DNA from: Bacillota bacterium
GTDB lineage: Bacteria > Bacillota > Sulfobacillia > JACIYH01
Assembly: GCA_040757085.1 (NCBI GenBank)
Contig: JBFLXJ010000030.1
Coordinates: 1-64,000 of the forward strand
Direction of reading: 5' to 3'
Length of the DNA: 64,000 nucleotides
In this document: piece after piece, positions 1 through 64,000 of the stretch
How the letters are laid out: the number at the start of each line of letters is the position of its first letter
Numbering within the stretch: position 1 is the first letter of the stretch
The notes under the pieces: model-generated
What the model was told of the DNA's origin: nothing
Seen by the model: only the letters and a program-made list of their open reading frames with translations
Database searches by the model: none
Translations under genes and position numbers: made by a program

Positions 1-84
1 TCCCATGCCGAACACGGTCGTTAAGCCCTCCAGGGCCGATGGTACTTGGCGGGGGACCGCCTGGGAGAGTAGGTCGGTGCCGGG
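1..84 (+). rRNA. rrf: 5S ribosomal RNA, 3' part
   Basis: The window opens inside a 5S rRNA gene. The conserved stretch CCCATGCCGAACACGG is at 2-17, followed by GTTAAG and the GGGAGAGTAGG-type helix near the 3' end. The 5' part lies outside the window, and the 3' end at about 84 is estimated from the family pattern. A strong terminator follows at once, so this is the end of a ribosomal operon. Confidence 0.9.
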
Positions 85-92
85 AAACTTTC

Positions 93-130
93 GCAAAACC
101 CCCGCGGGACGAACCCCGCGGGGGTTTTGC
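93..130 (+). terminator. Intrinsic terminator after 5S rRNA
   Basis: A perfect 16-bp inverted repeat (93-108 and 115-130) with a 6-base loop. The left arm starts GCAAAA and the right arm ends TTTTGC, so the hairpin is framed by A and T runs and could stop transcription from either side. It most likely ends the rRNA operon. Confidence 0.9.
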
Positions 131-153
131 CTTCGGGAGACACGTGCTATATA
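125..153 (+). promoter_or_regulatory. Possible extended -10 promoter for the GH1 gene
   Basis: TGC-TATATA at 145-153 resembles an extended -10 element. A weak -35 (TTTTGC, 125-130) lies 17 bp upstream, inside the right arm of the rRNA terminator. It would start transcription just before the ribosome-binding site of the glycosidase. This is an inference from sequence pattern only. Confidence 0.4.
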
Positions 154-179
154 TCGGCAGCGTGCGGAGGGGGGAGATC

Positions 180-1475
180 GTGGGGGAGGCACTGAGGTTT
201 CCGCCCGGGTTCTTGTGGGGAACGGCCACGTCCTCGCACCAGGTGGAAGGCGGTAACGTGAACGACTGGTCCGAGTGGGAGCAGCGTCCCGGGAGGGTCT
301 GGGGCGGACACCGGAGCGGACGGGCGTGCGACCAGTTCCACCTGTACCCACGGGATTTCGCTCAACTGGGGGAGCTGGGCTTTACCGCCCATCGCTTTTC
401 CCTGGAGTGGAGCCGTATTGAACCGGAGGAGGGCCGGTTCTCGCAGGAGGCGGTGGACCACTACCGACGGGTCGTCGACGCCTGCCGGGAGAGCGGGATG
501 GAGCCCTTCGTAACCCTTCACCACTTTACCAACCCGCTCTGGCTCAGTCGCCGGGGAGGCTGGCTGAACCGGCGGGTGGTGGATTGGTTTGCCCGGTACA
601 CGGAAGTGGCGGTGCGGGCCGTGGGGGATCGGGTCACCTGGTGGCTCACCCTGAATGAGCCGCTCGTATTCGCCACCATGGGTTACCTGACGGGCATATG
701 GCCGCCGGGGCACCGGAGGTTCGGGGAAGCGGTGACCGTGGTGCGTCATATGCTCATGGCCCACGCCCGCGCCTACCGGGTCATCAAGGAGCATTTCCCG
801 GCAACGCAGGTGGGGGTGGCTCACCACCTTCGGCCGTTTCACCCCCTTCGTCCCCGCTCCCTGATGGACAGGTGGCTGGCAGCCTTCCTCGACCACGTGT
901 TCAACCGGCTGTTCGTGGAAGCGGTCGAAACCGGCCACGCGGGTTGGCCGGTCTGGGGGTGGTTGTCCCCGGGGAAGCGGGGGGTTGCCGGTCTGGCGGG
1001 CAGCCAGGATTTCCTGGGACTGAACTATTACAGCCGGGGGCTGGTGAGATTTGCGGTCAATCTTGCCGCTGCCGCTACCCAGCCTCCGCCTGCCGGGGCG
1101 GAAGTGAACCAGCTGGGGTGGGAGGTGTACCCGGAAGGACTCCTGGAAGTGCTGCGCTCGCTGGGCAGCCACGGGAAGCCCATCGTGATTACGGAAAACG
1201 GCATTTGCACGGACGATGACGGTCAGCGTGTGCGCTTCATCCAGAGGCACCTGGAGGTTGTCCACCGGGCAATCCGGGAGGGCATTCGCGTGGTGGGTTA
1301 CTTCTACTGGTCGAGCCACGACAACTTCGAATGGGCGGAAGGGTACCGGGCCCGCTTCGGTCTCATCGGAGTGAACTTTGAAACCCAGGAGCGGACGGCC
1401 CGACCCAGTGGCCGCTTCCTGGGGCAGGTGGCCCGCACGGGAGTGTTGCCGCCCCTCGACACGTTGTCCGGATGA
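180..1475 (+). CDS. Glycoside hydrolase family 1 (beta-glucosidase-like)
   Basis: About 431 residues, near the usual GH1 length. It probably hydrolyses beta-glucosides or related disaccharides in the cytoplasm with retention of configuration. Visible motifs are the N-terminal FLWGTATSSHQVEGG, the acid/base motif TLNEP (Glu about 160) and the nucleophile motif ITENG (Glu about 339). No signal peptide is seen. The start is taken as GTG 180, preceded by GCGGAGGGGGGAG, because an upstream in-frame ATG at 39 would lie in the 5S rRNA gene and the terminator. Substrate cannot be told from sequence. The gene stands alone between the rRNA terminator and a convergent nitrilase-like gene. Confidence 0.88.
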   Translation: MGEALRFPPGFLWGTATSSHQVEGGNVNDWSEWEQRPGRVWGGHRSGRACDQFHLYPRDFAQLGELGFTAHRFSLEWSRIEPEEGRFSQEAVDHYRRVVDACRESGMEPFVTLHHFTNPLWLSRRGGWLNRRVVDWFARYTEVAVRAVGDRVTWWLTLNEPLVFATMGYLTGIWPPGHRRFGEAVTVVRHMLMAHARAYRVIKEHFPATQVGVAHHLRPFHPLRPRSLMDRWLAAFLDHVFNRLFVEAVETGHAGWPVWGWLSPGKRGVAGLAGSQDFLGLNYYSRGLVRFAVNLAAAATQPPPAGAEVNQLGWEVYPEGLLEVLRSLGSHGKPIVITENGICTDDDGQRVRFIQRHLEVVHRAIREGIRVVGYFYWSSHDNFEWAEGYRARFGLIGVNFETQERTARPSGRFLGQVARTGVLPPLDTLSG

Positions 1476-1533
1476 GTGCGGAGGCAGGCGGGGCCGCCCG
1501 AGGTACCAGGCCCGCAGGGCGTGGGTGGCGTGG

Positions 1534-3174
1534 TCAATCTTCTGGAGGTGTGGGCGTAGCTTCGGTCAGGGCAGCGTAGAGTGCGGGCTGGCGATGAGCG
1601 AACGCGTCGGTACCGGGTACGATGGCTTTGTGGCGGGCCAGGCAGAGGTGAGCCTGGCCCGCTATGCTCTGGTCGGTGCCGGTGAAGGCCTGGGCCAGGA
1701 TGCGGCCGTCGGGATCCACCACCAGGCTCGCTCCGCGAGCATCTACCCCGGTCCGGGCTGCATCCGCGGGTGTCCCACCCCTGCAGGTGTCTCCTGTGCG
1801 GATGTGGGTGCCTCTTGTGTGGGCGCCGGTGCACCCTGAGACGGGGGTGGGTGCGTTGGCGGCGACCACGAACACCTTGTTTTCCGCTGCCCGGGTACGG
1901 GCCACCAGTTCCACCAGATCGGCTGGCAGTGAGCAGGGCCAGGCCAGCCAGTCAGCGCCCAGCAGGGCGAGCACCCGGGGCACTTCCGGGAGCAACGCCT
2001 CCCGGTCGAGCATCACCCCCACCCGGCCGGCGGGGGTGTCGTACACCCGGCGATCCAGGGACAGAGAGCGGTCTACCACCACCTCCAGGTCCGGTGTCTC
2101 CAGGCGGCTCATCAGTTCCCCTCCGTTCCGCCACGCCAGGATCCTCACCGGCGGGGCCGCGTGCCCTTGTCCGGGGTCGAAATGGGGATCGGGGTTCCCG
2201 GGCAGGGGGCTGGCAACCACGGCGGTGGCACCTTCGCAGGCCAAGCCGTACAGGAAAGAGGAGAGCAGATCTGGTCGGGAAAGTTGCAGAGCTGCCAGGC
2301 GCACCACCTCGGCGGTCGGGGCCGGTGGGGAGGGCAGCGGTGCGGCCACCGGATTCGGGGATGCCAGCAGGGCGTAGGCGGCGGGCTGGCGGTCGCGCAG
2401 GGGATCGAAGTCGGGCCAGAGGGGGCCGGCGACCTGGGGCAGGGGAAGGTCCGCCCAGATCACTTCGGGGCTGGTGGAACCGGCCCGGGCCAGTATCTCT
2501 CCGTCCGGGGAGACCACCTGGCTGCGCCCGCAGTAGACCACGCGGCCTGCCTCCATCCCCACCTTGTTGGCTGCTGCGATGTAACAGCGGTTCTCGAAGG
2601 CCCTGACCCTGAGCATGTACTCCGCCTGGGGGTTGCTGAGGCGAGCGGGGTCGCGCCCCGAAGAGACCCAGCCGGTGAGGTCCAGTTGTAAACGGGCCCC
2701 CCGAAGGGCCAGCAGGCGGGGTATCTCCGGAAGGCGCCCGTCCGCGCACACGAACATGCCCACCTTCCCCCAGGGAGTGGAGGCCAGGGCGGGCGTGGAA
2801 CCGGGAGCGAACCAGCGGCAGTCGAAATGCCACAGGAAGTGTTTGTATCCACGGGCTACCACCTCGCCGGTGGGCGAGAGCAACACGGCGCTGTTGAGGA
2901 GGGTACCTTCCCGCCCCGGCTCGACCAGCCCCAGGGCCAGGTAACAGTTGCCCCGGCGGGCCAGGTTGGCGAACATCTCCAGGACCTGGGCCGGAGGGCG
3001 CAGGTGTGTCTGGTGGTATGCGGCCAGAAAATAGGCAGGATAGGTGCATTCGGGTAGGACGACCATATCGGGCCGACAGGCCAGAGCCCGCTCGGTCATG
3101 GCCAGGGCGTGGGACAGTCCCTCTTCTGCCCTCTCGAGGTCGTAAGCCTGAAGCTGGACGCACGCTACTCTCAT
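1534..3174 (-). CDS. Tandem carbon-nitrogen hydrolase (nitrilase-like)
   Basis: About 546 residues, roughly twice the size of a single nitrilase domain. The N-terminal half begins MRVACVQLQ and carries the family triad: Glu42 (VVLPE), Lys111 (GYKHF) and Cys143 (GMFVCADGR). It should cleave an amide or nitrile, but the substrate is unknown. The C-terminal half, from about residue 290 (VVRLAALQLS), repeats the fold. There the Glu position reads VVASPLPG and the Cys position reads GVMLDRE, so it looks catalytically dead. The start ATG at 3174 has AAAGGAGCC upstream; an open extension further upstream was rejected because the first domain starts at this Met. It is divergent from the M24 gene. Confidence 0.8.
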   Translation of the reverse strand: MRVACVQLQAYDLERAEEGLSHALAMTERALACRPDMVVLPECTYPAYFLAAYHQTHLRPPAQVLEMFANLARRGNCYLALGLVEPGREGTLLNSAVLLSPTGEVVARGYKHFLWHFDCRWFAPGSTPALASTPWGKVGMFVCADGRLPEIPRLLALRGARLQLDLTGWVSSGRDPARLSNPQAEYMLRVRAFENRCYIAAANKVGMEAGRVVYCGRSQVVSPDGEILARAGSTSPEVIWADLPLPQVAGPLWPDFDPLRDRQPAAYALLASPNPVAAPLPSPPAPTAEVVRLAALQLSRPDLLSSFLYGLACEGATAVVASPLPGNPDPHFDPGQGHAAPPVRILAWRNGGELMSRLETPDLEVVVDRSLSLDRRVYDTPAGRVGVMLDREALLPEVPRVLALLGADWLAWPCSLPADLVELVARTRAAENKVFVVAANAPTPVSGCTGAHTRGTHIRTGDTCRGGTPADAARTGVDARGASLVVDPDGRILAQAFTGTDQSIAGQAHLCLARHKAIVPGTDAFAHRQPALYAALTEATPTPPED

Positions 3175-3306
3175 GGGCGGTGGCTCCTTTCGGGATTGCG
3201 TTGCGGGAGTGTGCACGGCTACTACGGGGAAGAACCGGCGGTACGCCGGCCACGGGGAGGAAGTGGCGGGTGATGTGCCAAATACAGGCTGACGGGAGGG
3301 ATGGAC

Positions 3307-4494
3307 GTGTTGCGCATCAGCCGGGAGGAAGTGGCAAGGCGCAGAGAACGGCTCCTGGAAGAGGCAGCGCGGGAGGGATGCCAGGGAGCTTGTATGTTCG
3401 GTCCCGTTGAGGTTTTCTACTTTTCCGGTTTCTCCTTCCTGCCCACCGAGCGACCGGTGGTGCTGGTGGTCACCCCCGAACCCCGGTCGGTGCTCCTGGT
3501 GCCTCGCCTGGAAGAGGAACACGCCCAGCGGGACTCGTACGCCGACGAGGTGCGGTCGTACCCCGAGTACCCGGGGCGGCGGCACCCCATGGAATTCCTG
3601 CGCGAGTTGCTGGTTGACCTCCACCTGGCCGGGAGGCGCCTGCTGGCGGACGCCGACGGATACTCCTCGGGTATGGGATACCGGGGCCCGCGGTTGAGCG
3701 AGATAGCGGGTGAAGAGGTGAAGGTGGTCGCCGACGCAGGTGCGCGTATGCGCATGGTGAAGTCCCCCGAGGAGATATCCTTGATCAGGGAAAGCGTGCG
3801 CTGGGGCAACCTGGCCCATGCCTTCCTCCAGGAGCTGGTGGCGCCCGGCCGCAGCGAGGTGGAGATCTCGTGGCAAGCCTCCGCGCGGGCCACGGATGCC
3901 ATGCTAAGAGCGCTGGGGCCCCACCGGGTTTGCTGGGGGATCGGGGAGCCCGGAGCCGCAGCGGGGTTCCGCGGGCAGGTGGGAAAGGAGTCGGCACTTC
4001 CCCATTCTCTGACCACTGGGGCGGTGCTGCGCAGGGGAGACATCCTGGTCACGGGGGCGGGGGCGAACGTGGGTGGTTACCAGAGCGAACTGGAGCGCAC
4101 CATGTTCGTGGGGCAGCCCGACGCCAGGGTGCGGCGCATGTTTGAACTCATGCTGGGTGCCCAGCAAGCCGCCTTCGACGCGATAAGGCCGGGGATCCGG
4201 TGCGCCGATGTGGATGAGGTCGTGAGGCGCTTCTTCGCCGATAACGGGCTGGAGGCGTACTGGAGGCACCATACCGGCCATGCCCTGGGCATCCTCGGAC
4301 ACGAGGCACCATTCTTCGACGCGGGGGATGATACGGTCATCGAACCCGGGATGGTGTTCAGCGTGGAACCCGGGATATACGTGCCCGGGCTGGGAGGATT
4401 CCGGCACTCCGACGCCGTGCTGGTTACCGGAGACGGGGTGGAAGTGCTGACTTACTACCCCCGCGACCTGGACAGCCTGGTATGTGAGGTGTAG
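3307..4494 (+). CDS. M24 (pita-bread) peptidase-family protein, Xaa-Pro dipeptidase-like
   Basis: About 395 residues with a creatinase-type N-terminal domain and an M24 catalytic fold. The C-terminal half shows GYQSELERT, HHTGHALG, GHEAPFF and FSVEPGIYVPG. Canonical aminopeptidase P enzymes have two Asp ligands (VD.GA and SD.TRT) and a late Glu (RIED). Here those positions read TGAGA, SELERT and RHSD, so several metal ligands are replaced. The protein may be a metal-independent hydrolase, as creatinase is, rather than a peptidase. An ATG at 3301 abuts the GGGAGGG ribosome-binding site with no spacer, so GTG 3307 is preferred. It lies 24 bp before the decarboxylase gene. Confidence 0.75.
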   Translation: MLRISREEVARRRERLLEEAAREGCQGACMFGPVEVFYFSGFSFLPTERPVVLVVTPEPRSVLLVPRLEEEHAQRDSYADEVRSYPEYPGRRHPMEFLRELLVDLHLAGRRLLADADGYSSGMGYRGPRLSEIAGEEVKVVADAGARMRMVKSPEEISLIRESVRWGNLAHAFLQELVAPGRSEVEISWQASARATDAMLRALGPHRVCWGIGEPGAAAGFRGQVGKESALPHSLTTGAVLRRGDILVTGAGANVGGYQSELERTMFVGQPDARVRRMFELMLGAQQAAFDAIRPGIRCADVDEVVRRFFADNGLEAYWRHHTGHALGILGHEAPFFDAGDDTVIEPGMVFSVEPGIYVPGLGGFRHSDAVLVTGDGVEVLTYYPRDLDSLVCEV

Positions 4495-4518
4495 CTTACG
4501 GCGCAGGAAGGTGCGTGC

Positions 4519-5946
4519 ATGCCTGTTGTGGAGGCCCTGCTGGCATGGGAACGGTCCGGTCTGTGTTCGTTTCACACGCCCGGACACCGCCAGGGCAGAG
4601 AGGTGGCGGCTGAAGTGGCGGCACTCCTGCCGGAACGCCTCTTTGCGCTGGATGCCACCGAGCTGCCGGGGCTGGATGACCTCCACCACCCGCAGGGGAT
4701 CATCGCCCGGGCCCAGCGCCTGCTGGCTGACCTGTACGGTGCAGACGAATCCTTCTTCCTGGTGGGAGGAAGCACGGCGGGTATCATGGCGGCGTTGCTG
4801 GCCGCGGGCGGTCCCGGGAAAAGGCTGCTCATGGCCCGCTACAGCCACCGGGCAGCATTCGCGGCCGCCATCCTGTCGGGGTGCCGGGTTCGGTACCTGC
4901 CCGAAGAGTGGTCCGGCGACGGTCTCCCCGTGGGGCCTTCCCCGGCGGAAGCGGCCCGGGCCGTACGGGATTGGCGTCCGGCCGTGCTTCTGCTGACCAG
5001 GCCCAACTACTACGGGATCGGGTTCCCCCTGGAGCAGGTGGTCGAGGCCTGCCGGCAGGTAGGGACGGTGCTGGTCGTGGATGAGGCCCACGGCGCCCAC
5101 TGGGGGGTAGGGGGTTTGCCATCTGCCCTGGATGCCGGTGCCGACCTGGTGGTCCAGAGTGCTCACAAGACGCTTCCTGCCCTCACCCAGGGTGCCTGGC
5201 TGCACCTCGTCGGCTCCCGGCTGGATGGCGTGCGGTTGCGAGCCAGCCTGCGCATGGTGCAGAGTTCCAGTCCCTCGTACCTGCTCATGGCCTCCCTGGA
5301 TGCGGCCAGGTGGCACCTGGGGCGGTGGCTTCCCGAGGCGACGGTGCACCTGGAGCGCGCCCGCCAGCTTCAGAAAAGGCTCGAGCGGGCGGGAGTATTT
5401 CTCCTCCCCCGGGACCTGCCGCCGGGGTGGGTGCACGATCCTCTCCGTCTGGTGGTGGACACGGCACAGATGGGGTGGGAAGGCCGGGAGGCTGCCAATT
5501 TTTTGCGGGAGGCAGGTATTGAAGTCGAGTGGGCCGAACCAGACAGAGTACTTATCCTCCTCGGTTTGCGTCCGGGCCCGGACAGCGACGCACTGGCGGA
5601 AGTCCTGACCCGGTTGCCCGGCCGGGGAACACGCACCGCGGTGGTCGGCGGCGTCGCCGGGGCTAGGGTTGGGAGCACGGGGATCGGGCCGTACCCCCGT
5701 CTGGAGGCGGTGACCGACCCAACCCGAGCCTGGTGGGCGGAGCAGGAAACGGTGCCTCTAGAGCGGGCGGTGGGGCGGATAGCGGGGGATATGCTCTACC
5801 TTTCCCCACCCGGGGTGCCGGTGGTGGCCCCCGGGGAGAGGTGGAGCGAAGAGGCTCTGGCTTTCGTGCGGCGCTGTCACGAGATGGGTCTGGTACCGGT
5901 GGGCCGACAGGAGCCAGGGATGGTCCGGGTATTGCGAGAGGAATAG
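4519..5946 (+). CDS. yaaO: Orn/Lys/Arg decarboxylase family, PLP-dependent (YaaO-like)
   Basis: 475 residues, PLP-dependent fold type I. The N-terminus SFHTPGHRQG and the lysine motif SAHKTLPALTQ (PLP-binding Lys) are typical of the Gram-positive arginine/lysine/ornithine decarboxylases. It would decarboxylate a basic amino acid to a polyamine precursor in the cytoplasm; which substrate is not visible. The start is ATG 4519 with AGGAAGG upstream. The next genes are tmk, darA, holB and ricT, as in B. subtilis where yaaO precedes tmk, and this context supports the assignment. Confidence 0.85.
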   Translation: MPVVEALLAWERSGLCSFHTPGHRQGREVAAEVAALLPERLFALDATELPGLDDLHHPQGIIARAQRLLADLYGADESFFLVGGSTAGIMAALLAAGGPGKRLLMARYSHRAAFAAAILSGCRVRYLPEEWSGDGLPVGPSPAEAARAVRDWRPAVLLLTRPNYYGIGFPLEQVVEACRQVGTVLVVDEAHGAHWGVGGLPSALDAGADLVVQSAHKTLPALTQGAWLHLVGSRLDGVRLRASLRMVQSSSPSYLLMASLDAARWHLGRWLPEATVHLERARQLQKRLERAGVFLLPRDLPPGWVHDPLRLVVDTAQMGWEGREAANFLREAGIEVEWAEPDRVLILLGLRPGPDSDALAEVLTRLPGRGTRTAVVGGVAGARVGSTGIGPYPRLEAVTDPTRAWWAEQETVPLERAVGRIAGDMLYLSPPGVPVVAPGERWSEEALAFVRRCHEMGLVPVGRQEPGMVRVLREE

Positions 5947-5990
5947 GACCAGCGGGTGGGGGCGGGTCGCCGTCCCCCGGGGGAGGGGCT

Positions 5991-6623
5991 GTGGCCGTGG
6001 GGCATTTCATCACGCTGGAGGGACCCGATGGGGGCGGCAAGTCGACCCAGTTGAGGTTACTCTTGCCCAAGCTCAGGCGGCGCGGCTTTGAGGTAGTGGC
6101 CCTGGGCGAGCCCGGGGGCACGGCCCTGGGGCAGGCGATCAGGCAACTGGTCCTGGATCCCGGGCGGGTCATATGCCCCCAGGCGGAGGTGCTGCTGTAT
6201 GCGGCATCCCGGGCTCAGGTGGTGCACGAGGTGGTGCTGCCTTCCCTGCGGGAAGGAAAGGTGGTCGTGCTGGAAAGGTTCCTGGACTCCAGCCTGGCCT
6301 ACCAGGCCGCCGGACTGGGCATTCCGCCGGAGCACGTCCTGGAGGTAAACCGCCTGGCCACGGAGGGGCTGGAGCCCGACCTGACCATCCTCCTGGATAT
6401 CGACCCCGGCTGGGCCAGGCAGCACCGCCTGACCGGGAATCCGGACCGCATCGAAGGACGCGACGAGGAATACCAGCGGCGGGTCAGGGAGGGGTTCCTG
6501 GATGTGGCCCGGGCCCACCCGGAAAGGGTAAAAGTGGTCGATGGCACTCTTCCGGTACGGGAAGTCGAGAGGATTGTGTGGCATTTGGTAGAAGAATCCC
6601 TGCACAGGGCAGGGCTCCTGTAG
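5991..6623 (+). CDS. tmk: Thymidylate kinase
   Basis: About 210 residues, normal for the family. It phosphorylates dTMP to dTDP with ATP in the dTTP pathway. Walker A is GPDGGGKST near residue 11. The usual DRY motif appears as ERFLDSSLAYQ, and the lid region carries DRIEGRD. The start is GTG 5991, or GTG 5997 six bases later; both sit behind GGGGGAGGGG. The ORF stays open far upstream over the end of yaaO, but homology begins here. It lies between yaaO and darA in the conserved Bacillota order. Confidence 0.93.
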   Translation: MAVGHFITLEGPDGGGKSTQLRLLLPKLRRRGFEVVALGEPGGTALGQAIRQLVLDPGRVICPQAEVLLYAASRAQVVHEVVLPSLREGKVVVLERFLDSSLAYQAAGLGIPPEHVLEVNRLATEGLEPDLTILLDIDPGWARQHRLTGNPDRIEGRDEEYQRRVREGFLDVARAHPERVKVVDGTLPVREVERIVWHLVEESLHRAGLL

Positions 6624-6647
6624 AGGGCCACAAGGTGAGGTGAGGGC

Positions 6648-6977
6648 GTGAAGCTGATCGTGGCCGTCATCCAGGATAAGGATTCCGTGCGGTTGCTGGA
6701 GGCCCTGGTGAAGAAGGGATACCGGGCCACCAAACTGGCCAGCACGGGGGGCTTTCTGCGCGAGGGGAACACCACGGTACTCATCGGGGTGGAGGATGGC
6801 CAGACGGACGAAGTGCTGGCCACCATCAGGGAAACCTGTCGGCCCCGTGAGCAGCTGGTAACCCCTCTTACTCCCATGAGCGGTCCCGCCGACTCGTACG
6901 TGGCTTACCCGGTGGAAGTGATGGTGGGCGGGGCCACCGTGTTCGTGCTCAACGTGGAGCGGTACGAAAAGATATGA
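6648..6977 (+). CDS. darA: Cyclic-di-AMP receptor DarA/PstA (YaaQ)
   Basis: 109 residues, PII-like. The sequence MKLIVAVIQDKD, then TKLASTGGFLREGNTT, and later PMSGPADSYV is characteristic of the YaaQ/DarA family. This family binds c-di-AMP in Bacillus and Staphylococcus; its downstream target is not established. The start GTG 6648 follows GGTGAGGTGAGG. It is 24 bp after tmk and overlaps holB by ATGA, so the two are probably translationally coupled. YaaR, which sits between them in B. subtilis, is absent here. Confidence 0.92.
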   Translation: MKLIVAVIQDKDSVRLLEALVKKGYRATKLASTGGFLREGNTTVLIGVEDGQTDEVLATIRETCRPREQLVTPLTPMSGPADSYVAYPVEVMVGGATVFVLNVERYEKI

Positions 6978-7798
6978 CGCCCCGGGAGCAACTCGAGGCC
7001 GCCCTGCGGGCAGGGCGGCTCGGGCACTGTTACCTGTTGTGCGGAGTGCGCAACCGCAGCGAGGAGGTGGCCCGCGGGGTGGCGGAGGCATACCTCTGCC
7101 TGGCGGGCGGCAGTGATCGTCCCGATGCGGCCCGGCCCTGTGGCACCTGTGCTTCCTGCCGGGCTGCCCGGCAGCATACCCACCCCGACCTGCGCCGCTG
7201 GGAGGCGGAGCGCGGCGCCTGGCGCATCGAGCAGGTGCGTGCCCTGATCGGGGAAGCGTTCCGCCGCCCCACCCTGGGTGAGCGCCGCGTGCACATCCTG
7301 GTGGACGTGCATCTTCTTACCCTGCCCTCGGCCAACGCCCTCCTCAAGTTGCTGGAAGAACCGCCCCCGGGGACCCTTTTCCTCTTGCTGGCCGATCAGG
7401 TCGCCGATCTGCCCGCCACCCTGCTTTCCCGCTGCCAGCTGCTCGCCTGGCCGCAGGAAGACGCCGGGAGGGCGGGGGCTTCTCTGGCGGAGGAGATCCT
7501 GGAGGCGACTGGGCGGGGCAAAGGGTCCCACCTCTTGCTGCTGGCCAAACGCCTGACGGACCGGGGTGAGGAAGTCACCGGGGAACTGACCGCAGTCATG
7601 CGGGACCGCGTGGTGCGTATGGTCAGGGAAGGGCAGGACGCCGATGCCACCCGGGCGTTGCTGCGAGCGTGGGAAGCGGTGGAGCGGGCTGCCACCAGGC
7701 TGGAGGCCCACGGCAATGCCCGCCTGGTTTGGGAATGCCTGCTCCTGGAGCTTGCCGACGTGTTCGCTGCTTGTCCCTGCCGCGCCCGCGGTTTATAA
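6974..7798 (+). CDS. holB: DNA polymerase III delta' subunit
   Basis: 274 residues. It is a clamp-loader subunit that helps load the beta sliding clamp at replication forks. It has the AAA+ fold without an active Walker A, as expected for delta'. A zinc-module fragment CGTCASCR is near residues 56-63, and the conserved stretch SANALLKLLEEPP is followed by ADLPATLLSRCQ. It starts on the ATGA overlap with darA. Its 3' end contains a good promoter for ricT. Confidence 0.92.
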   Translation: MTPREQLEAALRAGRLGHCYLLCGVRNRSEEVARGVAEAYLCLAGGSDRPDAARPCGTCASCRAARQHTHPDLRRWEAERGAWRIEQVRALIGEAFRRPTLGERRVHILVDVHLLTLPSANALLKLLEEPPPGTLFLLLADQVADLPATLLSRCQLLAWPQEDAGRAGASLAEEILEATGRGKGSHLLLLAKRLTDRGEEVTGELTAVMRDRVVRMVREGQDADATRALLRAWEAVERAATRLEAHGNARLVWECLLLELADVFAACPCRARGL

Positions 7799-7799
7799 T
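7771..7799 (+). promoter_or_regulatory. Sigma-A promoter inside the 3' end of holB, for ricT-hyp
   Basis: TTGTCC (7771-7776), a 17-bp spacer and a perfect TATAAT (7794-7799). The -10 overlaps the holB stop codon. Transcription would begin near 7806, about 23 bp before the ricT start, and could continue through hypFCDE. Confidence 0.75.
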
Positions 7800-7828
7800 G
7801 CGGGGGGAATTTATGCAGTTCACGGCTG

Positions 7829-8551
7829 GTGAATCATTTGGCTAAGGTAGTGGCCGTTCGTTTTAGGCGCGTCGGAAAACCCTATCACTTCGACCCGGCA
7901 GGGCTCGACCTCGAGCCCGGTGACCGGGTAGTAGTGGAAACGGCGCGCGGGTTGGAGATCGGGGAAGTGATCTGTCCGGTGCGGGAGGTCCCCGATGGGG
8001 AACTGGTACAGCCTCTGAAGCCCGTGCTGCGGGTGGCCACGGAAGCCGACCTGCGCCAGGCAGAGGAGAACCAGGTCCTGGCCCGGGAGAGCCTGCGTGT
8101 TTGCAGGGAGAAGGTGGCCGCCCGCGATCTGCCCATGCACGTGCTGGACGCCGAGTACACCCTGGATCGCTCCCGCCTGGTTTTCTACTTCGTCTCCGAA
8201 ACCCGGGTCGACTTCCGGGAACTGGTGCGAGATCTGGCCAGCAGCTTCCGCACTCGCATCGAGCTCCGGCAGGTGGGGGTGAGGGACGAGGCGAAGATGG
8301 TGGGAGGCCTGGGTCCGTGCGGTCGCGAAGTGTGCTGCGCGGTGTGGCTGGCCGAGTTCCAGCCGGTATCCATCCGCATGGCTAAGGTGCAGAACCTCTC
8401 CTTGAATCCGGGCAAGATATCGGGCCTGTGCGGCCGGCTCATGTGTTGTTTGCGCTACGAGGCCGACCAGTACCGGCCTCAGGCCGGAGAGGAAGCCGAA
8501 GACAAAGAGGCTGAGGAAGCTGGGGACGATACCGAACCGTCAGGAAACTGA
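7829..8551 (+). CDS. ricT: PSP1-domain protein RicT (YaaT)
   Basis: 240 residues. In B. subtilis RicT (YaaT) forms an Fe-S complex with RicA and RicF that promotes RNase Y processing and the phosphorelay. The PSP1 domain is visible (GLEIGEVICPVREVPDG, then VGVRDEAKMVGGLGPCGR). The cysteines GPCGREVCC and LCGRLMCCLRYE are the usual cluster-ligand candidates. The tail is acidic (EEAEDKEAEEAGDD). The start GTG 7829 has a poor ribosome-binding site; an in-frame TTG is nine bases later. It follows holB with its own promoter. Confidence 0.9.
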   Translation: MNHLAKVVAVRFRRVGKPYHFDPAGLDLEPGDRVVVETARGLEIGEVICPVREVPDGELVQPLKPVLRVATEADLRQAEENQVLARESLRVCREKVAARDLPMHVLDAEYTLDRSRLVFYFVSETRVDFRELVRDLASSFRTRIELRQVGVRDEAKMVGGLGPCGREVCCAVWLAEFQPVSIRMAKVQNLSLNPGKISGLCGRLMCCLRYEADQYRPQAGEEAEDKEAEEAGDDTEPSGN

Positions 8552-8576
8552 TTCCCCAACCGGCAGCAGGGAGGCG

Positions 8577-11039
8577 GTACTCCAGCGCTGGCAGGTTACC
8601 GTCCGGGGGACGGTCCAGGGTGTAGGTTTTCGCCCGTTTGTCTGGCGCCTGGCCACGTCTCTGGGGTTGCGGGGCTGGGTGGCCAATGCAGGGGTGGGAG
8701 TGGTCATCGAGGCGGAGGGGCCGCTCGGGGCCCTGGACAGTTTCGTGCGGGCGCTGCGTTCTCATCCGCCCCTCCTGGCCCGGGTGGAAGAAGTGGAAGT
8801 ACAGCCGTTGCCCGGGCTTGCCGATCCCCCCGAGGGGGGATTCTATATCCTGGCCAGCCAGGGAGGAGCACCCGCCCAGGTGATGATACCGCCCGATCTG
8901 GCCACCTGCCCCGATTGCCGGCGGGAGATAGGCGATCCTGCGGACCGTCACTACCGGTATCCCTTCACCAACTGTACTCGCTGCGGTCCCAGGTTCACGG
9001 TGGTGACGGGCCTGCCCTACGATCGCGCCCGCACCACGCTGGCCTCTTTTCCCATGTGCGAACACTGCCGCCACGAATACGAAGATCCCGGGGATCGGCG
9101 TTTCCACGCCCAGCCCACCGCCTGCCCGTTGTGCGGGCCGCGGGCCTGGGTGGTAGATGCTGCAGGGCGCGAACTTCCCGGCCCCTGGGACCGGGTCACC
9201 CGCGAGTTGCTCCGGGCCGGGTACGTCGTGGCCGTCAAGGGCATGGGCGGCTACCACCTGGCCTGCGATGCTACATCCGAAGAGGCGGTGGCCCGGCTGC
9301 GGGAACGCAAGAGGAGGCCAGCTCGGCCCTTTGCCGTCATGTTCCCCGACCTGGAAACGGTGCGTGTTCATTGCCTCCTGTCCCCCCTGGAAGAGGAACT
9401 GCTCACCTCGCCTCAGGCCCCCATCGTCATCCTCCCCCGGCGGTCGGAAGCGGGAGCTCTGGCGTCTTCGGTGGCTCCGGGGCTGGATACCGTGGGGGCC
9501 ATGTTACCCTATACCCCTCTGCACATCCTCCTGCTGGAAGGGTCACCGCCCCTGGTGATGACCAGCGGCAACCGCAGCGGCCTGCCCATCGCAAAGAACG
9601 AAGAAGAGGCGCTGACCCAACTGGGAGACATAGCTGATTACTTCCTCGTCCATAACCGCCCCATTTTCCGGCGCTGCGATGATTCGGTGGTGCGGGTGAT
9701 GCCATCCTGGGGGCCATCGTGCCCCGGGGGATACGTGCAACTCGTCCGCCGCTCGCGCGGGTATGTCCCTGCGGCCATTTCTCTGCCCCTGCCTCCTGGT
9801 GCCCCCTCGGAGTTACCGGTGGTGGCAGCCCTGGGGGCAGAGATGAAGAACGTGGTGTGCCTGACCAGGGGGAACCAGGCTTACCTCAGCCAGCACCTGG
9901 GGGAGATGGACACGGTGGAAGGGGTGGAGAACCTGCGGGAAGCCCTTGGGCAGATGGCTTCCTTGCTGGGGGTGGAGCCCGCAGTGCTGGCCCACGACAT
10001 GCACCCTACCTTCTCTCTGACCGGCCCGGCGCAGCAGTTCCCCCCCGAACGGCGGGTCAGCGTTCAGCATCACCACGCCCACCTGGCCTCTGTCCTGGCC
10101 GATGCCCAGGTGCCCGGCCCCGTGCTGGGCCTGGTGGCCGACGGGGTGGGATACGGGACTGACGGTCAAGTGTGGGGGATGGAGGTGCTGGTGGGATCGC
10201 TGGGAGGGTTCCGGCGGGCGGCTCATCTGGCCTACGTGCCGCTCCCCGGCGGCGAGGGGGCGATCCGCAACCCCCTGCGCATGGCGGTTAGCTACCTGCG
10301 TCACTCGCTGGGCGACGAAGGCCTGGAACTGGCCCGGCAACTTTTCGCGGGCCACGAACGGGAAGTCACCGCCACCTGGCACCTGTGTGCGCGGACGGGC
10401 CTGCTCTGCTCCAGCGCGGGCCGCCTGTTCGATGCAGTATCCGCCCTGCTGGGGATATGTCACCGCAATACCTACGAGGGCCAGGCGGCCATCGAATTGG
10501 AGGAGGAAGCGTGGCGGGCGCTTGCCGGGCGTTCGCCTGACGCGCTGCTGGCGGAGACCGTCCCGTCCCGGCTCTGCCAATCCGGCGGCGAGGGTTCCTT
10601 CCGGGACCGGGAGGGGGACTTGTCCTGGCGGTGGGAGCGCTCGGGGGAAGTATGGGTGGTGGATCCCGGGCCCCTGGTGACCGCCCTGGGACGGGAGATT
10701 CTGGCCGCGGGGAAGGATCAGGGGGCGCGGCGGCGCCTCGCCCTGCGCTTTCACCTGGAGGTAGCCGATATGATGGTCCGCCTGGCGTGCCTGGTGGCGC
10801 GGGAGGAAGGCCTGGACACGGTGGCCCTGTCGGGGGGCACCTTCCAGAACGGCCTGCTGGTCCCTTTGGTGGCGGCAGGGCTCGAGCGGGCGGGTCTGCG
10901 CTGTCTCCTTCCCCGGCAGGTACCTGCCAACGACGGGGGGATTGCCCTGGGGCAGGCGGCGGTGGCGGTCTGGAAGCTGGCGGGGGGTGAGGAGTTTGTG
11001 CCTGGCCGTGCCGGTGCAGGTGCTGGCTCGGGACGGTGA
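8577..11039 (+). CDS. hypF: [NiFe] hydrogenase maturation carbamoyltransferase HypF
   Basis: HypF makes the thiocarbamate on HypE from carbamoyl phosphate, the first step in building the CN ligands of [NiFe] hydrogenases. Domains in order: acylphosphatase (VRGTVQGVGFRPFV), two zinc fingers (CPDC...CTRC and CEHC...CPLC), a YrdC domain (KGMGGYHLACDA) and a Kae1-like domain (QHHHAHLASVLAD). The first usual start codon in this frame is TTG 8667, which would remove the acylphosphatase catalytic loop. The region from about 8577, after GGGAGG at 8569-8574, is clearly coding but holds no ATG, GTG or TTG. The 5' limit given here is therefore homology-based, not a start codon. It overlaps hypC by 44 bases. 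Confidence 0.9.
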   Translation, partial: VLQRWQVTVRGTVQGVGFRPFVWRLATSLGLRGWVANAGVGVVIEAEGPLGALDSFVRALRSHPPLLARVEEVEVQPLPGLADPPEGGFYILASQGGAPAQVMIPPDLATCPDCRREIGDPADRHYRYPFTNCTRCGPRFTVVTGLPYDRARTTLASFPMCEHCRHEYEDPGDRRFHAQPTACPLCGPRAWVVDAAGRELPGPWDRVTRELLRAGYVVAVKGMGGYHLACDATSEEAVARLRERKRRPARPFAVMFPDLETVRVHCLLSPLEEELLTSPQAPIVILPRRSEAGALASSVAPGLDTVGAMLPYTPLHILLLEGSPPLVMTSGNRSGLPIAKNEEEALTQLGDIADYFLVHNRPIFRRCDDSVVRVMPSWGPSCPGGYVQLVRRSRGYVPAAISLPLPPGAPSELPVVAALGAEMKNVVCLTRGNQAYLSQHLGEMDTVEGVENLREALGQMASLLGVEPAVLAHDMHPTFSLTGPAQQFPPERRVSVQHHHAHLASVLADAQVPGPVLGLVADGVGYGTDGQVWGMEVLVGSLGGFRRAAHLAYVPLPGGEGAIRNPLRMAVSYLRHSLGDEGLELARQLFAGHEREVTATWHLCARTGLLCSSAGRLFDAVSALLGICHRNTYEGQAAIELEEEAWRALAGRSPDALLAETVPSRLCQSGGEGSFRDREGDLSWRWERSGEVWVVDPGPLVTALGREILAAGKDQGARRRLALRFHLEVADMMVRLACLVAREEGLDTVALSGGTFQNGLLVPLVAAGLERAGLRCLLPRQVPANDGGIALGQAAVAVWKLAGGEEFVPGRAGAGAGSGR

Positions 11040-11220
11040 CTGGGGAGAGGTGCAGAGTGGCGGGACCCGCCTGCGGGTGGCGCTGCACTTCGTCCCCGGG
11101 GCCCAAGCGGGGGACTGGGTGCTGGTGCACGCGGGGGTGGCCATCGCCGTTCTGGACGAGAAAGAGGCGCGGGAAAGCCTGGCCCTCCTTGGGGAGTTGA
11201 GTGCCGGCGATGGTCGTTGA
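10996..11220 (+). CDS. hypC: Hydrogenase maturation chaperone HypC/HybG
   Basis: About 74 residues starting MCLAVPVQVL. HypC proteins need Cys2, which carries the Fe(CN)2CO unit with HypD and delivers it to the large subunit. The start is TTG 10996, with GGTGAGGAG just upstream; a longer open frame exists but would bury the essential Cys2. The TTG lies inside the end of hypF, and the 3' end overlaps hypD by 20 bases, so the hyp genes are tightly coupled. Confidence 0.92.
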   Translation: MCLAVPVQVLARDGDWGEVQSGGTRLRVALHFVPGAQAGDWVLVHAGVAIAVLDEKEARESLALLGELSAGDGR

Positions 11221-12367
11221 CCGGGCGGTGTGGGATAGGTTTCGGGACCCCCGCGTGGCCCGCGGGCTGGTGGCCAGGATCCGCGAAAGGGTGGCGCGGG
11301 AACTGGGGGGCCACGTGGCTCTTATGGAGGTGTGCGGCACACACACGGTGGCCATCTCCCGCACCGGCATCCGTTCCGCCCTGCGGGATGCGGTCACCCT
11401 GGTGAGTGGCCCGGGTTGTCCCGTGTGCGTTACTTCTGCGGGGGACGTGGATGCCATGGTGACGCTGGCCGCTTCCGGCCTCACCGTGTTTACCTTCGGG
11501 GACATGATGAGGGTTCCGGGAAGTTCTGCCAGCCTGGAGGCGGTGCGGGCCCAGGGTGGCCGGGTGAGGCTGGCCTACTCCCCTCTGGATGGAGTCCTGT
11601 ATGCGGCTTCCCGCCGGGATGAGGAGGTGGTGTTCCTGGCGGTGGGTTTCGAGACCACGGCACCCGGGGTGGCCCTGGCCCTGGTGCAGGCCCGCCGGCT
11701 GGGCCTGGCGAACTTTTCCATCTACCCCGCCCACAAGCTGATTCCCCCGGCCCTGCGGGCCCTCCTCGATCAGGGCGAGGCGAACGTGAGCGGTTTTCTC
11801 CTGCCCGGACACGTATCCACCGTGATCGGCCGACGCGCCCTTTCCTTCCTGGCAGAGGAATACGGCGTGCCGGCGGTGATCGCCGGGTTTGAACCCGTAG
11901 ACATCCTTATGGCGATAGATCGGCTCACCGGGATGATGGCCTCCGGAGAGGTCGGGGTGGTGAACATGTACCCGCGGGCAGTGCGCGAGGAGGGTAATCC
12001 CCTGGCCCAGCAGGCCATGTGGTCCTGCTTTGAGCCGGTAGACGCCACCTGGCGCGGGCTGGGGATGATCGGCGGGAGCGGGCTCGACCTGCGGGCGAGC
12101 TGGTTGGATTTCGATGCCCGCCGGCGGTACGGGGTGGAGGCCCGGGAGCCGGCTGCGGCGCGGTCCGGGTGCCGCTGCGGTGACGTGTTGCGGGGAAGCC
12201 TGCTCCCCCCCTGCTGTCCCCTGTTCGCCCGCGTCTGTACCCCTGCGTCGCCGCAGGGGCCCTGCATGGTGTCCTCCGAGGGCGCCTGCGCTGCCTACTT
12301 CCGCTACGAAAGGGGCGATGACGGTGACCGCCAGGGAGAAGGGGCAGGTGCTCCTGGCCCACGGTGA
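11201..12367 (+). CDS. hypD: Hydrogenase maturation protein HypD
   Basis: 388 residues. HypD is an Fe-S protein that forms the Fe(CN)2CO scaffold with HypC. Conserved cysteine motifs are MEVCGTHT near residue 44, SGPGCPVCVT near 71 and GFETTAPG. The C-terminal cluster ligands are CRCGDVL...CCPLFARVC...GPCMVSSEGAC. The start is GTG 11201 or ATG 11210, both inside hypC. The 3' end overlaps hypE by 50 bases. Confidence 0.93.
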   Translation: MPAMVVDRAVWDRFRDPRVARGLVARIRERVARELGGHVALMEVCGTHTVAISRTGIRSALRDAVTLVSGPGCPVCVTSAGDVDAMVTLAASGLTVFTFGDMMRVPGSSASLEAVRAQGGRVRLAYSPLDGVLYAASRRDEEVVFLAVGFETTAPGVALALVQARRLGLANFSIYPAHKLIPPALRALLDQGEANVSGFLLPGHVSTVIGRRALSFLAEEYGVPAVIAGFEPVDILMAIDRLTGMMASGEVGVVNMYPRAVREEGNPLAQQAMWSCFEPVDATWRGLGMIGGSGLDLRASWLDFDARRRYGVEAREPAAARSGCRCGDVLRGSLLPPCCPLFARVCTPASPQGPCMVSSEGACAAYFRYERGDDGDRQGEGAGAPGPR

Positions 12368-13343
12368 CGGAGGGCTCCTCACCCACCAGCTGATAGCCGA
12401 TCTTTTCCTGCCCCTGCTGGGCAATCCCGTGCTCAGGCGGCTGGAAGATGCGGCCGTGCTGGAGCTGGGTGGGGGCCGGGTGGCATTCACCACGGACTCC
12501 TTCGTGGTCCGGCCGCTTTTCTTCCCCGGGGGAGATATCGGGAGGCTGGCCGTGTGCGGCACCGTGAACGACCTCGCCATGGTGGGCGCCCGCCCCCTGT
12601 ACCTGTCGGCCGGGTTTCTCCTCGAAGAAGGCCTCGACCTGGGCGTCCTGGAACGGGTGGTCGACTCCATGCGCCGGGCGGCGTCCGAAGCTGGGGTGCA
12701 GGTGGTGGCTGCGGACACCAAGGTGGTGGAGAGGGGCAGCGTGGACGGAATCTTCATAAACACGGCCGGGCTGGGGCTGGTGCCGCCGGGAACGGTGATC
12801 GGCCCGGAGGCCGTGCGGCCCGGGGATCGCCTTCTCCTGAACGGGCCGGTGGGAGAGCACGAACTGGCGGTTGTTCTGGCCCGCGAAAACCTGGGAGTGG
12901 AGAGCTCCGTAAGCAGCGATTGCGCAGCGCTGAACCATCTGGTGGCCGACATCATGACCTGCTGTCCGGGGGCGCTGCACTTCTTGCGGGATCCCACCCG
13001 CGGAGGCCTGGCTACCGTGGCCCGGGAGATGGCGGCCGCCTGTGGATTGGATTTTTACCTGGAAGAGGATTGCATACCGCTCACCGACGAAGCACGCGCC
13101 CTGTGTGACCTGCTGGGGCTGGATCCCCTGTATTTGGCGAACGAAGGAAAGTTCCTGGCCGTGGTGGATGCCGCGCAGGCCTCTCGGGTCCTGGAGGCGT
13201 GCCGGGCTCATCCGCTGGGGGCGGGGGCCAGCCTGGTGGGCGAGGTGCGTCCCGGTCGGGGCTATGCCTACCTGATCACCAGCCTGGGGGGTACCCGGCG
13301 CCTGGAGTTGTCGGCAGGGGCGCAGTTCCCCCGCATCTGCTAG
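12318..13343 (+). CDS. hypE: Hydrogenase maturation protein HypE
   Basis: About 341 residues, AIR synthase (PurM)-like fold. HypE dehydrates the thiocarbamate on its C-terminal cysteine to thiocyanate, the cyanide donor. The defining C-terminus PRIC is present, as are FTTDSFVV, GTVNDLAM and LRDPTRGGLATV. The start is ATG 12318 after GAAAGGGGCG; a longer open frame upstream lies inside hypD. This ends the hypFCDE run. hypA, hypB and [NiFe] structural genes are not in the window. Confidence 0.94.
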   Translation: MTVTAREKGQVLLAHGDGGLLTHQLIADLFLPLLGNPVLRRLEDAAVLELGGGRVAFTTDSFVVRPLFFPGGDIGRLAVCGTVNDLAMVGARPLYLSAGFLLEEGLDLGVLERVVDSMRRAASEAGVQVVAADTKVVERGSVDGIFINTAGLGLVPPGTVIGPEAVRPGDRLLLNGPVGEHELAVVLARENLGVESSVSSDCAALNHLVADIMTCCPGALHFLRDPTRGGLATVAREMAAACGLDFYLEEDCIPLTDEARALCDLLGLDPLYLANEGKFLAVVDAAQASRVLEACRAHPLGAGASLVGEVRPGRGYAYLITSLGGTRRLELSAGAQFPRIC

Positions 13344-13345
13344 GT

Positions 13346-13371
13346 CTGCCGTCGGTGAGACCACCAGGCAG
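13346..13371 (+). terminator. Hairpin after hypE, possible weak terminator
   Basis: CTGCC (13346-13350) pairs with GGCAG (13367-13371), and an inner GGTG/CACC stem closes an AGAC loop. It lies just after the hypE stop codon. No T run follows, so it may only protect the 3' end. Confidence 0.35.
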
Positions 13372-13490
13372 CAGGTGAGCCTACGCGCGCCCGCCCCCTG
13401 CGGCAAGGAAGTACCGGCTCCCGTGGCGGTTATCCCGTGGCCGGAGCCGCCTCAAGTGAGAGGCATCACAAGGGCCGTGGGGTTTTATGG

Positions 13491-13569
13491 TTGCCGGGAT
13501 ATTGCAATGCTGGTTTTAAGCCGTTTGCAAGGTTTGCGTAATGGGTGCGCCATAAATTGTTGTTACAAT
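13491..13569 (+). promoter_or_regulatory. Promoter region of the [FeFe] hydrogenase operon
   Basis: An unusually AT-rich stretch in a GC-rich window. The best element is TGT-TACAAT at 13561-13569, an extended -10 with no clear -35. The same TGN-TACAAT form precedes hydE (27210), the ykuK-like gene (43561) and veg (44121). A second, weaker candidate is TTGCCG (13491) with 17 bp to TTTTAA (13514). Transcription would start near 13576, immediately before the palindrome. Confidence 0.6.
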
Positions 13570-13580
13570 TTGACCGGACA

Positions 13581-13596
13581 TGTGAAACGTGTCACA
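13581..13596 (+). promoter_or_regulatory. Palindromic operator, Rex-like (or CRP/FNR-like)
   Basis: TGTGAAACGTGTCACA. The outer half-sites TGTGA/TCACA are perfectly symmetric. Read as TGTGAA-N4-TTCACA, the form of the Streptomyces Rex operator, it has one mismatch. Read as TGTGA-N6-TCACA it matches the CRP consensus half-sites. It lies about 12 bp after the -10, which suits a repressor. Rex is the more sensible reading because it senses NADH/NAD+ and the operon encodes NAD(P)H-linked hydrogenases. Confidence 0.55.
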
Positions 13597-13616
13597 ACCC
13601 CCGCCGAGGTTCAGTG

Positions 13617-13976
13617 GTGCGCCTGCGAGATGTCCAGCGAATCCTGCATGCGGAGGTGCTCTGGGGCGAGGACCTGCTCGACAGGGAGGTCGTGGCCGGC
13701 TTCGGCTGCGACCTCATTTCCGATTCCCTCTTCTTCGCCACGCCCGGGACGTTGCTGCTGACGGGCCTCACCCACCCGCAGGTGGTACGGGCAGCCGAAC
13801 TCATGGAGTTCTGCGGTGTGGTCTTCGTCCGGGGGAAGAGGCCTGCCGACTCGGTGGTCGATCTAGCACGGGACAAGGGCATACCCCTGCTTCTCACCAG
13901 GTTCCTGCTGTTCGACAGCTGCGGGCTGCTGTATGAGGCGGGGCTGCGGGGATGCCGTGCCCAAGAGCGCCGGTGA
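13617..13976 (+). CDS. DRTGG-domain-like small protein, first of hydrogenase operon
   Basis: About 119 residues, soluble. It starts MRLRDVQRILHAEVLWGED. The later segment GTLLLTGLTHPQVVRAAELM and the C-terminal half ADSVVDLARDKGIPLLLT resemble the DRTGG-type domains found beside [FeFe] hydrogenases in anaerobic Bacillota. A second relative is encoded at 15764. The function is unknown and regulation or ligand sensing is only inferred. The start is GTG 13617 (or 13614), with CCGAGG upstream. The stop is five bases before the next start. Confidence 0.65.
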   Translation: MRLRDVQRILHAEVLWGEDLLDREVVAGFGCDLISDSLFFATPGTLLLTGLTHPQVVRAAELMEFCGVVFVRGKRPADSVVDLARDKGIPLLLTRFLLFDSCGLLYEAGLRGCRAQERR

Positions 13977-13981
13977 GGACC

Positions 13982-14413
13982 ATGGTTGAGGAACTGGTCC
14001 TGGAGTTCGAGGTGAGGGGCCTGGACTTCGCGGCGGTAGGAGAGGCTTCCGGCAGCATCAAGCGCACCCTGCAGCAGGTGGGGATGGAGGCGTCGCTGGT
14101 GCGGCGGGCCGCCGTGTGTGCTTTCGAGGTAGAAACCAACATTGTGATCCATGCCAGGCGGGGCGTGGTGCGGGCCCGCATCTCCCCGCAGCGGGTGGTC
14201 GTGGAGGCCGAGGACGAGGGGCCAGGTATCCCCGATCTGGAGCTCGCCATGCAGGAAGGTTACTCCACCGCGCCCGCCTACGTCCGCGAGATGGGCTTCG
14301 GGGCGGGCATGGGCTTTTCTAACATGCGGCGGTGCTCGGACCATATGGAGGTGTCCACCGAGGTGGGCAAGGGCACCCGGGTTCGGCTCGTCATCGAGGT
14401 GGGCAAAGCATGA
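13982..14413 (+). CDS. ATP-binding anti-sigma/serine kinase-like protein (RsbW type)
   Basis: About 143 residues with a single GHKL/HATPase domain. The N box reads AFEVETNIVIHA, the G1 box EDEGPGIPD, and the G2 region GFGAGMGFSNM. Such proteins bind or phosphorylate an anti-sigma antagonist. Here it more likely relays a signal to or from the sensory hydrogenase encoded next. The start is ATG 13982 after GTGAGGACC, and it overlaps the next gene by ATGA. Confidence 0.8.
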   Translation: MVEELVLEFEVRGLDFAAVGEASGSIKRTLQQVGMEASLVRRAAVCAFEVETNIVIHARRGVVRARISPQRVVVEAEDEGPGIPDLELAMQEGYSTAPAYVREMGFGAGMGFSNMRRCSDHMEVSTEVGKGTRVRLVIEVGKA

Positions 14414-15786
14414 GCCAGGGCGGGTACTTCCACTCGGTGCGGCTGGACCTGGCCAAGTGCAAGGGGTGCACCAACTGCATCAAGCGCTGCCCGGTGGAGG
14501 CCATCCGGGTGCGCGAGGGCAAGGCCCGGATTATGGAAGAACGCTGCATCGACTGCGGCGAGTGCGTGCGGGTATGCCCCAACCACGCCAAGTACGTGGT
14601 CACGGATGGCCTGGAGCGTTTGCAGGACTTCCGTTGCCGGGTCGCCCTGCCCGCACCGGCCTTTTACGGGCAGTTCCGCCCGGACGTCCCGCCCGGGGCT
14701 GTGCTCGCCGCCCTGCTGGGAGCGGGGTTCGACGGGGTATTCGAGGTGGCGGTGGCGGCTGAGGCGGTTACCCTGGCCACCCGGGCGTACCTGGAGCGGG
14801 GCATGCCGCGGGCGGCCCGTCCTCTCATCTCTTCGGCCTGTCCCGCGGTGATCCGGCTCATGCAGGTGCGGTTCCCCACCCTCCTGCCCCACATCATCCC
14901 GGTGGAGACCCCCATGGAGATAGCAGCCCGCCTGGCCAAAGAGGAAATGGCGCGGGAGCGGGGCGTGAATCCCCGCGAGATCGGTGCATTTTTCATCACC
15001 CCCTGCGCGGCCAAGGTCACGGCTGCCAAGCAGCCCGAGGGGAGCCTGGTGAGCAGCGTGGACGGGGTGCTCTCCATGAGCGCCATGTACGCCGAAGTCC
15101 TCCGGCGACTGCCCGACGTCGACCTGAGCGGGGAACTGCACCGCTCCTCGGGCATGGGTATTGGCTGGGGGGCGGCAGGGGGCGAAGGCCGGGCCCTGGG
15201 AACGGGCACTGTCCTGGCCGTGGACGGCATCCACAATGTGGTGACCGTGCTGGAAGAGGTGGAGCGGGGGACGCTGTCGGACGTCGACTTCATCGAGGCC
15301 CAGGCCTGCGTGGGAGGCTGCATCGGAGGGCCGCTGGCAGTTCAGAACCCGTTCATCAGCCGGGTGCGGATGCGCCGCCTGGTGGAGGAGTACGGCAAGC
15401 GGGGTCCCGGAGTGGACGAGGCCGAGGTGAGGCGGCGGTTCCGGCAGGGTTTCTTTGACATGGTCAAGCCCATCGGGCCCCGCCCCGTCCTGCGCCTGGA
15501 CGAGGACGTCACCCGGGCCATCCGCAAGATGGACCGCCTGGAGAAGACGCTGGCCCGCCTGCCCGGCCTGGACTGCGGCGCCTGCGGGTCCCCTACGTGT
15601 CGCGCCCTGGCCGAGGATATCGTCAGGGAGCGTGCCTTCGAGACCGATTGCATTTTCCAGTTGCGAGAGCATCTCGAGGAGCTGGCAGAGCGCATGGTGC
15701 AACTCACCCGCATCGTGCCTCCAGCTCTCTCCAGGGACAAGGCCCCCGGTGGAGGTGGCGGCGGTGAACCTGAAGACCGTGGTTGA
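14410..15786 (+). CDS. Sensory-type [FeFe] hydrogenase-like Fe-S protein
   Basis: About 458 residues. Two N-terminal [4Fe-4S] motifs (CKGCTNCIKRC and CIDCGECVRVC) precede a hydrogenase large-subunit domain. The three H-cluster loops are SSACPAV, TPCAAKV and QACVGGC. A C-terminal Fe-S domain follows (LDCGACGSPTCRALAEDI). The [2Fe-2S] and His-Cys domains of the catalytic HydA proteins are missing. In the first loop an Ala stands where both HydA proteins have Cys, as reported for low-activity sensory hydrogenases (HydS). Flanked by HATPase, DRTGG and PHP genes, it probably senses H2 or redox state. It overlaps both neighbours. Confidence 0.8.
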   Translation: MSQGGYFHSVRLDLAKCKGCTNCIKRCPVEAIRVREGKARIMEERCIDCGECVRVCPNHAKYVVTDGLERLQDFRCRVALPAPAFYGQFRPDVPPGAVLAALLGAGFDGVFEVAVAAEAVTLATRAYLERGMPRAARPLISSACPAVIRLMQVRFPTLLPHIIPVETPMEIAARLAKEEMARERGVNPREIGAFFITPCAAKVTAAKQPEGSLVSSVDGVLSMSAMYAEVLRRLPDVDLSGELHRSSGMGIGWGAAGGEGRALGTGTVLAVDGIHNVVTVLEEVERGTLSDVDFIEAQACVGGCIGGPLAVQNPFISRVRMRRLVEEYGKRGPGVDEAEVRRRFRQGFFDMVKPIGPRPVLRLDEDVTRAIRKMDRLEKTLARLPGLDCGACGSPTCRALAEDIVRERAFETDCIFQLREHLEELAERMVQLTRIVPPALSRDKAPGGGGGGEPEDRG

Positions 15787-16105
15787 GAAGCTGGGCCTGG
15801 AGGTGCTGACGGGGTCGGCTCACCTGGACCGGGACGTTACCGGGGGGTATGTGAGCGACCTTCTGTCGGACGTGATGGCCAACGCCGTGTCGGGCCAGGT
15901 CTGGATGACCATCCAGACCCACCAGAACGTGGTGGCGGTGGCCAGCCTGGCCAATCTGGCGGGTGTCATCATTACCTCGGGCAAGAAGCCCGATGCCGAG
16001 ACCCTGCAACGGGCCGACACCGAAGGAGTGGTGATCATGCGATCGCCCTATCCCACCTTCCGGGTGGCTGGCGAACTCTGGAGGCTTTTGGGCGGGGCGG
16101 GTTAG
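15764..16105 (+). CDS. DRTGG-domain protein
   Basis: About 113 residues. It reads MNLKTVVEKLGLEVLTGSAH, then LDRDVTGGYVSDLLSDVM, which is the DRTGG motif itself. It ends with VVIMRSPYPTFRVAGELWRLL. DRTGG domains bind ligands in other proteins, but the role here is unknown. The start is GTG 15764 with GGAGG at 15751-15755. It overlaps the sensory hydrogenase gene by 23 bases and ends exactly at the PHP gene start, so the group is co-translated. Confidence 0.8.
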   Translation: MNLKTVVEKLGLEVLTGSAHLDRDVTGGYVSDLLSDVMANAVSGQVWMTIQTHQNVVAVASLANLAGVIITSGKKPDAETLQRADTEGVVIMRSPYPTFRVAGELWRLLGGAG

Positions 16106-16861
16106 ATGGCCCGGCTGCGCCGGTGGCGGGCGGACCTGCACGTGCACACGGCCCTGTCGCCCTGCGCCGACGATGACATGAGTCCCTGGCGGGTGGTGGC
16201 GGCGGCACAGGTGGCGGGGCTTGACCTGATTGCGGTGACCGATCACAACTCCTGCCGGCAGGTACGGGCGGTGATGGAAGTGGGGAGGACGGCCGATCTG
16301 GCGGTGATCCCGGGCATGGAAGTGCAGACGCGGGAAGACGTGCACCTGGTGTGTCTCTTCGACACCCCGGAGCAGGCGGAAAGCTGGGGAGAAGAGGTAT
16401 ACCGTCACCTGCCGGCGCGCTCCAATCCCGAGCAAACCTTCGGAAGGCAACTCCTCTTTGATGCCTGCGACCGGCCGGCCGGTAAGGAGGAACGATTGCT
16501 GCTGTGTGCCTGCGACCTGGGGGTCGAGCAGGTGGTGCAGCGCGTTACCGCCATGGGCGGCCTGGTCGTGCCCGCTCACGTCGACCGCCAGGCCTACGGC
16601 CTGGTGTACACGCTGGGTTTCTTTCCTCCCGGCCTGGACCTGCTGGCAGCCGAGATTTCCGGGCGGGAAGCGGAGGAAGCCGTGAGGACCCGGTTCCCCC
16701 AGCTGGGCGACATCCGCCTGTATTCGGCTTCCGACGCCCACAGGCTGGAGGAAATCGGGCTCCACCCCAGCTTCTTTTGCCTGAAGGAGCCCACGGTGGC
16801 GGAACTGGGACTGGCTTTCCGGGGGGTGGGGGGAAGGAACGTGGTGATCTGCCCCAAGTAG
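16106..16861 (+). CDS. PHP-domain phosphoesterase-like protein
   Basis: 251 residues with a full set of PHP metal-binding motifs: DLHVHT (about residue 10), VTDHN, PGMEVQT, PAHVDR and SASDAH. The family includes phosphatases and nuclease-like enzymes; the substrate is not known. It begins on the base after the DRTGG stop codon. Its place between the sensory hydrogenase module and NuoE is typical of hydrogenase clusters in anaerobic Bacillota and suggests a signalling or maturation role. Confidence 0.85.
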   Translation: MARLRRWRADLHVHTALSPCADDDMSPWRVVAAAQVAGLDLIAVTDHNSCRQVRAVMEVGRTADLAVIPGMEVQTREDVHLVCLFDTPEQAESWGEEVYRHLPARSNPEQTFGRQLLFDACDRPAGKEERLLLCACDLGVEQVVQRVTAMGGLVVPAHVDRQAYGLVYTLGFFPPGLDLLAAEISGREAEEAVRTRFPQLGDIRLYSASDAHRLEEIGLHPSFFCLKEPTVAELGLAFRGVGGRNVVICPK

Positions 16862-16948
16862 GGGCGGTCTTCCTGCTGACAGGAGGGAGGGTGATCGTCT
16901 GCCACAGGTGACGTGGCAACTGCTGCAGCTTCAGAGAGGAGGGAGATC

Positions 16949-17428
16949 GTGGCACAGGTGGCAGCCCTCAGCCCCACGCTGAGGGAGGAAGCGAGTCAAA
17001 TCATCGCCGGGTACCGGGGGCAACCCAGCGGCCTGATCCAGGTGCTATCGCGCCTCCAGGAGAAACTTGGTTACCTGCCCCGTGACGTCCTGAAAGAGGT
17101 GGCGGACACCCTGGACGTAGCACTGACGGATGTGTACGGGGTGGTGACCTTTTACGCGCTGTTCACCTTGAAGCCCCGGGGGCGTCACACCATCAACCTG
17201 TGCAAGGGGACGGCGTGTTACGTGCGGGGGGCGGCTCAACTGATAGAGCGCCTCCGGAAGGACTACGGGCTCAAACCGGGCGACACGACCGACGATGGGC
17301 GCTTCACCCTGGAGGTCGTCCGGTGCCTGGGGGCGTGCGGGCTGGGTCCGGCGGTGATGATCGACAAAGACGTGCACGCTCGCGTCAAGCCTGAGAAACT
17401 GGGGGAAATCCTGAGCAGGTACGAGTAG
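16949..17428 (+). CDS. hndA: NuoE-like [2Fe-2S] subunit (HydC/HndA), copy 1
   Basis: About 159 residues. This is the thioredoxin-like [2Fe-2S] subunit that works with a NuoF-like flavoprotein. The helical N-terminal part has GYLPRDVLKEVADTL and GVVTFYALF. The cluster ligands are CKGTACYVRG (two Cys) and CLGACGLGP (two Cys). GTG 16949 is chosen because GAGAGGAGGGAG precedes it closely; an upstream GTG at 16913 is possible. In context it serves the first catalytic hydrogenase set. Confidence 0.9.
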   Translation: MAQVAALSPTLREEASQIIAGYRGQPSGLIQVLSRLQEKLGYLPRDVLKEVADTLDVALTDVYGVVTFYALFTLKPRGRHTINLCKGTACYVRGAAQLIERLRKDYGLKPGDTTDDGRFTLEVVRCLGACGLGPAVMIDKDVHARVKPEKLGEILSRYE

Positions 17429-17438
17429 GGGGACGACG

Positions 17439-18014
17439 GTGCACGAACTGGCCCTCCACATCCTTGACCTCTTCCGCAACGCCGTGGAAGCGGGGGCCCG
17501 CACGGTGCAGATAACGGTGCGGGAGGACACCGCTTCCGACCGGCTCGAGATCGAGGTACGGGACGATGGGCGGGGGATGACCCCCGACCAGGTGCGCACC
17601 GCCTGTGACCCCTTTTACACCACGCGCCTCACCCGACGGGTGGGGATGGGGCTTGCTCTTCTGGAAGCTGCCGCCCGGGCGGCGGGGGGCGACCTGCGGA
17701 TCGAATCGTCGCCCGGGCAAGGTACGCGGGTGACCGCTACTTTCCAACTTAGCCACATCGACCGGGCCCCTCTAGGGGACATGGCTGCCACCCTGGAGGT
17801 GGCTGCGGCCGAGCCCGCGGTGGAGGTGGAGTACGAACACTGGCGGGACCGCCGCGTTTTCCGTTTCTCCACCCGGGAACTGGACGGGTTTCTGGGGGTG
17901 AGCGCCCGTGATGACCCCCGGGTACTGGCCTGGATTAACCGCCACGTAGCCGAAGGGGAAAGGGCGTTGAGTTCCGCGGTTTGTCAAGGTTGCAAGGGGG
18001 TGGAGTCGAGGTGA
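17439..18014 (+). CDS. Histidine-kinase-like ATPase within the hydrogenase operon
   Basis: 191 residues. The HATPase domain occupies about residues 1-115: N box DLFRNAVEAGA, G1 RDDGRGM, F box DPFYTTR, G2 VGMGLAL. There is no sensor, HisKA or membrane segment. The C-terminal 70 residues (FRFSTRELDGFLG and after) are not recognised. Proteins of this kind lie between NuoE and HndB genes in related clusters; the role is unknown. The stop overlaps the next start as GTGA. Confidence 0.8.
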   Translation: MHELALHILDLFRNAVEAGARTVQITVREDTASDRLEIEVRDDGRGMTPDQVRTACDPFYTTRLTRRVGMGLALLEAAARAAGGDLRIESSPGQGTRVTATFQLSHIDRAPLGDMAATLEVAAAEPAVEVEYEHWRDRRVFRFSTRELDGFLGVSARDDPRVLAWINRHVAEGERALSSAVCQGCKGVESR

Positions 18015-18373
18015 AATCGCTGGAAGATCTGGCCCGGCTGCGGGACGAGGTGCGGGAACGTATGAAGGTGCGGGAGGGCGCCCGAGCTGTGCGCATCACG
18101 GTGGGCATGGGTACCTGCGGCATCGCTGCGGGTGCCCGTGACGTGATGGCTGCCCTCCTGGACGAACTGAGCAAGCGGGGGTTGACCGACGTAACCGTGA
18201 CCCAGACGGGGTGCGCGGGGCTGTGCGAGTACGAGCCCCTGGTGGAGGTGAGCCGGCCCGGCCAGCCCAAGGTGACTTACTCGTACGTAACGCCGGAGAA
18301 GATTCGTCAGATCGTGGCCCAGCACGTGGTGAACGGACAGATCATCGGTGAATGGGTGCTGGCGGCCAGGTAG
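18011..18373 (+). CDS. hndB: [2Fe-2S] thioredoxin-like ferredoxin, HndB type
   Basis: About 120 residues. An N-terminal helix (SLEDLARLRDEVRERM) precedes a thioredoxin-like [2Fe-2S] domain with four cysteines in GTCGIAAGA and QTGCAGLCEYEP. This matches HndB of NADP-reducing hydrogenases, where it passes electrons between flavin and Fe-S subunits. The start is GTG 18011, overlapping the previous stop, with GGTGGAG upstream. It is followed after 18 bp by the NuoF fusion. Confidence 0.87.
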   Translation: MKSLEDLARLRDEVRERMKVREGARAVRITVGMGTCGIAAGARDVMAALLDELSKRGLTDVTVTQTGCAGLCEYEPLVEVSRPGQPKVTYSYVTPEKIRQIVAQHVVNGQIIGEWVLAAR

Positions 18374-18391
18374 CCGGAGGGAGGAGTAGCC

Positions 18392-21300
18392 ATGGAGCTT
18401 TACCGCGCCCACGTGCTCGTGTGTGCTGGGGCCGGCTGCCTTTCCTCCGGGTGCAAGGCGGTGGAGGAAGAATTGCTGGCTGCCATCCGGGAGCACGGGC
18501 TGGACAGAGAAGTGCGGGTGGTGGAGACGGGGTGCATGGGTCCCTGTGACCTGGGTCCCATGATCGTGGTCTACCCCGAGGGGGTGTTTTACCGGAAGCT
18601 GACCCCTGCGGACGCCCGCACCATCGCTGAAGAGCACCTGCTCAAGGGTCGCGTCGTGGAGCGCCTGGTATACCGTCTACCGGAGACGGGAGTCCAGGTT
18701 CCCGAACGGGAGCAGATACCCTTTTTCCAGCGCCAGGTGCGCATTGCCCTGCGCAACTGCGGCCGTATAGACCCGGAGCGGGTGGAGGAGTACATCGCCT
18801 GCGACGGCTACGCCGCCCTGGGCAAGGTGCTTTCCTCCATGAAGCCGGAGGAGGTAATCGACTACCTGAAGCGCTCCGGCCTGCGGGGGCGGGGCGGGGC
18901 GGGCTTCCCCACCGGCCTAAAGTGGGAGTTCGCCATGAAGGCCCAGGGGACGCCGAAGTACGTGGTATGTAATGCCGACGAGGGTGACCCGGGTGCCTTC
19001 ATGGACCGCAGCATACTGGAGGGTGACCCCCACACGGTCCTGGAGGGCATGGCCATCTGCGGCTACACCATCGGGGCCAGGCAGGGGTACTTATACGTGC
19101 GGGCCGAGTACCCCCTGGCGGTGGAACGGCTGGGGAAGGCCATTGCCCAAGCCTACGAGTACGGGCTGCTGGGGGACAACATCTTCGGCACCGGCTTCTC
19201 GTTCCACGTGGAAATCCGGGTGGGGGCAGGAGCATTCGTGTGCGGTGAGGAAACCGCCCTGCTTGCCTCCATCGAGGGCCGACGGGGCGAGCCCCGTCCG
19301 CGGCCGCCATTCCCCGCCAACGAAGGGTTGTGGGGCAAGCCCACGGTCATCAATAACGTGGAGACCTGGGCCAACATTCCCCCCATCATCCTCAATGGTC
19401 CGGAGTGGTTCGCGCGCCTGGGGACGGAACGGTCCAAGGGCACCAAGGTGTTCGCCCTGGCCGGCAAGATCAACAACACCGGCCTGGTGGAGGTACCCAT
19501 GGGGACCACGCTGGGGGAAATCATCTTTGACATCGGTGGTGGTATCCCCAGGGGGAAGAAGTTCAAGGCTGCCCAGACCGGCGGGCCCTCGGGCGGCTGC
19601 ATCCCGGCCGAGTACCTCAATACCCCGGTCGATTACGAGTCCCTGGCTGCGCTGGGGACGATCATGGGGTCGGGCGGCCTCATCGTGACCGACGAGGACA
19701 CCTGCATGGTCGACTTCTCCAAGTTCTTCCTGGAATTTGTCCAGGATGAGTCGTGCGGTAAGTGCACGCCCTGCCGGGTGGGCACCAAGCGCATGCTGGA
19801 GATCCTGGAACGCATCACCCGGGGTGAAGGCCGAGAGGGCGACGTCGAATTGCTCATCGAGCTGGGGCAGCAGATCAAGAATTCCGCCCTGTGCGGCCTG
19901 GGCCAGACGGCGCCCAACCCGGTCCTCTCCACCATCAGGTACTTCCGCGAGGAGTACGACGCCCACATCCGCGACAAGCGGTGCCCGGCCTCGGTGTGTG
20001 CGGCGCTCTTCACGTCGCCCTGCCAGAACACCTGCCCGGCCGGCATCGACATCCCCATATACATCGACCACATCCGCAACGGGCGCTTCCGCGACGCGTA
20101 CTTCACCATCAAGCGCGACAACCCGCTGGCGGCCGTGTGCGGGCGCGTGTGCGACCATCCCTGCGAGTCCAGGTGCCGCCGCAGCCAGATCGACGAGCCC
20201 ATGGCCATCCGGCTGCTCAAGCGGGCCGCCACCGACTGGGTGCTTGAGCACGAGGGGCGCCTTCCCAACTTCGCCCCTGCTCCGTCCAACGGTATGAGGG
20301 TGGCGGTCGTGGGTTCGGGCCCGGCCGGCCTGACCTGCGCTCACTTCCTGGCCCTGAAGGGGTACCGGGTGACGGTGTTCGAGGCCCTGCCCGTGGCCGG
20401 TGGCATGCTGGCCGTGGGCATCCCCGAGTACCGGTTGCCACGCCACGTGCTGGAGGCCGAGATTAAGTCCATCACCGACCTGGGGGTCGAGATCAAGACG
20501 GGCGTCCGGGTCGGGAAGGACATCACCCTGGAGGAGCTGAAGGGGCAGGGTTACCGGGCCATCTTCCTGGCGGTGGGCGCCCACGGCAGCCAGCCCCTGG
20601 GCGTTAAGGGCGAGGAGATGGCCGGTGTCTACGCGGGCGTGGAGTTCCTGCGCCGGGTGAACCTGGGGCAGGCTCCGGACTTCAGGGGCAAGACCGTAGT
20701 AGTGGTGGGCGGCGGCAACGTGGCCATCGATGCGGCCCGTACTGCCTTGCGCCTGGGCGCGAAAGAGGTGCACGTCGTGTACCGCCGGCGCCGGGAAGAC
20801 ATGCCCGCCATCCCCGACGAGATCGCAGAGGCCGAACATGAGGGGATCAGGTTCACCTTTCTGGCCGCCCCGGCTTGGGTGGTGGGGAAGGATGGCAGGG
20901 TAACTGGACTGGCCTGCCAGCGCATGACCCTGGGCGAGTTCGATGCCAGCGGCCGCCGCAAGCCGGTCCCGCAGCCGGGGTCCGAGTTCATCGTGCCCGC
21001 CGACGTGGTGATTTCCGCCGTAGGCCAGACCGTGGAAGCCGAGTTCGCCACCGGCAATGGGGCCCTGGCCCGCGGGCGGGGCGGGGTGTTCGTGGTGGAT
21101 TCCCGGACCATGGCCACCAACCTGGAGGGTGTGTTTGCCGGCGGCGACTGCACCCTGGGTCCGGCCAGCGTGATCGAAGCGGTGGCGGCGGGCAAGCGCG
21201 CGGCCGCCTCCATCGACCGCTACCTGGGCGGCGACGGCAACGTAGTGCTGGAGCAGCCCGTGGAGCGGAAGCTCTCCGGTGAGTTGCTGGAAAAGGAGAC

Positions 21301-21430
21301 GCCGCGGCGCAAGGTGACCGTGCTGCCGCCCGAGAAGAGGTGCGACTCCTTCCGGGAAGTGGAGCTGGGCTACAACTACGAGGTGGCCATGGCCGAGGCG
21401 GCCCGTTGCCTGCGCTGCGACGTGAAGTAG
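18392..21430 (+). CDS. NuoF-like flavoprotein fused to GltD/NfnB-like FAD-NAD(P) oxidoreductase
   Basis: 1012 residues. Domains in order: a [2Fe-2S] ferredoxin-like domain ([21 protein letters not shown], residues 1-95); a NuoF core with the NADH/FMN motif [10 protein letters not shown] near 166 and the [4Fe-4S] motif [11 protein letters not shown] near 453; then a glutamate-synthase small-subunit-like part. That part has Fe-S cysteines (CQNTCPAG near 543, [13 protein letters not shown] near 582), FAD site [10 protein letters not shown] near 637 and NAD(P) site [12 protein letters not shown] near 769. It ends RCLRCDVK. Two nucleotide-binding modules on one chain suggest electron transfer or bifurcation between NADH, NADPH and the HydA encoded next. 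The start ATG 18392 follows GGAGGGAGGAG. Confidence 0.92.
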
Positions 21431-21444
21431 GGGGTAGGGCGGCA

Positions 21445-23178
21445 ATGGCAAAGGTAACCCTGACCATAGACGGGCGCAAGGTGGAAGCCGAACGCGGGAT
21501 GACCGTGCTCCAGGCGGCCCGCCTGGCCGGTATCAATATCCCCACCCTGTGCTACCTGGAGAACCTGAACGCCATCGGGGCCTGCCGGGTGTGCGTGGTG
21601 GAGGTCAAGGGAGCGAAGACCCTGCAGGCTTCCTGCGTCCTCCCCGTGGCGGACGGCATGGAGGTGTGGACCAACTCCCCCGCGGTGCGGGCGTCGCGCC
21701 GCCTTACGGTGGAGTTGCTCCTCTCCGACCACCCCACCGAATGCACGACCTGTATCCGTAACGGAACCTGCGAACTGCAAGCCCTGGCCGAGTCCCTGGG
21801 CATCCGCCGGGTGCGCTTTGAGGGAGAAAAGCACGGGGGGACGGTGGACGAATCCAGCCCCTCCATAGTGCGGGACAACCGCAAGTGCATACTGTGCCGT
21901 CGCTGCGTGGCGGTGTGCGAGAAGGTGCAGTCGGTGAAGGCCATCGGTCCTCAGGAGCGGGGCTTCGAGACGGCCATCGCTCCGCCCTTCGACCTACCCC
22001 TGGCCGACTCGGTGTGCGTGAATTGCGGCCAGTGCACCCTGGTATGCCCGACCGGGGCCCTCCACGAGCGGGATGACACCGAACTGGTCTGGCAGGCCCT
22101 GGCCGATCCCAAAAAGCACGTGGTGGTGCAGACGGCCCCGGCCACGCGCGTCACCGTGGGTGAGATGTTCGGAATGCCCCCGGGGAGCGTGGTGACGGGG
22201 AAGATGGTGGCGGCCCTGCGCCGCCTGGGGTTCGACCGGGTCTTCGACACCGACTTCACTGCCGACCTGACCATCGTGGAAGAAGGGTATGAGCTGGTGC
22301 ACCGCCTGCGGGACGGCGGGGTGCTCCCTATGATCACCTCCTGCAGCCCGGGGTGGATCAAGTTCATCGAGACCTTCTTCCCGGAAATGCTGCCCAACCT
22401 CTCAACCTGCAAGTCGCCCCAGCAGATGTTTGGGGCGCTGGCCAAGACCTATTACGCGCGCAAGGTGGGTATCGATCCTGCTGACATCTTCGTGGTTTCC
22501 ATCATGCCGTGCACGGCCAAGAAGTTCGAGGCCCGGCGCCCGGAGATGACCGACTCCGGATACCCGGACATCGACGCCGTACTCACCTCGCGCGAACTGG
22601 GTCGCATGCTGAAGGAGGCGGGCATCGTCTTCGATGCCCTCCCCGAGGAACCGTACGACGATCCCCTGGGAGTTTCGACCGGGGCCGCTGCCATATTTGG
22701 CGCCACCGGTGGCGTGATGGAGGCGGCCCTGCGCACTGCGTACGAGGTGGTGACGGGTAAGGCCCTGTCCAGTCTCGATTTCGAGGCGGTACGGGGTATG
22801 GAGGGGATCAAAGAGGCCACCGTGGACCTCGACGGCACCCAGGTGCGGGTGGCGGTGGCCCATACCCTGGGCAACGCCCGCAGGGTGCTGGAGGCGGTGA
22901 AGTCGGGTCGGGCTCAGTACCACTTCATCGAAATCATGGCCTGTCCCGGCGGCTGCATCGGCGGTGGCGGCCAACCCATCCCCACTACCGACGAGATACG
23001 CAAAAAGCGCATCGAGGCCATCTACCGGGTGGACAGGGACATGCCGCTGCGCAAGTCCCACGAAAACCCGGTGATCCGGGTGCTGTACCAGGAGTTCCTG
23101 GGCGAGCCCAACTCCCACAAGGCCCACGAGCTCCTGCACACGCACTACCAGCCCCGCTATCAGTACGCCAAGCTGTAA
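21445..23178 (+). CDS. hydA: [FeFe] hydrogenase catalytic subunit HydA, copy 1
   Basis: 577 residues. It reduces protons or oxidises H2 at the H-cluster. Domains: N-terminal [2Fe-2S] (CYLENLNAIGACRVCVV), the His-Cys [4Fe-4S] region (HPTECTTCIRNGTC), two [4Fe-4S] motifs (CILCRRCVAVC, CVNCGQCTLVC), then the H-cluster domain and a short C-terminal small-subunit-like domain. H-cluster loops: TSCSPGW (Cys300), MPCTAKK (Cys356) and MACPGGC (Cys500, Cys504). The first loop has TSCSP rather than the TSCCP of Clostridium CpI. The start is ATG 21445, 15 bp after the fusion gene. The partner is probably that NuoF fusion. Confidence 0.95.
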   Translation: MAKVTLTIDGRKVEAERGMTVLQAARLAGINIPTLCYLENLNAIGACRVCVVEVKGAKTLQASCVLPVADGMEVWTNSPAVRASRRLTVELLLSDHPTECTTCIRNGTCELQALAESLGIRRVRFEGEKHGGTVDESSPSIVRDNRKCILCRRCVAVCEKVQSVKAIGPQERGFETAIAPPFDLPLADSVCVNCGQCTLVCPTGALHERDDTELVWQALADPKKHVVVQTAPATRVTVGEMFGMPPGSVVTGKMVAALRRLGFDRVFDTDFTADLTIVEEGYELVHRLRDGGVLPMITSCSPGWIKFIETFFPEMLPNLSTCKSPQQMFGALAKTYYARKVGIDPADIFVVSIMPCTAKKFEARRPEMTDSGYPDIDAVLTSRELGRMLKEAGIVFDALPEEPYDDPLGVSTGAAAIFGATGGVMEAALRTAYEVVTGKALSSLDFEAVRGMEGIKEATVDLDGTQVRVAVAHTLGNARRVLEAVKSGRAQYHFIEIMACPGGCIGGGGQPIPTTDEIRKKRIEAIYRVDRDMPLRKSHENPVIRVLYQEFLGEPNSHKAHELLHTHYQPRYQYAKL

Positions 23179-23191
23179 AGGAGGGAAGGAG

Positions 23192-23707
23192 ATGGGTAAG
23201 GCGAGCCTAGAGGTTCCTCGCCAGCATACGACCCCCGGGCAGGAGACCGTTCCCCGCCAGGAGATGACCCGGGTGCGGGAGATCATCTCCCGCCTGCGGG
23301 ATCGACCGGCACCCCTTCTGCCCATCCTGCAGGCCATTCAGAAGGAGATGGGCTGGATATCGGAGGAGGCCATGGTGGAGGTGGCAGAAGCCCTGGGTGT
23401 CCACCCCAGCCAGGTCTACGGGGTCACCACCTTCTATACCCTGTTTGCCACCCGGCCCAAGGGCCAGCACGTGATCAGGGTGTGCGCCAGCGCTCCCTGT
23501 CACGTGCCGGGAGCGGGCGCGGTGCTGGAAGCCCTCAAGAAGGCCCTGGGAGTGGACGTGGGGCAGACCACGCCCGACGGGAAGTTCACCCTGGAACTCA
23601 CCAGTTGCATCGGGGTATGCGGGGTGGCGCCCGCCATCATGATCGACGACCAGGTGTACGGGAACCTGAAGCCGGCTGACATCGGGGCCATCCTGGCCCG
23701 CTACTAG
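23192..23707 (+). CDS. hydC: NuoE-like [2Fe-2S] subunit (HydC), copy 2
   Basis: 171 residues. Motifs are GWISEEAMVEVAEALG, GVTTFYTLF, then cluster ligands CASAPCHVPG and CIGVCGVAP. It pairs with the NuoF encoded next to form the NADH-reacting half of the second hydrogenase. The start is ATG 23192 with AAAGGAGGGAAGGAG upstream. The first 24 residues (PRQHTTPGQETVPRQ) are an extension that copy 1 lacks. It is 14 bp from both neighbours. Confidence 0.92.
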   Translation: MGKASLEVPRQHTTPGQETVPRQEMTRVREIISRLRDRPAPLLPILQAIQKEMGWISEEAMVEVAEALGVHPSQVYGVTTFYTLFATRPKGQHVIRVCASAPCHVPGAGAVLEALKKALGVDVGQTTPDGKFTLELTSCIGVCGVAPAIMIDDQVYGNLKPADIGAILARY

Positions 23708-23721
23708 GGAGGGGGAGGGAG

Positions 23722-25440
23722 ATGCTGTATCGAGCCCACGTGCTGGTATGTAACGGGACCAACTGCAGCCTGAAGGGCTCACCCGAGATCCAGAAGGAGT
23801 TCTCCCGGCTCCTTCCCGAGTACGGGCTGGACAAAGAGGTCAAAGTGGTGGAAACCGGGTGTTTCGGGCTGTGCGAGTACGGGCCCACCGTGGTGGTGTT
23901 CCCCGAAGGGACCTTCTACGCAGGGGTCAAGGTGTCTGACGTCCGCGAGATCGTCTCCGAGCACCTGTACAAAGGTAGGGTGGTGAAGCGGCTCCTGTAT
24001 CAGGTCCCGCCGGCGGCCAAACCGGTGCAGGTCTACCCGGAGGTGGACTACTTCCGCCACCAGGTGCGGGTGGTGCTGCGCAATTGCGGTCTCATAGACC
24101 CCGAGTCCATCGAGGAATACATCGCCCGTGGCGGCTACCAGGCACTGGGGAAAGCCCTGACTGCCATGACCCCTGCCCAGGTGGTGGAAGAAATGAAGGC
24201 CTCCGGCCTGCGGGGCCGGGGCGGGGCGGGGTTCCCCACCGGGCTCAAATGGCAGTTCGCCGCCCGTGCAGACGGCTCGGGCCCCAAGTACGTGGTGTGC
24301 AATGCCGACGAGGGCGAGCCCGGCACATTCAAGGACCGCCTGATCCTGGAAGGGGATCCCCACTCGGTGCTGGAGGGCATGCTGATCGCCGGGTACGCAG
24401 TGGGTGCGCACCAGGGCTATGTGTACATCCGGGGTGAGTACGTCCTCTCCATCGAGCGGCTCCAGAAGGCCATTGCCCAGGCCCGGGAGATGGGCCTGCT
24501 GGGGAAGAACATCCTGGGCTCGGGATTTGATTTCGACGTGGAGATCCGCCTGGGCGCCGGTGCCTACGTGTGCGGCGAAGAGACGGCCCTGTTCGAGTCC
24601 CTGGAGGGGGGCCGGGGCGAGCCCCGCATCAAGCCTCCCTACCCCACCGACGTGGGCCTGTTCGGTCGTCCCACCGTGATCAACAACGTGGAAACCCTGG
24701 CCAACGTGCCCCTGATCATCGAACGGGGTGCCTCCTGGTTCCGCACCCTGGGGACGCAGAAGACGCCCGGCACCAAGGTGTTCACCCTCACCGGGGACAT
24801 CGTCAACGCCGGGCTCATCGAAGTGCCCATGGGGATCACCCTGCGGGAGATCATCTACAACATCGGCGGCGGAATCCCCAACGGACGGCAGTTCAAGCTG
24901 GCCCAGACGGGCGGCACCTCGGGCGGCGTCATCCCACCCGAACTACTGGACGTACCCATGGATTACGACAGCCTGGCCGCCCATGGTTCAGCCCTGGGTT
25001 CGGGAGCATTGCTGATCATCGACGACTCCCACTGCATCGTGGACGTGGCGAAATCCTTCTCCTTCTTCTTCCTGCACGAGTCGTGCGGCAAGTGCACGCC
25101 CTGCCGGGAGGGGACGCTGCAGTTGCACCGCATCATGGAGCGCATCAGTAGCGGGGAAGCCACCAGGACCGACCTGGAGAACATGAAGACCCTGGCCCAG
25201 GCCATGTACGTGGCCCCGCTGTGCCCGCTGGGTCAGACGGCTCCCCTGCCCCTGATGAGCACGCTGAAGTGGTTCGAGTCCGAGTACCTGGCCCACGTGG
25301 TGGGTAAGACCTGTCCCGCCGGGGTGTGCCCCATGAACGGTGCCTCGGCGCGCGCCGGCGCTACGCACGCTGCCGCAGCCGCCGTGGGTGCCGCGCGCAC
25401 CGGGTCGGCCCGGGCGGTAACAGCGGCGAGGGAGGTGTAG
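23722..25440 (+). CDS. hydB: NuoF-like NADH-binding flavoprotein (HydB), copy 2, without ferredoxin tail
   Basis: 572 residues. An N-terminal [2Fe-2S] domain (CNGTNCSLKG, ETGCFGLCEYGP) precedes a NuoF core with [13 protein letters not shown] and the [4Fe-4S] motif [11 protein letters not shown]. HydB/HndC proteins usually end in a double [4Fe-4S] ferredoxin domain. Here the chain keeps only KTCPAGVCP and then runs into an Ala-rich tail (THAAAAAVGAARTGSARAV). It resembles the N-terminal half of the fusion protein at 18392, consistent with duplication. The start is ATG 23722 after GGAGGGGGAGGGAG. It lies two bases before hydA copy 2. Confidence 0.92.
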   Translation: MLYRAHVLVCNGTNCSLKGSPEIQKEFSRLLPEYGLDKEVKVVETGCFGLCEYGPTVVVFPEGTFYAGVKVSDVREIVSEHLYKGRVVKRLLYQVPPAAKPVQVYPEVDYFRHQVRVVLRNCGLIDPESIEEYIARGGYQALGKALTAMTPAQVVEEMKASGLRGRGGAGFPTGLKWQFAARADGSGPKYVVCNADEGEPGTFKDRLILEGDPHSVLEGMLIAGYAVGAHQGYVYIRGEYVLSIERLQKAIAQAREMGLLGKNILGSGFDFDVEIRLGAGAYVCGEETALFESLEGGRGEPRIKPPYPTDVGLFGRPTVINNVETLANVPLIIERGASWFRTLGTQKTPGTKVFTLTGDIVNAGLIEVPMGITLREIIYNIGGGIPNGRQFKLAQTGGTSGGVIPPELLDVPMDYDSLAAHGSALGSGALLIIDDSHCIVDVAKSFSFFFLHESCGKCTPCREGTLQLHRIMERISSGEATRTDLENMKTLAQAMYVAPLCPLGQTAPLPLMSTLKWFESEYLAHVVGKTCPAGVCPMNGASARAGATHAAAAAVGAARTGSARAVTAAREV

Positions 25441-25442
25441 CC

Positions 25443-27176
25443 ATGGACCTGGTCAATGTCACCATCGACGGCCAGACGCTGAGCGTACCCAAAGGGTTCA
25501 CCATCCTGGAGGCGGCCCGGCTGGCCGGCATCGACATCCCCACCCTGTGCCACCACCCCGACCAGGAGGCGAAAGCCGTCTGCCGGGTGTGCGTGGTGGA
25601 GGTGCAGGGGTCCCGCACCCTGCAGGCTGCCTGTGCCTATCCGGTGACGGAGGGCATGGTGGTTCGCACCAACACCCCCCTCGTGCGGCAGACGCGGCGT
25701 ACCGTGGTGGAACTGATGCTGGCCCGCCACCCGGCCGACTGCACCAGTTGCGTGCGCAATCTGCACTGTGAGCTGCAGGCCCTGGCCGAGCGCCTGGGTA
25801 TCCGGGAAGTCAGGTTCGGGCGCGAGGAAAAGGGTCTCCCGCTGGACGAGTCCAACCCGGCCATCGTGCGCGATCCCAACAAGTGCATCCTGTGCCGGCG
25901 GTGCGTGGAGGCGTGCCACAGTGTGCAGGGCGTGGGCATCCTGTACCCGGTGCACCGGGGGGCGGACGCCATCGTGGCTCCGGCCTTCGAGAAGCCTCTG
26001 GCGGAACTGCCCTGCGTGTACTGCGGCCAGTGCATCAACGCCTGCCCGGTGGGGGCTATCTATGAGGTGGACCACACGGAGCGGGTGTGGAAGGCCCTGC
26101 ACGACCCGAGCAAGCACGTGGTTGTGCAGACGGCTCCCGCCACCCGGGTGTCCCTGGGGGAGGAGATGGGGCTGGGTGTGGGGGCCATCGTGACCGGCAA
26201 GATGGTGGCAGCCCTGCGGCGGTTGGGGTTCGACCGCGTCTTCGACACCAACTTCACCGCCGACCTCACCATCATCGAGGAAGGACACGAGCTCATCCAT
26301 CGCCTGACCCACGGCGGCGTGCTGCCCATGATGACCTCGTGCAGCCCGGGCTGGATCAAGTTCCTGGAACACTACTACCCGGAGTTCATCCCCAACGTCT
26401 CCACGTGCAAGTCGCCGCAGCAGATGTTCGGGGCCCTGGCTAAGACGTACTACGCGGAGAAGGTGGGCCTGAAGCCAGAGGACATCTACGTGGTCTCGAT
26501 CATGCCCTGTACGGCCAAGAAGTTCGAGGCCCAGCGGCCCGAGATGGACGACTCCGGGGTACAGGACGTGGACGCTGTGCTCACCGTGCGGGAACTGGGA
26601 CGCATGATCCGCGAGGCGGGCATCGACGTGACCGCCCTGCCCGAGGAAGAATACGACGATCCCCTGGGGATCTCCACCGGTGCGGCTGCCATCTTCGGCG
26701 CCACGGGCGGGGTGATGGAGGCTGCCCTGCGCACGGCATACGAGGTGGTGACGGGCAGACAGGCGCCCAGGCTGGACTTCGAGGAAGTGCGCGGCCTGCG
26801 GGGGATCAAGGAGGCGGCCGTGGACATGGACGGCACCCGGGTGAAGGTGGCGGTGACCCACAGCCTGGGCCATGCCCGCCGCCTCCTGGAAGCGATCAAG
26901 GCGGGCCAGGCCGAGTACCACTTCATCGAGATCATGTGCTGTCCGGGTGGCTGCATCGGCGGCGGCGGCCAGCCGGTGCCCACCACAAACGAGGCGCGGC
27001 AGCGCCGCATCGACGCCATCTACCAGGTGGACCGTAACCTGCCCCTGCGCAAGTCCCACGAAAACCCGGCCATCCAGGCCCTGTACCGGGAGTTCCTGGG
27101 CGAGCCGCTGGGGGAGAAATCCCACCACCTGCTGCACACCCACTACGAGGCGCGGCCGCGTTACCAGAGGGGCTGA
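25443..27176 (+). CDS. hydA: [FeFe] hydrogenase catalytic subunit HydA, copy 2
   Basis: 577 residues, the same length as copy 1 and collinear with it along its whole length. It has the same cluster domains: CHHPDQEAKAVCRVC, HPADCTSCVRNLHC, CILCRRCVEAC, CVYCGQCINAC, then TSCSPGW, MPCTAKK and MCCPGGC. Copy 1 has MACPGGC in the last loop, so an extra Cys sits next to the cluster loop here. It works with the NuoE/NuoF pair just upstream. The start ATG 25443 is two bases after the hydB stop, with GGGAGGTG overlapping the hydB end. It is the last gene of the operon. Confidence 0.95.
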   Translation: MDLVNVTIDGQTLSVPKGFTILEAARLAGIDIPTLCHHPDQEAKAVCRVCVVEVQGSRTLQAACAYPVTEGMVVRTNTPLVRQTRRTVVELMLARHPADCTSCVRNLHCELQALAERLGIREVRFGREEKGLPLDESNPAIVRDPNKCILCRRCVEACHSVQGVGILYPVHRGADAIVAPAFEKPLAELPCVYCGQCINACPVGAIYEVDHTERVWKALHDPSKHVVVQTAPATRVSLGEEMGLGVGAIVTGKMVAALRRLGFDRVFDTNFTADLTIIEEGHELIHRLTHGGVLPMMTSCSPGWIKFLEHYYPEFIPNVSTCKSPQQMFGALAKTYYAEKVGLKPEDIYVVSIMPCTAKKFEAQRPEMDDSGVQDVDAVLTVRELGRMIREAGIDVTALPEEEYDDPLGISTGAAAIFGATGGVMEAALRTAYEVVTGRQAPRLDFEEVRGLRGIKEAAVDMDGTRVKVAVTHSLGHARRLLEAIKAGQAEYHFIEIMCCPGGCIGGGGQPVPTTNEARQRRIDAIYQVDRNLPLRKSHENPAIQALYREFLGEPLGEKSHHLLHTHYEARPRYQRG

Positions 27177-27189
27177 CGGGAGGCGGAGA

Positions 27190-27218
27190 TTGCCAGCAGC
27201 GGGACCTTGTGATACAAT
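27190..27218 (+). promoter_or_regulatory. Sigma-A promoter for the TM1266-hydE-hydG operon
   Basis: TTGCCA (27190-27195), a 17-bp spacer, TACAAT (27213-27218), with the extended TGA just before the -10. It lies 13 bp after the hydA copy 2 stop and separates the maturation genes from the hydrogenase operon. Confidence 0.8.
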
Positions 27219-27224
27219 GCACTT

Positions 27225-27360
27225 GGCGAACTGACGGGTAGGCTCATCCGGCCCGGAGGTCGCCGCAACACCAGGTGTGACAACAGCCCTGAGGGAAGGG
27301 GAGCGCCTGAACCGAGGGGGCCGGGGCGGCAGCGGCCCGGTCTTGTGAGGACGGTAACAA
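27225..27360 (+). promoter_or_regulatory. Structured 5' leader of the hydE operon, class unknown
   Basis: Between the predicted transcription start and the terminator hairpin at 27361 lies GC-rich RNA with several possible helices. GGCGA (27225-27229) can pair with TCGCC (27260-27264) or with the same motif in the terminator arm (27365-27369). GGGCCG/CGGCCC forms a stem near 27317-27337, and CTTGT/ACAAG another at about 27342-27361. This is the layout of an attenuator or riboswitch. It does not match the consensus of T-box, TPP, SAM-I, cobalamin, FMN, glycine or c-di-GMP-I RNAs as I know them. Confidence 0.5.
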
Positions 27361-27403
27361 GGGCTCGCCTTCGCTCGGGGGAGCGACGGCGAGCCCCTCT
27401 TTT
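27361..27403 (+). terminator. Intrinsic terminator in the hydE leader (attenuator)
   Basis: GGGCTCGCC (27361-27369) pairs with GGCGAGCCC (27388-27396), with an inner CGCTC/GAGCG stem and a GGGG loop, followed by CTCTTTT. It sits before the first gene of the operon and would end transcription early unless the leader refolds. Confidence 0.8.
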
Positions 27404-27458
27404 ATGGGGCGGGTCCAGGCGTACGCCGGGCTGGGGCCGGGCAGGAGGAGGGTCCCAC

Positions 27459-27782
27459 GTGGAGACGGAAGGAGCCATGCGCCGGGTGGGCGTGGTGGGG
27501 ATTATCATCACCGACCGCGGGCGGGTGGCGGCCAGGGTACAGGATATCCTCTCCCAGTTCGGGGACATGATCGTGGGCCGCATGGGCATCCCCTATCGGG
27601 AGCGGGACCTGGCGGTCATCGCCCTCATCGTGGACGGTACCACCGACCAGGTGGGGGCCCTTACTGGCAAGCTGGGACAATTACCCGGGGTGATGGTGCG
27701 CAGCGCCCTGGCCCCGCCGCTGGCGGCGGCTCCCTTGCGCAGGGAAGGTGAACAGAATGGTGGACACGCTGCAGGAAGCTGA
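27459..27782 (+). CDS. TM1266-family iron-only hydrogenase system regulator
   Basis: About 107 residues, a small ACT/NikR-C-like domain: RRVGVVGIIITDRG, then QDILSQFGDMIVGRMGIPY, and ALIVDGTTDQVGALTGKLG. This family is found next to hydE/hydG and is annotated as a putative regulator of the [FeFe] system; no DNA-binding domain is visible. The start is GTG 27459, seven bases after AGGAGGAGG; ATG 27477 is possible but lies only three bases from its GGAG. The 3' end overlaps hydE. Confidence 0.85.
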   Translation: METEGAMRRVGVVGIIITDRGRVAARVQDILSQFGDMIVGRMGIPYRERDLAVIALIVDGTTDQVGALTGKLGQLPGVMVRSALAPPLAAAPLRREGEQNGGHAAGS

Positions 27783-28905
27783 GTTGTTCTGGGAGGTTCT
27801 GGAGCGCGCCCGCAGGCGGCCGGGGGAGATCGGACGGCAGGAGGTCCTCACCCTGCTGGAGGGTTCTGTCGATCCGTCGGCCCGGGATGCCCTGTTCCGG
27901 GCGGCGGATGAGGTGCGGCGGCGTTATCTGGGCGATGAGGTACACCTGCGCGGGATCATTGAGTTCTCCAACTACTGTGTGCGCAACTGCCACTACTGCG
28001 GGCTGCGGGCCGGGAACCGTTTCGTCGAGCGCTACCGCATGACTCCGGCCCAGATAGTGACCATAGCCGAGAGGGCAGCCCGGTTGAGCCTGGGCACGGT
28101 GGTGCTGCAGTCGGGTGAGGATCCTTTTTGGGATGGGGAGAGTCTCGCCGGGGTGATCCACGAGATCAAGCGGCGCACCGGGCTGGCGGTCACCGTGTCG
28201 GTGGGCGACCGTCCCCGGGAGGATTATGCGTGCTGGCGGGAGGCGGGAGCAGACCGCTACCTGCTCAAGCACGAGACCGCCGATGCCGATCTGTTCCGCC
28301 GCCTGCGCCCAGGCACCACTCTGGCCGGGCGGCTGAAGGCGTTGCGTGACCTGCGGGAATTGGGATACCAGGTGGGTTCCGGCAACATGGTGGGGCTCCC
28401 CGGGCAGAGCCTGGCCAGCCTGGCCGACGATGTGGCCCTTTTGCAGGAACTGGACGTGGAGATGGCAGGAATCGGACCCTTCATCCCCCACCCGCAGACA
28501 CCCCTGGCCGGGGCGGCATGTGGATCGGTGGATCTTACCCTTCGCGTGCTGGCGGTGGCCAGGTTGGCCCTGCCCTGGGCCCACCTGCCCGCGACCACCG
28601 CCCTGGGGACCGCCGATCCGGAGGGTAGACAAAAGGCGCTCCGCTGCGGCGCCAACGTGATCATGCCCAACGTGGGGCCTACCGAGTACCGTCCCCTCTA
28701 TCAGATCTACCCGGGCAAGATTTGCCTGAGAGACGAAGCGGAAGGTTGTCTGGCCTGCCTGCGCCGCATGGTCCAGGGCCTGGGGCGGACCATCGGGCAG
28801 GGACCGGGCCATTCGCCCAAGCCCCGTTTTCGGCAGGAGCAAACGCCGGGCGAGATTTCGTCCGACGAAAAGGGAGAGGTGGAACCATGCGCGGCACTCA
28901 GGTAG
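27757..28905 (+). CDS. hydE: [FeFe] hydrogenase H-cluster radical SAM maturase HydE
   Basis: About 382 residues. HydE is a radical SAM enzyme that acts on the HydG-made Fe-cysteine complex to help assemble the diiron subcluster. The cluster motif CVRNCHYC gives Cys74, Cys78 and Cys81. Also seen are VVLQSGEDPFW and GNMVGLPGQSLASLADD, typical of HydE. The start is ATG 27757 (GTG 27748 is too close to GGGAAGG). It overlaps the TM1266 gene by 26 bases and hydG by 19. The basic, polar C-terminal tail after GLGRTIG is an extension of unclear role. Confidence 0.93.
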   Translation: MVDTLQEAELFWEVLERARRRPGEIGRQEVLTLLEGSVDPSARDALFRAADEVRRRYLGDEVHLRGIIEFSNYCVRNCHYCGLRAGNRFVERYRMTPAQIVTIAERAARLSLGTVVLQSGEDPFWDGESLAGVIHEIKRRTGLAVTVSVGDRPREDYACWREAGADRYLLKHETADADLFRRLRPGTTLAGRLKALRDLRELGYQVGSGNMVGLPGQSLASLADDVALLQELDVEMAGIGPFIPHPQTPLAGAACGSVDLTLRVLAVARLALPWAHLPATTALGTADPEGRQKALRCGANVIMPNVGPTEYRPLYQIYPGKICLRDEAEGCLACLRRMVQGLGRTIGQGPGHSPKPRFRQEQTPGEISSDEKGEVEPCAALR

Positions 28906-30302
28906 CCGACTTCATTCCCCACGACGTAATCGAGGACCTGCTCCGGGAGCAGGCCCACCCCGATCCCGTGCGGGTACGGGATATCCTGCAGAAAGCCCGC
29001 GAGGCCAAAGGTCTTGAGCCCGAGGAAGTCGCGGCCCTGATCCATACCTGGCACCCCGAACTGCTCGAGGAAATGTACGCGGCCGCGCACGAGGTGAAGG
29101 AGGCCATCTACGGCAAGAGACTGGTCTTCTTTGCGCCGTTGTACTTCAGCAATTACTGCGTGAACAACTGCCGCTACTGTGGTTACCGCCGGGACAACCT
29201 GTTCCCGCGCCGTCGCCTTACCCTGGAGGAGGTGGCCGAAGAGGTCCGGGTCCTGGAGCGCATGGGGCACAAGCGCCTGGCCCTGGAGGCGGGCGAGGAC
29301 CCTGTGCACTGCCCCATGGAGTACGTGGTCGACGTGATCGAGACCGTGTATGCTACCAAAGAGGGGCGGGGCGAGATCCGGCGTGTGAACGTGAATATCG
29401 CCGCCACCACGGTGGAAGAGTACCGGCTTCTCAAGCAGGCCCACATCGGCACCTACATCCTCTTCCAGGAGACGTATCACCGGCCCACCTACGAGTACAT
29501 GCATCCTTCCGGCCCCAAGAGCGACTACGATTGGCACACCACGGCCATGGACCGAGCCATGGAGGCAGGGCTGGACGACGTCGGGCTGGGAGCACTGTTC
29601 GGCCTGTACGACTGGCGCTTCGAGGTGCTCGGGCTGGTGTTCCACGCCCGCCACCTGGACGAGAAATTCGGGGTGGGATGCCACACCATCTCGGTGCCCC
29701 GGCTGCGGCCCGCCACCGGCGTGGATCTTTCGCAATTCCCCTACCTGGTATCCGACGCCGACTTCAAGAAGCTCATCGCCATCCTGCGGCTGGCCGTGCC
29801 CTACACGGGCATGATCCTGTCCACCCGGGAGCGTCCCGCTTTCCGCGACGAACTGTTCGCGGTGGGCATTTCCCAGATCAGCGCCGGCTCCCGCACCGGG
29901 GTGGGCGCCTACCGCCAGGATCACACCACCGCCAGCGAGGGCGAACTGGCTGAGGCTCCCCAGTTCCAGGTGGAGGACCTGCGCACACCCGACGAGGTGA
30001 TATACAGCCTGGCCCGATCCGGGTACATCCCCAGCTTCTGCACTGCCTGCTACCGGCGGGGCCGCACCGGCGAGCGCTTCATGCGCCTGGCCAGGACGGG
30101 GTGGATCCAGAACCTGTGCCAGCCCAACGCCCTGATGACGTTCAAAGAATACCTGGAAGACTACGCTTCCCCGCGCACCCGGGAGGCGGGGGAGGAATGC
30201 ATCCGCCAGCACGTGGCCGAGATTCCGCATCCCGCGGTGCGACGCAAGACTGAAGAGCGCCTGCGCCTGATCGAGCAGGGCCACCGCGACCTGTACTTCT
30301 GA
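28887..30302 (+). CDS. hydG: [FeFe] hydrogenase H-cluster radical SAM maturase HydG
   Basis: 471 residues. HydG (tyrosine lyase) splits tyrosine into p-cresol, CO and CN and builds Fe(CO)2CN-cysteine. The SAM cluster motif CVNNCRYC gives Cys91, Cys95 and Cys98. The C-terminal auxiliary cluster motif FCTACYRRGRTGERFM is present, which separates HydG from ThiH. SAGSRTGVGAY and LCQPNALMTFKEYL are also typical. The start ATG 28887 follows AAAAGGGAGAGG inside the end of hydE. hydF does not follow. Confidence 0.95.
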   Translation: MRGTQVADFIPHDVIEDLLREQAHPDPVRVRDILQKAREAKGLEPEEVAALIHTWHPELLEEMYAAAHEVKEAIYGKRLVFFAPLYFSNYCVNNCRYCGYRRDNLFPRRRLTLEEVAEEVRVLERMGHKRLALEAGEDPVHCPMEYVVDVIETVYATKEGRGEIRRVNVNIAATTVEEYRLLKQAHIGTYILFQETYHRPTYEYMHPSGPKSDYDWHTTAMDRAMEAGLDDVGLGALFGLYDWRFEVLGLVFHARHLDEKFGVGCHTISVPRLRPATGVDLSQFPYLVSDADFKKLIAILRLAVPYTGMILSTRERPAFRDELFAVGISQISAGSRTGVGAYRQDHTTASEGELAEAPQFQVEDLRTPDEVIYSLARSGYIPSFCTACYRRGRTGERFMRLARTGWIQNLCQPNALMTFKEYLEDYASPRTREAGEECIRQHVAEIPHPAVRRKTEERLRLIEQGHRDLYF

Positions 30303-30464
30303 CCGCGCACCGGTGCTACCCGGGATTCCCTGGGGATGTGGGAAAACCGGGCCTTTACAATGAGCTTGCGATCCCCCTGCCTGGGGGCGGGACTGAGCGA
30401 TTTAGGGCGGGGTGGTTTGACGGGGCGAGATGCTGCAGGATAGACTGGCCTTGGTGAGGGATGG

Positions 30465-31229
30465 ATGGCGGGTACGCTTTACCTGGTGGCGGGGCCCATA
30501 GGGAACCTGGAAGACATCACGCTGCGGGCGCTGCGGGTTCTGCGCGAGGTCAACCTGGTGGCGGCGGAAGACACCCGTCAGGCCGCCAAGCTGCTGGGCC
30601 ATTACGGGATTTCCAAACCCACGCTCAGTTATCACTCCCACAACTGGCGCCAGGTAGCACCGCAACTGATTGCGCGCCTGCGGCGGGGCGAGAGCGTGGC
30701 CCTGTTGTCCGACGCCGGGTTGCCCGGGATTTCCGACCCCGGGGGAGAACTGGTGGCTCTGGCCGGCAGGGAGGGCATACGGGTGACCGTCCTCCCCGGG
30801 CCCAGCGCCCTGGTGGCGGCCGCCGCGCTCTCCGGCTTCCGCCTGGAGGGGGTTTCCTTCTGGGGTTTTCCACCCCGGCGACCCGGCCGTCGGCGCCGCT
30901 TCCTGGAGGCGCTCCTCAAAGAGGGGCGTCCTTTCGTCTTCTATGAATCCCCCCACCGCATCGTTCAGACGCTGGCGGACCTGGCAGACCTGGAGCCGGG
31001 CCGGCTGGTGGCGGTGGCGAGGGAACTCACCAAGGTGTTTGAGGAAGTGCTGCGGGGGTGCGCCCAGGAGGTTGCCGTGCAGGTGGCGGCGGGGGCACCA
31101 CGGGGCGAGTATACGGTGGTGGTGTCTGCGTCCCGGCGGGTGAGGATGCCGGGGCGAGGGGACCGGAGCAGGAGCGGGACAGAGGGCCGCGAAAATACTT
31201 CGGAAGACGAGGTAGTTGAAGAGGAGTGA
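30465..31229 (+). CDS. rsmI: 16S rRNA 2'-O-ribose C1402 methyltransferase RsmI
   Basis: 254 residues, tetrapyrrole-methylase fold. It methylates C1402 of 16S rRNA using SAM. Motifs are LYLVAGPIGNLEDITLRAL, AEDTRQAAKLL, LLSDAGLPGISDPG and VLPGPSALVAAAALSG. The start ATG 30465 follows GGTGAGGG. A TACAAT at 30356-30361 may be a -10 but has no clear -35. It marks the return to the conserved backbone after the hydrogenase insertion. The C-terminus is charged and low-complexity (DRSRSGTEGRENTSEDEVVEEE). Confidence 0.92.
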   Translation: MAGTLYLVAGPIGNLEDITLRALRVLREVNLVAAEDTRQAAKLLGHYGISKPTLSYHSHNWRQVAPQLIARLRRGESVALLSDAGLPGISDPGGELVALAGREGIRVTVLPGPSALVAAAALSGFRLEGVSFWGFPPRRPGRRRRFLEALLKEGRPFVFYESPHRIVQTLADLADLEPGRLVAVARELTKVFEEVLRGCAQEVAVQVAAGAPRGEYTVVVSASRRVRMPGRGDRSRSGTEGRENTSEDEVVEEE

Positions 31230-31233
31230 TTCG

Positions 31234-32853
31234 ATGTACGACCTGCTCATCATGGACGCACGCATTGTGGACGGAACCGGGGCCCCTTACTTTTACGGTG
31301 ACCTGGGAGTCAGTGGGGATCGCATCACTGCCGTGGGGCGCCTGTCGGGGCAACTGGCCCGCCGCACGGTGGTGGCGGAAGGGCGGGTTCTGGCCCCCGG
31401 ATTCATCGACATCCATTCCCACTCGGATGCCTCCTATATGATCAACCCCCTGGGGGAAAGCAAGGTGCGCCAAGGGGTGACCCTGGAGGTCATGGGCCAG
31501 TGCGGCTGGTCTCTTGCCCCGCTGGAGGGCCCGGCCGTGGATGAAATCAAGAAGGATCTGGAGGCAGAGGACGAGGTCGAGATCAGATGGCGGACCATGG
31601 GTGAGTACCTGGCCTGCCTGGAGGAAGCCGGACCTTCGGTGAACCTGGCCGTGGTGGCGGGGCACGGGACCATCCGGGGTTCGGCCATGGGGTACGACGA
31701 CCGCCCCCCTTCTGAGGAGGAAGCCCGGCGCATGCGGCTTCTGCTGCGTCAGGCCCTGGCGGAAGGGGCGTTTGGCCTTTCCACGGGCCTGATTTATCCA
31801 CCGGGGTCCTACGCCGCGACTGAGGAAATCATCGACCTGGCCCGTGAACTGGCGCGTGCGGGCGGGGTTTACTTCACCCACATGCGCAACGAGGGGGCCT
31901 GCCTTCTGGAGGCGGTGGCGGAGGCTATCCGCATCGGCGAGGAGGCGGGGGTGCCCGTACAGATCGCCCACCACAAGGTAGGAGGAGAGAAGAACTGGGG
32001 TAAGGTGAAGGAATCCCTGCGCATGATTGAGGAAGCGCGCGCCCGGGGAGTGGATGTCACCGGTGACCAGTACCCGTACACGGCTTCCTCCACGGGGCTT
32101 GCCAGCATCGTCCCGCAGTGGGCACACGACGGCGGCTCCGAGAAGCTCCTGGAGAGGTTGCGGGACCCGGCTACGCGCCGGCGCCTGGTGGCGGAGTGTG
32201 TGGATGGCCAGGACTCCTGGAGTGGCTGGGATAAGTTGCTTATCTCCTCGGTCAAGACGGAGGCCAACAAGAAGTATGAGGGGAAGAGCCTGACCGAGGT
32301 GGCGCGAGAGCGGGGGCAGGACCCCGTCGAGGCCGCTTTCGACCTGCTTATCGAAGAAGAGCTGGCGGTCGGCATGGTCCGCTTCGGCATGAGCGAAGAG
32401 GATGTGCGCACGGTCATGCAGCATCCCTGGGTGATGGTGGGCTCGGACGGCAGCGCCCTGGCGCCGTACGGGCGACTGGGGCGGGGGAAACCCCACCCGC
32501 GCAACTACGGTACGTTCCCGCGCGTGCTGGGGCGTTACGTGCGCGAGGAAAAGGTCCTGGGCCTGGAGATGGCGGTCCGCAAGATGACGGGGTTGCCCGC
32601 ATGGCGCCTGCGCCTCTGGGACCGGGGCCTGCTCAGGCCAGGTTGCCATGCTGACGTGGTCCTGTTTGATCCCGACCGGGTGGTGGACAGGGCCACCTTC
32701 ACCGACCCCCATCAGTATCCCGACGGGATCGACCTGGTGGTGGTGAACGGCACCGTGACTGTGGAGTACGGCGAGCACACGGGGGCACGGGCCGGCCGGA
32801 TACTGAGGCGCGGGGCTGCCCACCCGGTGATACCGGGGGAAAACCGGTCATGA
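31234..32853 (+). CDS. N-acyl-D-amino-acid deacylase (D-aminoacylase family)
   Basis: About 539 residues, amidohydrolase superfamily. It would remove acyl groups from N-acyl-D-amino acids. The N-terminal metal motif GFIDIHSHSD and later MGQCGWS (the Cys ligand position of D-aminoacylases), FTHMRNEG, VQIAHHK and WVMVGSDG all fit. The start is ATG 31234 with GAAGAGGAG upstream. It overlaps the M20 gene by ATGA. Together they suggest uptake or recycling of modified D-amino acids or peptides, which is an inference. Confidence 0.85.
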   Translation: MYDLLIMDARIVDGTGAPYFYGDLGVSGDRITAVGRLSGQLARRTVVAEGRVLAPGFIDIHSHSDASYMINPLGESKVRQGVTLEVMGQCGWSLAPLEGPAVDEIKKDLEAEDEVEIRWRTMGEYLACLEEAGPSVNLAVVAGHGTIRGSAMGYDDRPPSEEEARRMRLLLRQALAEGAFGLSTGLIYPPGSYAATEEIIDLARELARAGGVYFTHMRNEGACLLEAVAEAIRIGEEAGVPVQIAHHKVGGEKNWGKVKESLRMIEEARARGVDVTGDQYPYTASSTGLASIVPQWAHDGGSEKLLERLRDPATRRRLVAECVDGQDSWSGWDKLLISSVKTEANKKYEGKSLTEVARERGQDPVEAAFDLLIEEELAVGMVRFGMSEEDVRTVMQHPWVMVGSDGSALAPYGRLGRGKPHPRNYGTFPRVLGRYVREEKVLGLEMAVRKMTGLPAWRLRLWDRGLLRPGCHADVVLFDPDRVVDRATFTDPHQYPDGIDLVVVNGTVTVEYGEHTGARAGRILRRGAAHPVIPGENRS

Positions 32854-34127
32854 GCCACGGTAAGCATGCGGGTGTGGGCACACCCCGACCGCTGGGCGAG
32901 GGGCGGGTGGAACTGGGGCGGGCGGAGAAGGGGGTCCGGGAGCGGGTGGGCGAGCGGGTAGCCGCGCTGGCCCCCCGGCTCAGAGAGGTTGCACGCTTTC
33001 TGAAGGAGCACCCGGAACTGGGGCATGAGGAGTACGAAGCCCAGCGGCTGCTGTGTTCGCACCTGGAGGAGGACGGTTTCCGGGTGGAGCGGGGGCTGGC
33101 GGGTCTCCCCACCTCCTTTCGCGCCCAGTATCCCCCGGGAGGGGGTGGTCGTCCCCGCATAGCCTTCCTGGCCGAATATGATGCCCTGCCCGAGATCGGA
33201 CACGGGTGCGGTCACAACCTCATCGCCGCCATGAGCCTGGGGGCTGCTCTGGCCCTGCGGGACGAGGTGGCTCGGGACCACGGCACCGTACTGGTGCTGG
33301 GCAGCCCTGCGGAAGAGACCACCGGGGGCAAGATCGCCATGTGCGAGGCAGGGGTGTTCGACGACCTGGATGCGGCCATGCTGGTGCACCCGGGCTGGCG
33401 CACCGCCGTGGGCGGATCCAGCCTGGCTTCTCATCCGGTGGAGATAGAGTTCTTCGGCCGGGCAGCCCACGCCGCTGCCGCCCCCGAGAAAGGGATCAAC
33501 GCCCTGGACGCCATGCTCCTTACTTTCCAAGCCGTCCATGCCCTGCGGCCGCGTCTGGACCCGGGGGTGCGCCTGCCCGGCATCATCCTGAACGGGGGAA
33601 CGGCCCCCAACGTGGTGCCCGATTACACGCGGGCTCGCTTCAGCTTGCGGGCGCCGGACGCGCGTTATCTGGAGGAAACGGTGGTGCCGGCGGTGCTGGA
33701 TTGTGCGCGCGGTGCCGCCCGGGCCACGGGTTGCCGGTTAGAGTGGCGGTTTTACGAACCCCTTTTCCTGGACATGAAGGAGAATCCGGTGCTGGCGCGC
33801 CTGTTCGCGCAGCACATGCGTGACCTGGGCTATGAGGTGGAAGAACTTCCCCCCACCGCCCGGGGAGGATCCACCGACGTGGGCAATGTATCCTACCGGG
33901 TGCCGGCCCTGCAACCTTCGGTGGCCATAGGGAATCCGCCCCCGCCCGGCCACACCCGGGAGTTCGCAGAGGCCACCCTGTCGGAAACTGCTCTGCGGGC
34001 TATGCTGGACGCGTGCACCGCCCTGGCCCTCACCGGTGCCAGGTTGCTGCACGAACCAGCCCTGGTGCAGGAAGCCTGGCAGGCATGGCACCAGGCGGTG
34101 TGCAAACAAGGTGTAGATTCCCGTTGA
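32850..34127 (+). CDS. M20-family amidohydrolase / aminoacylase
   Basis: 425 residues. It is a metal-dependent hydrolase of the AbgB / M20D type, cleaving N-acyl or peptide amides. Motifs are FLAEYDALPEIGHGCGHN, SPAEETTGGK, the dimerisation-domain segment IEFFGRAAHAAAAPEKG and GNVSYRVPALQP. It is translationally coupled to the deacylase by ATGA. The first 35 residues (GKHAGVGTPRPLGEGR) are an extension with no recognised function. Confidence 0.85.
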   Translation: MSHGKHAGVGTPRPLGEGRVELGRAEKGVRERVGERVAALAPRLREVARFLKEHPELGHEEYEAQRLLCSHLEEDGFRVERGLAGLPTSFRAQYPPGGGGRPRIAFLAEYDALPEIGHGCGHNLIAAMSLGAALALRDEVARDHGTVLVLGSPAEETTGGKIAMCEAGVFDDLDAAMLVHPGWRTAVGGSSLASHPVEIEFFGRAAHAAAAPEKGINALDAMLLTFQAVHALRPRLDPGVRLPGIILNGGTAPNVVPDYTRARFSLRAPDARYLEETVVPAVLDCARGAARATGCRLEWRFYEPLFLDMKENPVLARLFAQHMRDLGYEVEELPPTARGGSTDVGNVSYRVPALQPSVAIGNPPPPGHTREFAEATLSETALRAMLDACTALALTGARLLHEPALVQEAWQAWHQAVCKQGVDSR

Positions 34128-34197
34128 ACGGCCAGCGCGCTCGGTGCACAGTGTGCCAGTCCGATCAAACTGCCAGCACCAGTGCGATCACAAGTGA

Positions 34198-34222
34198 GAG
34201 ACGGGGCACAGAGCCCCGTCTC
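34198..34222 (+). terminator. Hairpin between the M20 gene and abrB
   Basis: A perfect 10-bp stem (34198-34207 with 34213-34222, arms GAGACGGGGC and GCCCCGTCTC) around a 5-base loop. There is no T run on either strand. It separates convergent genes and may act as a terminator or 3' stabiliser. Confidence 0.4.
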
Positions 34223-34330
34223 AGCCGGTCACCTGGTTTACAGGCCGCCGAGGGCCGGCGTGCCGCCCCTCCCGGACCGGATCATCCCAGGTTTTAAGGT
34301 GCTACGCCTAGTGGAAGGTGGTGGCAGCGG

Positions 34331-34579
34331 TCAGACGGCCTGGGAAATCATAGCCTGGATGCACTCGCGGCACACATTCTTGCCCTGAAAGTGGACCACG
34401 TTGGAGGCGTTGCCGCAGAAGATGCAGGCCGGCTCGTACTTGCGCAGGATGATCTTGTCCCCGTCGACGTATATCTCCAGGGAATCCTTTTCGCCGATGT
34501 CCATCGTCCGGCGAAGCTCGATGGGAATGACCACCCGCCCCAGTTCATCCACCTTCCGCACAATGCCCGTTGACTTCAC
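34331..34579 (-). CDS. abrB: AbrB-family transition-state regulator with C-terminal zinc-type cysteines
   Basis: About 82 residues. The N-terminal swapped-hairpin DNA-binding domain is nearly the textbook sequence MKSTGIVRKVDELGRVVIP. B. subtilis AbrB represses post-exponential genes. The C-terminal part carries CIFCGN...NVCREC, a CxxC-x(n)-CxxC pattern that probably binds a metal and is absent from B. subtilis AbrB. The start is GTG 34579, spaced well from GAGAGGTGA; an earlier GTG at 34588 abuts it. It has its own promoter, divergent from nurA. Confidence 0.92.
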   Translation of the reverse strand: MKSTGIVRKVDELGRVVIPIELRRTMDIGEKDSLEIYVDGDKIILRKYEPACIFCGNASNVVHFQGKNVCRECIQAMISQAV

Positions 34580-34623
34580 CCGCGTCACCTCTCTCTGCTA
34601 GGCTTCGACAGCATCTGCTGGAA

Positions 34624-34652
34624 ATGGTACCAGGTATGGTAGAATAAGTCAA
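34624..34652 (-). promoter_or_regulatory. Sigma-A promoter of abrB
   Basis: On the minus strand, TTGACT (34652-34647), a 17-bp spacer, then TACCAT (34629-34624), about 45 bp before the abrB start. It overlaps the plus-strand promoter for nurA, so the two may compete. Confidence 0.75.
34637..34645 (+). promoter_or_regulatory. Extended -10 promoter for nurA-herA
   Basis: TGG-TAGAAT (34637-34645), a TGN extended -10 without a recognisable -35. It lies within the abrB promoter on the opposite strand. Confidence 0.5.
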
Positions 34653-34783
34653 GGGTCTCCGAGGAAAAACTAGAAGTTTGTCGCTCCAGAGGATGAGGCT
34701 GCCGGTGGTCATTCGTTCGGAAGGAGGCGGAGCTTCTGCAAGGGGTAGGGGACGTCCAGCGGCTGAGGGAGGAAATCGGGCGT

Positions 34784-35701
34784 TTGGAAGGTCTTCTGGC
34801 GGAACGGAGCCGCTTTCTGTTGGCGCGGCGGGAATGGCTCCGGGAAAGGTTGGCAACCCGGGTCGGTCGCCTGCGGCCGTTGCGCCGGTTGTCACCGGGA
34901 GAACTGCACGCGTGGCTGGGAGGGCGATCTCTGGCGGGGGTGGACGGCTCCTGCAACCTGGTGGGTGGTTCCTACCCCCACTACGTGGCGGTGATGGCGG
35001 CGGTTGCCCGCACCACCCGGGGGGAAGAGGCCTGGGCCTGGCAGGTGTGGAGTCCGCTCAACAACGACGAGCACCTGGGCGAAGAGGCCGATGAGATGGC
35101 CCGCCGGCGGGCCCTTTCCGCTCTGGAGGCACGCGTGGCCGCCCAGGCCCTGGAGCAGTATTCGCCCCGCCTCCTGCTGGTGGATGGGCCCCTCGTGCGG
35201 TTGCGCATCGAAGCCCAGGAGGAATGGGAAGCCCTGTTTCGCCAGGCCCACCGCCAGCGTACCCTGCCCGTTGGTGTGATCGAGTCGGTGGGGACATCGC
35301 TGGTAGCAGCCCTGCTGCGGGAGGACCTGCCCGCTGCCTGGCGGGGAGCGTTCGACCGAGAAATCCTCTGGGGGCTGCTGGAACCGGGCGAGATGCTTTT
35401 CGTGGAGCATCCCCACCGGCCCGGATTGCGGACCTGCTTCATGCGGGCGGGGCTGGACCCGGCGCCCACCGGACTGGACTTCCCGGCCCTGGTTCCGGTG
35501 GGAGAAGATCTGGACACCGTGGCCGATGTCCTTTTCACCCTGACCCCGCAGGGGGGACGGGGAATTCCCCTCTGGATCGACCTGGTGGACGCGCGCGTGC
35601 GCATCGAGGATCGGGTGGTGCGCGCTGTGGTGGAAAGCGGCATTTCCCGGGAAAACTGGCTCCGCTTTTTGGCTTCTCGCCGGGAAAGGCGGCCCTTCTG
35701 A
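34784..35701 (+). CDS. nurA: NurA-domain nuclease
   Basis: About 305 residues from TTG 34784. NurA is a 5'-3' exonuclease that works with the HerA translocase in DNA end processing, best known from archaea. Typical motifs: GRSLAGVDGSCNLV (catalytic Asp), LLLVDGPLVRL, and the C-terminal PLWIDLVDARVRIED. The frame is open and coding further upstream (QRLREEIGRLEGLLAE, a coiled-coil-like segment). A CTG at 34736 lies eight bases after GGAGG, so a longer product of about 321 residues with a CTG start is likely. herA follows after 73 bp. Confidence 0.82.
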   Translation: MEGLLAERSRFLLARREWLRERLATRVGRLRPLRRLSPGELHAWLGGRSLAGVDGSCNLVGGSYPHYVAVMAAVARTTRGEEAWAWQVWSPLNNDEHLGEEADEMARRRALSALEARVAAQALEQYSPRLLLVDGPLVRLRIEAQEEWEALFRQAHRQRTLPVGVIESVGTSLVAALLREDLPAAWRGAFDREILWGLLEPGEMLFVEHPHRPGLRTCFMRAGLDPAPTGLDFPALVPVGEDLDTVADVLFTLTPQGGRGIPLWIDLVDARVRIEDRVVRAVVESGISRENWLRFLASRRERRPF

Positions 35702-35774
35702 GGGGTATCCGCTGTGGGTTGAGAAAGGAATGAAGACTACCGCCGATGCGGAGACGCCGTGAGGGGGGCGGGGT

Positions 35775-37631
35775 ATGAGGTTTCAGGTGGTGGGTGTGAC
35801 CACGCCGCAGGAAGTGTGGGTGGTTTCGTCTGATCGGCCCCTGCGGGTAAGCGAGGTGCTGGTGCTGGAGGACGAGATGCTGGGGAACCCGCAGGCGCAG
35901 GTGGTGGAAACGCGGTCGTACAACCGGTTCTTCCCCCTCACAACTGACCAGGGCGCACCCGACCAGCAGGTGTTGCAGGCGCTGCAACTCATGGGCTACG
36001 ACGTGCGGGGGGAAGAAGTTCACCTGGCTCGCCTTCGCCTGCTGGAGGAAACCCCGTTTCCGGTGCGGGTGGGAACCAGGGCTCGCCCGGCCACATTCGC
36101 CGAAGTGCGTCACCGCCTGGTGCGGGTTTCTCCTGCCCGGGGCCTGGTGCTGGGTGTGATAAAGAGTACCGAGGAGATGGTTCCCGAGCTGGATGACGAC
36201 CTGCGGGATCTGGTCTGCACCGTAAGGGGCGGCGAGGTCCGTCCCCAGGACGGGGTGCCGTTTCTGATGGATCCCGCTTCCTGGCAGCAGTACCCCCACC
36301 TGGGCGTGTTCGGAGGGTCGGGGTCGGGCAAGTCTTTCGCCGTGCGGGTGATCGTGGAGGAACTCATGCGCCTGGGCTTGCCCGCGGTCGTACTTGACCC
36401 CCACTTCGAGATGGATTTCTCCCAGCCCGCATCGGGACTCCCCCCCGGTCGGGCCCGCGGCTTCCAGGGAAGTTTCCGCACCTTGCTCATCGGCCAGGAC
36501 GTGGGCGTTGACTTCACCGAACTGGGGACCCACGACCTGGCCAACCTGCTGGGTGCCGTCACGCCCCTCACGGAGCCCATGGCCAACGCGGTGGAACTCC
36601 TGCACAAGCGGATGGACTCCTACACTTCCTTCGCCAGCCGGGTAGCGGACGTGGCCACCGCTCTGGAGGAGGGTCGGGTAGGCCTGGAGAGGCGCGGCCA
36701 GGACCCCTCTCTCCCGGCCACAGAAAGGCAGCGCTACACACGTCTGGTCGAACTGCTAGGGGAGTTTGGCAGCCTTCCCCTCGCTTCGGTGCGGGGCATC
36801 CAGTGGCGCCTGCGTCGGCTGGAGTACGCCGGCCTTTTCGGCGCCGACATCAGACCCGTCGAGCAGTTGCTCCTCTCTGGAAAGGTGGCGGTGATCCAGG
36901 GGCCCATCTGGCTGCTGGAGGTGTTCGGCGCCTACCTCCTGGGAAACCTGTACCGGCGACGCCGTGCCTACCGGGATGCCCTCCAGCGCGGGGAGCAGGC
37001 CGCCTTCTTCCCGCCTTTCGTGGTGGTGAGCGACGAGGCCCACAACTTCGCCCCGCGGGGGTTGGACGCTCCCGCCAAGCGGCTGCTGCGGGAGATCGCC
37101 CAGGAGGGGCGCAAGTACGGCGTGTTCCTGGTGCTGGCCAGCCAGCGTCCTGCCTTGCTCGATGAAACGGTCACCGCCCAACTCAACACCAAGTTCGTCT
37201 TCCGCACCGTGCGGGCCAGTGACCTGGAAGTAATCAAGGAAGAGACCGACATGACGGCGGACGAGGTCCGCCGCCTGCCCTACCTCCCTACGGGGGACAC
37301 CTTCGTATCCGCCGCCGTCCTGGGGCGCACGGTGCCCGTACGGATCAGGGCGGCCTGGAGTGCTGCCCCCCATGCCCAGGACCCGTGGCAGGAACTGCGC
37401 GAGCGCGAGACGCAGTGGCAGGAAAAGGCCTGGGAGGCGGTGGCGGACCTTTTGCCTATATCCACCGTCAACCTGGTGCATCTGTTGCCCAAGTTGCGCG
37501 AGAGGCTGGGTGAGCCGCTCGGCCCCAAAGAGGTGGTGGAATGGCTGGACCGCCTGGCCGGCCAGGGCCTCTTGCGCAAGGACCAGACCCCCTTCGGTGT
37601 CACTTACCGACCCGCCGATCCCCGGCCCTGA
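35775..37631 (+). CDS. herA: HerA-like ATPase / DNA translocase
   Basis: 618 residues. An N-terminal HAS-barrel-like region (about 1-150) precedes a RecA/FtsK-type ATPase: Walker A GGSGSGKS near residue 180, Walker B VVVSDEAHNF near 415, and sensor-like LVLASQRPALLD. HerA forms a hexameric pump that activates NurA for DNA end resection. The start ATG 35775 follows GTGAGGGGGGCGGGG. It pairs with nurA; there is no Sir2 or other defence partner, so housekeeping repair is more likely than phage defence. Confidence 0.88.
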   Translation: MRFQVVGVTTPQEVWVVSSDRPLRVSEVLVLEDEMLGNPQAQVVETRSYNRFFPLTTDQGAPDQQVLQALQLMGYDVRGEEVHLARLRLLEETPFPVRVGTRARPATFAEVRHRLVRVSPARGLVLGVIKSTEEMVPELDDDLRDLVCTVRGGEVRPQDGVPFLMDPASWQQYPHLGVFGGSGSGKSFAVRVIVEELMRLGLPAVVLDPHFEMDFSQPASGLPPGRARGFQGSFRTLLIGQDVGVDFTELGTHDLANLLGAVTPLTEPMANAVELLHKRMDSYTSFASRVADVATALEEGRVGLERRGQDPSLPATERQRYTRLVELLGEFGSLPLASVRGIQWRLRRLEYAGLFGADIRPVEQLLLSGKVAVIQGPIWLLEVFGAYLLGNLYRRRRAYRDALQRGEQAAFFPPFVVVSDEAHNFAPRGLDAPAKRLLREIAQEGRKYGVFLVLASQRPALLDETVTAQLNTKFVFRTVRASDLEVIKEETDMTADEVRRLPYLPTGDTFVSAAVLGRTVPVRIRAAWSAAPHAQDPWQELRERETQWQEKAWEAVADLLPISTVNLVHLLPKLRERLGEPLGPKEVVEWLDRLAGQGLLRKDQTPFGVTYRPADPRP

Positions 37632-37713
37632 GTTGTGGTGCGGTTTGAGACTCCCAATTCGGTGCGTTGGCCTGAGGAAGCGAGCCGGGCCGGCCAGGTG
37701 GCGAGCCGTCCAG

Positions 37714-37742
37714 TTGACAGGGGTGATGAGGGCGGTTATATT
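37714..37742 (+). promoter_or_regulatory. Consensus sigma-A promoter of metS
   Basis: Perfect TTGACA (37714-37719), a 17-bp spacer and TATATT (37737-37742). Transcription would start near 37749, at the beginning of the T-box leader. Confidence 0.88.
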
Positions 37743-37749
37743 ACTGGCA

Positions 37750-38072
37750 AAGGTGATGCGGGGGCGGGAGTACGGCTGGAGGGCCGTCCCAGAGAGCCGG
37801 GTAAGGTGCAAGCCGGTACGGTGAGCCAGCCCGAACATGGCCCCCAAACCGCAGGCCGAACGACCGCAGGGTTCCAGTAGGCCGGGCCGGAAGGCAGCCG
37901 TTATCCTGCCGGGGTGTGCGATTCTGACCGCAGGCGGCAGGTCGCCTATGAGGTGACCGGGGCCGGTGAGGCGGTCGGGCGGCGCACCTGACGAGGCCCG
38001 GGGCTGCGGTCCCGGGTGAACTAGGGTGGTACCGCGGTATCCCCGCCCCTGGAGGGCGGGGATTTTTTATGT
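37750..38072 (+). promoter_or_regulatory. T-box riboswitch, methionine-specific
   Basis: This leader fills most of the 488-bp gene-free gap before metS. Stem I elements are recognisable: GGAGTACGG, AGAGAGCCGGG, then GGTGCAAGCC. A specifier-loop candidate CCGAACATGG has the Met codon ATG at 37837-37839. The T-box proper is AGGGTGGTACCGCGG (38023-38037). Its UGGU bulge matches tRNA-Met with discriminator A. Uncharged tRNA-Met would stabilise the antiterminator and switch on metS. Confidence 0.92.
38039..38070 (+). terminator. T-box terminator
   Basis: ATCCCCGCCC (38039-38048) pairs with GGGCGGGGAT (38054-38063) around a CTGGA loop and is followed by TTTTTAT. It competes with the antiterminator that contains the T-box sequence. 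Confidence 0.92.
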
Positions 38073-38119
38073 CCGCGGGCGCGCTGACTGCAAGACACCG
38101 CGGAAACGGAGGGTTCGCT

Positions 38120-40099
38120 ATGGGCAGGTTCTACATCACCACCCCCATCTATTACCCCAGTGCCAACCTGCATATCGGCCACGCTTACACCACGGTGGCG
38201 GCGGACGCCCTGGCCAGGTTCCACCGCCTGCGGGGCGACGATACCTGGTTCCTTACCGGGACGGACGAGCACGGCCAGAAGATGGAGCGGGCTGCCCGGG
38301 AGGCGGGCAAAGATCCCCAGCAGTTCGTGGACGAGATGGTGGCCCGTATCCGGGAACTGTGGCGTGTACTGGACATCTCTTACGACGATTTTATCCGCAC
38401 CACCGAACCGCGCCATCAGGCGGTGATCCAGGACATCTTCACCCGGCTGTGGAAGCAGGGGGACATCTACCTGGGGCGGTACGAGGGATGGTACTGCACA
38501 GGCTGCGAAGCCTACTACACCGAAACGCAGGCCAAAGACATTGGGTATCACTGTCCCGACCACGACAAGCCCCTGGAACGGGTGGGGGAAGACGCCTACT
38601 TCTTCCGGCTGTCGGCCTATGCTTCCCGGCTGCGCGAGCACATCGAGCTCAACCCCGAGTTCATCCAACCCTCTTCTCGGCGTCAGGAGATGCTGAGCTT
38701 CATCGACCAGGGCCTGGAGGACCTGTGCGTTTCGCGTAGTTCCTTCCGCTGGGGAATCCCGGTGCCGTTTGCCCCCGGGCATGTGGTGTACGTGTGGATA
38801 GACGCCCTGTGCAACTACATCTCTGCCCTGGGGTACCCCGATGGGGAGCGATACCGCCGTTACTGGCCCGCCGACGTGCACCTGGTGGGGAAAGAGATCC
38901 TCAGGTTCCACACCATCATCTGGCCGATCATCCTGATGGCCCTGGGGGAACCCCTGCCCAGGCGGGTGTTCGGGCATGGGTGGCTGGTGCTGGAGTCGGG
39001 CAAGATGTCCAAGACCCGCGGGAATGTGGTGGATCCTCTGGTCCTGGTCGACCGGTACGGGTTGGACGCCGTGCGCTATTTCCTCCTGCGCGAGATCCCC
39101 TTCGGTGCGGACGGGTATTACAGCGAGGAGGCCCTGGTGCGCCGGACCAACAGCGACCTGGCCAACGACCTGGGTAACCTGGTCCACCGCAGTCTCAACA
39201 TGCTCACCCGCTTTGCGGCGGGGAGGGTGCCGGCGCCCTCCCGGCGGGAGCCGGTGGACGATGAGATACCCGCTCTGGCGGCCGAAGTCGTCGAGGGCTT
39301 CGCCCGGGCCATGGAGGATCTCCAGATTTCCACCGCCCTGGCCGAGGTGTGGCGTCTGGTGGGGCGGCTGAACAAGTACATCGATGAGGCGGCCCCCTGG
39401 GCCCTGCGTCGGGCGGGTGACGAGCGGGTCAACACGGTGCTGTATCAGATGGCAGAGGGGCTGCGCCTGCTGGCCGTGCTGCTCAAGCCCGTCCTGGTCC
39501 GGTCGGCACCGGTCCTCTGGGAGCGGGTGGGGGCACCTAAGCCCTTCCCCGAGGTAACCTGGGACGACGCCCGCTGGGGCCTTCTTCCTCCCGGCACTCC
39601 GGTGAAGATCGGTGAGCCTCTCTTCCCGCGGCGGGAACTCGGAGGCGCCGTGCTTGCCGGCCCCCGGGAAGCCCCGGCGGACGGTGCTCCGCGCGAAGCA
39701 GCCGCGGACGCTGCCCCGCGCGAAGCGGTACCCGTGGCCCGTGCCCGAGGTGACACCCCCGGAGAGCCCGATGAGGGGATGGTCTCCATTGAGGCGTTCA
39801 AGCGCCTTGATCTACGGGTGGCGCGGGTGGTACGTGCCGAGAGGGTACCGGGAGCCGATCGCCTGCTCCGGCTGCGGATCGACCTGGGCGACGAGGAGCG
39901 CCAGATCGTGGCCGGGATCGCCCAGCATTATCAGCCTGCGGATCTGGAGGGCAGATCGGTGGTGGTGGTAGCCAACCTGCAGCCGGCCATGATCCGGGGG
40001 GTCGAGTCGCGGGGGATGCTGCTCGCAGCCCAGCAGGGCGGGCGGCTGGTCCTGGTTACCATCGACGGCGATATCCCCGCGGGAGCCAGGGTGACCTGA
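38120..40099 (+). CDS. metS: Methionyl-tRNA synthetase
   Basis: 659 residues, class I synthetase. HIGH signature is LHIGHAY near residue 16, and the KMSKS loop is KMSKTRG near 295. The zinc-binding insert CTGCEAYYTE...YHCPDH is present. The C-terminal EMAP/Trbp111-like tRNA-binding domain begins SIEAFKRLDLRVARVVRAE. It is joined by a linker with an imperfect repeat (APREA-type units in GPREAPADGAPREAAADA). The start is ATG 38120 after ACGGAGGG; upstream codons lie in the terminator. It is controlled by the Met T-box and followed by tatD, as in B. subtilis. Confidence 0.95.
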   Translation: MGRFYITTPIYYPSANLHIGHAYTTVAADALARFHRLRGDDTWFLTGTDEHGQKMERAAREAGKDPQQFVDEMVARIRELWRVLDISYDDFIRTTEPRHQAVIQDIFTRLWKQGDIYLGRYEGWYCTGCEAYYTETQAKDIGYHCPDHDKPLERVGEDAYFFRLSAYASRLREHIELNPEFIQPSSRRQEMLSFIDQGLEDLCVSRSSFRWGIPVPFAPGHVVYVWIDALCNYISALGYPDGERYRRYWPADVHLVGKEILRFHTIIWPIILMALGEPLPRRVFGHGWLVLESGKMSKTRGNVVDPLVLVDRYGLDAVRYFLLREIPFGADGYYSEEALVRRTNSDLANDLGNLVHRSLNMLTRFAAGRVPAPSRREPVDDEIPALAAEVVEGFARAMEDLQISTALAEVWRLVGRLNKYIDEAAPWALRRAGDERVNTVLYQMAEGLRLLAVLLKPVLVRSAPVLWERVGAPKPFPEVTWDDARWGLLPPGTPVKIGEPLFPRRELGGAVLAGPREAPADGAPREAAADAAPREAVPVARARGDTPGEPDEGMVSIEAFKRLDLRVARVVRAERVPGADRLLRLRIDLGDEERQIVAGIAQHYQPADLEGRSVVVVANLQPAMIRGVESRGMLLAAQQGGRLVLVTIDGDIPAGARVT

Positions 40100-40194
40100 T
40101 GGACACGTTTGCGGGCAACCTGCGGCTGCGGCGCCGGGTGGGCGCACCCGCGCGGCGGCGGTAGAGGTTGAGGAGGTGGAGGGAGACGGCGGCG

Positions 40195-40983
40195 TTGATT
40201 GACAGCCACGCCCACCTGGATTTCCCCCAGTTCGACCGGGATCGAGGTGAGGTGATGGAGAGGGCGTGGCGGGCAGGACTGGTGGCGGTGGTGAACCCGG
40301 GAGCGGACCTGGCCTCCAGCCGGCGCGCCTGTAACCTGGCGGCTCGCGAAGAGCGGGTGTGGGCGGCGGTGGGTATCCACCCCCACAGCGCCACCGAGTG
40401 GGAGGAGGGAAAGGCCGAAATCCGCCGCCTGGCAGCCGGGCCGCGGGTGGTCGCCATCGGGGAAACCGGGCTCGACTACTACCGCATGTTGAGTCCCGCT
40501 CACGTGCAGCAGGAAGCCCTGGTGGGTCACATTCACCTGGCGCGAGAGCTGGGACTTCCTCTCATCCTGCACTGCCGGGATGCTTACCCGGACATGATGG
40601 AGATCCTGCGCCGGGAAAAGGCCGGTGAGGTGGGGGGCGTGGTGCACTGCTTCTCCGGGGATGAGGAAGCTGCGCACCGGGCACTGAACATGGGATTTTA
40701 CGTGGGGTTTGCCGGGCCGGTCACGTTTGCCAGTGCCCACGGACTGCGCCGGGTGGTGCGGGGAGTTCCTCTGGATCGGCTGGTGGTGGAGACGGACTGT
40801 CCCTATCTGGCCCCGGAGCCGTGGCGGGGCAAGCGTAATGAACCGGCCTTAGTGACGAAGATAGTGGAGGCGGTGGCCCGGACCCGGGGCGTCTCACCGG
40901 ATCAGGTGGCCAGCGTTACCGCCGAGAACGCCCGCCGCCTCTTCCGCCTTACCTGGGGTTTCGGGTCCGGTGACTGCGCATAA
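40195..40983 (+). CDS. tatD: TatD-family metal-dependent DNase (YabD)
   Basis: About 262 residues, TIM-barrel hydrolase. Motifs are IDSHAHLDFPQF, VGIHPHSA, IGETGLDYY, LILHCRDAY, VVHCFSGD and VVETDCPYLAPEP, all characteristic of TatD. The start is TTG 40195 behind GGAGGTGGAGGGAG; an in-frame TTG at 40168 would add nine residues. It follows metS as in the B. subtilis order. Confidence 0.93.
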   Translation: MIDSHAHLDFPQFDRDRGEVMERAWRAGLVAVVNPGADLASSRRACNLAAREERVWAAVGIHPHSATEWEEGKAEIRRLAAGPRVVAIGETGLDYYRMLSPAHVQQEALVGHIHLARELGLPLILHCRDAYPDMMEILRREKAGEVGGVVHCFSGDEEAAHRALNMGFYVGFAGPVTFASAHGLRRVVRGVPLDRLVVETDCPYLAPEPWRGKRNEPALVTKIVEAVARTRGVSPDQVASVTAENARRLFRLTWGFGSGDCA

Positions 40984-41040
40984 TCCATCGCCTTCCTTCC
41001 CATACTTAGTCAGGAAATGATGGCGAAGGGAGGCAGGACG

Positions 41041-41493
41041 GTGCGCGATATTGAGCGTTGGAACCCGTGGCGGCGGTGGAGGGAGCTGGAAGCGGAAGCG
41101 GGGCGCCTCCTCGGCGTGGTGCCGTGGTGGGGAACGGTGCTGGAAGACGTACACCACTGGGAGCCTTCCGTGGACATGTACGAGACCGATAAAGACGTGG
41201 TGGTGGTCGCGGAAGTGCCGGGGCTGCGCGCCCAGGATTTGAGCGTGAACGTGCGTCGCAACGTGCTCACCATTGCCGGGCGGACCAGCGAGGAGAGACA
41301 GGAGGAGACAGCCACCTACCACCGGCGCGAACGCCGCTTCGGCTCCTTTCATCGCAGCTTCCAGTTGCCCGCGGAGGTGGACGCAGAGCGGGCACGGGCG
41401 GAGTACCGTAATGGGGTGCTGGAGGTGCATTTGCCCAAGGCGGAAGACGCCGGGTTGAAGAACGTGCGGGTAGAGGTCAAGAACGAGGGGTGA
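41041..41493 (+). CDS. Hsp20 small heat-shock protein
   Basis: About 150 residues. It is an ATP-independent holdase chaperone. The alpha-crystallin domain runs from about residue 40 (PSVDMYETDKDVVVVAEVPG) to LEVHLPKAE near the C-terminus. A Trp-rich N-terminus (WNPWRRWRE) is typical of bacterial Hsp20. GTG 41041 is preferred because AAGGGAGG lies seven bases upstream; ATG 41017 is possible. It interrupts the conserved tatD-yabE order and may be a lineage-specific insertion. Confidence 0.9.
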   Translation: MRDIERWNPWRRWRELEAEAGRLLGVVPWWGTVLEDVHHWEPSVDMYETDKDVVVVAEVPGLRAQDLSVNVRRNVLTIAGRTSEERQEETATYHRRERRFGSFHRSFQLPAEVDAERARAEYRNGVLEVHLPKAEDAGLKNVRVEVKNEG

Positions 41494-41585
41494 ACAGGGC
41501 GGCCTCCCCTGGCAGGGATGGCAGGATCGCCCGTCGAATTCTGTCTCCTTACAGGGGGTCGAAAACACTGTTGCGGTGGAGAGAG

Positions 41586-42566
41586 ATGGGCAGGAGCCGC
41601 TACCTGCGGGCTATCGCCATCCTGGTGGGGACGGCGCTGCTCCTGGTGGGGCCGGTTGTCCTGCCGGACAAAAAAGTCGAGGTCCTGGCCGACGGCAAGG
41701 TGCTCAGCGTAGCCACTTCTGCCCGGCGCGTTGACCAGGTACTGGCCCAGGCGGGGATCAGGCTGAGTTCCCGCGACGTGGTGGTTCCGGGACTTGACTC
41801 TCATCTGCGGCCCGGGATGCGGGTCCATGTGTACCGGTGCGTACCATTGAGTATCACCGCGGACGGCATAACCCGCGAGTTGGCCTCGCCGGGTCCCACC
41901 GTGGCCGCAGTACTGCAGGAGGCGGGGGTGGAACTGGGCCCCGACGACGAGGTGATCCCGGGTCTGGCCGCCCCCGTGCAGCCGGGGATGGCCATTCGGG
42001 TGGTGCGCGTTTCTTACCGCGAGGAGACGGGGCGTGAGGTGATTCCCCATCGGGTAGAGAGGCGCGACGACGAGAACCTGCCGTACGGGCTGACGCGTGT
42101 CCTGCGCCGGGGCCAGCCCGGGTTGCAGGAGGTCACTTACCGGGTCAAGTACGCCGATGGCGAGATGGTGTCCCGAGAACCGGTTGCCTACCGGGTGGTG
42201 CGGGAGCCGGTGGCCGAACTGGTGGCGGTGGGGCGCGCCTCTTCCATCTCCCGCGGCGGCCAGGTGATCCGCTTCGAGCGGGCCATGGAGGTGACGGCCA
42301 CCGCCTACTACCCGGGGCCGGAGTCATGCGGTCCCAATGCCACCGGATACACGTACACCGGGGTGAAGGCGGGGCGGGGTATCGTGGCCGTCGATCCCAG
42401 GGTGATTCCCCTGGGCACCAGGCTGTACATTGAGGGTTACGGATTCGGCCTGGCTGCTGACATCGGCGGTGCCATCAAAGGGAACAAGATAGACCTGTGC
42501 TACGATACCCTGGCTGAGGCCTGGAAGTGGGGAAAGCGAAGGGTCATCGTGTACATCCTGCCGTAG
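41586..42566 (+). CDS. yabE: G5/3D-domain cell wall protein (YabE/RpfB-like)
   Basis: About 326 residues. An N-terminal membrane anchor or signal (YLRAIAILVGTALLLVGPVV) is followed by two DUF348 repeats (VEVLADGKVLSV and LSITADGITREL). A G5 domain runs through VIPHRVERRDDENLPYG, and a C-terminal 3D domain through VTATAYYPG...GIVAVDPRVIPLGTRLYI...DIGGAIKGNKIDLCY. The 3D domain keeps its Asp residues and is probably a lytic transglycosylase. The protein should act in the cell wall, perhaps in resuscitation or germination. The start is ATG 41586 after GGTGGAGAGAG. Confidence 0.9.
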   Translation: MGRSRYLRAIAILVGTALLLVGPVVLPDKKVEVLADGKVLSVATSARRVDQVLAQAGIRLSSRDVVVPGLDSHLRPGMRVHVYRCVPLSITADGITRELASPGPTVAAVLQEAGVELGPDDEVIPGLAAPVQPGMAIRVVRVSYREETGREVIPHRVERRDDENLPYGLTRVLRRGQPGLQEVTYRVKYADGEMVSREPVAYRVVREPVAELVAVGRASSISRGGQVIRFERAMEVTATAYYPGPESCGPNATGYTYTGVKAGRGIVAVDPRVIPLGTRLYIEGYGFGLAADIGGAIKGNKIDLCYDTLAEAWKWGKRRVIVYILP

Positions 42567-43468
42567 GTCAGGGAATACTGCCGCCCGACTGGCGGGAGCG
42601 CCTCACCTCCCCCAGCGTGCTGCACAGGTTGCTGGTGGATAGGGGCATTACCCTGCGCCACCAGTGGGGTCAGAATTTCCTCACCGACGGTAACATCCTG
42701 CGCAAGATCGTTGAAAGCTGCGAGCTGACGCCGGACGACGCCGTGCTCGAGGTCGGGGCCGGGGTGGGTACCCTCACCCGGCCCCTGGGACGGGGGGCGG
42801 GGTGGGTAATGGCCCTGGAAATCGATCCCGCCCTGGTAAGTGTCCTGCAGGAGGCGGTGGCGGATCTGCAGACGGTCACCGTGCTCCAGGCCGATGCGCT
42901 GCGGGCGGAGTGGCCCGCCCTGGTACAGGAGGCGCGGCGGCGGGCTGGCCCCGGGGGCAAGGTCAAGCTGGTCGGGAACCTGCCCTACTACCTCACCTCC
43001 CCCCTGCTGTACCGGTGGCTGGAGGGACCCCTGGACTGGGATCTTGCCGTGCTCACGCTCCAGAAGGAAGCGGCGGAGAGACTGGTGGCAGGTCCGGGAT
43101 CGAAGGCATACGGTGCCCTGTCGGTGCTGACCGGCGTGCGGGCGGAGGCCCGCCTGGTAGCGCGAGTCTCCCCCGGTTGCTTTTTCCCCCGGCCCCTGGT
43201 CTGGTCGGCCCTGGTGGTGATGGAGCGCAAGGGGGAACTGGCTATACCTCCGGGGCTCATGGATGTTCTGCGAGCCGCTTTCGGCCAGCGGCGCAAAACC
43301 CTGCTCAACGCTCTGGCCGGTTCCCCGGTGGCGACCGATCGGGAGGAAGCCGCTGCACTCCTGCGTGAGGCGGGGATAGATCCCGGCCGGCGGGCCGAGG
43401 AGCTGAGCGTGCGAGAGTTCCTGGCCCTGGCTACCTGCTGGACCGCCCGCCGGCAGGGAGCCGGCTGA
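42527..43468 (+). CDS. rsmA: 16S rRNA dimethyladenosine transferase RsmA (KsgA)
   Basis: About 313 residues. It dimethylates A1518 and A1519 of 16S rRNA. Motifs: HQWGQNFLTDGNIL, VLEVGAGVGTLT (SAM site), MALEIDPALV and VGNLPYYLTSPLL. The start GTG 42527 lies 40 bases inside yabE, after GAGGCC. Homology begins nearer LTSPSVLHRLL, and a CTG at 42578 after CAGGGA is an alternative. rnmV, which precedes ksgA in B. subtilis, is absent. Confidence 0.92.
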   Translation: MGKAKGHRVHPAVGQGILPPDWRERLTSPSVLHRLLVDRGITLRHQWGQNFLTDGNILRKIVESCELTPDDAVLEVGAGVGTLTRPLGRGAGWVMALEIDPALVSVLQEAVADLQTVTVLQADALRAEWPALVQEARRRAGPGGKVKLVGNLPYYLTSPLLYRWLEGPLDWDLAVLTLQKEAAERLVAGPGSKAYGALSVLTGVRAEARLVARVSPGCFFPRPLVWSALVVMERKGELAIPPGLMDVLRAAFGQRRKTLLNALAGSPVATDREEAAALLREAGIDPGRRAEELSVREFLALATCWTARRQGAG

Positions 43469-43560
43469 ACCCATCATAACCCTTTGGCCCTGTCGCCGCA
43501 GACGCTGGTGCCATGCCCCCATAGAACAGGCCCCCGGCCGTGATGTTCGTGAGTGATTTG

Positions 43561-43569
43561 TGTTACAAT
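43561..43569 (+). promoter_or_regulatory. Extended -10 promoter for the ykuK-like gene
   Basis: TGT-TACAAT, identical in form to the element before the hydrogenase operon; no good -35. It is 20 bp upstream of the next start codon. Confidence 0.55.
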
Positions 43570-43588
43570 GGGTGCCGGGTGGGGAGCA

Positions 43589-44059
43589 ATGTACTTCACT
43601 AGCCCAACCAGGGGCGTCCTGGGCTTTGAGCAGATGTTCGCGGACATCATGAGCTTCGTGGCCGAGGACCCCGACGCGTCATACAAGTTGATCATCGGTA
43701 CGGACTCCCAGGTCCACGAGGACGTCGTTTTCGTGACCGCGGTGATCATTCACCGGCTGGGCAAGGGAGGACGTTACTACTTCACCAGGCGCAGGGAGCG
43801 CAAGATGCCCAGCCTGAGGCAGCGCATCTTCTATGAGGCTGCCCTGTCCCTGGGGGTGGCCAGCAGGATTGCCGAACGCCTTGCCCAGAATGGCTGTGCT
43901 TCCCTGGACATCGAAATCCACCTGGACATCGGTCGCAACGGGGAGACCCGGGATATGATCCGCGAGGTGGTGGGCATGGTCGCGGGCACCGGGTTCGATG
44001 CCAAGATCAAGCCCAACTCCTACGGTGCTTCCAAGGTAGCCGACAAATACGCCCGCTGA
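43589..44059 (+). CDS. RNase H-like YkuK-family protein (DUF458)
   Basis: About 156 residues. It matches the YkuK family: LIIGTDSQVHED near the N-terminus, TAVIIHRLGKGGRYYF, and IEIHLDIGRNGETRDMI. The acidic residues in GTDSQ and HLDIG fit an RNase H-like fold, but no activity is established. In Bacillus, ykuK is elsewhere in the genome; here it takes the slot between rsmA and veg. The start ATG 43589 follows GGTGGGGAGC. Confidence 0.85.
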   Translation: MYFTSPTRGVLGFEQMFADIMSFVAEDPDASYKLIIGTDSQVHEDVVFVTAVIIHRLGKGGRYYFTRRRERKMPSLRQRIFYEAALSLGVASRIAERLAQNGCASLDIEIHLDIGRNGETRDMIREVVGMVAGTGFDAKIKPNSYGASKVADKYAR

Positions 44060-44062
44060 CCC

Positions 44063-44091
44063 TTGACAGGCACCTGGCTGAGGCGTAGAAT
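44063..44091 (+). promoter_or_regulatory. veg promoter P1
   Basis: Perfect TTGACA (44063-44068), a 17-bp spacer and TAGAAT (44086-44091). It starts three bases after the upstream stop codon. It is the first of two tandem promoters before veg. Confidence 0.85.
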
Positions 44092-44100
44092 GAGTGTTTC

Positions 44101-44129
44101 TTGACCGCGGCGTATAAGTGTGATACAAT
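44101..44129 (+). promoter_or_regulatory. veg promoter P2
   Basis: TTGACC (44101-44106), a 17-bp spacer and TACAAT (44124-44129) with extended TGA. It lies exactly 38 bp downstream of P1. In B. subtilis the veg promoter is one of the strongest vegetative promoters, so strong dual promoters here are in keeping. Confidence 0.88.
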
Positions 44130-44173
44130 TGGAACATCAGGTTGCTTTTGGCGGGGCGAAGGGAAGGATGTTT

Positions 44174-44452
44174 ATGCCGACCAGCCAGGTGCTGCGAGCA
44201 ATCCGGGAAAACATCGACTGCCACGTGGGAGAAAAGGTCAGGGTGCGCGCCAACAAGGGGCGCAAGAAGGTGGTCGAGAAGGAAGGCATCCTGGAAAAGA
44301 CCTACCCCTCCATCTTCGTGGTCAAGATCGAAGGCAAGCAGATACCCATGCGCCGGGTTTCCTTCAGCTATACAGACGTACTCACCTCAGCGGTAGAAGT
44401 GATCGTGTGCACTGAAGAGGGAGAGAAGCGCCTCCAGGTTTGCAACGGTTAG
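44174..44452 (+). CDS. veg: Veg family protein
   Basis: About 92 residues. The match to Veg is clear: IRENIDCHVGEKVRVRANKG, then RKKVVEKEGILEKTYPSIFVV and RRVSFSYTDVLTSAVE. B. subtilis Veg promotes biofilm matrix gene expression by opposing SinR, but the biochemical role is not settled. ATG 44174 has AAGGGAAGG at a good distance; ATG 44168 abuts it. Two promoters precede and a strong terminator follows, so it is a single-gene, highly expressed unit. Confidence 0.93.
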   Translation: MPTSQVLRAIRENIDCHVGEKVRVRANKGRKKVVEKEGILEKTYPSIFVVKIEGKQIPMRRVSFSYTDVLTSAVEVIVCTEEGEKRLQVCNG

Positions 44453-44472
44453 CGCACGGGCTTCGCTGACCG

Positions 44473-44503
44473 GGCCCCCCGCGTGGGGGCCTGTTTCTTT
44501 TTT
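44473..44503 (+). terminator. Intrinsic terminator after veg
   Basis: GGCCCCC (44473-44479) pairs with GGGGGCC (44485-44491) around CGCGT, followed by TGTTTCTTTTTT. Confidence 0.93.
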
Positions 44504-44537
44504 GCTTTGGCTGCCGGGTTCCGTCAGTAGCTGCCCC

Positions 44538-44604
44538 TATCACCTGCCGTGTGTACCCGCGCATAGGATGGTTACATAACAGGGGTAACAGCGGGCAGGT
44601 GATA
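44538..44604 (+). repeat. Inverted repeat before the trypsin-like peptidase gene
   Basis: TATCACCTGCC (44538-44548) and GGCAGGTGATA (44594-44604) are exact inverse copies 45 bp apart. The right arm contains the ribosome-binding site AGGTGA. Between them is a shorter GTTAC/GTAAC pair. Pairing of the arms in RNA would hide the ribosome-binding site, or the arms may be a DNA operator. Confidence 0.55.
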
Positions 44605-44608
44605 TCAC

Positions 44609-45619
44609 CTGGACAGGGTTCTTGATTCGCTGTGCCGGGCTCGGCGTCACCTCCTGGCGCTGGACAACGTAGTGGGAGTGGGTGTTGGGTACAAGGAGGT
44701 GGGCGGAGAGCCCACCGGTCACCTGGGGGTGACGGTGCTGGTACGTCGGAAGGTGGAGGCCCGCGACTTGCCCCGTCGTCACCACGTCCCCTACCGGCTG
44801 GGTCAGGTGCTCACCGATGTGGTGGAGGTCGGGGATCTGGTGCTGCTGGCTCGCACCGATCGGGTGCGACCTCTGGTCCCCGGCGTCAGCATCGGACACT
44901 GGCGGGGTGGTGCCGGTACCCTGGGCGCGGTGGTGCGCGACAAGCGCACCGGCGACCTCATGATCCTCTCCAACAACCATGTGCTGGCCAACGGCACCGA
45001 CGGCAGGGATGATCGTGCCCGGAGGGGAGATCCCATCCGCCAGCCGGCCCCCTACGATGGGGGAACAGAAGGAGATACCGTGGCCCACCTGGAACGGTTC
45101 GTGCCTCTGTTTCGCGCCGGGGCGGGTACCACCGCATACTGTCCGGTGGCGCGCCGGGTGGAGAAGATCGTGGACCGCCTGGTGGCAAAGGTGCGTCCCT
45201 CATACGGCATCCGTCTCTACCCTCGCCGGAGCAGGGAGAACGTGGTAGACGCGGCCGTGGCGCGCCCCTTGCCCGGGATATCCCTCGACCCCACCATCGT
45301 GGAAGTGGGCCGGGTGACGGGCATTGCCGACCCGGAGATCGGCCTGGAAGTGATGAAGAGCGGGCGCACCACGGGCCTCACGCGGGGGCATCTGCGCGTG
45401 GTGCACGCTGCCGTCAGGGTGGCGGTTTCCGACACCGAGTGGGCCTTCTTCAGCGAGCAACTGGTCTTTACCGCCATGGGTGCCCCGGGAGACAGCGGCT
45501 CCCTGATCGTGACTCCCGAAGGCAGGGCGGTGGGGCTGCTGGCGGCGGGCTCCGACCGGGCCACCATCGCCTGTGAGATCCGCCGGGTACTGGACCTCCT
45601 CGACGTGGAACTGGCGTAA
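44609..45619 (+). CDS. Trypsin-like serine peptidase, NAL1/S1-like
   Basis: About 336 residues if started at CTG 44609. The chymotrypsin-like triad is visible: His in LSNNHVLAN, Asp in ENVVDAAVARP, Ser in GAPGDSGSLIV. The N-terminal segment VVGVGVGYKEVGG is conserved in this group, so the first usual start (GTG 44672) falls inside a conserved strand and is too late. CTG 44609, six bases after AGGTGA, is the best candidate. No signal peptide is seen, suggesting a cytoplasmic or unconventionally placed enzyme. The target is unknown. It occupies the place where B. subtilis has sspF. Confidence 0.75.
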   Translation: MDRVLDSLCRARRHLLALDNVVGVGVGYKEVGGEPTGHLGVTVLVRRKVEARDLPRRHHVPYRLGQVLTDVVEVGDLVLLARTDRVRPLVPGVSIGHWRGGAGTLGAVVRDKRTGDLMILSNNHVLANGTDGRDDRARRGDPIRQPAPYDGGTEGDTVAHLERFVPLFRAGAGTTAYCPVARRVEKIVDRLVAKVRPSYGIRLYPRRSRENVVDAAVARPLPGISLDPTIVEVGRVTGIADPEIGLEVMKSGRTTGLTRGHLRVVHAAVRVAVSDTEWAFFSEQLVFTAMGAPGDSGSLIVTPEGRAVGLLAAGSDRATIACEIRRVLDLLDVELA

Positions 45620-45729
45620 CCGGAATGGGCAGACCGCTGCAAGGGCACGCCAGCTATGGGGCGGCCCCGAAGTCACGGGTGTCCTGCCACGGGGGGCAGC
45701 CGGGAGGTTGCCGGCCGGGAGCAGAGGAA

Positions 45730-45758
45730 TTGCCACCGGTGGGCGAGAATGCAAGAAT
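45730..45758 (+). promoter_or_regulatory. Weak promoter candidate before ispE
   Basis: TTGCCA (45730-45735), a 17-bp spacer, AAGAAT (45753-45758), in the 199-bp gap before ispE. The rest of the gap shows no gene. Confidence 0.3.
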
Positions 45759-45818
45759 GGCGGTCACCTTCGGCATGCCGGCGTCCGGCACCGGGGTGGT
45801 GCGACCGCGGGTGATCAC

Positions 45819-46715
45819 GTGTCCATACTCCTCCCCGCCTGTGCCAAGGTCAACCTGGCCCTCGAGGTGGGCCCTCGCCTTTGCGACGGGTATCACCAGG
45901 TACGCACGGTATTTCAGGCCATCGACCTGTGTGACCTGGTGCTGATGGAGTTGTCTCCTGACCTTGCGGTGACCTGTGGCTGGCCGGGCGTCCCCGAGGG
46001 GGAGGCGAACCTGGCATACCGGGCTGCGCGGTCCATGCGGGACATGTGCGGCCATTCCGCCTGCGGGGTCCGCGTGCAGTTGTTCAAGGCCATCCCCCCG
46101 GCCGCCGGTCTGGGCGGAGGAAGCTCGGATGCCGCTGCCACCTTGAGGGGCTTGACCTGGCTGTGGAAGGCACGTCTGCCCCCGGCCGAGATGGTGCGCG
46201 TGGCGGCCGAGCTGGGGAGCGATGTGCCTTTCTTTCTTACGGGGGGGACCGCTCTGGGGGAAGGAAGGGGCGACCGGTGTGAGTCGCTCCCTGGCCTGCC
46301 CGACTGCCCGCTGGTGGTGGTGTGTCCGCCCCGCCAGGTAGCCACGGCAGAGGTGTACCGCCTTTGGGACAGCAGCCCACGCCGACCGGTGCCGGAGGGC
46401 AAGGGGGTAGAGGCGGTCCGGAGCGCACTGGGCCGCGGTGATCTGGCCGGTGTGGCGGGTGCGCTCTGGAATGACCTGCGGGCGATCACGGAGTATCTGG
46501 TTCCCGAGGTGGGGGAGGTCAGGGAGCTGCTGATGGGATGCGGGGCACTGGGCACCGAGATGAGCGGGAGCGGTCCGGCCGTGTTCGGGATCTTCCCTTC
46601 GGTGTCCGCAGCGTACCGGGCTGTGGTCCTGGCCCGTGGCCGGGGGCACCGGGCTTTTTTGTGCCGTCCCATGGGCCGCTGGGCCCTCTACCCCGGGGAG
46701 GGAGATTTTTCTTAA
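45819..46715 (+). CDS. ispE: 4-diphosphocytidyl-2-C-methyl-D-erythritol kinase
   Basis: About 298 residues, GHMP kinase of the MEP isoprenoid pathway. The N-terminal ACAKVNLALEV, the ATP loop PPAAGLGGGSSDAAA and GSDVPFFLTGGTALG are typical. The C-terminal GTEMSGSGPAVFGIF is the third GHMP motif. The start is GTG 45819; GGGTGA gives a modest ribosome-binding site. Further upstream the frame is open but not homologous. It is followed by the nucleotidyltransferase gene after 46 bp. Confidence 0.93.
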   Translation: MSILLPACAKVNLALEVGPRLCDGYHQVRTVFQAIDLCDLVLMELSPDLAVTCGWPGVPEGEANLAYRAARSMRDMCGHSACGVRVQLFKAIPPAAGLGGGSSDAAATLRGLTWLWKARLPPAEMVRVAAELGSDVPFFLTGGTALGEGRGDRCESLPGLPDCPLVVVCPPRQVATAEVYRLWDSSPRRPVPEGKGVEAVRSALGRGDLAGVAGALWNDLRAITEYLVPEVGEVRELLMGCGALGTEMSGSGPAVFGIFPSVSAAYRAVVLARGRGHRAFLCRPMGRWALYPGEGDFS

Positions 46716-46761
46716 AATCGGGATGGCTCCTGCTGCCGGCTTGTGGGAAGGAGGGGAGGGT

Positions 46762-47520
46762 ATGACGGGCGGACTGGTGCTGGCGGGTGCTCCTAACCGG
46801 GGGCGATTGCGGGAGGTAAGCGATGCTCCTTTCGAGGCCCTGATCCCGCTGGGAGGTCGCCCCCTGGTGGAATACGTGGTGGAAGCCCTGGCTGGCTGCC
46901 CCCAACTGGAACGGGTGGTGGTGGTGGGACCCGCAGCCCTGGGGTATCTGGCTGCCCGTCCGCGGGTACAGGTGGTGGAAGGCACCGGGGACCTGGTGGA
47001 CAACCTGGCCCGGGGCCTGCGAGAATTTCCCCCTGACGAACCCGTGGTGGTGGCCACCGGCGACATCCCACTCATTACCCCCGAGGTGGTGGAGGGGTTC
47101 CTGGCAGACTGCCAAGCCCTGGGGCAATACGATTTTTACTACTCCGTCATCCCCAGGGAGGCCATCGTTTCCCGGTATCCGCAGGCGAAACGAAGCTGGA
47201 TCGGGCTGCGTGATCTCACCGTGACGGGGGGCAACCTATTCATGCTCAACCCGGGCGCGGCCCTGGCCATCCTTCCCCTGCTCAAACGGGTAACGGACCT
47301 GCGCAAGAGCCCCCTGGGGCTGGCCTCCATGCTGGGGCCGGTGCTGGTACTTAAGTACCTGTTGGGAAGGCTCACCCTGGCGGAAGCCGAGAGGCGGGTG
47401 CAGAGTTACTTCCACATCAGCGGGCGGGCGGTGGTCAGCCGCCGGCCGGAAGTGGGGATAGACGTTGACAAACCGGCCGACCTGGAACTCGTCACAGCGA
47501 TCCTGGCCTCCCGAGCCTGA
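46762..47520 (+). CDS. NTP-transferase (MobA/GlmU-like fold), substrate unknown
   Basis: About 252 residues. The Rossmann-like nucleotidyltransferase start GLVLAGAPNRGRLREV, then FEALIPLGGRPLVEYVVEAL and the metal-binding segment VVATGDIPLITPEV are visible. It has the C-terminal GIDVDKPADLELV seen in MobA-like enzymes. The substrate is not evident; homologues are common next to ispE/glmU in anaerobic Bacillota. It takes the place of purR in the B. subtilis order. The start ATG 46762 follows GGAGGGGAGGG. Confidence 0.8.
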   Translation: MTGGLVLAGAPNRGRLREVSDAPFEALIPLGGRPLVEYVVEALAGCPQLERVVVVGPAALGYLAARPRVQVVEGTGDLVDNLARGLREFPPDEPVVVATGDIPLITPEVVEGFLADCQALGQYDFYYSVIPREAIVSRYPQAKRSWIGLRDLTVTGGNLFMLNPGAALAILPLLKRVTDLRKSPLGLASMLGPVLVLKYLLGRLTLAEAERRVQSYFHISGRAVVSRRPEVGIDVDKPADLELVTAILASRA

Positions 47521-47530
47521 TCCGGATCTG

Positions 47531-48469
47531 GTGGCGGTGGTGCTCGCAGCCGGGGAGGGCAAGCGCATGAAATCCTCCCTGGTCAAGGTGTTGCATCCCC
47601 TGCGGGGCCGCCCGCTGGTGCAGCACGTGCTGGATGCCGTGCGGGGCGCGGGTGCTTCCCGGGTGATCGTGGTGGTGGGGGTACAGGCTGGGCTGGTAGA
47701 GGCGAGACTGCGTGCCGGGCTGGAGCCTTGCGGGGTTTCAACAGCTCCCAAAGAGGTGGAGTTCGTGCACCAGGAGCGGCCGCTGGGGACGGCCCACGCC
47801 GTACTCGTGACCAGGCCTCTCCTCGAAGAACACCGGGGGGACGTCCTGGTGGTGTACGGCGACACCCCGCTCCTCGATCCCGGCGACCTGCGAGTCCTGG
47901 TGGAGACGCGGCGACGAGCGGGGGCGGCCCTGGCATTCCTCACTACTTACCTTGCCGATCCCACCGGGTACGGGCGCGTGATCCGCGACGGAACCGGGCG
48001 CGTGGCGGGCATTGTGGAAGAGGCCGATTGCACCCTCGAGCAGCGCCGGGTCAACGAAGTCAATGCCGGGGTTTACTGCTTCGCAGCACCCCGCCTGTGG
48101 GGTGCCCTGGAGCAGGTGGGGCAGGGCAACGCCCAGGGCGAGTTTTATCTAACCGATGCCGTGAAGGTCTTGCTTAGCGAGGGTGAAGCGGTGGTTGCCG
48201 TTCCTGTCCGGCCCGAGCGGATGGTGGGCATAAACGACCGGCTGGAACTGGCGCGGGTGGAACTCACCCTGCGCCGTGCGCACCTGGAGGGCATCATGCG
48301 GCAGGGAGTGACGGTGGTTGATCCCGCCTCGGCTTTCCTGGATGATCGCGTAGAAGCGGAGCCGGACGTGGTCATCGGGCCGGGCACGGTGGTGGAAGGA
48401 CAGGTGCGCATCAGGAAGGGTGCATCCCTGGGGCCACTGGCGATAATAAGGCAGCGCGATAGGAGGTAA
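47531..48469 (+). CDS. glmU: GlmU-like UDP-GlcNAc pyrophosphorylase, C-terminally truncated
   Basis: About 312 residues, where bifunctional GlmU is usually around 455. The uridylyltransferase domain is complete: VVLAAGEGKRMKSSLVKVLH, HQERPLGTAHAV, VVYGDTPLLDP, INDRLELARVE. After the first left-handed helix turns (DDRVEAEPDVVIGPGTVVEG) the chain stops at GPLAIIRQRDRR. The acetyltransferase domain is missing, and prs begins six bases later, so no frameshifted remainder exists. It should make UDP-GlcNAc from GlcNAc-1-P but cannot acetylate GlcN-1-P. The start is GTG 47531, just after the previous gene; the ribosome-binding site is weak. Confidence 0.85.
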   Translation: MAVVLAAGEGKRMKSSLVKVLHPLRGRPLVQHVLDAVRGAGASRVIVVVGVQAGLVEARLRAGLEPCGVSTAPKEVEFVHQERPLGTAHAVLVTRPLLEEHRGDVLVVYGDTPLLDPGDLRVLVETRRRAGAALAFLTTYLADPTGYGRVIRDGTGRVAGIVEEADCTLEQRRVNEVNAGVYCFAAPRLWGALEQVGQGNAQGEFYLTDAVKVLLSEGEAVVAVPVRPERMVGINDRLELARVELTLRRAHLEGIMRQGVTVVDPASAFLDDRVEAEPDVVIGPGTVVEGQVRIRKGASLGPLAIIRQRDRR

Positions 48470-48474
48470 CGAGG

Positions 48475-49419
48475 GTGGCAGGGTTGGGAGCAGATCTGCA
48501 GTTGTTTGCCGGGGGAGCAAACATTCCCCTGGCGCTCGAGGTGGCCGAGTACCTGGGTATCCCCCTGGGAGCCATGGAACTCAAGCGTTTTGCTGACGGC
48601 GAGGTCCGGGTGATGATCACAGAGAGCGTGCGCGGGCACGACTGTTTCGTGATCCAGCCCACCTCGCGGCCGGTGAATGAGAACCTGGTCGAGCTTTTGG
48701 TCATCATAGATGCGCTCCGCCGGGCCTCGGCCCGGCGCATCACGGCGGTTGTGCCCTACTACGGTTACGCCCGCCAGGACCGCAAGTTCCGGGGTCGGGA
48801 GCCCATCACGGCCAAGCTGGTGGCCAACCTGCTCACCGTGGCGGGGGTGGACCGGGTGCTCACCATGGATCTCCACGCCGGGCAGATCCAGGGCTTCTTT
48901 GATATTCCGGTGGATCACCTTACGGCCGCCCCCCTGCTGGCCGATTACTTTCGGCAGAAAGACCTGGGGGACGTAGTGGTGGTTTCCCCGGACGTAGGGG
49001 GAGTAGCCCGGGCCCGCGGGCTGGCCGAGAGGCTGGGGGCCCCTCTTGCCATCGTGGACAAGCGGCGACCCGAGCCCAACGTGGCCGAAGTGATGAATGT
49101 CATTGGACGGGTAACCGGAAAAGTGGCTATAATCATGGATGACATCGTGGACACAGGTGGCACTCTGGTGGAGAGCGCCGAGGCGCTCATGGGCCGGGGG
49201 GCGAAGGCGGTCTATGCATGCTGCACGCACGCCATCCTCTCCGGCGAGGCTCCCCGCCGGATACAGGAGAGCACCCTGGAGGAGCTGGTAATGACCAACA
49301 CCATCGACCAGAGGGGCCGCCTGGGTCCCAAGCTCAAGGTGATCTCGGTGGCCCCCTTGCTGGGGGAAGCTATCCGGCGCATCCATTCCGATATGTCCGT
49401 ATCGGAAATGTTCCAGTGA
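48475..49419 (+). CDS. prs: Ribose-phosphate pyrophosphokinase
   Basis: 314 residues, normal length. It makes PRPP from ribose 5-phosphate and ATP. Motifs: RFADGEVRVMI, VIQPTSRPVNENLVEL, YYGYARQDRK, the divalent-ion site VLTMDLHAGQIQGFF and the PRPP loop IMDDIVDTGGTL. The start GTG 48475 follows AGGAGGTAACGAG. It sits between glmU and rplY, as in B. subtilis. Confidence 0.96.
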   Translation: MAGLGADLQLFAGGANIPLALEVAEYLGIPLGAMELKRFADGEVRVMITESVRGHDCFVIQPTSRPVNENLVELLVIIDALRRASARRITAVVPYYGYARQDRKFRGREPITAKLVANLLTVAGVDRVLTMDLHAGQIQGFFDIPVDHLTAAPLLADYFRQKDLGDVVVVSPDVGGVARARGLAERLGAPLAIVDKRRPEPNVAEVMNVIGRVTGKVAIIMDDIVDTGGTLVESAEALMGRGAKAVYACCTHAILSGEAPRRIQESTLEELVMTNTIDQRGRLGPKLKVISVAPLLGEAIRRIHSDMSVSEMFQ

Positions 49420-49429
49420 GGTGACGAAA

Positions 49430-50056
49430 GTGGCGGAGATCAGGCTCAAGGCCCGCCGCCGGCAGGCGGGAAAGGGGCAGGCCCATCGCAGCCGGCGGGA
49501 AGGATGGGTACCGGCTGTCCTCTACGGCAGGCAGGTGGGGAGTATCCCCGTGCAGGTGCCGGCCCAGGAACTGGCTCGTTATCTCATGGCCGGTCTGGGG
49601 ACGGGTACCGTGGTGCGGCTCGACCTGGAAAACGGTGAGTGCCAGGAGTGGACCACGGTGCTGAAGGAGATCCAGCGGGACCCCGTCAGTCTGCGGGTGC
49701 TGCACCTGGACTTCCAGCAGGTTTCCCTGGGAGACGTGTTGCAGGTGGAAATCCCGGTGGTCATCAGGGGTGGCGAGGAGGTCGTACGCCGGGGAGGGGT
49801 GGTGCAGCACCAGCTCCCGCGCGTGCGGGTGGAGTGCCCGGTTACGGCCATCCCGGCCGACATCGAGGTGGACGTATCGCGGCTCCAGATCGGGGAGCAC
49901 CTTACGGTGGCCGACCTGCGCCTGCCCCCCGGGGTCAGGATGGTGGAAGAACCCGACGAAGTGGTGGTCACGGTACTGGCCCCCAGGCGTGAGGAAGAGG
50001 CCCAACCGGCCCAGGAAGAGGCACCTGAAGAGGCGCCCGCTGGGGGTGGTGCCTAG
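49430..50056 (+). CDS. rplY: Ribosomal protein bL25 / general stress protein Ctc
   Basis: About 208 residues. It has an N-terminal L25 domain that binds 5S rRNA (RLKARRRQAGKGQAHRSRR, VPAVLYGR) and a C-terminal TL5-type beta domain (LEIPVVIRGGEEV-like region, here VEIPVVIRGGEEV). The tail is acidic (EEEAQPAQEEAPEEAPAG). GTG 49430 is spaced six to seven bases from GTGAGGTGA, so it is preferred over GTG 49421. The stop is directly followed by the pth start. Confidence 0.93.
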   Translation: MAEIRLKARRRQAGKGQAHRSRREGWVPAVLYGRQVGSIPVQVPAQELARYLMAGLGTGTVVRLDLENGECQEWTTVLKEIQRDPVSLRVLHLDFQQVSLGDVLQVEIPVVIRGGEEVVRRGGVVQHQLPRVRVECPVTAIPADIEVDVSRLQIGEHLTVADLRLPPGVRMVEEPDEVVVTVLAPRREEEAQPAQEEAPEEAPAGGGA

Positions 50057-50635
50057 CTGCGGCTGTTCGTGGGGCTGGGTAATCCGGGGGAGAGATACCG
50101 CCTCACCCGTCACAACCTGGGATTCTGGGTGGTGGAGGGACTTTCCCTCAGGTGGAATATCCCCCTCTCCCAGCACCTGGGCGGGGGGATGCTGGGCCTG
50201 GGCCGGGTAGAAGGCGAAAGGGTGGGTCTTTTTGTCCCCCTGACCTATATGAACCTGAGCGGGCATGCGGTGCAGCAGGCCGTGACTCACCTCGGCCTGG
50301 TGCCCGCCGACCTGCTGGTGATCCACGATGACCTGGACCTGGAGGCGGGGCGGTTGCGCATGCGTCCGGGCGGGGGGTCGGGCGGACACCGGGGCGTGGA
50401 GTCGGTGATATGGGCCCTGGCGAGTGAGGATTTCCCGCGGCTCCGTCTGGGGATAGGCCGTCCCCCCGCCGGTGTCGACCCCGCCGAGTACGTTCTCAGT
50501 CCCATGACCGAGGAGGAAGTGAGGTTTTTCCGCTCCGTGGTCGAGAGGGCTATGGATGGGTGTGCCATGCTGCTGGCTCGCGGCCTGGACGTGGCCATGG
50601 GGTGGGTTAATTCGGGCAATGCTTCCCCTGGTTGA
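50057..50635 (+). CDS. pth: Peptidyl-tRNA hydrolase, CTG start
   Basis: About 192 residues. It releases tRNA from dropped-off peptidyl-tRNA. From CTG 50057 the protein reads MRLFVGLGNPGERY, matching the family start (K/R-L-hydrophobic-VGLGNPG). The first usual codon, GTG 50069, would cut off the first beta strand. GGGGGTGG lies about eight bases upstream of the CTG. The catalytic His is in LTRHNLGF, and further motifs are TYMNLSG, HDDLDL and GGSGGHRGVES. It directly follows the rplY stop and overlaps mfd by 17 bases. Confidence 0.93.
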   Translation: MRLFVGLGNPGERYRLTRHNLGFWVVEGLSLRWNIPLSQHLGGGMLGLGRVEGERVGLFVPLTYMNLSGHAVQQAVTHLGLVPADLLVIHDDLDLEAGRLRMRPGGGSGGHRGVESVIWALASEDFPRLRLGIGRPPAGVDPAEYVLSPMTEEEVRFFRSVVERAMDGCAMLLARGLDVAMGWVNSGNASPG

Positions 50636-53600
50636 TTTTTGCGCTCAGAGCGAACAGATAAGGCACCTGGCCCGGCGGCTGTCAGAGAGCGGGGAGGCCG
50701 GGCTACCGTCCGGGGGCGGGGCCCCACCGGTTCAGGATGGGGACGGGCCGACGCGGGTGCCTGCGTGCCTGGTGCACGGTGCACCTGGGTCGGTGCGGTC
50801 CCTGGTGATCGCTGCCCTCCACCGTCTTTGCGGCAAGCCCTTCCTCGTGGTTACGGCCTCCACGGCCCTGGCCGAGCGCCGGGCTCAGGACCTGCGCACC
50901 CTGCTGGGAGGGCAAGTTTGGGTATTCCCGCCCCTGGAGGTGCTGCCATACGAGGTGCTCGCCCGGTCCGGTTCCCTGGTCTGGAGCCGGGCGGCCGTCC
51001 TCACCTCCCTGTTGCGGGGGGAGAAGGGGGTGGTGGTGGCTCCCCTGGGTGCGCTCCTGCGCCGGCTGGGCGATCCCGCCTGGCTGGGAGGACTGGACAT
51101 GCGCCTCCAGCCGGGAGCGGTGGCCTCCCCAGGCGACCTGGCCAGGCGCTGGCAGGAAGCCGGCTACGAGCGGGTAGACACAGTGGAAAGGCCCGGCCAG
51201 TTCGCCTGGCGGGGCGGCATCCTGGACGTGTACCCCCCGGGAGAAGAGTTCCCCGTCCGGGTTGAGTTCTTCGGGGACGAGGTGGAGTCGCTACGCCGCT
51301 TCCATCCCTCTACCCAGCGTTCCCTGGCCTCGCTGGACGGGATCGCGGTGGGCCCGGCCCGGGAGGACGTATTCTCGCCCGAGCGGCGCGACGCAGCACG
51401 CCAGGACATCGCCCGCGACCTGGCCCGCGCCGTCGAGCGGCTGGTGCAAAAGGGCAGGCCGCAGGAAGCGCGTCGCCTGCAGGAGAGGGTGGGGGAACAC
51501 CTGGCCAGGATGGAGGACGGCCTTTTCCCCGGCCTGGATCAATACCTTCCTTACCTCTGCCCGCGGGAGTACACCATCCTGGACTACTTCCCGGAAGCGC
51601 CGGTGGTCGTCCTCGATGAACCTGACCGGCTCCGGGAGGCCGGGGAGGAAGCCGGGAAGGCAGGCACGGAACAGGTGGCTCACCTGTTGAGCCAGGGCCT
51701 GCTCCTTCCCCGGCAGGTGGAGGTGTATCTGTCCGTAGAGGGGTTGCAGCGGCGACTGGCGGGCCACCCGCGCGTCCTCTTTTCCCTGCTGCACCAGCGG
51801 GGGACCGAGCAGGTGACGGAGGTGTCGGATTTCCCCGCCCGCAGCGTCCCCGCGTACCATGGCCACTGGCCCTCCTTCTTGGACGACCTGAGCCGGTGGC
51901 GGCGCGGGGGCCGGGTGCTGGTGGTGGCAGCTACTTCCGACCGGGGGCGGGCCCTGGCGGAAAGGCTTGTTGACGAGGGGGTGGTGGCCCCCCGCCTGGT
52001 CCCCCTGAGCCGGGTCCCGGATCCGGGAGAGGTGCTGGTCACGGAGGGTGACCTGGAGACCGGATTCGAATTACCGTTCCTGGACCTGATCGTGGTCACC
52101 GACGCGGCGGTGTACGGGCGCCCCAAGCGGCGCCAGTTGCCCCGACCCAGAGAAGGGGTGCGCCTGGACCTGGGGGAACTTCGCCCCGGGGACTTCGTGG
52201 TGCATCAGAGCCACGGGATCGGAAGGTACCTCGGGGTGCGCACCCTGGAGATCGAGGGGGTGCAACGGGACTACCTGTTCCTGCAGTACGCGGGGGGCGA
52301 TGCCCTGTACGTGCCCACCGAGCAGGTGCACCTGGTGCAGAAGTACGTGGGGCCGGAAGGACACCAGCCCCGCCTCAACCGGCTGGGGGGTACGGAGTGG
52401 ACGCGGGCCCGCAACCGGGTCAAGGAGTCCGTGCGCCAGATGGCCCAGGAGTTGTTGAAACTTTACGCGGTCCGGCAGGCGGTGCCGGGGCACGCGTTTT
52501 CCCCCGATACCCCCTGGCAGCGGGAGTTTGAGGATTCCTTCCGGTACGAGGAGACCCCTGACCAGCGACAGGCCACGGAAGACATCAAGCGGGACATGGA
52601 AAATCCCCGGCCCATGGACCGCCTGCTGTGCGGGGACGTGGGCTACGGCAAGACCGAGGTAGCCATCAGGGCCGCTTTTAAGGCTGTAATGGACGGCAAG
52701 CAGGTGGCAGTGCTGGTCCCCACCACCATCTTGGCCCAGCAGCACTACTACACCTTACGGGAACGCCTGGCTGGATATCCCATCTGCGTGGAGGTGCTTT
52801 CCCGCTTCCGCTCGCCCCGGGAGCAGGAGTCGGTGCTGCGGCGCTTGCGCCGGGGGACCGTGGATATCGTGATCGGCACGCACCGCCTGCTACAGGACGA
52901 CGTCGCCTTCAAGGACCTGGGCCTGCTCATCGTGGACGAAGAGCACCGCTTCGGCGTGGCGCACAAGGAGCGCCTCAAGCAGATGCGCATGAACGTGGAC
53001 GTGCTCACCCTTACCGCCACCCCCATCCCCCGCACCCTGCACATGGCCCTGGCCGGCCTGCGGGATATGAGCGTGATCGAGACGCCGCCCGAGGATCGCT
53101 ACCCGGTCCAGACCTACGTGGTGGAATACTCGGAATTCCTGGTACAGGAGGCCATCGAGAGGGAACTCCGCCGGGGTGGACAGGTTTTCTACGTGCACAA
53201 TCGGGTACGCACCATCGAACGGGCGGCCGCACGCGTGCAGCGGCTGGTCCCGCGGGCCCGCGTGGCCATTGCCCACGGTCAGATGCGCGAGGAGCAACTG
53301 GAGCGGGTGATGCTGGAATTCCTCAACGGGCAGTATGATGTGCTGGTGTGCACCAGCATCATCGAGTCCGGTCTGGACATGCCCAACGTGAACACCCTGA
53401 TCGTGGAGGACGCCCACGAACTGGGGTTGGCCCAGCTCTACCAGTTGCGGGGGCGGGTGGGGCGTTCCAACCGCCTTGCCTATGCCTACTTCACCTTCTG
53501 GCCCGACCAGCGTCTGTCGGAGCAGGCGGAGCGTCGGCTGCAGGCTGTTTCCGAATTCACAGAGCTTGGCTCGGGGTTCAAGATCGCCATGCGCGACCTG

Positions 53601-54173
53601 GAGATCCGGGGGGCGGGGAACCTGCTGGGACCCGAGCAGCACGGGTTCATCATGGCGGTGGGCCTTGACATGTACTGCCGCCTGCTGGAAGAAGCGGTGC
53701 GGGAATTGCAGGGCCAGCCCGTCCCCCAGGAGGTGCCAATCACCCTGGAACTGAAGGTGGATGCCTACCTCCCCGACGAGTGGATCCCCGACTCGGGGCA
53801 GAAGATCGCCGCTTACAAGATGCTGGGGGCCATCCGGGGGGCCCAGGATGCCACCCTGGTCCGTGAGGAACTGGAGGACCGGTACGGCCCTATGCCCCTG
53901 CCTGCCCGTAATCTGCTGGCGGTGGCCCGGGTCAAGGCCATCTGCCAGCGCCTGGGGATCACCAGCGTAACTCAGGTGCGCGACCGGGTGCTCATCCGCC
54001 TTCCCCGGGAGATGCCCCGCAGGCTGCGCGGCCCCGTGTCGTACAGCGGGGGGCGCCGTCCCACCCTCACGCTATCGGTGCAGGGCCGTTCCCCGGAGAT
54101 GATGCTGGGCGATCTGGAAGATGTGCTGACCCAATTGGAGCAAATCCTGGCCGCGCCCGTCGGCGCCCGCTGA
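50619..54173 (+). CDS. mfd: Transcription-repair coupling factor Mfd
   Basis: 1184 residues. It removes RNA polymerase stalled at DNA lesions and recruits UvrA. Domains: UvrB-like N-terminal region ([28 protein letters not shown]), the CarD-like RNA-polymerase interaction domain ([16 protein letters not shown]), and the RecG-like motor with Walker [10 protein letters not shown] and motif II DEEHRFG. Later helicase motifs are [11 protein letters not shown] and [12 protein letters not shown]-terminal TRCF domain follows. The start is ATG 50619, within the end of pth. Confidence 0.95.
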
Positions 54174-54202
54174 GATAGGTCAGGCCCGGGTAGGGGTCCC
54201 CC

Positions 54203-54230
54203 CCGTCCCGGTCACATGCTACCGGGGCGG
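54203..54230 (+). terminator. Hairpin after mfd, possible terminator
   Basis: CCGTCCCGGT (54203-54212) can pair with ACCGGGGCGG (54221-54230), one G-T pair, loop of eight. There is no T run after it. Confidence 0.45.
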
Positions 54231-54269
54231 TAGTGGTGCTGGGGGGCAGGGCCCCATATTTGGAAAAAA

Positions 54270-54300
54270 TGAATAAACCTGTAAGGTAAGCTATATACTA
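54270..54300 (+). promoter_or_regulatory. Sigma-G-like (forespore) promoter of spoVT
   Basis: TGAATA (54270-54275), an 18-bp spacer and TATACTA (54294-54300). B. subtilis sigma-G promoters have TGAATA-like -35 and CATACTA -10 elements at this spacing, and spoVT is a known sigma-G gene there. The region is strikingly AT-rich. Confidence 0.7.
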
Positions 54301-54333
54301 AGCCCGAAAGCCGGGCCAAAGGGAGGGTTGTCC

Positions 54334-54894
54334 ATGAAGGCCACGGGCATCGTCAGGCGCATCGATGACCTGGGGCGGGTAGTGATCCCGAAAGAAATAC
54401 GCCGCACCCTCCGTATCCGCGAGGGTGACCCTCTGGAAATATTCGTAGATCGCGACGGGGAGGTCATCCTCAAGAAGTACTCACCCATCGGGGAACTGGG
54501 TGACTTCGCGAAGGAGTACGCCGACTCCCTGTACGAGGCGGTGGGTCAGGTGGCCCTCATCACCGACCGGGACACGGTGGTGGCGGTGTCAGGAGCCCCC
54601 AAGAAGGAGTTCCTCAACAAGCCCATCGGATCCCTGGTGGAAACCGCCATGGAAGAGCGCAAGACCCTGGTGGTGGGAGGTAAGGCGGAACCCCGGATTA
54701 AGGGAAGCGTGGTTGGGGACGAAGAGGAAGAGACCAAATTCACCGCCGCCGTAATCGCCCCCATCGTGGCGGAGGGCGACCCGCTGGGGGCGGTGTGCAT
54801 ATGCTCCCGCGATCCCGACGTCCAGATGACCCAGCTGGAGATTAAGCTGGCGGAGACCGCCGCCGGGTTCCTGGCCAAGCAGATGGAGCAGTAG
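54334..54894 (+). CDS. spoVT: Stage V sporulation regulator SpoVT
   Basis: About 186 residues. It is a forespore-specific regulator. The N-terminal AbrB-like domain reads MKATGIVRRIDDLGRVVIP. The C-terminal GAF-like ligand-binding domain spans about 55-180 (VALITDRDTVVAVSGAPKKE ... ETAAGFLAKQ). The start ATG 54334 follows GGGAGGG; an in-frame TTG is six bases upstream. It has its own promoter and is followed by spoVB, as in B. subtilis. Confidence 0.95.
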   Translation: MKATGIVRRIDDLGRVVIPKEIRRTLRIREGDPLEIFVDRDGEVILKKYSPIGELGDFAKEYADSLYEAVGQVALITDRDTVVAVSGAPKKEFLNKPIGSLVETAMEERKTLVVGGKAEPRIKGSVVGDEEEETKFTAAVIAPIVAEGDPLGAVCICSRDPDVQMTQLEIKLAETAAGFLAKQMEQ

Positions 54895-54909
54895 AGACGG
54901 GGGGACGGC

Positions 54910-56523
54910 TTGAGGGAGGATAGTTTTCTCCGGGGGGTACTGATCCTCACTCTGGCCGGGCTGGCTGCGCGAGCACTGGGTGCCGTATACCGGGTGTTTC
55001 TTTACCCTTTGCTGGGGCCGGAAGGGATCGGCCTGTTCCAGATGGCTTACCCGGTATACAGCACCCTGCTCGTGTTATCCACATCGGGTGCCAACGTGGC
55101 GCTTTCCCGCATGGTGTCGGCGCGGCTGGGGGCAGGACAGACGCAGCAGGTGGGGGCGGTGTTCCGGGCGGTGCTGGGCCTGCTGGGGGCCGCCGGGGCC
55201 CTGCTCAGCGCGGCACTTTTCTGGGCGGCTCCCTGGCTGGCGGCCACGGTCTACCGGGAGCCCCGGGCCACTGCCGCCCTGCAGGCCGTGGCCCCCGCCG
55301 TGCTGGCCGTGGTGGTCATGAGCGCCTATCGGGGTCTCTTCCAGGGGTACATGAGGATGTACCCGCCCGCGGTTTCCCAGATCGTGGAACAGATGGTCAG
55401 GGTGGGGACCATGTTCCTGCTCGGCTGGTGCCTGCTCCCACTGGGGGTGGCCCGGGCGGCGGCAGGCGCCGCTTTCGGGGCAGTCACCGGCGGGCTGGCT
55501 GGTCTGGGCTACCTGGTCTGGTGTACTCGTACCCTGCCCTCCGTCTGGAGGGGCGCCCGGCCGGCGGCACGGGACTGGGTGGGTGGCCGGGGCGCCGGGG
55601 AGGTCGAGGGCGTGGTGCCCGTGCTGCGGGAGTTCCTGGGGCAGGCGCTACCGGTGTCCATGACGGGAGCCATGTTCACGCTTTTCACCCTGGCGGATGT
55701 GGTGGTCCCCGCTCGCCTGCAACAGGCCGGGTTTTCGGCCGAGGCGGCCACCGCCTGGTACGGGCGCCTGACGGGTGGCGCCATGCCCCTCGTCAACCTG
55801 CCTTCGCTGTTCAGCGCCTCCCTGCAACTGGCCCTGGTGCCAGCAGTGGCCCGTTGCTTGGCCGCCGGGGATAAGGAGGGCGTGCGCAGCCAGGCGGGTA
55901 CGGGGTTGCGTCTGACGGTGGCGTTCACCGGCGCGGCAGCCCTGGGCCTGGCGGTACTGGCCGGGCCCATCTGCCTTACCCTGTACGGGGATCCCCAGGT
56001 GGCAGTGGCCCTGTGTCCCCTGTCCGGGGCGGTGGTTTTCCTGGGGCTCCAGCAGGCCACCGCGGGCATCCTCCAGGGCCTGGGGGAGGTTACCCTGCCG
56101 GTCTGGCACCTGGGGATGGCCGCCTTGCTCAAGCTGGTGCTTACCTGGTATGCCGGGTATTCCTGGGGGGTGCCAGGGGCGGCCTGGGCCACGGTGGCCG
56201 GATTTGCTCTGGCCGGTCTGCTGGGGATGGCGGCCGTCCTGCGGAAGCTGGGCCGGGTGGCCTCATTTTCCGACCTGGTACTGCGCCCGGCGGCAGCCCT
56301 GGGGGTGATGGGTCTCTGCCTTCCTGCCCTCTACCGGTCGGGGTTGGGGGCCACGAGTTCGCCGTGGGGAGGCACCCTGGTGGCAGTGGGCGGGGGAGTG
56401 TGTCTCTACGTGGTGGCGCTGCTGGTGGTGGGAGGATTCCGGCAGAGCGACCTGGAAATGCTCCCGGCGAGGGCCCGGTTCCTGAAGCGCTGGCTCCAGA
56501 GGAGCGGTCTGCTCCGCCCTTAG
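54910..56523 (+). CDS. spoVB: Stage V sporulation protein B-like polysaccharide flippase
   Basis: 537 residues, a multi-pass membrane protein of the MOP/MATE flippase group (YabM/SpoVB-like). The N-terminus SFLRGVLILTLAGLAARALG and RVFLYPLLGPEGIGLFQMAY are characteristic. Many hydrophobic segments follow through the whole chain. It probably moves lipid-linked sugars for cortex or cell-wall synthesis during sporulation. The start TTG 54910 is preceded by ACGGGGGGACGG. It lies 15 bp after spoVT. Confidence 0.88.
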   Translation: MREDSFLRGVLILTLAGLAARALGAVYRVFLYPLLGPEGIGLFQMAYPVYSTLLVLSTSGANVALSRMVSARLGAGQTQQVGAVFRAVLGLLGAAGALLSAALFWAAPWLAATVYREPRATAALQAVAPAVLAVVVMSAYRGLFQGYMRMYPPAVSQIVEQMVRVGTMFLLGWCLLPLGVARAAAGAAFGAVTGGLAGLGYLVWCTRTLPSVWRGARPAARDWVGGRGAGEVEGVVPVLREFLGQALPVSMTGAMFTLFTLADVVVPARLQQAGFSAEAATAWYGRLTGGAMPLVNLPSLFSASLQLALVPAVARCLAAGDKEGVRSQAGTGLRLTVAFTGAAALGLAVLAGPICLTLYGDPQVAVALCPLSGAVVFLGLQQATAGILQGLGEVTLPVWHLGMAALLKLVLTWYAGYSWGVPGAAWATVAGFALAGLLGMAAVLRKLGRVASFSDLVLRPAAALGVMGLCLPALYRSGLGATSSPWGGTLVAVGGGVCLYVVALLVVGGFRQSDLEMLPARARFLKRWLQRSGLLRP

Positions 56524-56640
56524 TAGCGGGCCTGGGTCGCCGCTCTCCGGTGCTGCGGTGGGGCGCGGGTCAACGGCGGGGGCGGTGCGGGACGACCCCC
56601 GCTGCCGGGCGCCGGGTAGTGGGAGGAGGCCGAGGTTGGG

Positions 56641-58197
56641 TTGAAGGTCATTTATGCGGTGGGGATGGGGCCCGGGCCGGCAGAGGACGTGCCGGCCCGT
56701 AATCTGCGGATCTTGAGTGGGGAGACGCCCAGGGGACAGGCCCCTGTGTTGCTGCGCACCGCCTACCACCCCCTGGCTGCCTGGCTGACGCAGCAGGGGG
56801 TATGCTGGGAGTCATTCGATTGCCGGTATGAGGGGGCAGAGGACTTCGACAGCCTCTACCGGGACATGGTTGAGGAGCTTTTGACGAGGGTGGAGAAGAC
56901 CGCCGCACTGGTGTACGGGGTGCCCGGCCACCCTTTGTTGGGTGAACGTACGGTCGCGATGTTGCTGGAACAGGCGCCGTCCCGGGGCGTGGAAGTGCAG
57001 GTGCTGGGTGCTCCTTCCTTTCTGGAGGCAGTATTCACCGCTCTGGGCCGCGACCCCCTTACCGATGGCCTGGAGGTGGTGGATGCCCTCCTTCCTCCCG
57101 GCTGGATGCCGCGGGGGGACAAGCCCCTGCTCGTATGTCAGCTGTGGCATCCCCTGTTGCTCGGGGATCTCAAGCTCAGGCTGCTTGACGTGTACCCGCC
57201 CGATCACCAGGTAGCGGTGGTGAGGGGGGATGCCTGCGGGGAAAAGGTCACCTGGCTGCCCCTGGTAGATCTCGATCGGGGAGCTCACGCCGGCCCCGCC
57301 AGCAGCCTGTGGGTACCCGCCCTGCCCGGGCCGGGGCTGCCCGCTTCCCTGGCGCAGAAGATGGTGCGGGCGGTGGAAGTGGTGGCCCGCCTGCGCGGGG
57401 AGGGCGGCTGCCCCTGGGACCGGGAACAAAGCCACCTGAGCCTGCGCCCTTACGTCATCGAGGAGGCATACGAGGTGTCGGAGGCTATCCGCCAGGCCTA
57501 CGGAGGAGGGGAGGCTGTCCAGGGCGCCTGGCGCGACGACTGCCGGGGATCGGCAAGGGATAAACTGGCCGAGGAACTGGGAGACTTACTGTTGCAGGTG
57601 CTGCTGCATGCCCAGATTGCGCGCGAAGAGGGGGAGTTTGACCTGGGCACCGTGTGCGACCTGCTGGTAGAAAAGCTGGTCCGGCGTCACCCGCACGTAT
57701 TCGGGACCGCGAGCGCCGGGACACCCCAAGAGGTGTTGCGGCGGTGGAATGAGATAAAGAAGGAGGAGCGGGGAGAGGCGGCTTCCGCTCTGGACGGGGT
57801 ACCGGCGGTGCTTCCCGCCCTACAGCGAGCGTGGAGGGTACAGGGGCGGGCCCGTGAGGTGGGGTTCGACTGGGAGCCCGGCGATGTGGCCGGGGTACTG
57901 GCGAAGGTCGAGGAGGAACTTAACGAGGTGCGCGCCGTTGCCGGAGCGCATGGGGTTGGCGGGACGGACGGTGGGGCGATCGAGCGGGAACTGGGCGATC
58001 TGCTGTTTGCCGCGGTGAATGCCTGCCGCATTCTGGGCGTTGACCCTGAGTTAGCCCTGCAGGGGGCGGTGGATCGATTTTCCCGCCGGTTCCGCGCCAT
58101 GGAGAAGATGGCCCGGGAGGCGGGGAAGAAAGTGGGGGAGATGTCGCTGGAGGAAATGGATTCCTTGTGGGAAGCGGCCAAGGGGCAGGAAAAATAG
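56641..58197 (+). CDS. yabN: YabN: tetrapyrrole-methylase-like domain fused to MazG
   Basis: 518 residues. The N-terminal half (about 1-235) is a tetrapyrrole methylase-like domain (VIYAVGMGPGPAEDVP, ALVYGVPGHPLLGERTV). The C-terminal half is MazG, a nucleoside triphosphate pyrophosphohydrolase with CPWDREQSHLSLRPYVIEEAYE, LAEELGDLLLQVLLHAQIA and the second repeat LEEELNEVRAV-like region. This fusion is the normal YabN architecture. It probably clears damaged NTPs. The start is TTG 56641 behind GGGAGGAGG. The 117-bp gap before it has no feature I recognise. Confidence 0.92.
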   Translation: MKVIYAVGMGPGPAEDVPARNLRILSGETPRGQAPVLLRTAYHPLAAWLTQQGVCWESFDCRYEGAEDFDSLYRDMVEELLTRVEKTAALVYGVPGHPLLGERTVAMLLEQAPSRGVEVQVLGAPSFLEAVFTALGRDPLTDGLEVVDALLPPGWMPRGDKPLLVCQLWHPLLLGDLKLRLLDVYPPDHQVAVVRGDACGEKVTWLPLVDLDRGAHAGPASSLWVPALPGPGLPASLAQKMVRAVEVVARLRGEGGCPWDREQSHLSLRPYVIEEAYEVSEAIRQAYGGGEAVQGAWRDDCRGSARDKLAEELGDLLLQVLLHAQIAREEGEFDLGTVCDLLVEKLVRRHPHVFGTASAGTPQEVLRRWNEIKKEERGEAASALDGVPAVLPALQRAWRVQGRAREVGFDWEPGDVAGVLAKVEEELNEVRAVAGAHGVGGTDGGAIERELGDLLFAAVNACRILGVDPELALQGAVDRFSRRFRAMEKMAREAGKKVGEMSLEEMDSLWEAAKGQEK

Positions 58198-58255
58198 GAC
58201 TTTTGTCGAATCAGGTCGTAGCGGGAGTGGCAAAAAAGGGAAGGAGGATGTGGGC

Positions 58256-58531
58256 TTGAACAAGGCGGATCTGGTGGGAGTGGTCGCGCAGAAGACGGGG
58301 ATGACCAAGCGGGATGCCGACAAGGCAGTTACCGCCACCTTCGAGGCCATCCACGAGGAACTCAGCCGGGGTGGCAAGGTGGCTGTGGTCGGGTTCGGCA
58401 CCTTTGAGGTGCGGAACCGCGCGGCTCGCAAGGGTCGCAACCCGCGGACCGGCGAAGAGATTTCCATCGCCCCCGCGCGGGCCCCCGTGTTCCGCCCGGG
58501 TAAGAGCCTGAAGGAAGCGGTCGTGAAGTAG
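58256..58531 (+). CDS. hup: HU-family DNA-binding protein
   Basis: 91 residues. It is a nucleoid protein that bends DNA as a dimer. The sequence MNKADLVGVVAQKTGMTKRD, then GFGTFEVRNRAARKGRNP and FRPGKSLKEAV is textbook HU. TTG 58256 is chosen because HU starts MNK and AAGGAGG lies eight bases upstream; a GTG at 58250 would add two residues. It is placed between yabN and rqcP, common in clostridia. Confidence 0.95.
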   Translation: MNKADLVGVVAQKTGMTKRDADKAVTATFEAIHEELSRGGKVAVVGFGTFEVRNRAARKGRNPRTGEEISIAPARAPVFRPGKSLKEAVVK

Positions 58532-58555
58532 TCCCGGGTTGCGGGCGGAGTTTCC

Positions 58556-58813
58556 TTGCGCCTGGACAAGTTTCTCCAGGTCAGCCGGCTGGTGAAACGG
58601 CGCACCTGGGCCCGGGAGATGTGCCTGGCCGGCCGGGTCAGCATCAACGGGAGGGTGTCCAGGCCGGCAAGCCCGGTGCGCGTGGGAGATCACATCACTC
58701 TGGACATGGAGTGGCGGGTACTCGAGGTGGAGGTACGCGAGTTGCGAGAACGTGCTTCCGCGGAAGAGGCCCGCCAGATGTATGCCGTGGTTTCCAGCCA
58801 GCGCCGCGACTAA
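58556..58813 (+). CDS. rqcP: RNA-binding S4-domain protein RqcP (YabO)
   Basis: 85 residues, a single S4 domain: LRLDKFLQVSRLVKRRTWA and GRVSINGRVSRPASPVRVGD. In B. subtilis RqcP binds stalled 50S subunits and helps RqcH add alanine tails in ribosome quality control. The start TTG 58556 follows GCGGAGTTTCC. It is 24 bp after hup. Confidence 0.93.
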   Translation: MRLDKFLQVSRLVKRRTWAREMCLAGRVSINGRVSRPASPVRVGDHITLDMEWRVLEVEVRELRERASAEEARQMYAVVSSQRRD

Positions 58814-58849
58814 CCGCAGAACGTACGGGCCACCCTAGCGGGCGGGGTG

Positions 58850-59773
58850 ATGGAACTGTCTCGTCCGGCCAGGGTGGCCCTCGTGTTTGTTGCCCTGGTC
58901 TCCCTTGCCGCCCAGGCGGTTCTGGAGGCGCCGTCGTACCGCCGTCCCTTCGGGGGAGAACCGGCCGTAACCATTTACCGGCATGGGTCCGGGGAACGGC
59001 TCGTCCTCCCCATGGAGAAATACGTGGAGGGGGTGGTGGCGGCGGAGATGGATCCCCGCTGGCCGGTGGAAGCCTTGGCTGCTCAGGCCGTCATCGCCCG
59101 GACCTTCGCGGTCGAGCGGCTGACCCGGGGCGGGGTACGGCGGGTGCACGGTACCGATGTGTGTGATGACCCCGGTCACTTCCAGGCTTACAACCCCGAG
59201 GCCATAACGCCGGCGGTGAGATGTGCCGTGTCGCGCACCCGCGGGCTGGTGCTCACATACAGGGGGGAGCTGGCCCAGGCGTTCTACCACGCCCATTCCG
59301 GCGGGTATACGGCTACGCCCCAGGAGGGTGTGGACTTCCGCGGAGATGCTCCCTACCTGCAGGCACGGTCCGATCCCTACAGTGGTGACGGCATGCGCTG
59401 GAAGGCGTGGGTGACCGCCGAAGAAGTGCGTGCTGCGGCCCGGCGCATGGGGGTTAGGTTGGGGCAGGTGACACCTGTGCGGGTGGCGGCACGGGGACCC
59501 TCCGGGCGGGCGGTGACGCTGCACTTCGGGGGCAGGGAGGTTCCCGCCGCCCGGTTCCGCCTGGAAGTGGACGGCGGCATGCGCATCAAGTCCACCCTTA
59601 TTGACAGCATTGAGGTTTCCGGTGGCCGGATCGCGATTATGGGGCGGGGGTTCGGCCACGGGGTGGGGCTCTCGCAGTTCGGGGCACTGGGTATGGCCCA
59701 GGCCGGTCACGGCTTCAAAAGCATTCTGGCCTTTTACTATCCGGGGACGGTGCTCGAGCGCAGGTGGCGCTGA
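58850..59773 (+). CDS. SpoIID/LytB-like lytic transglycosylase
   Basis: About 307 residues. An N-terminal signal anchor (VALVFVALVSLAAQAVL) leads into a SpoIID domain: MEKYVEGVVAAEMDPRWPVE (catalytic Glu in AAEM), ALAAQAVIARTFAVERL, FYHAHSGGYTA and GRGFGHGVGLSQFGALGMA. It cleaves peptidoglycan glycan strands, probably in sporulation or germination. The true spoIID is normally elsewhere, so this may be a paralogue. The start is ATG 58850 (GTG 58847 is adjacent). The ribosome-binding site is weak. Confidence 0.88.
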   Translation: MELSRPARVALVFVALVSLAAQAVLEAPSYRRPFGGEPAVTIYRHGSGERLVLPMEKYVEGVVAAEMDPRWPVEALAAQAVIARTFAVERLTRGGVRRVHGTDVCDDPGHFQAYNPEAITPAVRCAVSRTRGLVLTYRGELAQAFYHAHSGGYTATPQEGVDFRGDAPYLQARSDPYSGDGMRWKAWVTAEEVRAAARRMGVRLGQVTPVRVAARGPSGRAVTLHFGGREVPAARFRLEVDGGMRIKSTLIDSIEVSGGRIAIMGRGFGHGVGLSQFGALGMAQAGHGFKSILAFYYPGTVLERRWR

Positions 59774-59885
59774 AGGTGAGCACCTGGCTGACGATCATGA
59801 GCGTCTGGGCGCAGCGGCGGTCGAGCGGCTGGCCGCGAGGCGCAGAGCGGTACCGTGTCTGAGGGGGCGGGCACCGGGTGCAGTG

Positions 59886-59912
59886 ATAAGTTGTCCCCGG
59901 CGCGCATACCCT
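59886..59912 (+). promoter_or_regulatory. Possible sigma-E promoter of yabP-yabQ
   Basis: ATA (59886-59888), 16 bp, then CATACCCT (59905-59912), which resembles the sigma-E pattern ATA-N16-CATANNNT. yabP and yabQ are sigma-E controlled in B. subtilis. It lies in the 173-bp gap after the SpoIID-like gene. Confidence 0.5.
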
Positions 59913-59946
59913 GGGGTGGGAAAGTGTTCCACGAGGGGGGCCCGGG

Positions 59947-60249
59947 ATGGACGACAAGAACCTGGAAGGACTGGGTGAGCATGTGATCTCCATAGTGAAC
60001 CGGGAGAAGCTGGAGGTGCGCGGCGTGTCCCGGGTCGAGTCATTCGACGAGGAAGAGATCGTCCTGGAAACCGAATTGGGAATGCTCACCATTAGGGGCC
60101 AGGACCTGCACATCCAGAACGTGGACGTGGAGCAGGGGCAGTTTGCGGTGGAGGGATTGATCAACGCATTGCAGTATGCCGCCGTCCCGCGGGTACGGGG
60201 CGTCCGGGGCAAGGGTCGCAGCAGCCTGTGGGAACGCATTCTGCGGTAG
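59947..60249 (+). CDS. yabP: Spore protein YabP
   Basis: 100 residues, YabP/YqfC family. The beta-rich core HVISIVNREKLEVRGVSRVE and VLETELGMLTIRGQDLHIQN is typical. It is a mother-cell protein needed for spore formation in B. subtilis, exact role unknown. The C-terminal 25 residues are basic (RGVRGKGRSSLWERIL). The start ATG 59947 follows GAGGGGGG. It is 15 bp before yabQ. Confidence 0.92.
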   Translation: MDDKNLEGLGEHVISIVNREKLEVRGVSRVESFDEEEIVLETELGMLTIRGQDLHIQNVDVEQGQFAVEGLINALQYAAVPRVRGVRGKGRSSLWERILR

Positions 60250-60264
60250 GCCGGGCAGCAAGCC

Positions 60265-60618
60265 GTGGTGGGCGTGGGGGACGACCTTTATGCCTTATCG
60301 GTGATGGTCCTGGCCGGTGTGGGCCTGGGAGTGTCCTTCGACGTGTACCAAGCGGCACGGCACCTGGGGCGCATCCGCGGGCTACGCTCCTTCCTGCTCG
60401 ACCTCTTCTACGGCCTGGGGGCAGGGGTATGGCTGGCTGCCTGGCTGGTGGTGGCAAACTGGGGGCAGCTGCGCTGGTACGTTTTCGCGGGCGTGCTGCT
60501 GGGGGTGTGGACGTACTTTTACCTGGGCAGCCCCCTGGTGAGGCTCCTCCTGCGGGCGGTGGGCAGGGCAATCCGGCGGTTCGCCCGCTTCGTCCGCCGT
60601 CCGAAGAAGGCGGAGTGA
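60265..60618 (+). CDS. yabQ: Spore cortex membrane protein YabQ
   Basis: 117 residues with about three hydrophobic segments (YALSVMVLAGVGLGVSFDVY, GAGVWLAAWLVVAN, YVFAGVLLGVWTYFYLG). The family pattern FDVYQAARHLGRIRGLRSFLLD-like loop, here split as FDVYQAARHL and RSFLLDLFYG, supports YabQ. It is needed for cortex formation in B. subtilis. It is shorter than the Bacillus protein. The start is GTG 60265 (60268 possible), with a weak ribosome-binding site. Confidence 0.88.
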   Translation: MVGVGDDLYALSVMVLAGVGLGVSFDVYQAARHLGRIRGLRSFLLDLFYGLGAGVWLAAWLVVANWGQLRWYVFAGVLLGVWTYFYLGSPLVRLLLRAVGRAIRRFARFVRRPKKAE

Positions 60619-60732
60619 GCCGGCGATGGGGGTGCGGGCCGGGGTGGACCCCGCAGGGCCAGGGGGTGGCTGACACCGCCCGGGCAAGGAGGAAATGGGT
60701 GCCCGGCTGAAGAATAAGGTTTTGTACTTAGG

Positions 60733-60763
60733 TTGTCCCCAGATTGTCCACAGATTGTCCACA
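60733..60763 (+). repeat. Three tandem DnaA-box-like repeats
   Basis: TTGTCCCCA (60733), TTGTCCACA (60744) and TTGTCCACA (60755), all on the same strand at exactly 11-bp spacing. TTGTCCACA is the DnaA box form used by GC-rich bacteria such as Streptomyces. The cluster sits just upstream of the small HTH gene. Confidence 0.7.
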
Positions 60764-60792
60764 GCCTGTGCATATCCGGGAGGGCGGCCGCT

Positions 60793-61023
60793 ACGCAACT
60801 GGAGATCCGCAAGGCTGAACGACTCAGTTTCCGCGAGCGTCAGGTGGTCGTCCTCAAAGAGATGGGTCTCAGTAACGAGGCCGTCGCCCGGCGCCTGGGG
60901 GTTTCCGCCGCCACGGTGGCCACCCTGTACAGCCGAGCCCGAGGCAAGGGCTACGAAGTTGTGATCGTGCTGCCGGGCGAAGCCCTGGGTATTCCACCCG
61001 AAGAGGAACCTGCAGGTGAGTGA
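60793..61023 (+). CDS. Sigma-70 region 4-like helix-turn-helix protein
   Basis: About 76 residues. The HTH core is SFRERQVVVLKEMGLSNEAV, followed by ARRLGVSAATVATLYSRARG; the tail is YEVVIVLPGEALGIPPEEEP. Such proteins sit before divIC in several anaerobic Bacillota. It may be a DNA-binding regulator, target unknown. The frame is open back to 60733, but translating the DnaA-box repeats is unlikely. GGGAGGG at 60778-60784 places the start near ACG 60793 or CTG 60799, neither a usual start, so the 5' end is uncertain. Confidence 0.7.
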   Translation, partial: TQLEIRKAERLSFRERQVVVLKEMGLSNEAVARRLGVSAATVATLYSRARGKGYEVVIVLPGEALGIPPEEEPAGE

Positions 61024-61042
61024 CGGAGCCCGGAGGTGGATG

Positions 61043-61384
61043 ATGCGGTCTGCTACCCGGCGTCTCTTTCGGCAGGCCAATAATGCCAAGTACCGGCTGT
61101 GGCTGCGGCGCCTGGCCCGGCTGGGGGTGGCGGCGTTTTGCCTGTTGCTCATTTCCTCGTTCCTGCGGGTAGGTTGGGAGTTGTGGCGCCTCAAGCATCA
61201 GGAACAGCGGCTGAGACTGGCGGTGGAAGTCTTACGCGAGCAAAACCGGACCCTGCGTGCGCAGATCGAAGAGATGCAGCAGGATGAGTACATCCGGCAG
61301 GCGGCCCGGGAACTGGGTCTGGTGAACCCTGGTGAGGTACTGTACTTCCCCGTGCGGGAGCAGGAGCCATCGGGGTCTCCCTGA
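61043..61384 (+). CDS. divIC: Cell division protein DivIC/FtsB-like
   Basis: About 113 residues. A short basic cytoplasmic N-terminus, one membrane span (LARLGVAAFCLLLISSFLRVG) and a coiled coil (RLRLAVEVLREQNRTLRAQI) are followed by YIRQAARELGLVNPGEVLYF, the septum-initiator signature. It forms a divisome complex with FtsL and DivIB. The start is ATG 61043 (61040 adjacent) with GGAGGTGG; a GTG at 61016 would overlap the HTH gene. Position before yabR matches B. subtilis. Confidence 0.9.
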   Translation: MRSATRRLFRQANNAKYRLWLRRLARLGVAAFCLLLISSFLRVGWELWRLKHQEQRLRLAVEVLREQNRTLRAQIEEMQQDEYIRQAARELGLVNPGEVLYFPVREQEPSGSP

Positions 61385-61413
61385 TTGAGCTTTTTCGTGT
61401 GGCTGCGATGTCC

Positions 61414-61443
61414 TTGACAGTTTTCCGGCCCTGGCCCTATAAT
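61414..61443 (+). promoter_or_regulatory. Consensus sigma-A promoter for yabR and tRNA-Leu
   Basis: Perfect TTGACA (61414-61419), an 18-bp spacer and perfect TATAAT (61438-61443). Transcription would start near 61450, giving a leader of about 60 bases before yabR. Confidence 0.92.
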
Positions 61444-61509
61444 GGGCACGGTGCTGCTCGCTCAATCGAAGGGCGGAGCCTCTGCGCGAGGGAGGTACGG
61501 TCGCGCCGC

Positions 61510-61899
61510 ATGCCCGGTTTGGAGGTAGGCGCCGTTGTGGAAGGCGTGGTGACAGGTATCACGCGATTCGGCGCCTTTGTATTGTTACCCAACGGTCAGA
61601 CCGGATTGGTTCACATTTCCGAGATTGCCGACGCCTACGTACGCGACATCAAGGACTACCTGAAGGAGAACGACAGGGTGCTGGTCAAGATCCTGTCGTA
61701 CGACGAGCGGGGAAAGATAGGACTGTCCGTGCGGCAGGCGCAACCGGGCGGCGGTCAGCGAAAAGACCGAGAGCGCCGGAGGGCTGAGTGGATGGCGTTC
61801 GAGGACAAGCTGGCCAGGTTCATGAAAGAGAGCGAGGAGAGGCTGACCGACCTCAAGCGGCACACCGAGTCCAAGCGGGGAGGCCGCGGCGCCAGGTAG
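61510..61899 (+). CDS. yabR: S1 RNA-binding domain protein YabR
   Basis: 129 residues. The N-terminal S1 domain spans about 1-75: VGAVVEGVVTGITRFGAFVL, GLVHISEIADAYV and RVLVKILSYDERGKIGLSVR. The C-terminal half is charged and helical (RKDRERRRAEWMAFEDKLAR). It is a general stress or ribosome-associated RNA binder, role not settled. The start is ATG 61510; GGGAGGT lies 13 bases upstream, a little far. It has its own strong promoter. Confidence 0.92.
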   Translation: MPGLEVGAVVEGVVTGITRFGAFVLLPNGQTGLVHISEIADAYVRDIKDYLKENDRVLVKILSYDERGKIGLSVRQAQPGGGQRKDRERRRAEWMAFEDKLARFMKESEERLTDLKRHTESKRGGRGAR

Positions 61900-61931
61900 C
61901 CGCAGCGCGAGTCCATATTCAGCAGGCGCAG

Positions 61932-62018
61932 GCCGGGATGGCGGAACAGGCAGACGCGGGGGACTTAAAATCCCTTGGGTGCGAGCCCGTGTGGGTTCAA
62001 CTCCCACTCCCGGCACCA
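61932..62018 (+). tRNA. tRNA-Leu (anticodon UAA)
   Basis: The acceptor arms GCCGGGA (61932-61938) and TCCCGGC (62008-62014) pair fully, followed by A and an encoded CCA (62016-62018). The anticodon loop CTTAAAA gives UAA, which reads UUA/UUG leucine. There is a long class II variable arm (TTGGGTGCGAGCCCGT) and a T loop GGTTCAACTCC. A T run follows the CCA end. It is 32 bp after yabR and probably transcribed with it. Confidence 0.95.
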
Positions 62019-62089
62019 ATTTTTTATGCAGTAGCGGGGGCGTCAGCGGCTGGGATACGGGGCGCCCGCCGGTGGAAGGATGAGAGCTG

Positions 62090-64000
62090 ATGGCTTTGCT
62101 CGACAGGTTGTTTCGGCCCGGGGCCGTGGCAGTGATAGGTGCTTCCAGGGCGCCCGGCAAGATCGGCCACGCCGTTCTGGTCAACCTTCTGGCATCGGGT
62201 TACCGGGGCGCCATTTATCCGGTCAACCCCCGAGAAGACGAAATTGAGGGCCTGAAATGCTATCCCCGGGTGGGTGACATTCCCGGACCGGTGGACGTTG
62301 CGGTGGTGTGCGTCCCTGCTCCCGCCGTAGCGGCGGTGGCGGAAGATTGCGGCCGGGCGGGAGTGGGGTACCTGGTGGTGATAACCGCCGGGTTCAAGGA
62401 AACGGGCCGTGAGGGCGCCGAGCGCGAGAGGGAACTGGCGGAAATCTGCCGCCGTTACGGGATGCGCATGGTGGGCCCCAACTGTCTGGGGATCATGGAC
62501 ACCTATACCCCCATGAACGCCACCTTTTCGGCCAACTTCCCCTATCAGGGTCGCATCGCCTTTATCTCCCAAAGCGGCGCCCTGTGCGCCGCCATCCTGG
62601 ACTGGAGTCTCAAACGGGGCATAGGTTTTTCCAAGTTCATCAGCGTGGGGAACAAGGCGGATCTGACGGAGGCCGATTTCATCGAGGATGCTGCTGCCGA
62701 CCCCCAGACCAAAGTCATATGCCTTTACCTGGAGAGCGTGGAGGAAGGGGACCGTTTCGTGCGCGCCTGCCGCGAGGCCAGCCGCAGCACGCCCATCTTG
62801 GTCATCAAGAGCGGTACCAGCCAGGCAGGTGCTCAGGCTGCTTCCTCCCACACGGGGGCCCTGGCCGGTAGCGACCTGGCGTACGAGACTGCCTTCCGCC
62901 AGGCCGGGGTGCTGCGCGTCCATACCATGGAAGAGCTGTTCGACCTGGCGCAGGCCTTCGTCCGCCAGCCGGCTCCGCCCGGGAACCGGGTGGCTATCGT
63001 TACCAACTCGGGCGGCCCCGGAGTGCTGGCAGCAGATGCCATCGAGAATTCCCCCCTCACCATGGCCCGCTTCGAGAAGGAGACCATCGACTGCCTGCGG
63101 CAGTCGCTGCCTCCGGCGGCCAACGTCTTCAACCCTGTGGACGTGATTGGAGACGCCCACTGGGACCGCTACGACGCCGCCCTGGGGGCCGTGCTGGACG
63201 ATCCCGGCGTGGACGGGGTGCTGGTGGTGCTTACCCCCACCGCCACCCTGGAGCCGGACCTGGTGGCCCAGAAGATCGTGGAACACCACCGGCGCCATCC
63301 TGAAAAGCCGGTGCTGGCGGCATTCCTGGGTGGCGCATCGGTGGAGGAAGCCACCCGCTACCTCCTGGGCAACGGCATACCCTGCTACCCCTTCCCGGAG
63401 CCGGCGGTATCCGCTCTGGCCGGTCTCCTGCGGTACAGGGAACTGTCCGCAGCACCGGTTCCCCGCGAGGAGTGGACGTTCCCGGACGTGGACCGCAGTG
63501 CGGTGGAGGAAGTGTTTGCTTTCGTGCGCCGGGACAAGAGGGTGGTCCTGCTGGGGTCGGAAGCGTTCCGGGTGGCGGAAAGCTACGGCATCCCGTGCGC
63601 TCCCTCGTATCTGGCTACCACTCCCGATGCAGCCCGGCGTTTGGCGGAGCACATGGGCTTCCCCGTCGTGCTCAAGGTGGCGTCCCCGCAGATCCTGCAC
63701 AAGACCGACGTGGGCGGTGTCAGGGTGGGGCTGGCCACCCCCGAGGAAGTCAAGCGGGCTTTCGTGGATATCATGGAGAGCGTCCACAGCCACCTGCCCG
63801 ACAGCGTGGTGTACGGGGTAGAGGTGCAGAAGATGATGCCCCCCGGCCGGGAACTGATCGTCGGGGTCACCCGCGACGTGCAGTTCGGGCCGCTCCTCAT
63901 GTTCGGCCTGGGCGGCGTGTACGTGAACCTGCTTAAGGATGTGGCTTTCCGGCTGGCCCACGGGCTTACCCGGGAAGAAGCCCACGCCATGATCCGGGAG
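62090..64000 (+). CDS. ADP-forming acetyl/acyl-CoA synthetase, partial
   Basis: 637 codons to the window edge, no stop. It is an NDP-forming acyl-CoA synthetase that makes ATP from an acyl-CoA during fermentation of acids or amino acids (or runs in reverse). The alpha part has a CoA-binding Rossmann domain (RPGAVAVIGASRAPGKIG), GPNCLGIM, ISQSGALCAAILDW, and the phospho-His motif SSHTGALAGSD. The beta part begins after about residue 480 with an ATP-grasp domain (YGIPCAPSYLATTPDAAR, GFPVVLKVASPQILHKTDVG). The start ATG 62090 follows GGTGGAAGGA. The fused alpha-beta form is usual for this group. Confidence 0.93.
   Translation, partial: MALLDRLFRPGAVAVIGASRAPGKIGHAVLVNLLASGYRGAIYPVNPREDEIEGLKCYPRVGDIPGPVDVAVVCVPAPAVAAVAEDCGRAGVGYLVVITAGFKETGREGAERERELAEICRRYGMRMVGPNCLGIMDTYTPMNATFSANFPYQGRIAFISQSGALCAAILDWSLKRGIGFSKFISVGNKADLTEADFIEDAAADPQTKVICLYLESVEEGDRFVRACREASRSTPILVIKSGTSQAGAQAASSHTGALAGSDLAYETAFRQAGVLRVHTMEELFDLAQAFVRQPAPPGNRVAIVTNSGGPGVLAADAIENSPLTMARFEKETIDCLRQSLPPAANVFNPVDVIGDAHWDRYDAALGAVLDDPGVDGVLVVLTPTATLEPDLVAQKIVEHHRRHPEKPVLAAFLGGASVEEATRYLLGNGIPCYPFPEPAVSALAGLLRYRELSAAPVPREEWTFPDVDRSAVEEVFAFVRRDKRVVLLGSEAFRVAESYGIPCAPSYLATTPDAARRLAEHMGFPVVLKVASPQILHKTDVGGVRVGLATPEEVKRAFVDIMESVHSHLPDSVVYGVEVQKMMPPGRELIVGVTRDVQFGPLLMFGLGGVYVNLLKDVAFRLAHGLTREEAHAMIRE

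Follow-up and report, generated by a model that had tools for sequence, protein, structure and literature searches.

A Probable Exchangeable-Sensor Cassette of GHKL ATPases, DRTGG Proteins, and a PHP Phosphoesterase at the Head of a Bifurcating Hydrogenase Operon

Gene Organization at the Head of the HydABC Operon

The window analyzed here is a 64,000-nucleotide stretch of a Bacillota contig, in which, as the first-pass annotation had reported, five overlapping or abutting genes stand on one strand (forward) at the head of a HydABC operon. These encode a small DRTGG-domain protein of 119 aa (DRTGG1, 13617–13976; PF07085, E = 1.1e-5), a SpoIIAB/RsbW-like GHKL ATPase of 143 aa (HATP1, 13982–14413; PF02518, HATPase_c, E = 5.8e-12), a group D (M2e) [FeFe] hydrogenase of 458 aa (HydS, 14410–15786; PF02906, E = 7.6e-37, and PF04060, E = 1.9e-12), a second small DRTGG-domain protein of 113 aa (DRTGG2, 15764–16105; PF07085, E = 7.1e-8), and a PHP-family metallo-phosphoesterase of 251 aa (PHP, 16106–16861; PF02811, E = 1.1e-7). 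The ATGA coupling of HATP1 to HydS that the annotation had described is indeed a 4-nt overlap (HATP1 ends at 14413 and HydS starts at 14410), while DRTGG2, whose most likely start is the GTG at 15764 as inferred from its homologues, overlaps HydS, and PHP starts directly after the DRTGG2 stop codon. A sixth member of the cassette had been overlooked, namely, a second GHKL ATPase (HATP2, 17439–18014, forward strand; PF02518, E = 1.9e-20). A gene for a HydC/NuoE-like protein (16913–17428, forward strand; PF01257, E = 2.4e-51) begins the subunit genes of the bifurcating hydrogenase downstream, and in this window it and HATP2 interleave with the genes of the cassette; where HydABC is absent, HATP2 lies directly 3′ of PHP. 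There follow on the same strand HydB of the bifurcating hydrogenase (18392–21430), the probable controlled enzyme, a homologue of which is found near HydS across loci, and the catalytic subunit HydA (21340–23178, start codon probably at 21445), which carries TSCSPGW and matches HydA1 of 7q4v/8a6t with E ~1e-220. HydE- and HydG-like radical SAM genes are also located downstream.

Approximately 20 bp 5′ of the DRTGG1 start lies a palindrome, ATGTGAAACGTGTCACAA (13580–13597, forward strand), which resembles a Rex-type operator and which we treat as a putative Rex site based on its 2 mismatches to TTGTGAAnnnnTTCACAA; sites with up to 3 mismatches to TTGTGAAnnnnTTCACAA are expected 0.36 times in the whole window. 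Rex-like sites with a score of at least 12/14 were found upstream of the module at 11/79 loci, compared to 4/395 mononucleotide shuffles, and this genome encodes two PF06971 proteins, which are candidates for Rex.

HydS, HATP1, and Their Conserved Partners

Judged by its sequence, HydS is a typical member of group D (M2e), with two [4Fe-4S] motifs, an H-domain, a C-terminal [4Fe-4S] motif, and no PAS domain in our Pfam scan. The earlier observation that it is devoid of the N-terminal [2Fe-2S] and His-Cys domains is correct, but its C-terminal Cx2Cx4Cx16C [4Fe-4S] motif (PF04060) had been missed; the cysteines of this motif (C389, C392, C397, and C414), as well as the four H-cluster cysteines, are kept in 160/160 HydS. 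In alignment with [FeFe] hydrogenases of known structure, the Ala of SSACPAV does fall on their proton-transfer Cys, in agreement with the first reading. At this position (C299 in CpI), the 160 HydS homologues have Ala in 115 cases (as in the window), Ser in 37, Thr in 5, other residues in 3, and Cys in none, and the position of CpI M353 is occupied by a hydroxyl residue in 158/160 (Thr in 85 and Ser in 73; Thr197 in the window).

HATP1, first described as an anti-sigma-like ATPase, has the SpoIIAB/RsbW fold and keeps the nucleotide-binding residues. HATP1 matches PDB SpoIIAB 1til in a sequence search (E = 1.1e-7), the predicted structure of a natural DRTGG1–HATP1 fusion from locus L118 (pLDDT 93, pTM 0.82) matches 1til with a TMt of 0.84 (Foldseek), as well as the DRTGG structures 2ioj and 3l31, and the N-box E/N, DxGxG, and GxGxG residues are conserved in 78 homologues. 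We note that domain packing in our two structure models (pTM 0.82 and 0.74) was judged by pTM only. Against the SpoIIAB anti-sigma F equivalog (TIGR01925), HATP1 scores 54.1 bits with a cut-off of 135, and we dropped the idea of an ordinary anti-sigma F factor on this account.

To place the cassette in a wider context, we counted 126 HydS loci with enough flanking sequence, using for DRTGG1 and HATP1 profiles rebuilt free of fused-ORF contamination. The five-gene set recurs in 103/126 loci, which excludes a chance association, HATP1 is present in 121/126, and a HydB homologue lies downstream on the same strand in 87/126 (it is divergent in 9). PHP is absent from 20 of the 126 loci, and DRTGG2 and PHP are both missing from a few, such that no single output is universal, and we no longer regard these two proteins as obligatory parts; the most widely kept core is DRTGG1–HATP1. 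The cassette is widespread: among 398 genomes sampled from the phylum, 159 carry a group D-like HydS, and of these 157 also have HATP1 and 148 have PHP. These co-occurrences are given as raw counts, the corresponding Fisher p-values having been set aside because they ignore shared ancestry.

Gene fusions provide a further view of these partners. Single ORFs combine DRTGG1 with HATP1 (9 loci), HATP1 with HydS, the HydS C terminus with DRTGG2 (L036, L037, and L153), and PHP with HATP2 (L095, L101, L108, and L167), and these four kinds of fusion, the last in particular, indicate a six-protein system. Genomes without HydS still have this cassette, but with a CBS pair fused to HATP1 instead (Pfam E 1e-28 to 1e-32); one such CBS-bearing cassette, in L239, stands at the head of the same HydABC operon (its CBS domains were recognized by sequence similarity to L207), and L043, L107, and L111 have HydS and CBS inputs together. 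The cassette or its DRTGG1–HATP1 core is also found on Rnf loci (L107, L111, L237, and L238) and on Nfn/Rex loci (L241 and L242), these Rnf- and Nfn-borne copies often lying beside Rex. Elsewhere, HATP1–HydS neighbors a His kinase, an OmpR-type regulator, CheW, GGDEF, or hydrogenase-MCP proteins; two neighbors of 638 and 647 aa in L078 and L092, considered as HATPase-like candidates, were rejected, as they are hydrogenase-MCP fusions.

A probable sensory role for group D HydS with an adjacent HATPase has already been published (Land 2020, PMC8163306; Carere 2012). Here, the group D signature, the HATPase–HydS fusions, the co-occurrence of HydS with HATP1, and the replacement of HydS by CBS domains together render both a sensory role of HydS and its coupling to HATP1 well supported, in line with the initial proposal of a possible H2/redox-sensing module. 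The part of that proposal which cast DRTGG and PHP simply as the output is unproven, considering the dominance of the DRTGG1–HATP1 core and the loci that do without PHP. The fusions and the CBS exchange further name the probable direct partners of HydS, HATP1 on one side and DRTGG2 on the other, and thus make the question of signal relay from group D sensory hydrogenases, posed by Land 2020 (PMC8163306), testable with purified proteins.

Proposed Mechanism and Alternative Readings

Taking these observations into account, we consider it somewhat more probable than not that the six proteins form a GHKL-kinase cassette with exchangeable sensors (H2 through HydS and adenylates through CBS domains), which tunes neighboring ferredoxin/NAD(H) enzymes. 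We infer that H2, or its redox equivalent, would alter the H-cluster state of HydS as the input, and that this state would be passed by direct contact to HATP1, a presumed protein serine/threonine kinase whose activity HydS would gate. In related copies, a CBS pair responding to adenine nucleotides would gate HATP1, replacing or adding to HydS. DRTGG1 and DRTGG2 would be the substrates and serve as the switch, in place of the STAS proteins of SpoIIAA/RsbV partner switching, PHP would take the phosphate off, and HATP2 would provide a second control point. The output would directly adjust the adjoining ferredoxin/NAD(H) enzyme, which is HydABC here and Rnf or Nfn elsewhere, with Rex acting in parallel to set transcription from NADH/NAD+.

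An invariant Ser and Thr are common to DRTGG1 and DRTGG2 and are candidate phosphorylation sites, but could also have a structural or ligand-binding role. Similarly, HATP1 might be an ATP-dependent binding protein and nothing further, which counts against the kinase reading, and the C-terminal cluster of TamHydS is unresponsive to H2 (Schumann 2026, PMC13104023), which complicates the proposed signal path from the H-cluster to a partner. In PHP, the metal-ligand motifs HxH, DHN, GxE, H, H, and SDAH are conserved in 67 homologues, with H12, H14, D46, H47, E72, H80, H158, D210, and H212 invariant in 17 and 96–99% conserved in the 67. PDB sequence searches with DRTGG2 and with PHP returned no usable match.

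The nearest NCBIfam models to PHP, all below their cut-offs, include 3′,5′-nucleoside bisphosphate phosphatase, RNase RNM, and phosphoribosyl cyclic phosphate diesterase, and this points to another way of assembling the same parts, in which PHP hydrolyzes a regulatory nucleotide, DRTGG (and CBS) domains bind adenylates or dinucleoside polyphosphates, and HydS and HATP1 gate turnover without a protein phosphorylation switch. The best structural matches of DRTGG include the CBS-DRTGG regulatory region of the C. perfringens pyrophosphatase, and the replacement of HydS by CBS pairs fits such a second messenger as well. We nevertheless regard it as unlikely, as the cassette has no conserved nucleotide-making enzyme, its two GHKL ATPases suggest protein kinases, and some loci keep DRTGG–HATP1–HydS without PHP.

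The fold of HATP1 would also suit an anti-sigma factor or regulator kinase, through which the H2 signal would reach a sigma factor or a DNA-binding regulator (Rex, for example) encoded either next to the cassette or at a distance. Same-direction Rex or Rex-like genes in L087, L096, L099, L214, L239, L241, and L242, OmpR-type regulators beside HATP1–HydS in L078, L079, L091, and L092, and the AraC regulator reported beside TamHydS (Land 2020, PMC8163306) are consistent with this. Set against these are the low anti-sigma F score of HATP1, a domain search of the neighborhoods that found no sigma factor or STAS gene, and the location of this genome's STAS and SpoIIE homologues on other contigs, such that we find a transcriptional output of this kind distinctly unlikely. 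Finally, while the interleaving of NuoE and HATP2 with the cassette and the measurable activity of TamHydS (Land 2020, PMC8163306) would fit a slow electron-transfer HydS with small ATPases and DRTGG proteins as subunits that assemble or stabilize HydABC, this is very improbable given the absence of the proton-transfer Cys from 160/160 HydS, the HydS-less cassettes with a CBS substitute, and the cassettes found away from HydABC, in Rnf and Nfn operons and, for example, at housekeeping loci of Atribacterota.

Returning to the kinase cassette with exchangeable sensors, we note that it is linked to HydABC, Rnf, Nfn, and Rex. This suggests that anaerobes keep H2, ferredoxin, NAD(H), and energy charge in balance by means of one shared device, a prospect relevant to fermentation, acetogenesis, and biohydrogen. 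More tentatively, it is possible that this is an undescribed signaling class, in which a GHKL kinase, DRTGG switches, and a PHP phosphatase accept plug-in sensors ([FeFe] hydrogenase for H2, CBS for adenylates) and directly set HydABC, Rnf, and Nfn activity to the H2, redox, and energy state. The first-pass remark that the route from sensor to output is undescribed is borne out by the open-license papers, among which we found no account of a module of DRTGG and hydrogenase.

Comparison with Known Systems

The closest relative is TamHydS of group D (Land 2020, PMC8163306; Schumann 2026, PMC13104023), which shares with the HydS described here the two N-terminal [4Fe-4S] motifs, an H-domain without Cys299, Ser/Thr at the M353 position, the C-terminal Cx2Cx4Cx16C motif, the lack of a PAS domain, a position upstream of a bifurcating HydABC, and a HATPase neighbor. 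In contrast to the present cassette, the published account mentions no more than a single HATPase and an AraC regulator; neither in it nor in the other open-license papers searched did we find DRTGG1, DRTGG2, PHP, HATP2, the fusions, or the CBS substitution. Group C (M2f) HydS (Thermotoga maritima, HfsABCD, and Ruminococcus HydS) is likewise an [FeFe] hydrogenase with a putative sensory role and an altered proton-transfer residue, encoded close to the genes of metabolic hydrogenases, but has a PAS domain and occurs with serine phosphatase-like or kinase proteins, whereas group D has the DRTGG–HATPase cassette and no PAS domain.

With SpoIIAB/RsbW partner switching, the cassette shares the fold and ATP-binding residues of HATP1 and possibly the logic of kinase, small switch protein, and phosphatase; it differs in having, by Pfam, no STAS, PP2C, or sigma factor, with DRTGG and PHP in those places, and in taking its input from hydrogenase or CBS domains. 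The pyrophosphatase regulatory region (3l31) also combines CBS and DRTGG, whose fold matches, in an adenylate-regulated protein, but does so within one enzyme, whereas in the cassette DRTGG occurs as separate proteins or joined to HydS or the GHKL ATPase, the latter also being the fusion partner of CBS. The regulatory [NiFe] hydrogenase HoxBC-HoxJ (general knowledge and Land 2020) similarly couples a H2-sensing hydrogenase to an ATP-dependent GHKL kinase, although the hydrogenase is unrelated, the His kinase is PAS-linked, and the output is a response regulator. In light of these comparisons, what is new here is the machinery around HydS, that is, the conserved gene set, the fusions, HATP2, and the exchange of HydS for CBS domains.

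The five-gene set and its probable sensor

The five genes proposed in the first-pass annotation lie at the proposed positions on the forward strand, abutting or overlapping, and domain scans returned the proposed order of DRTGG (DRTGG1, 13617-13976), HATPase (HATP1, 13982-14413), [FeFe] hydrogenase (HydS, 14410-15786), DRTGG (DRTGG2, 15764-16105) and PHP (16106-16861); the suggested ATGA coupling is also present, with HydS starting at 14410 and overlapping the HATPase gene by 4 nt. The same scans gave, 3' of these five genes and in this order, NuoE/HydC, a second HATPase (HATP2, 17439-18014), a 2Fe-2S protein, HydB and HydA. By eye, HypF-, HypC-, HypD- and HypE-like genes ([NiFe] hydrogenase maturation) occupy 8667-13343, directly 5' of the cassette. 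Bifurcating hydrogenase gene sets form a tandem pair at 16913-27176 (NuoE-HATP2-2Fe2S-HydB-HydA, then NuoE-HydB-HydA), both HydA carrying TSCSPGW, and are followed at 27345-30302 by a small ACT-like protein, by eye akin to the TM1266 family, and then by two radical SAM proteins, HydE- and HydG-like. Just past the window end (G000:C30:64839-65153, locus L198) is a third DRTGG protein, of ordinary type, with 357 aa and a P-loop N terminus.

HydS comprises the H-domain, preceded by two ferredoxin-type clusters and followed by a [4Fe-4S] domain at the C terminus, the last of these absent from the first-pass annotation. As that annotation had it, the altered site bears Ala (SSACPAV), which aligns with the proton-transfer cysteine of solved hydrogenases. 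This position (C299, CpI numbering) is Cys in none of 160 HydS homologues, position M353 is Ser/Thr in 158 of the 160, the HydS C terminus carries Cx2Cx4Cx16C, and the protein has no PAS domain. By every sequence feature tested, HydS is thus a group D (M2e) member. Neither the sensory label nor the HATPase neighbour is new, since M2e enzymes were classed as sensory on account of nearby kinases (Carere 2012, PMC3561251), and TamHydS has been characterised, its flanking HATPase noted and the handing-on of its signal posed as a question (Land 2020, PMC8163306).

Conservation, fusions and folds

We sampled 80 loci from same-phylum genomes and 80 named GTDB loci. Flanks of 2.7 kb or more on each side were available for 126 loci, the window among them. 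Of these, 121 have HATP1 and 103 have all five genes. HydB follows in the same orientation at 87 loci and is divergently placed at 9; at the other 30 it is out of reach. Across 398 genomes, HATP1 accompanies HydS in 157 and PHP in 148 of the 159 HydS genomes; we weight these raw counts, as the p-values ignore shared ancestry.

Four kinds of single-ORF fusion link cassette members: DRTGG1-HATP1 (nine loci), HATP1-HydS (three, Fermentithermobacillaceae among them), HydS-DRTGG2 (three, Symbiobacterium among them) and PHP-HATP2 (four). Because of these fusions, the second HATPase belongs to the system, and HydS likely contacts HATP1 and DRTGG2 directly. The predicted DRTGG1-HATP1 model is confident (pLDDT 93, pTM 0.82), its DRTGG half matching 2ioj and the CBS-DRTGG region of 3l31; in the HATP1-HydS model (pLDDT 91, pTM 0.74), the hydrogenase part matches known [FeFe] hydrogenases.

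In HATP1, the Glu and Asn of the N-box are retained, as are the Gly boxes that bind nucleotide, and both sequence and fold resemble those of SpoIIAB and RsbW; its score is far under the anti-sigma F cut-off, and we rejected that assignment. PHP keeps all metal ligands and is therefore probably an active enzyme. DRTGG1 and DRTGG2 are paralogues sharing an invariant Ser and an invariant Thr.

Exchange of the sensor and the enzymes alongside

At the thresholds used, seven genomes hold the PHP subfamily without group D HydS. Three of these (L206, L207, L208) encode DRTGG1, a HATP1 whose N terminus carries a CBS pair (Pfam E 1e-28 to 1e-32), DRTGG2, PHP and HATP2. A fourth genome (L239) has the CBS form at the head of NuoE, 2Fe-2S, HydB and HydA, precisely the place HydS takes in the window, and a Rex-like gene lies immediately 5'. 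The same CBS cassette occurs at L213 and L214, in genomes that have a DRTGG1-HATP1-HydS locus as well (L057, L075), and CBS-HATP1 and HydS are both present at L043, L107 and L111. We dropped L209 and L210 as sensor swaps, these loci being cut by contig ends, and L211, where a divergent HydS is present.

The cassette or its DRTGG1-HATP1 core heads Rnf operons at L107, L111, L237 and L238, and at L241 and L242 adjoins RseC, Rex, multihaem cytochrome-like, Nfn-like and RnfC-like genes; at L087, L096 and L099, HATP2 is followed in the same direction by RseC-like, Rex-like and NapC/NrfH-like cytochrome genes. We assigned the names Rnf and Nfn by reading the sequences; Pfam backs Rex at three loci (L087, L099, L214) and RseC at two (L096, L099). 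In other lineages, the neighbours of HATP1-HydS are signalling contexts throughout: a dCache-GAF-PAS histidine kinase, an OmpR-type regulator, CheW, GGDEF proteins and hydrogenase-MCP fusions. The last, single ORFs joining an [FeFe] hydrogenase domain to a methyl-accepting chemotaxis signalling domain (L078:5977-7890, L092:5851-7791), are possible H2 chemoreceptors, and long ORFs near the module with a hydrogenase domain fused to HATPase (L036:12430-14739, L037:12677-15022) are probably group C hydrogenase-histidine kinases.

A putative Rex-type palindrome (13580-13597) lies about 20 bp 5' of DRTGG1, and the source genome encodes two Rex-type proteins. Rex-like sites upstream of the module are enriched in a minority of loci (11/79, vs 4/395 mononucleotide shuffles). 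In Caldicellulosiruptor bescii, a Rex site precedes the Hyd genes by 39 bp (PMC6391272). A second near-promoter palindrome, AAATTGT-tgtt-ACAATTT, stands just 5' of the Rex-like site (13552-13569).

A proposed kinase device with exchangeable inputs

Most economically, the genes can be read as a kinase device with exchangeable inputs: HydS would feed in an H2 signal and CBS an adenylate signal, and the cassette would act on, or on behalf of, the ferredoxin/NAD(H) enzyme encoded alongside. Kinase and phosphatase activities, with DRTGG as substrate, would complete this device. We favour control of enzyme activity, which we infer because the cassette itself encodes no DNA-binding protein and transcription can be left to Rex; transcriptional partner switching remains a rival, as does a nucleotide second messenger in place of the kinase switch. 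Domain scans of the cassette proteins found neither STAS nor PP2C, and for this reason the cassette is not a member of the partner-switching systems, yet it would work in like manner.
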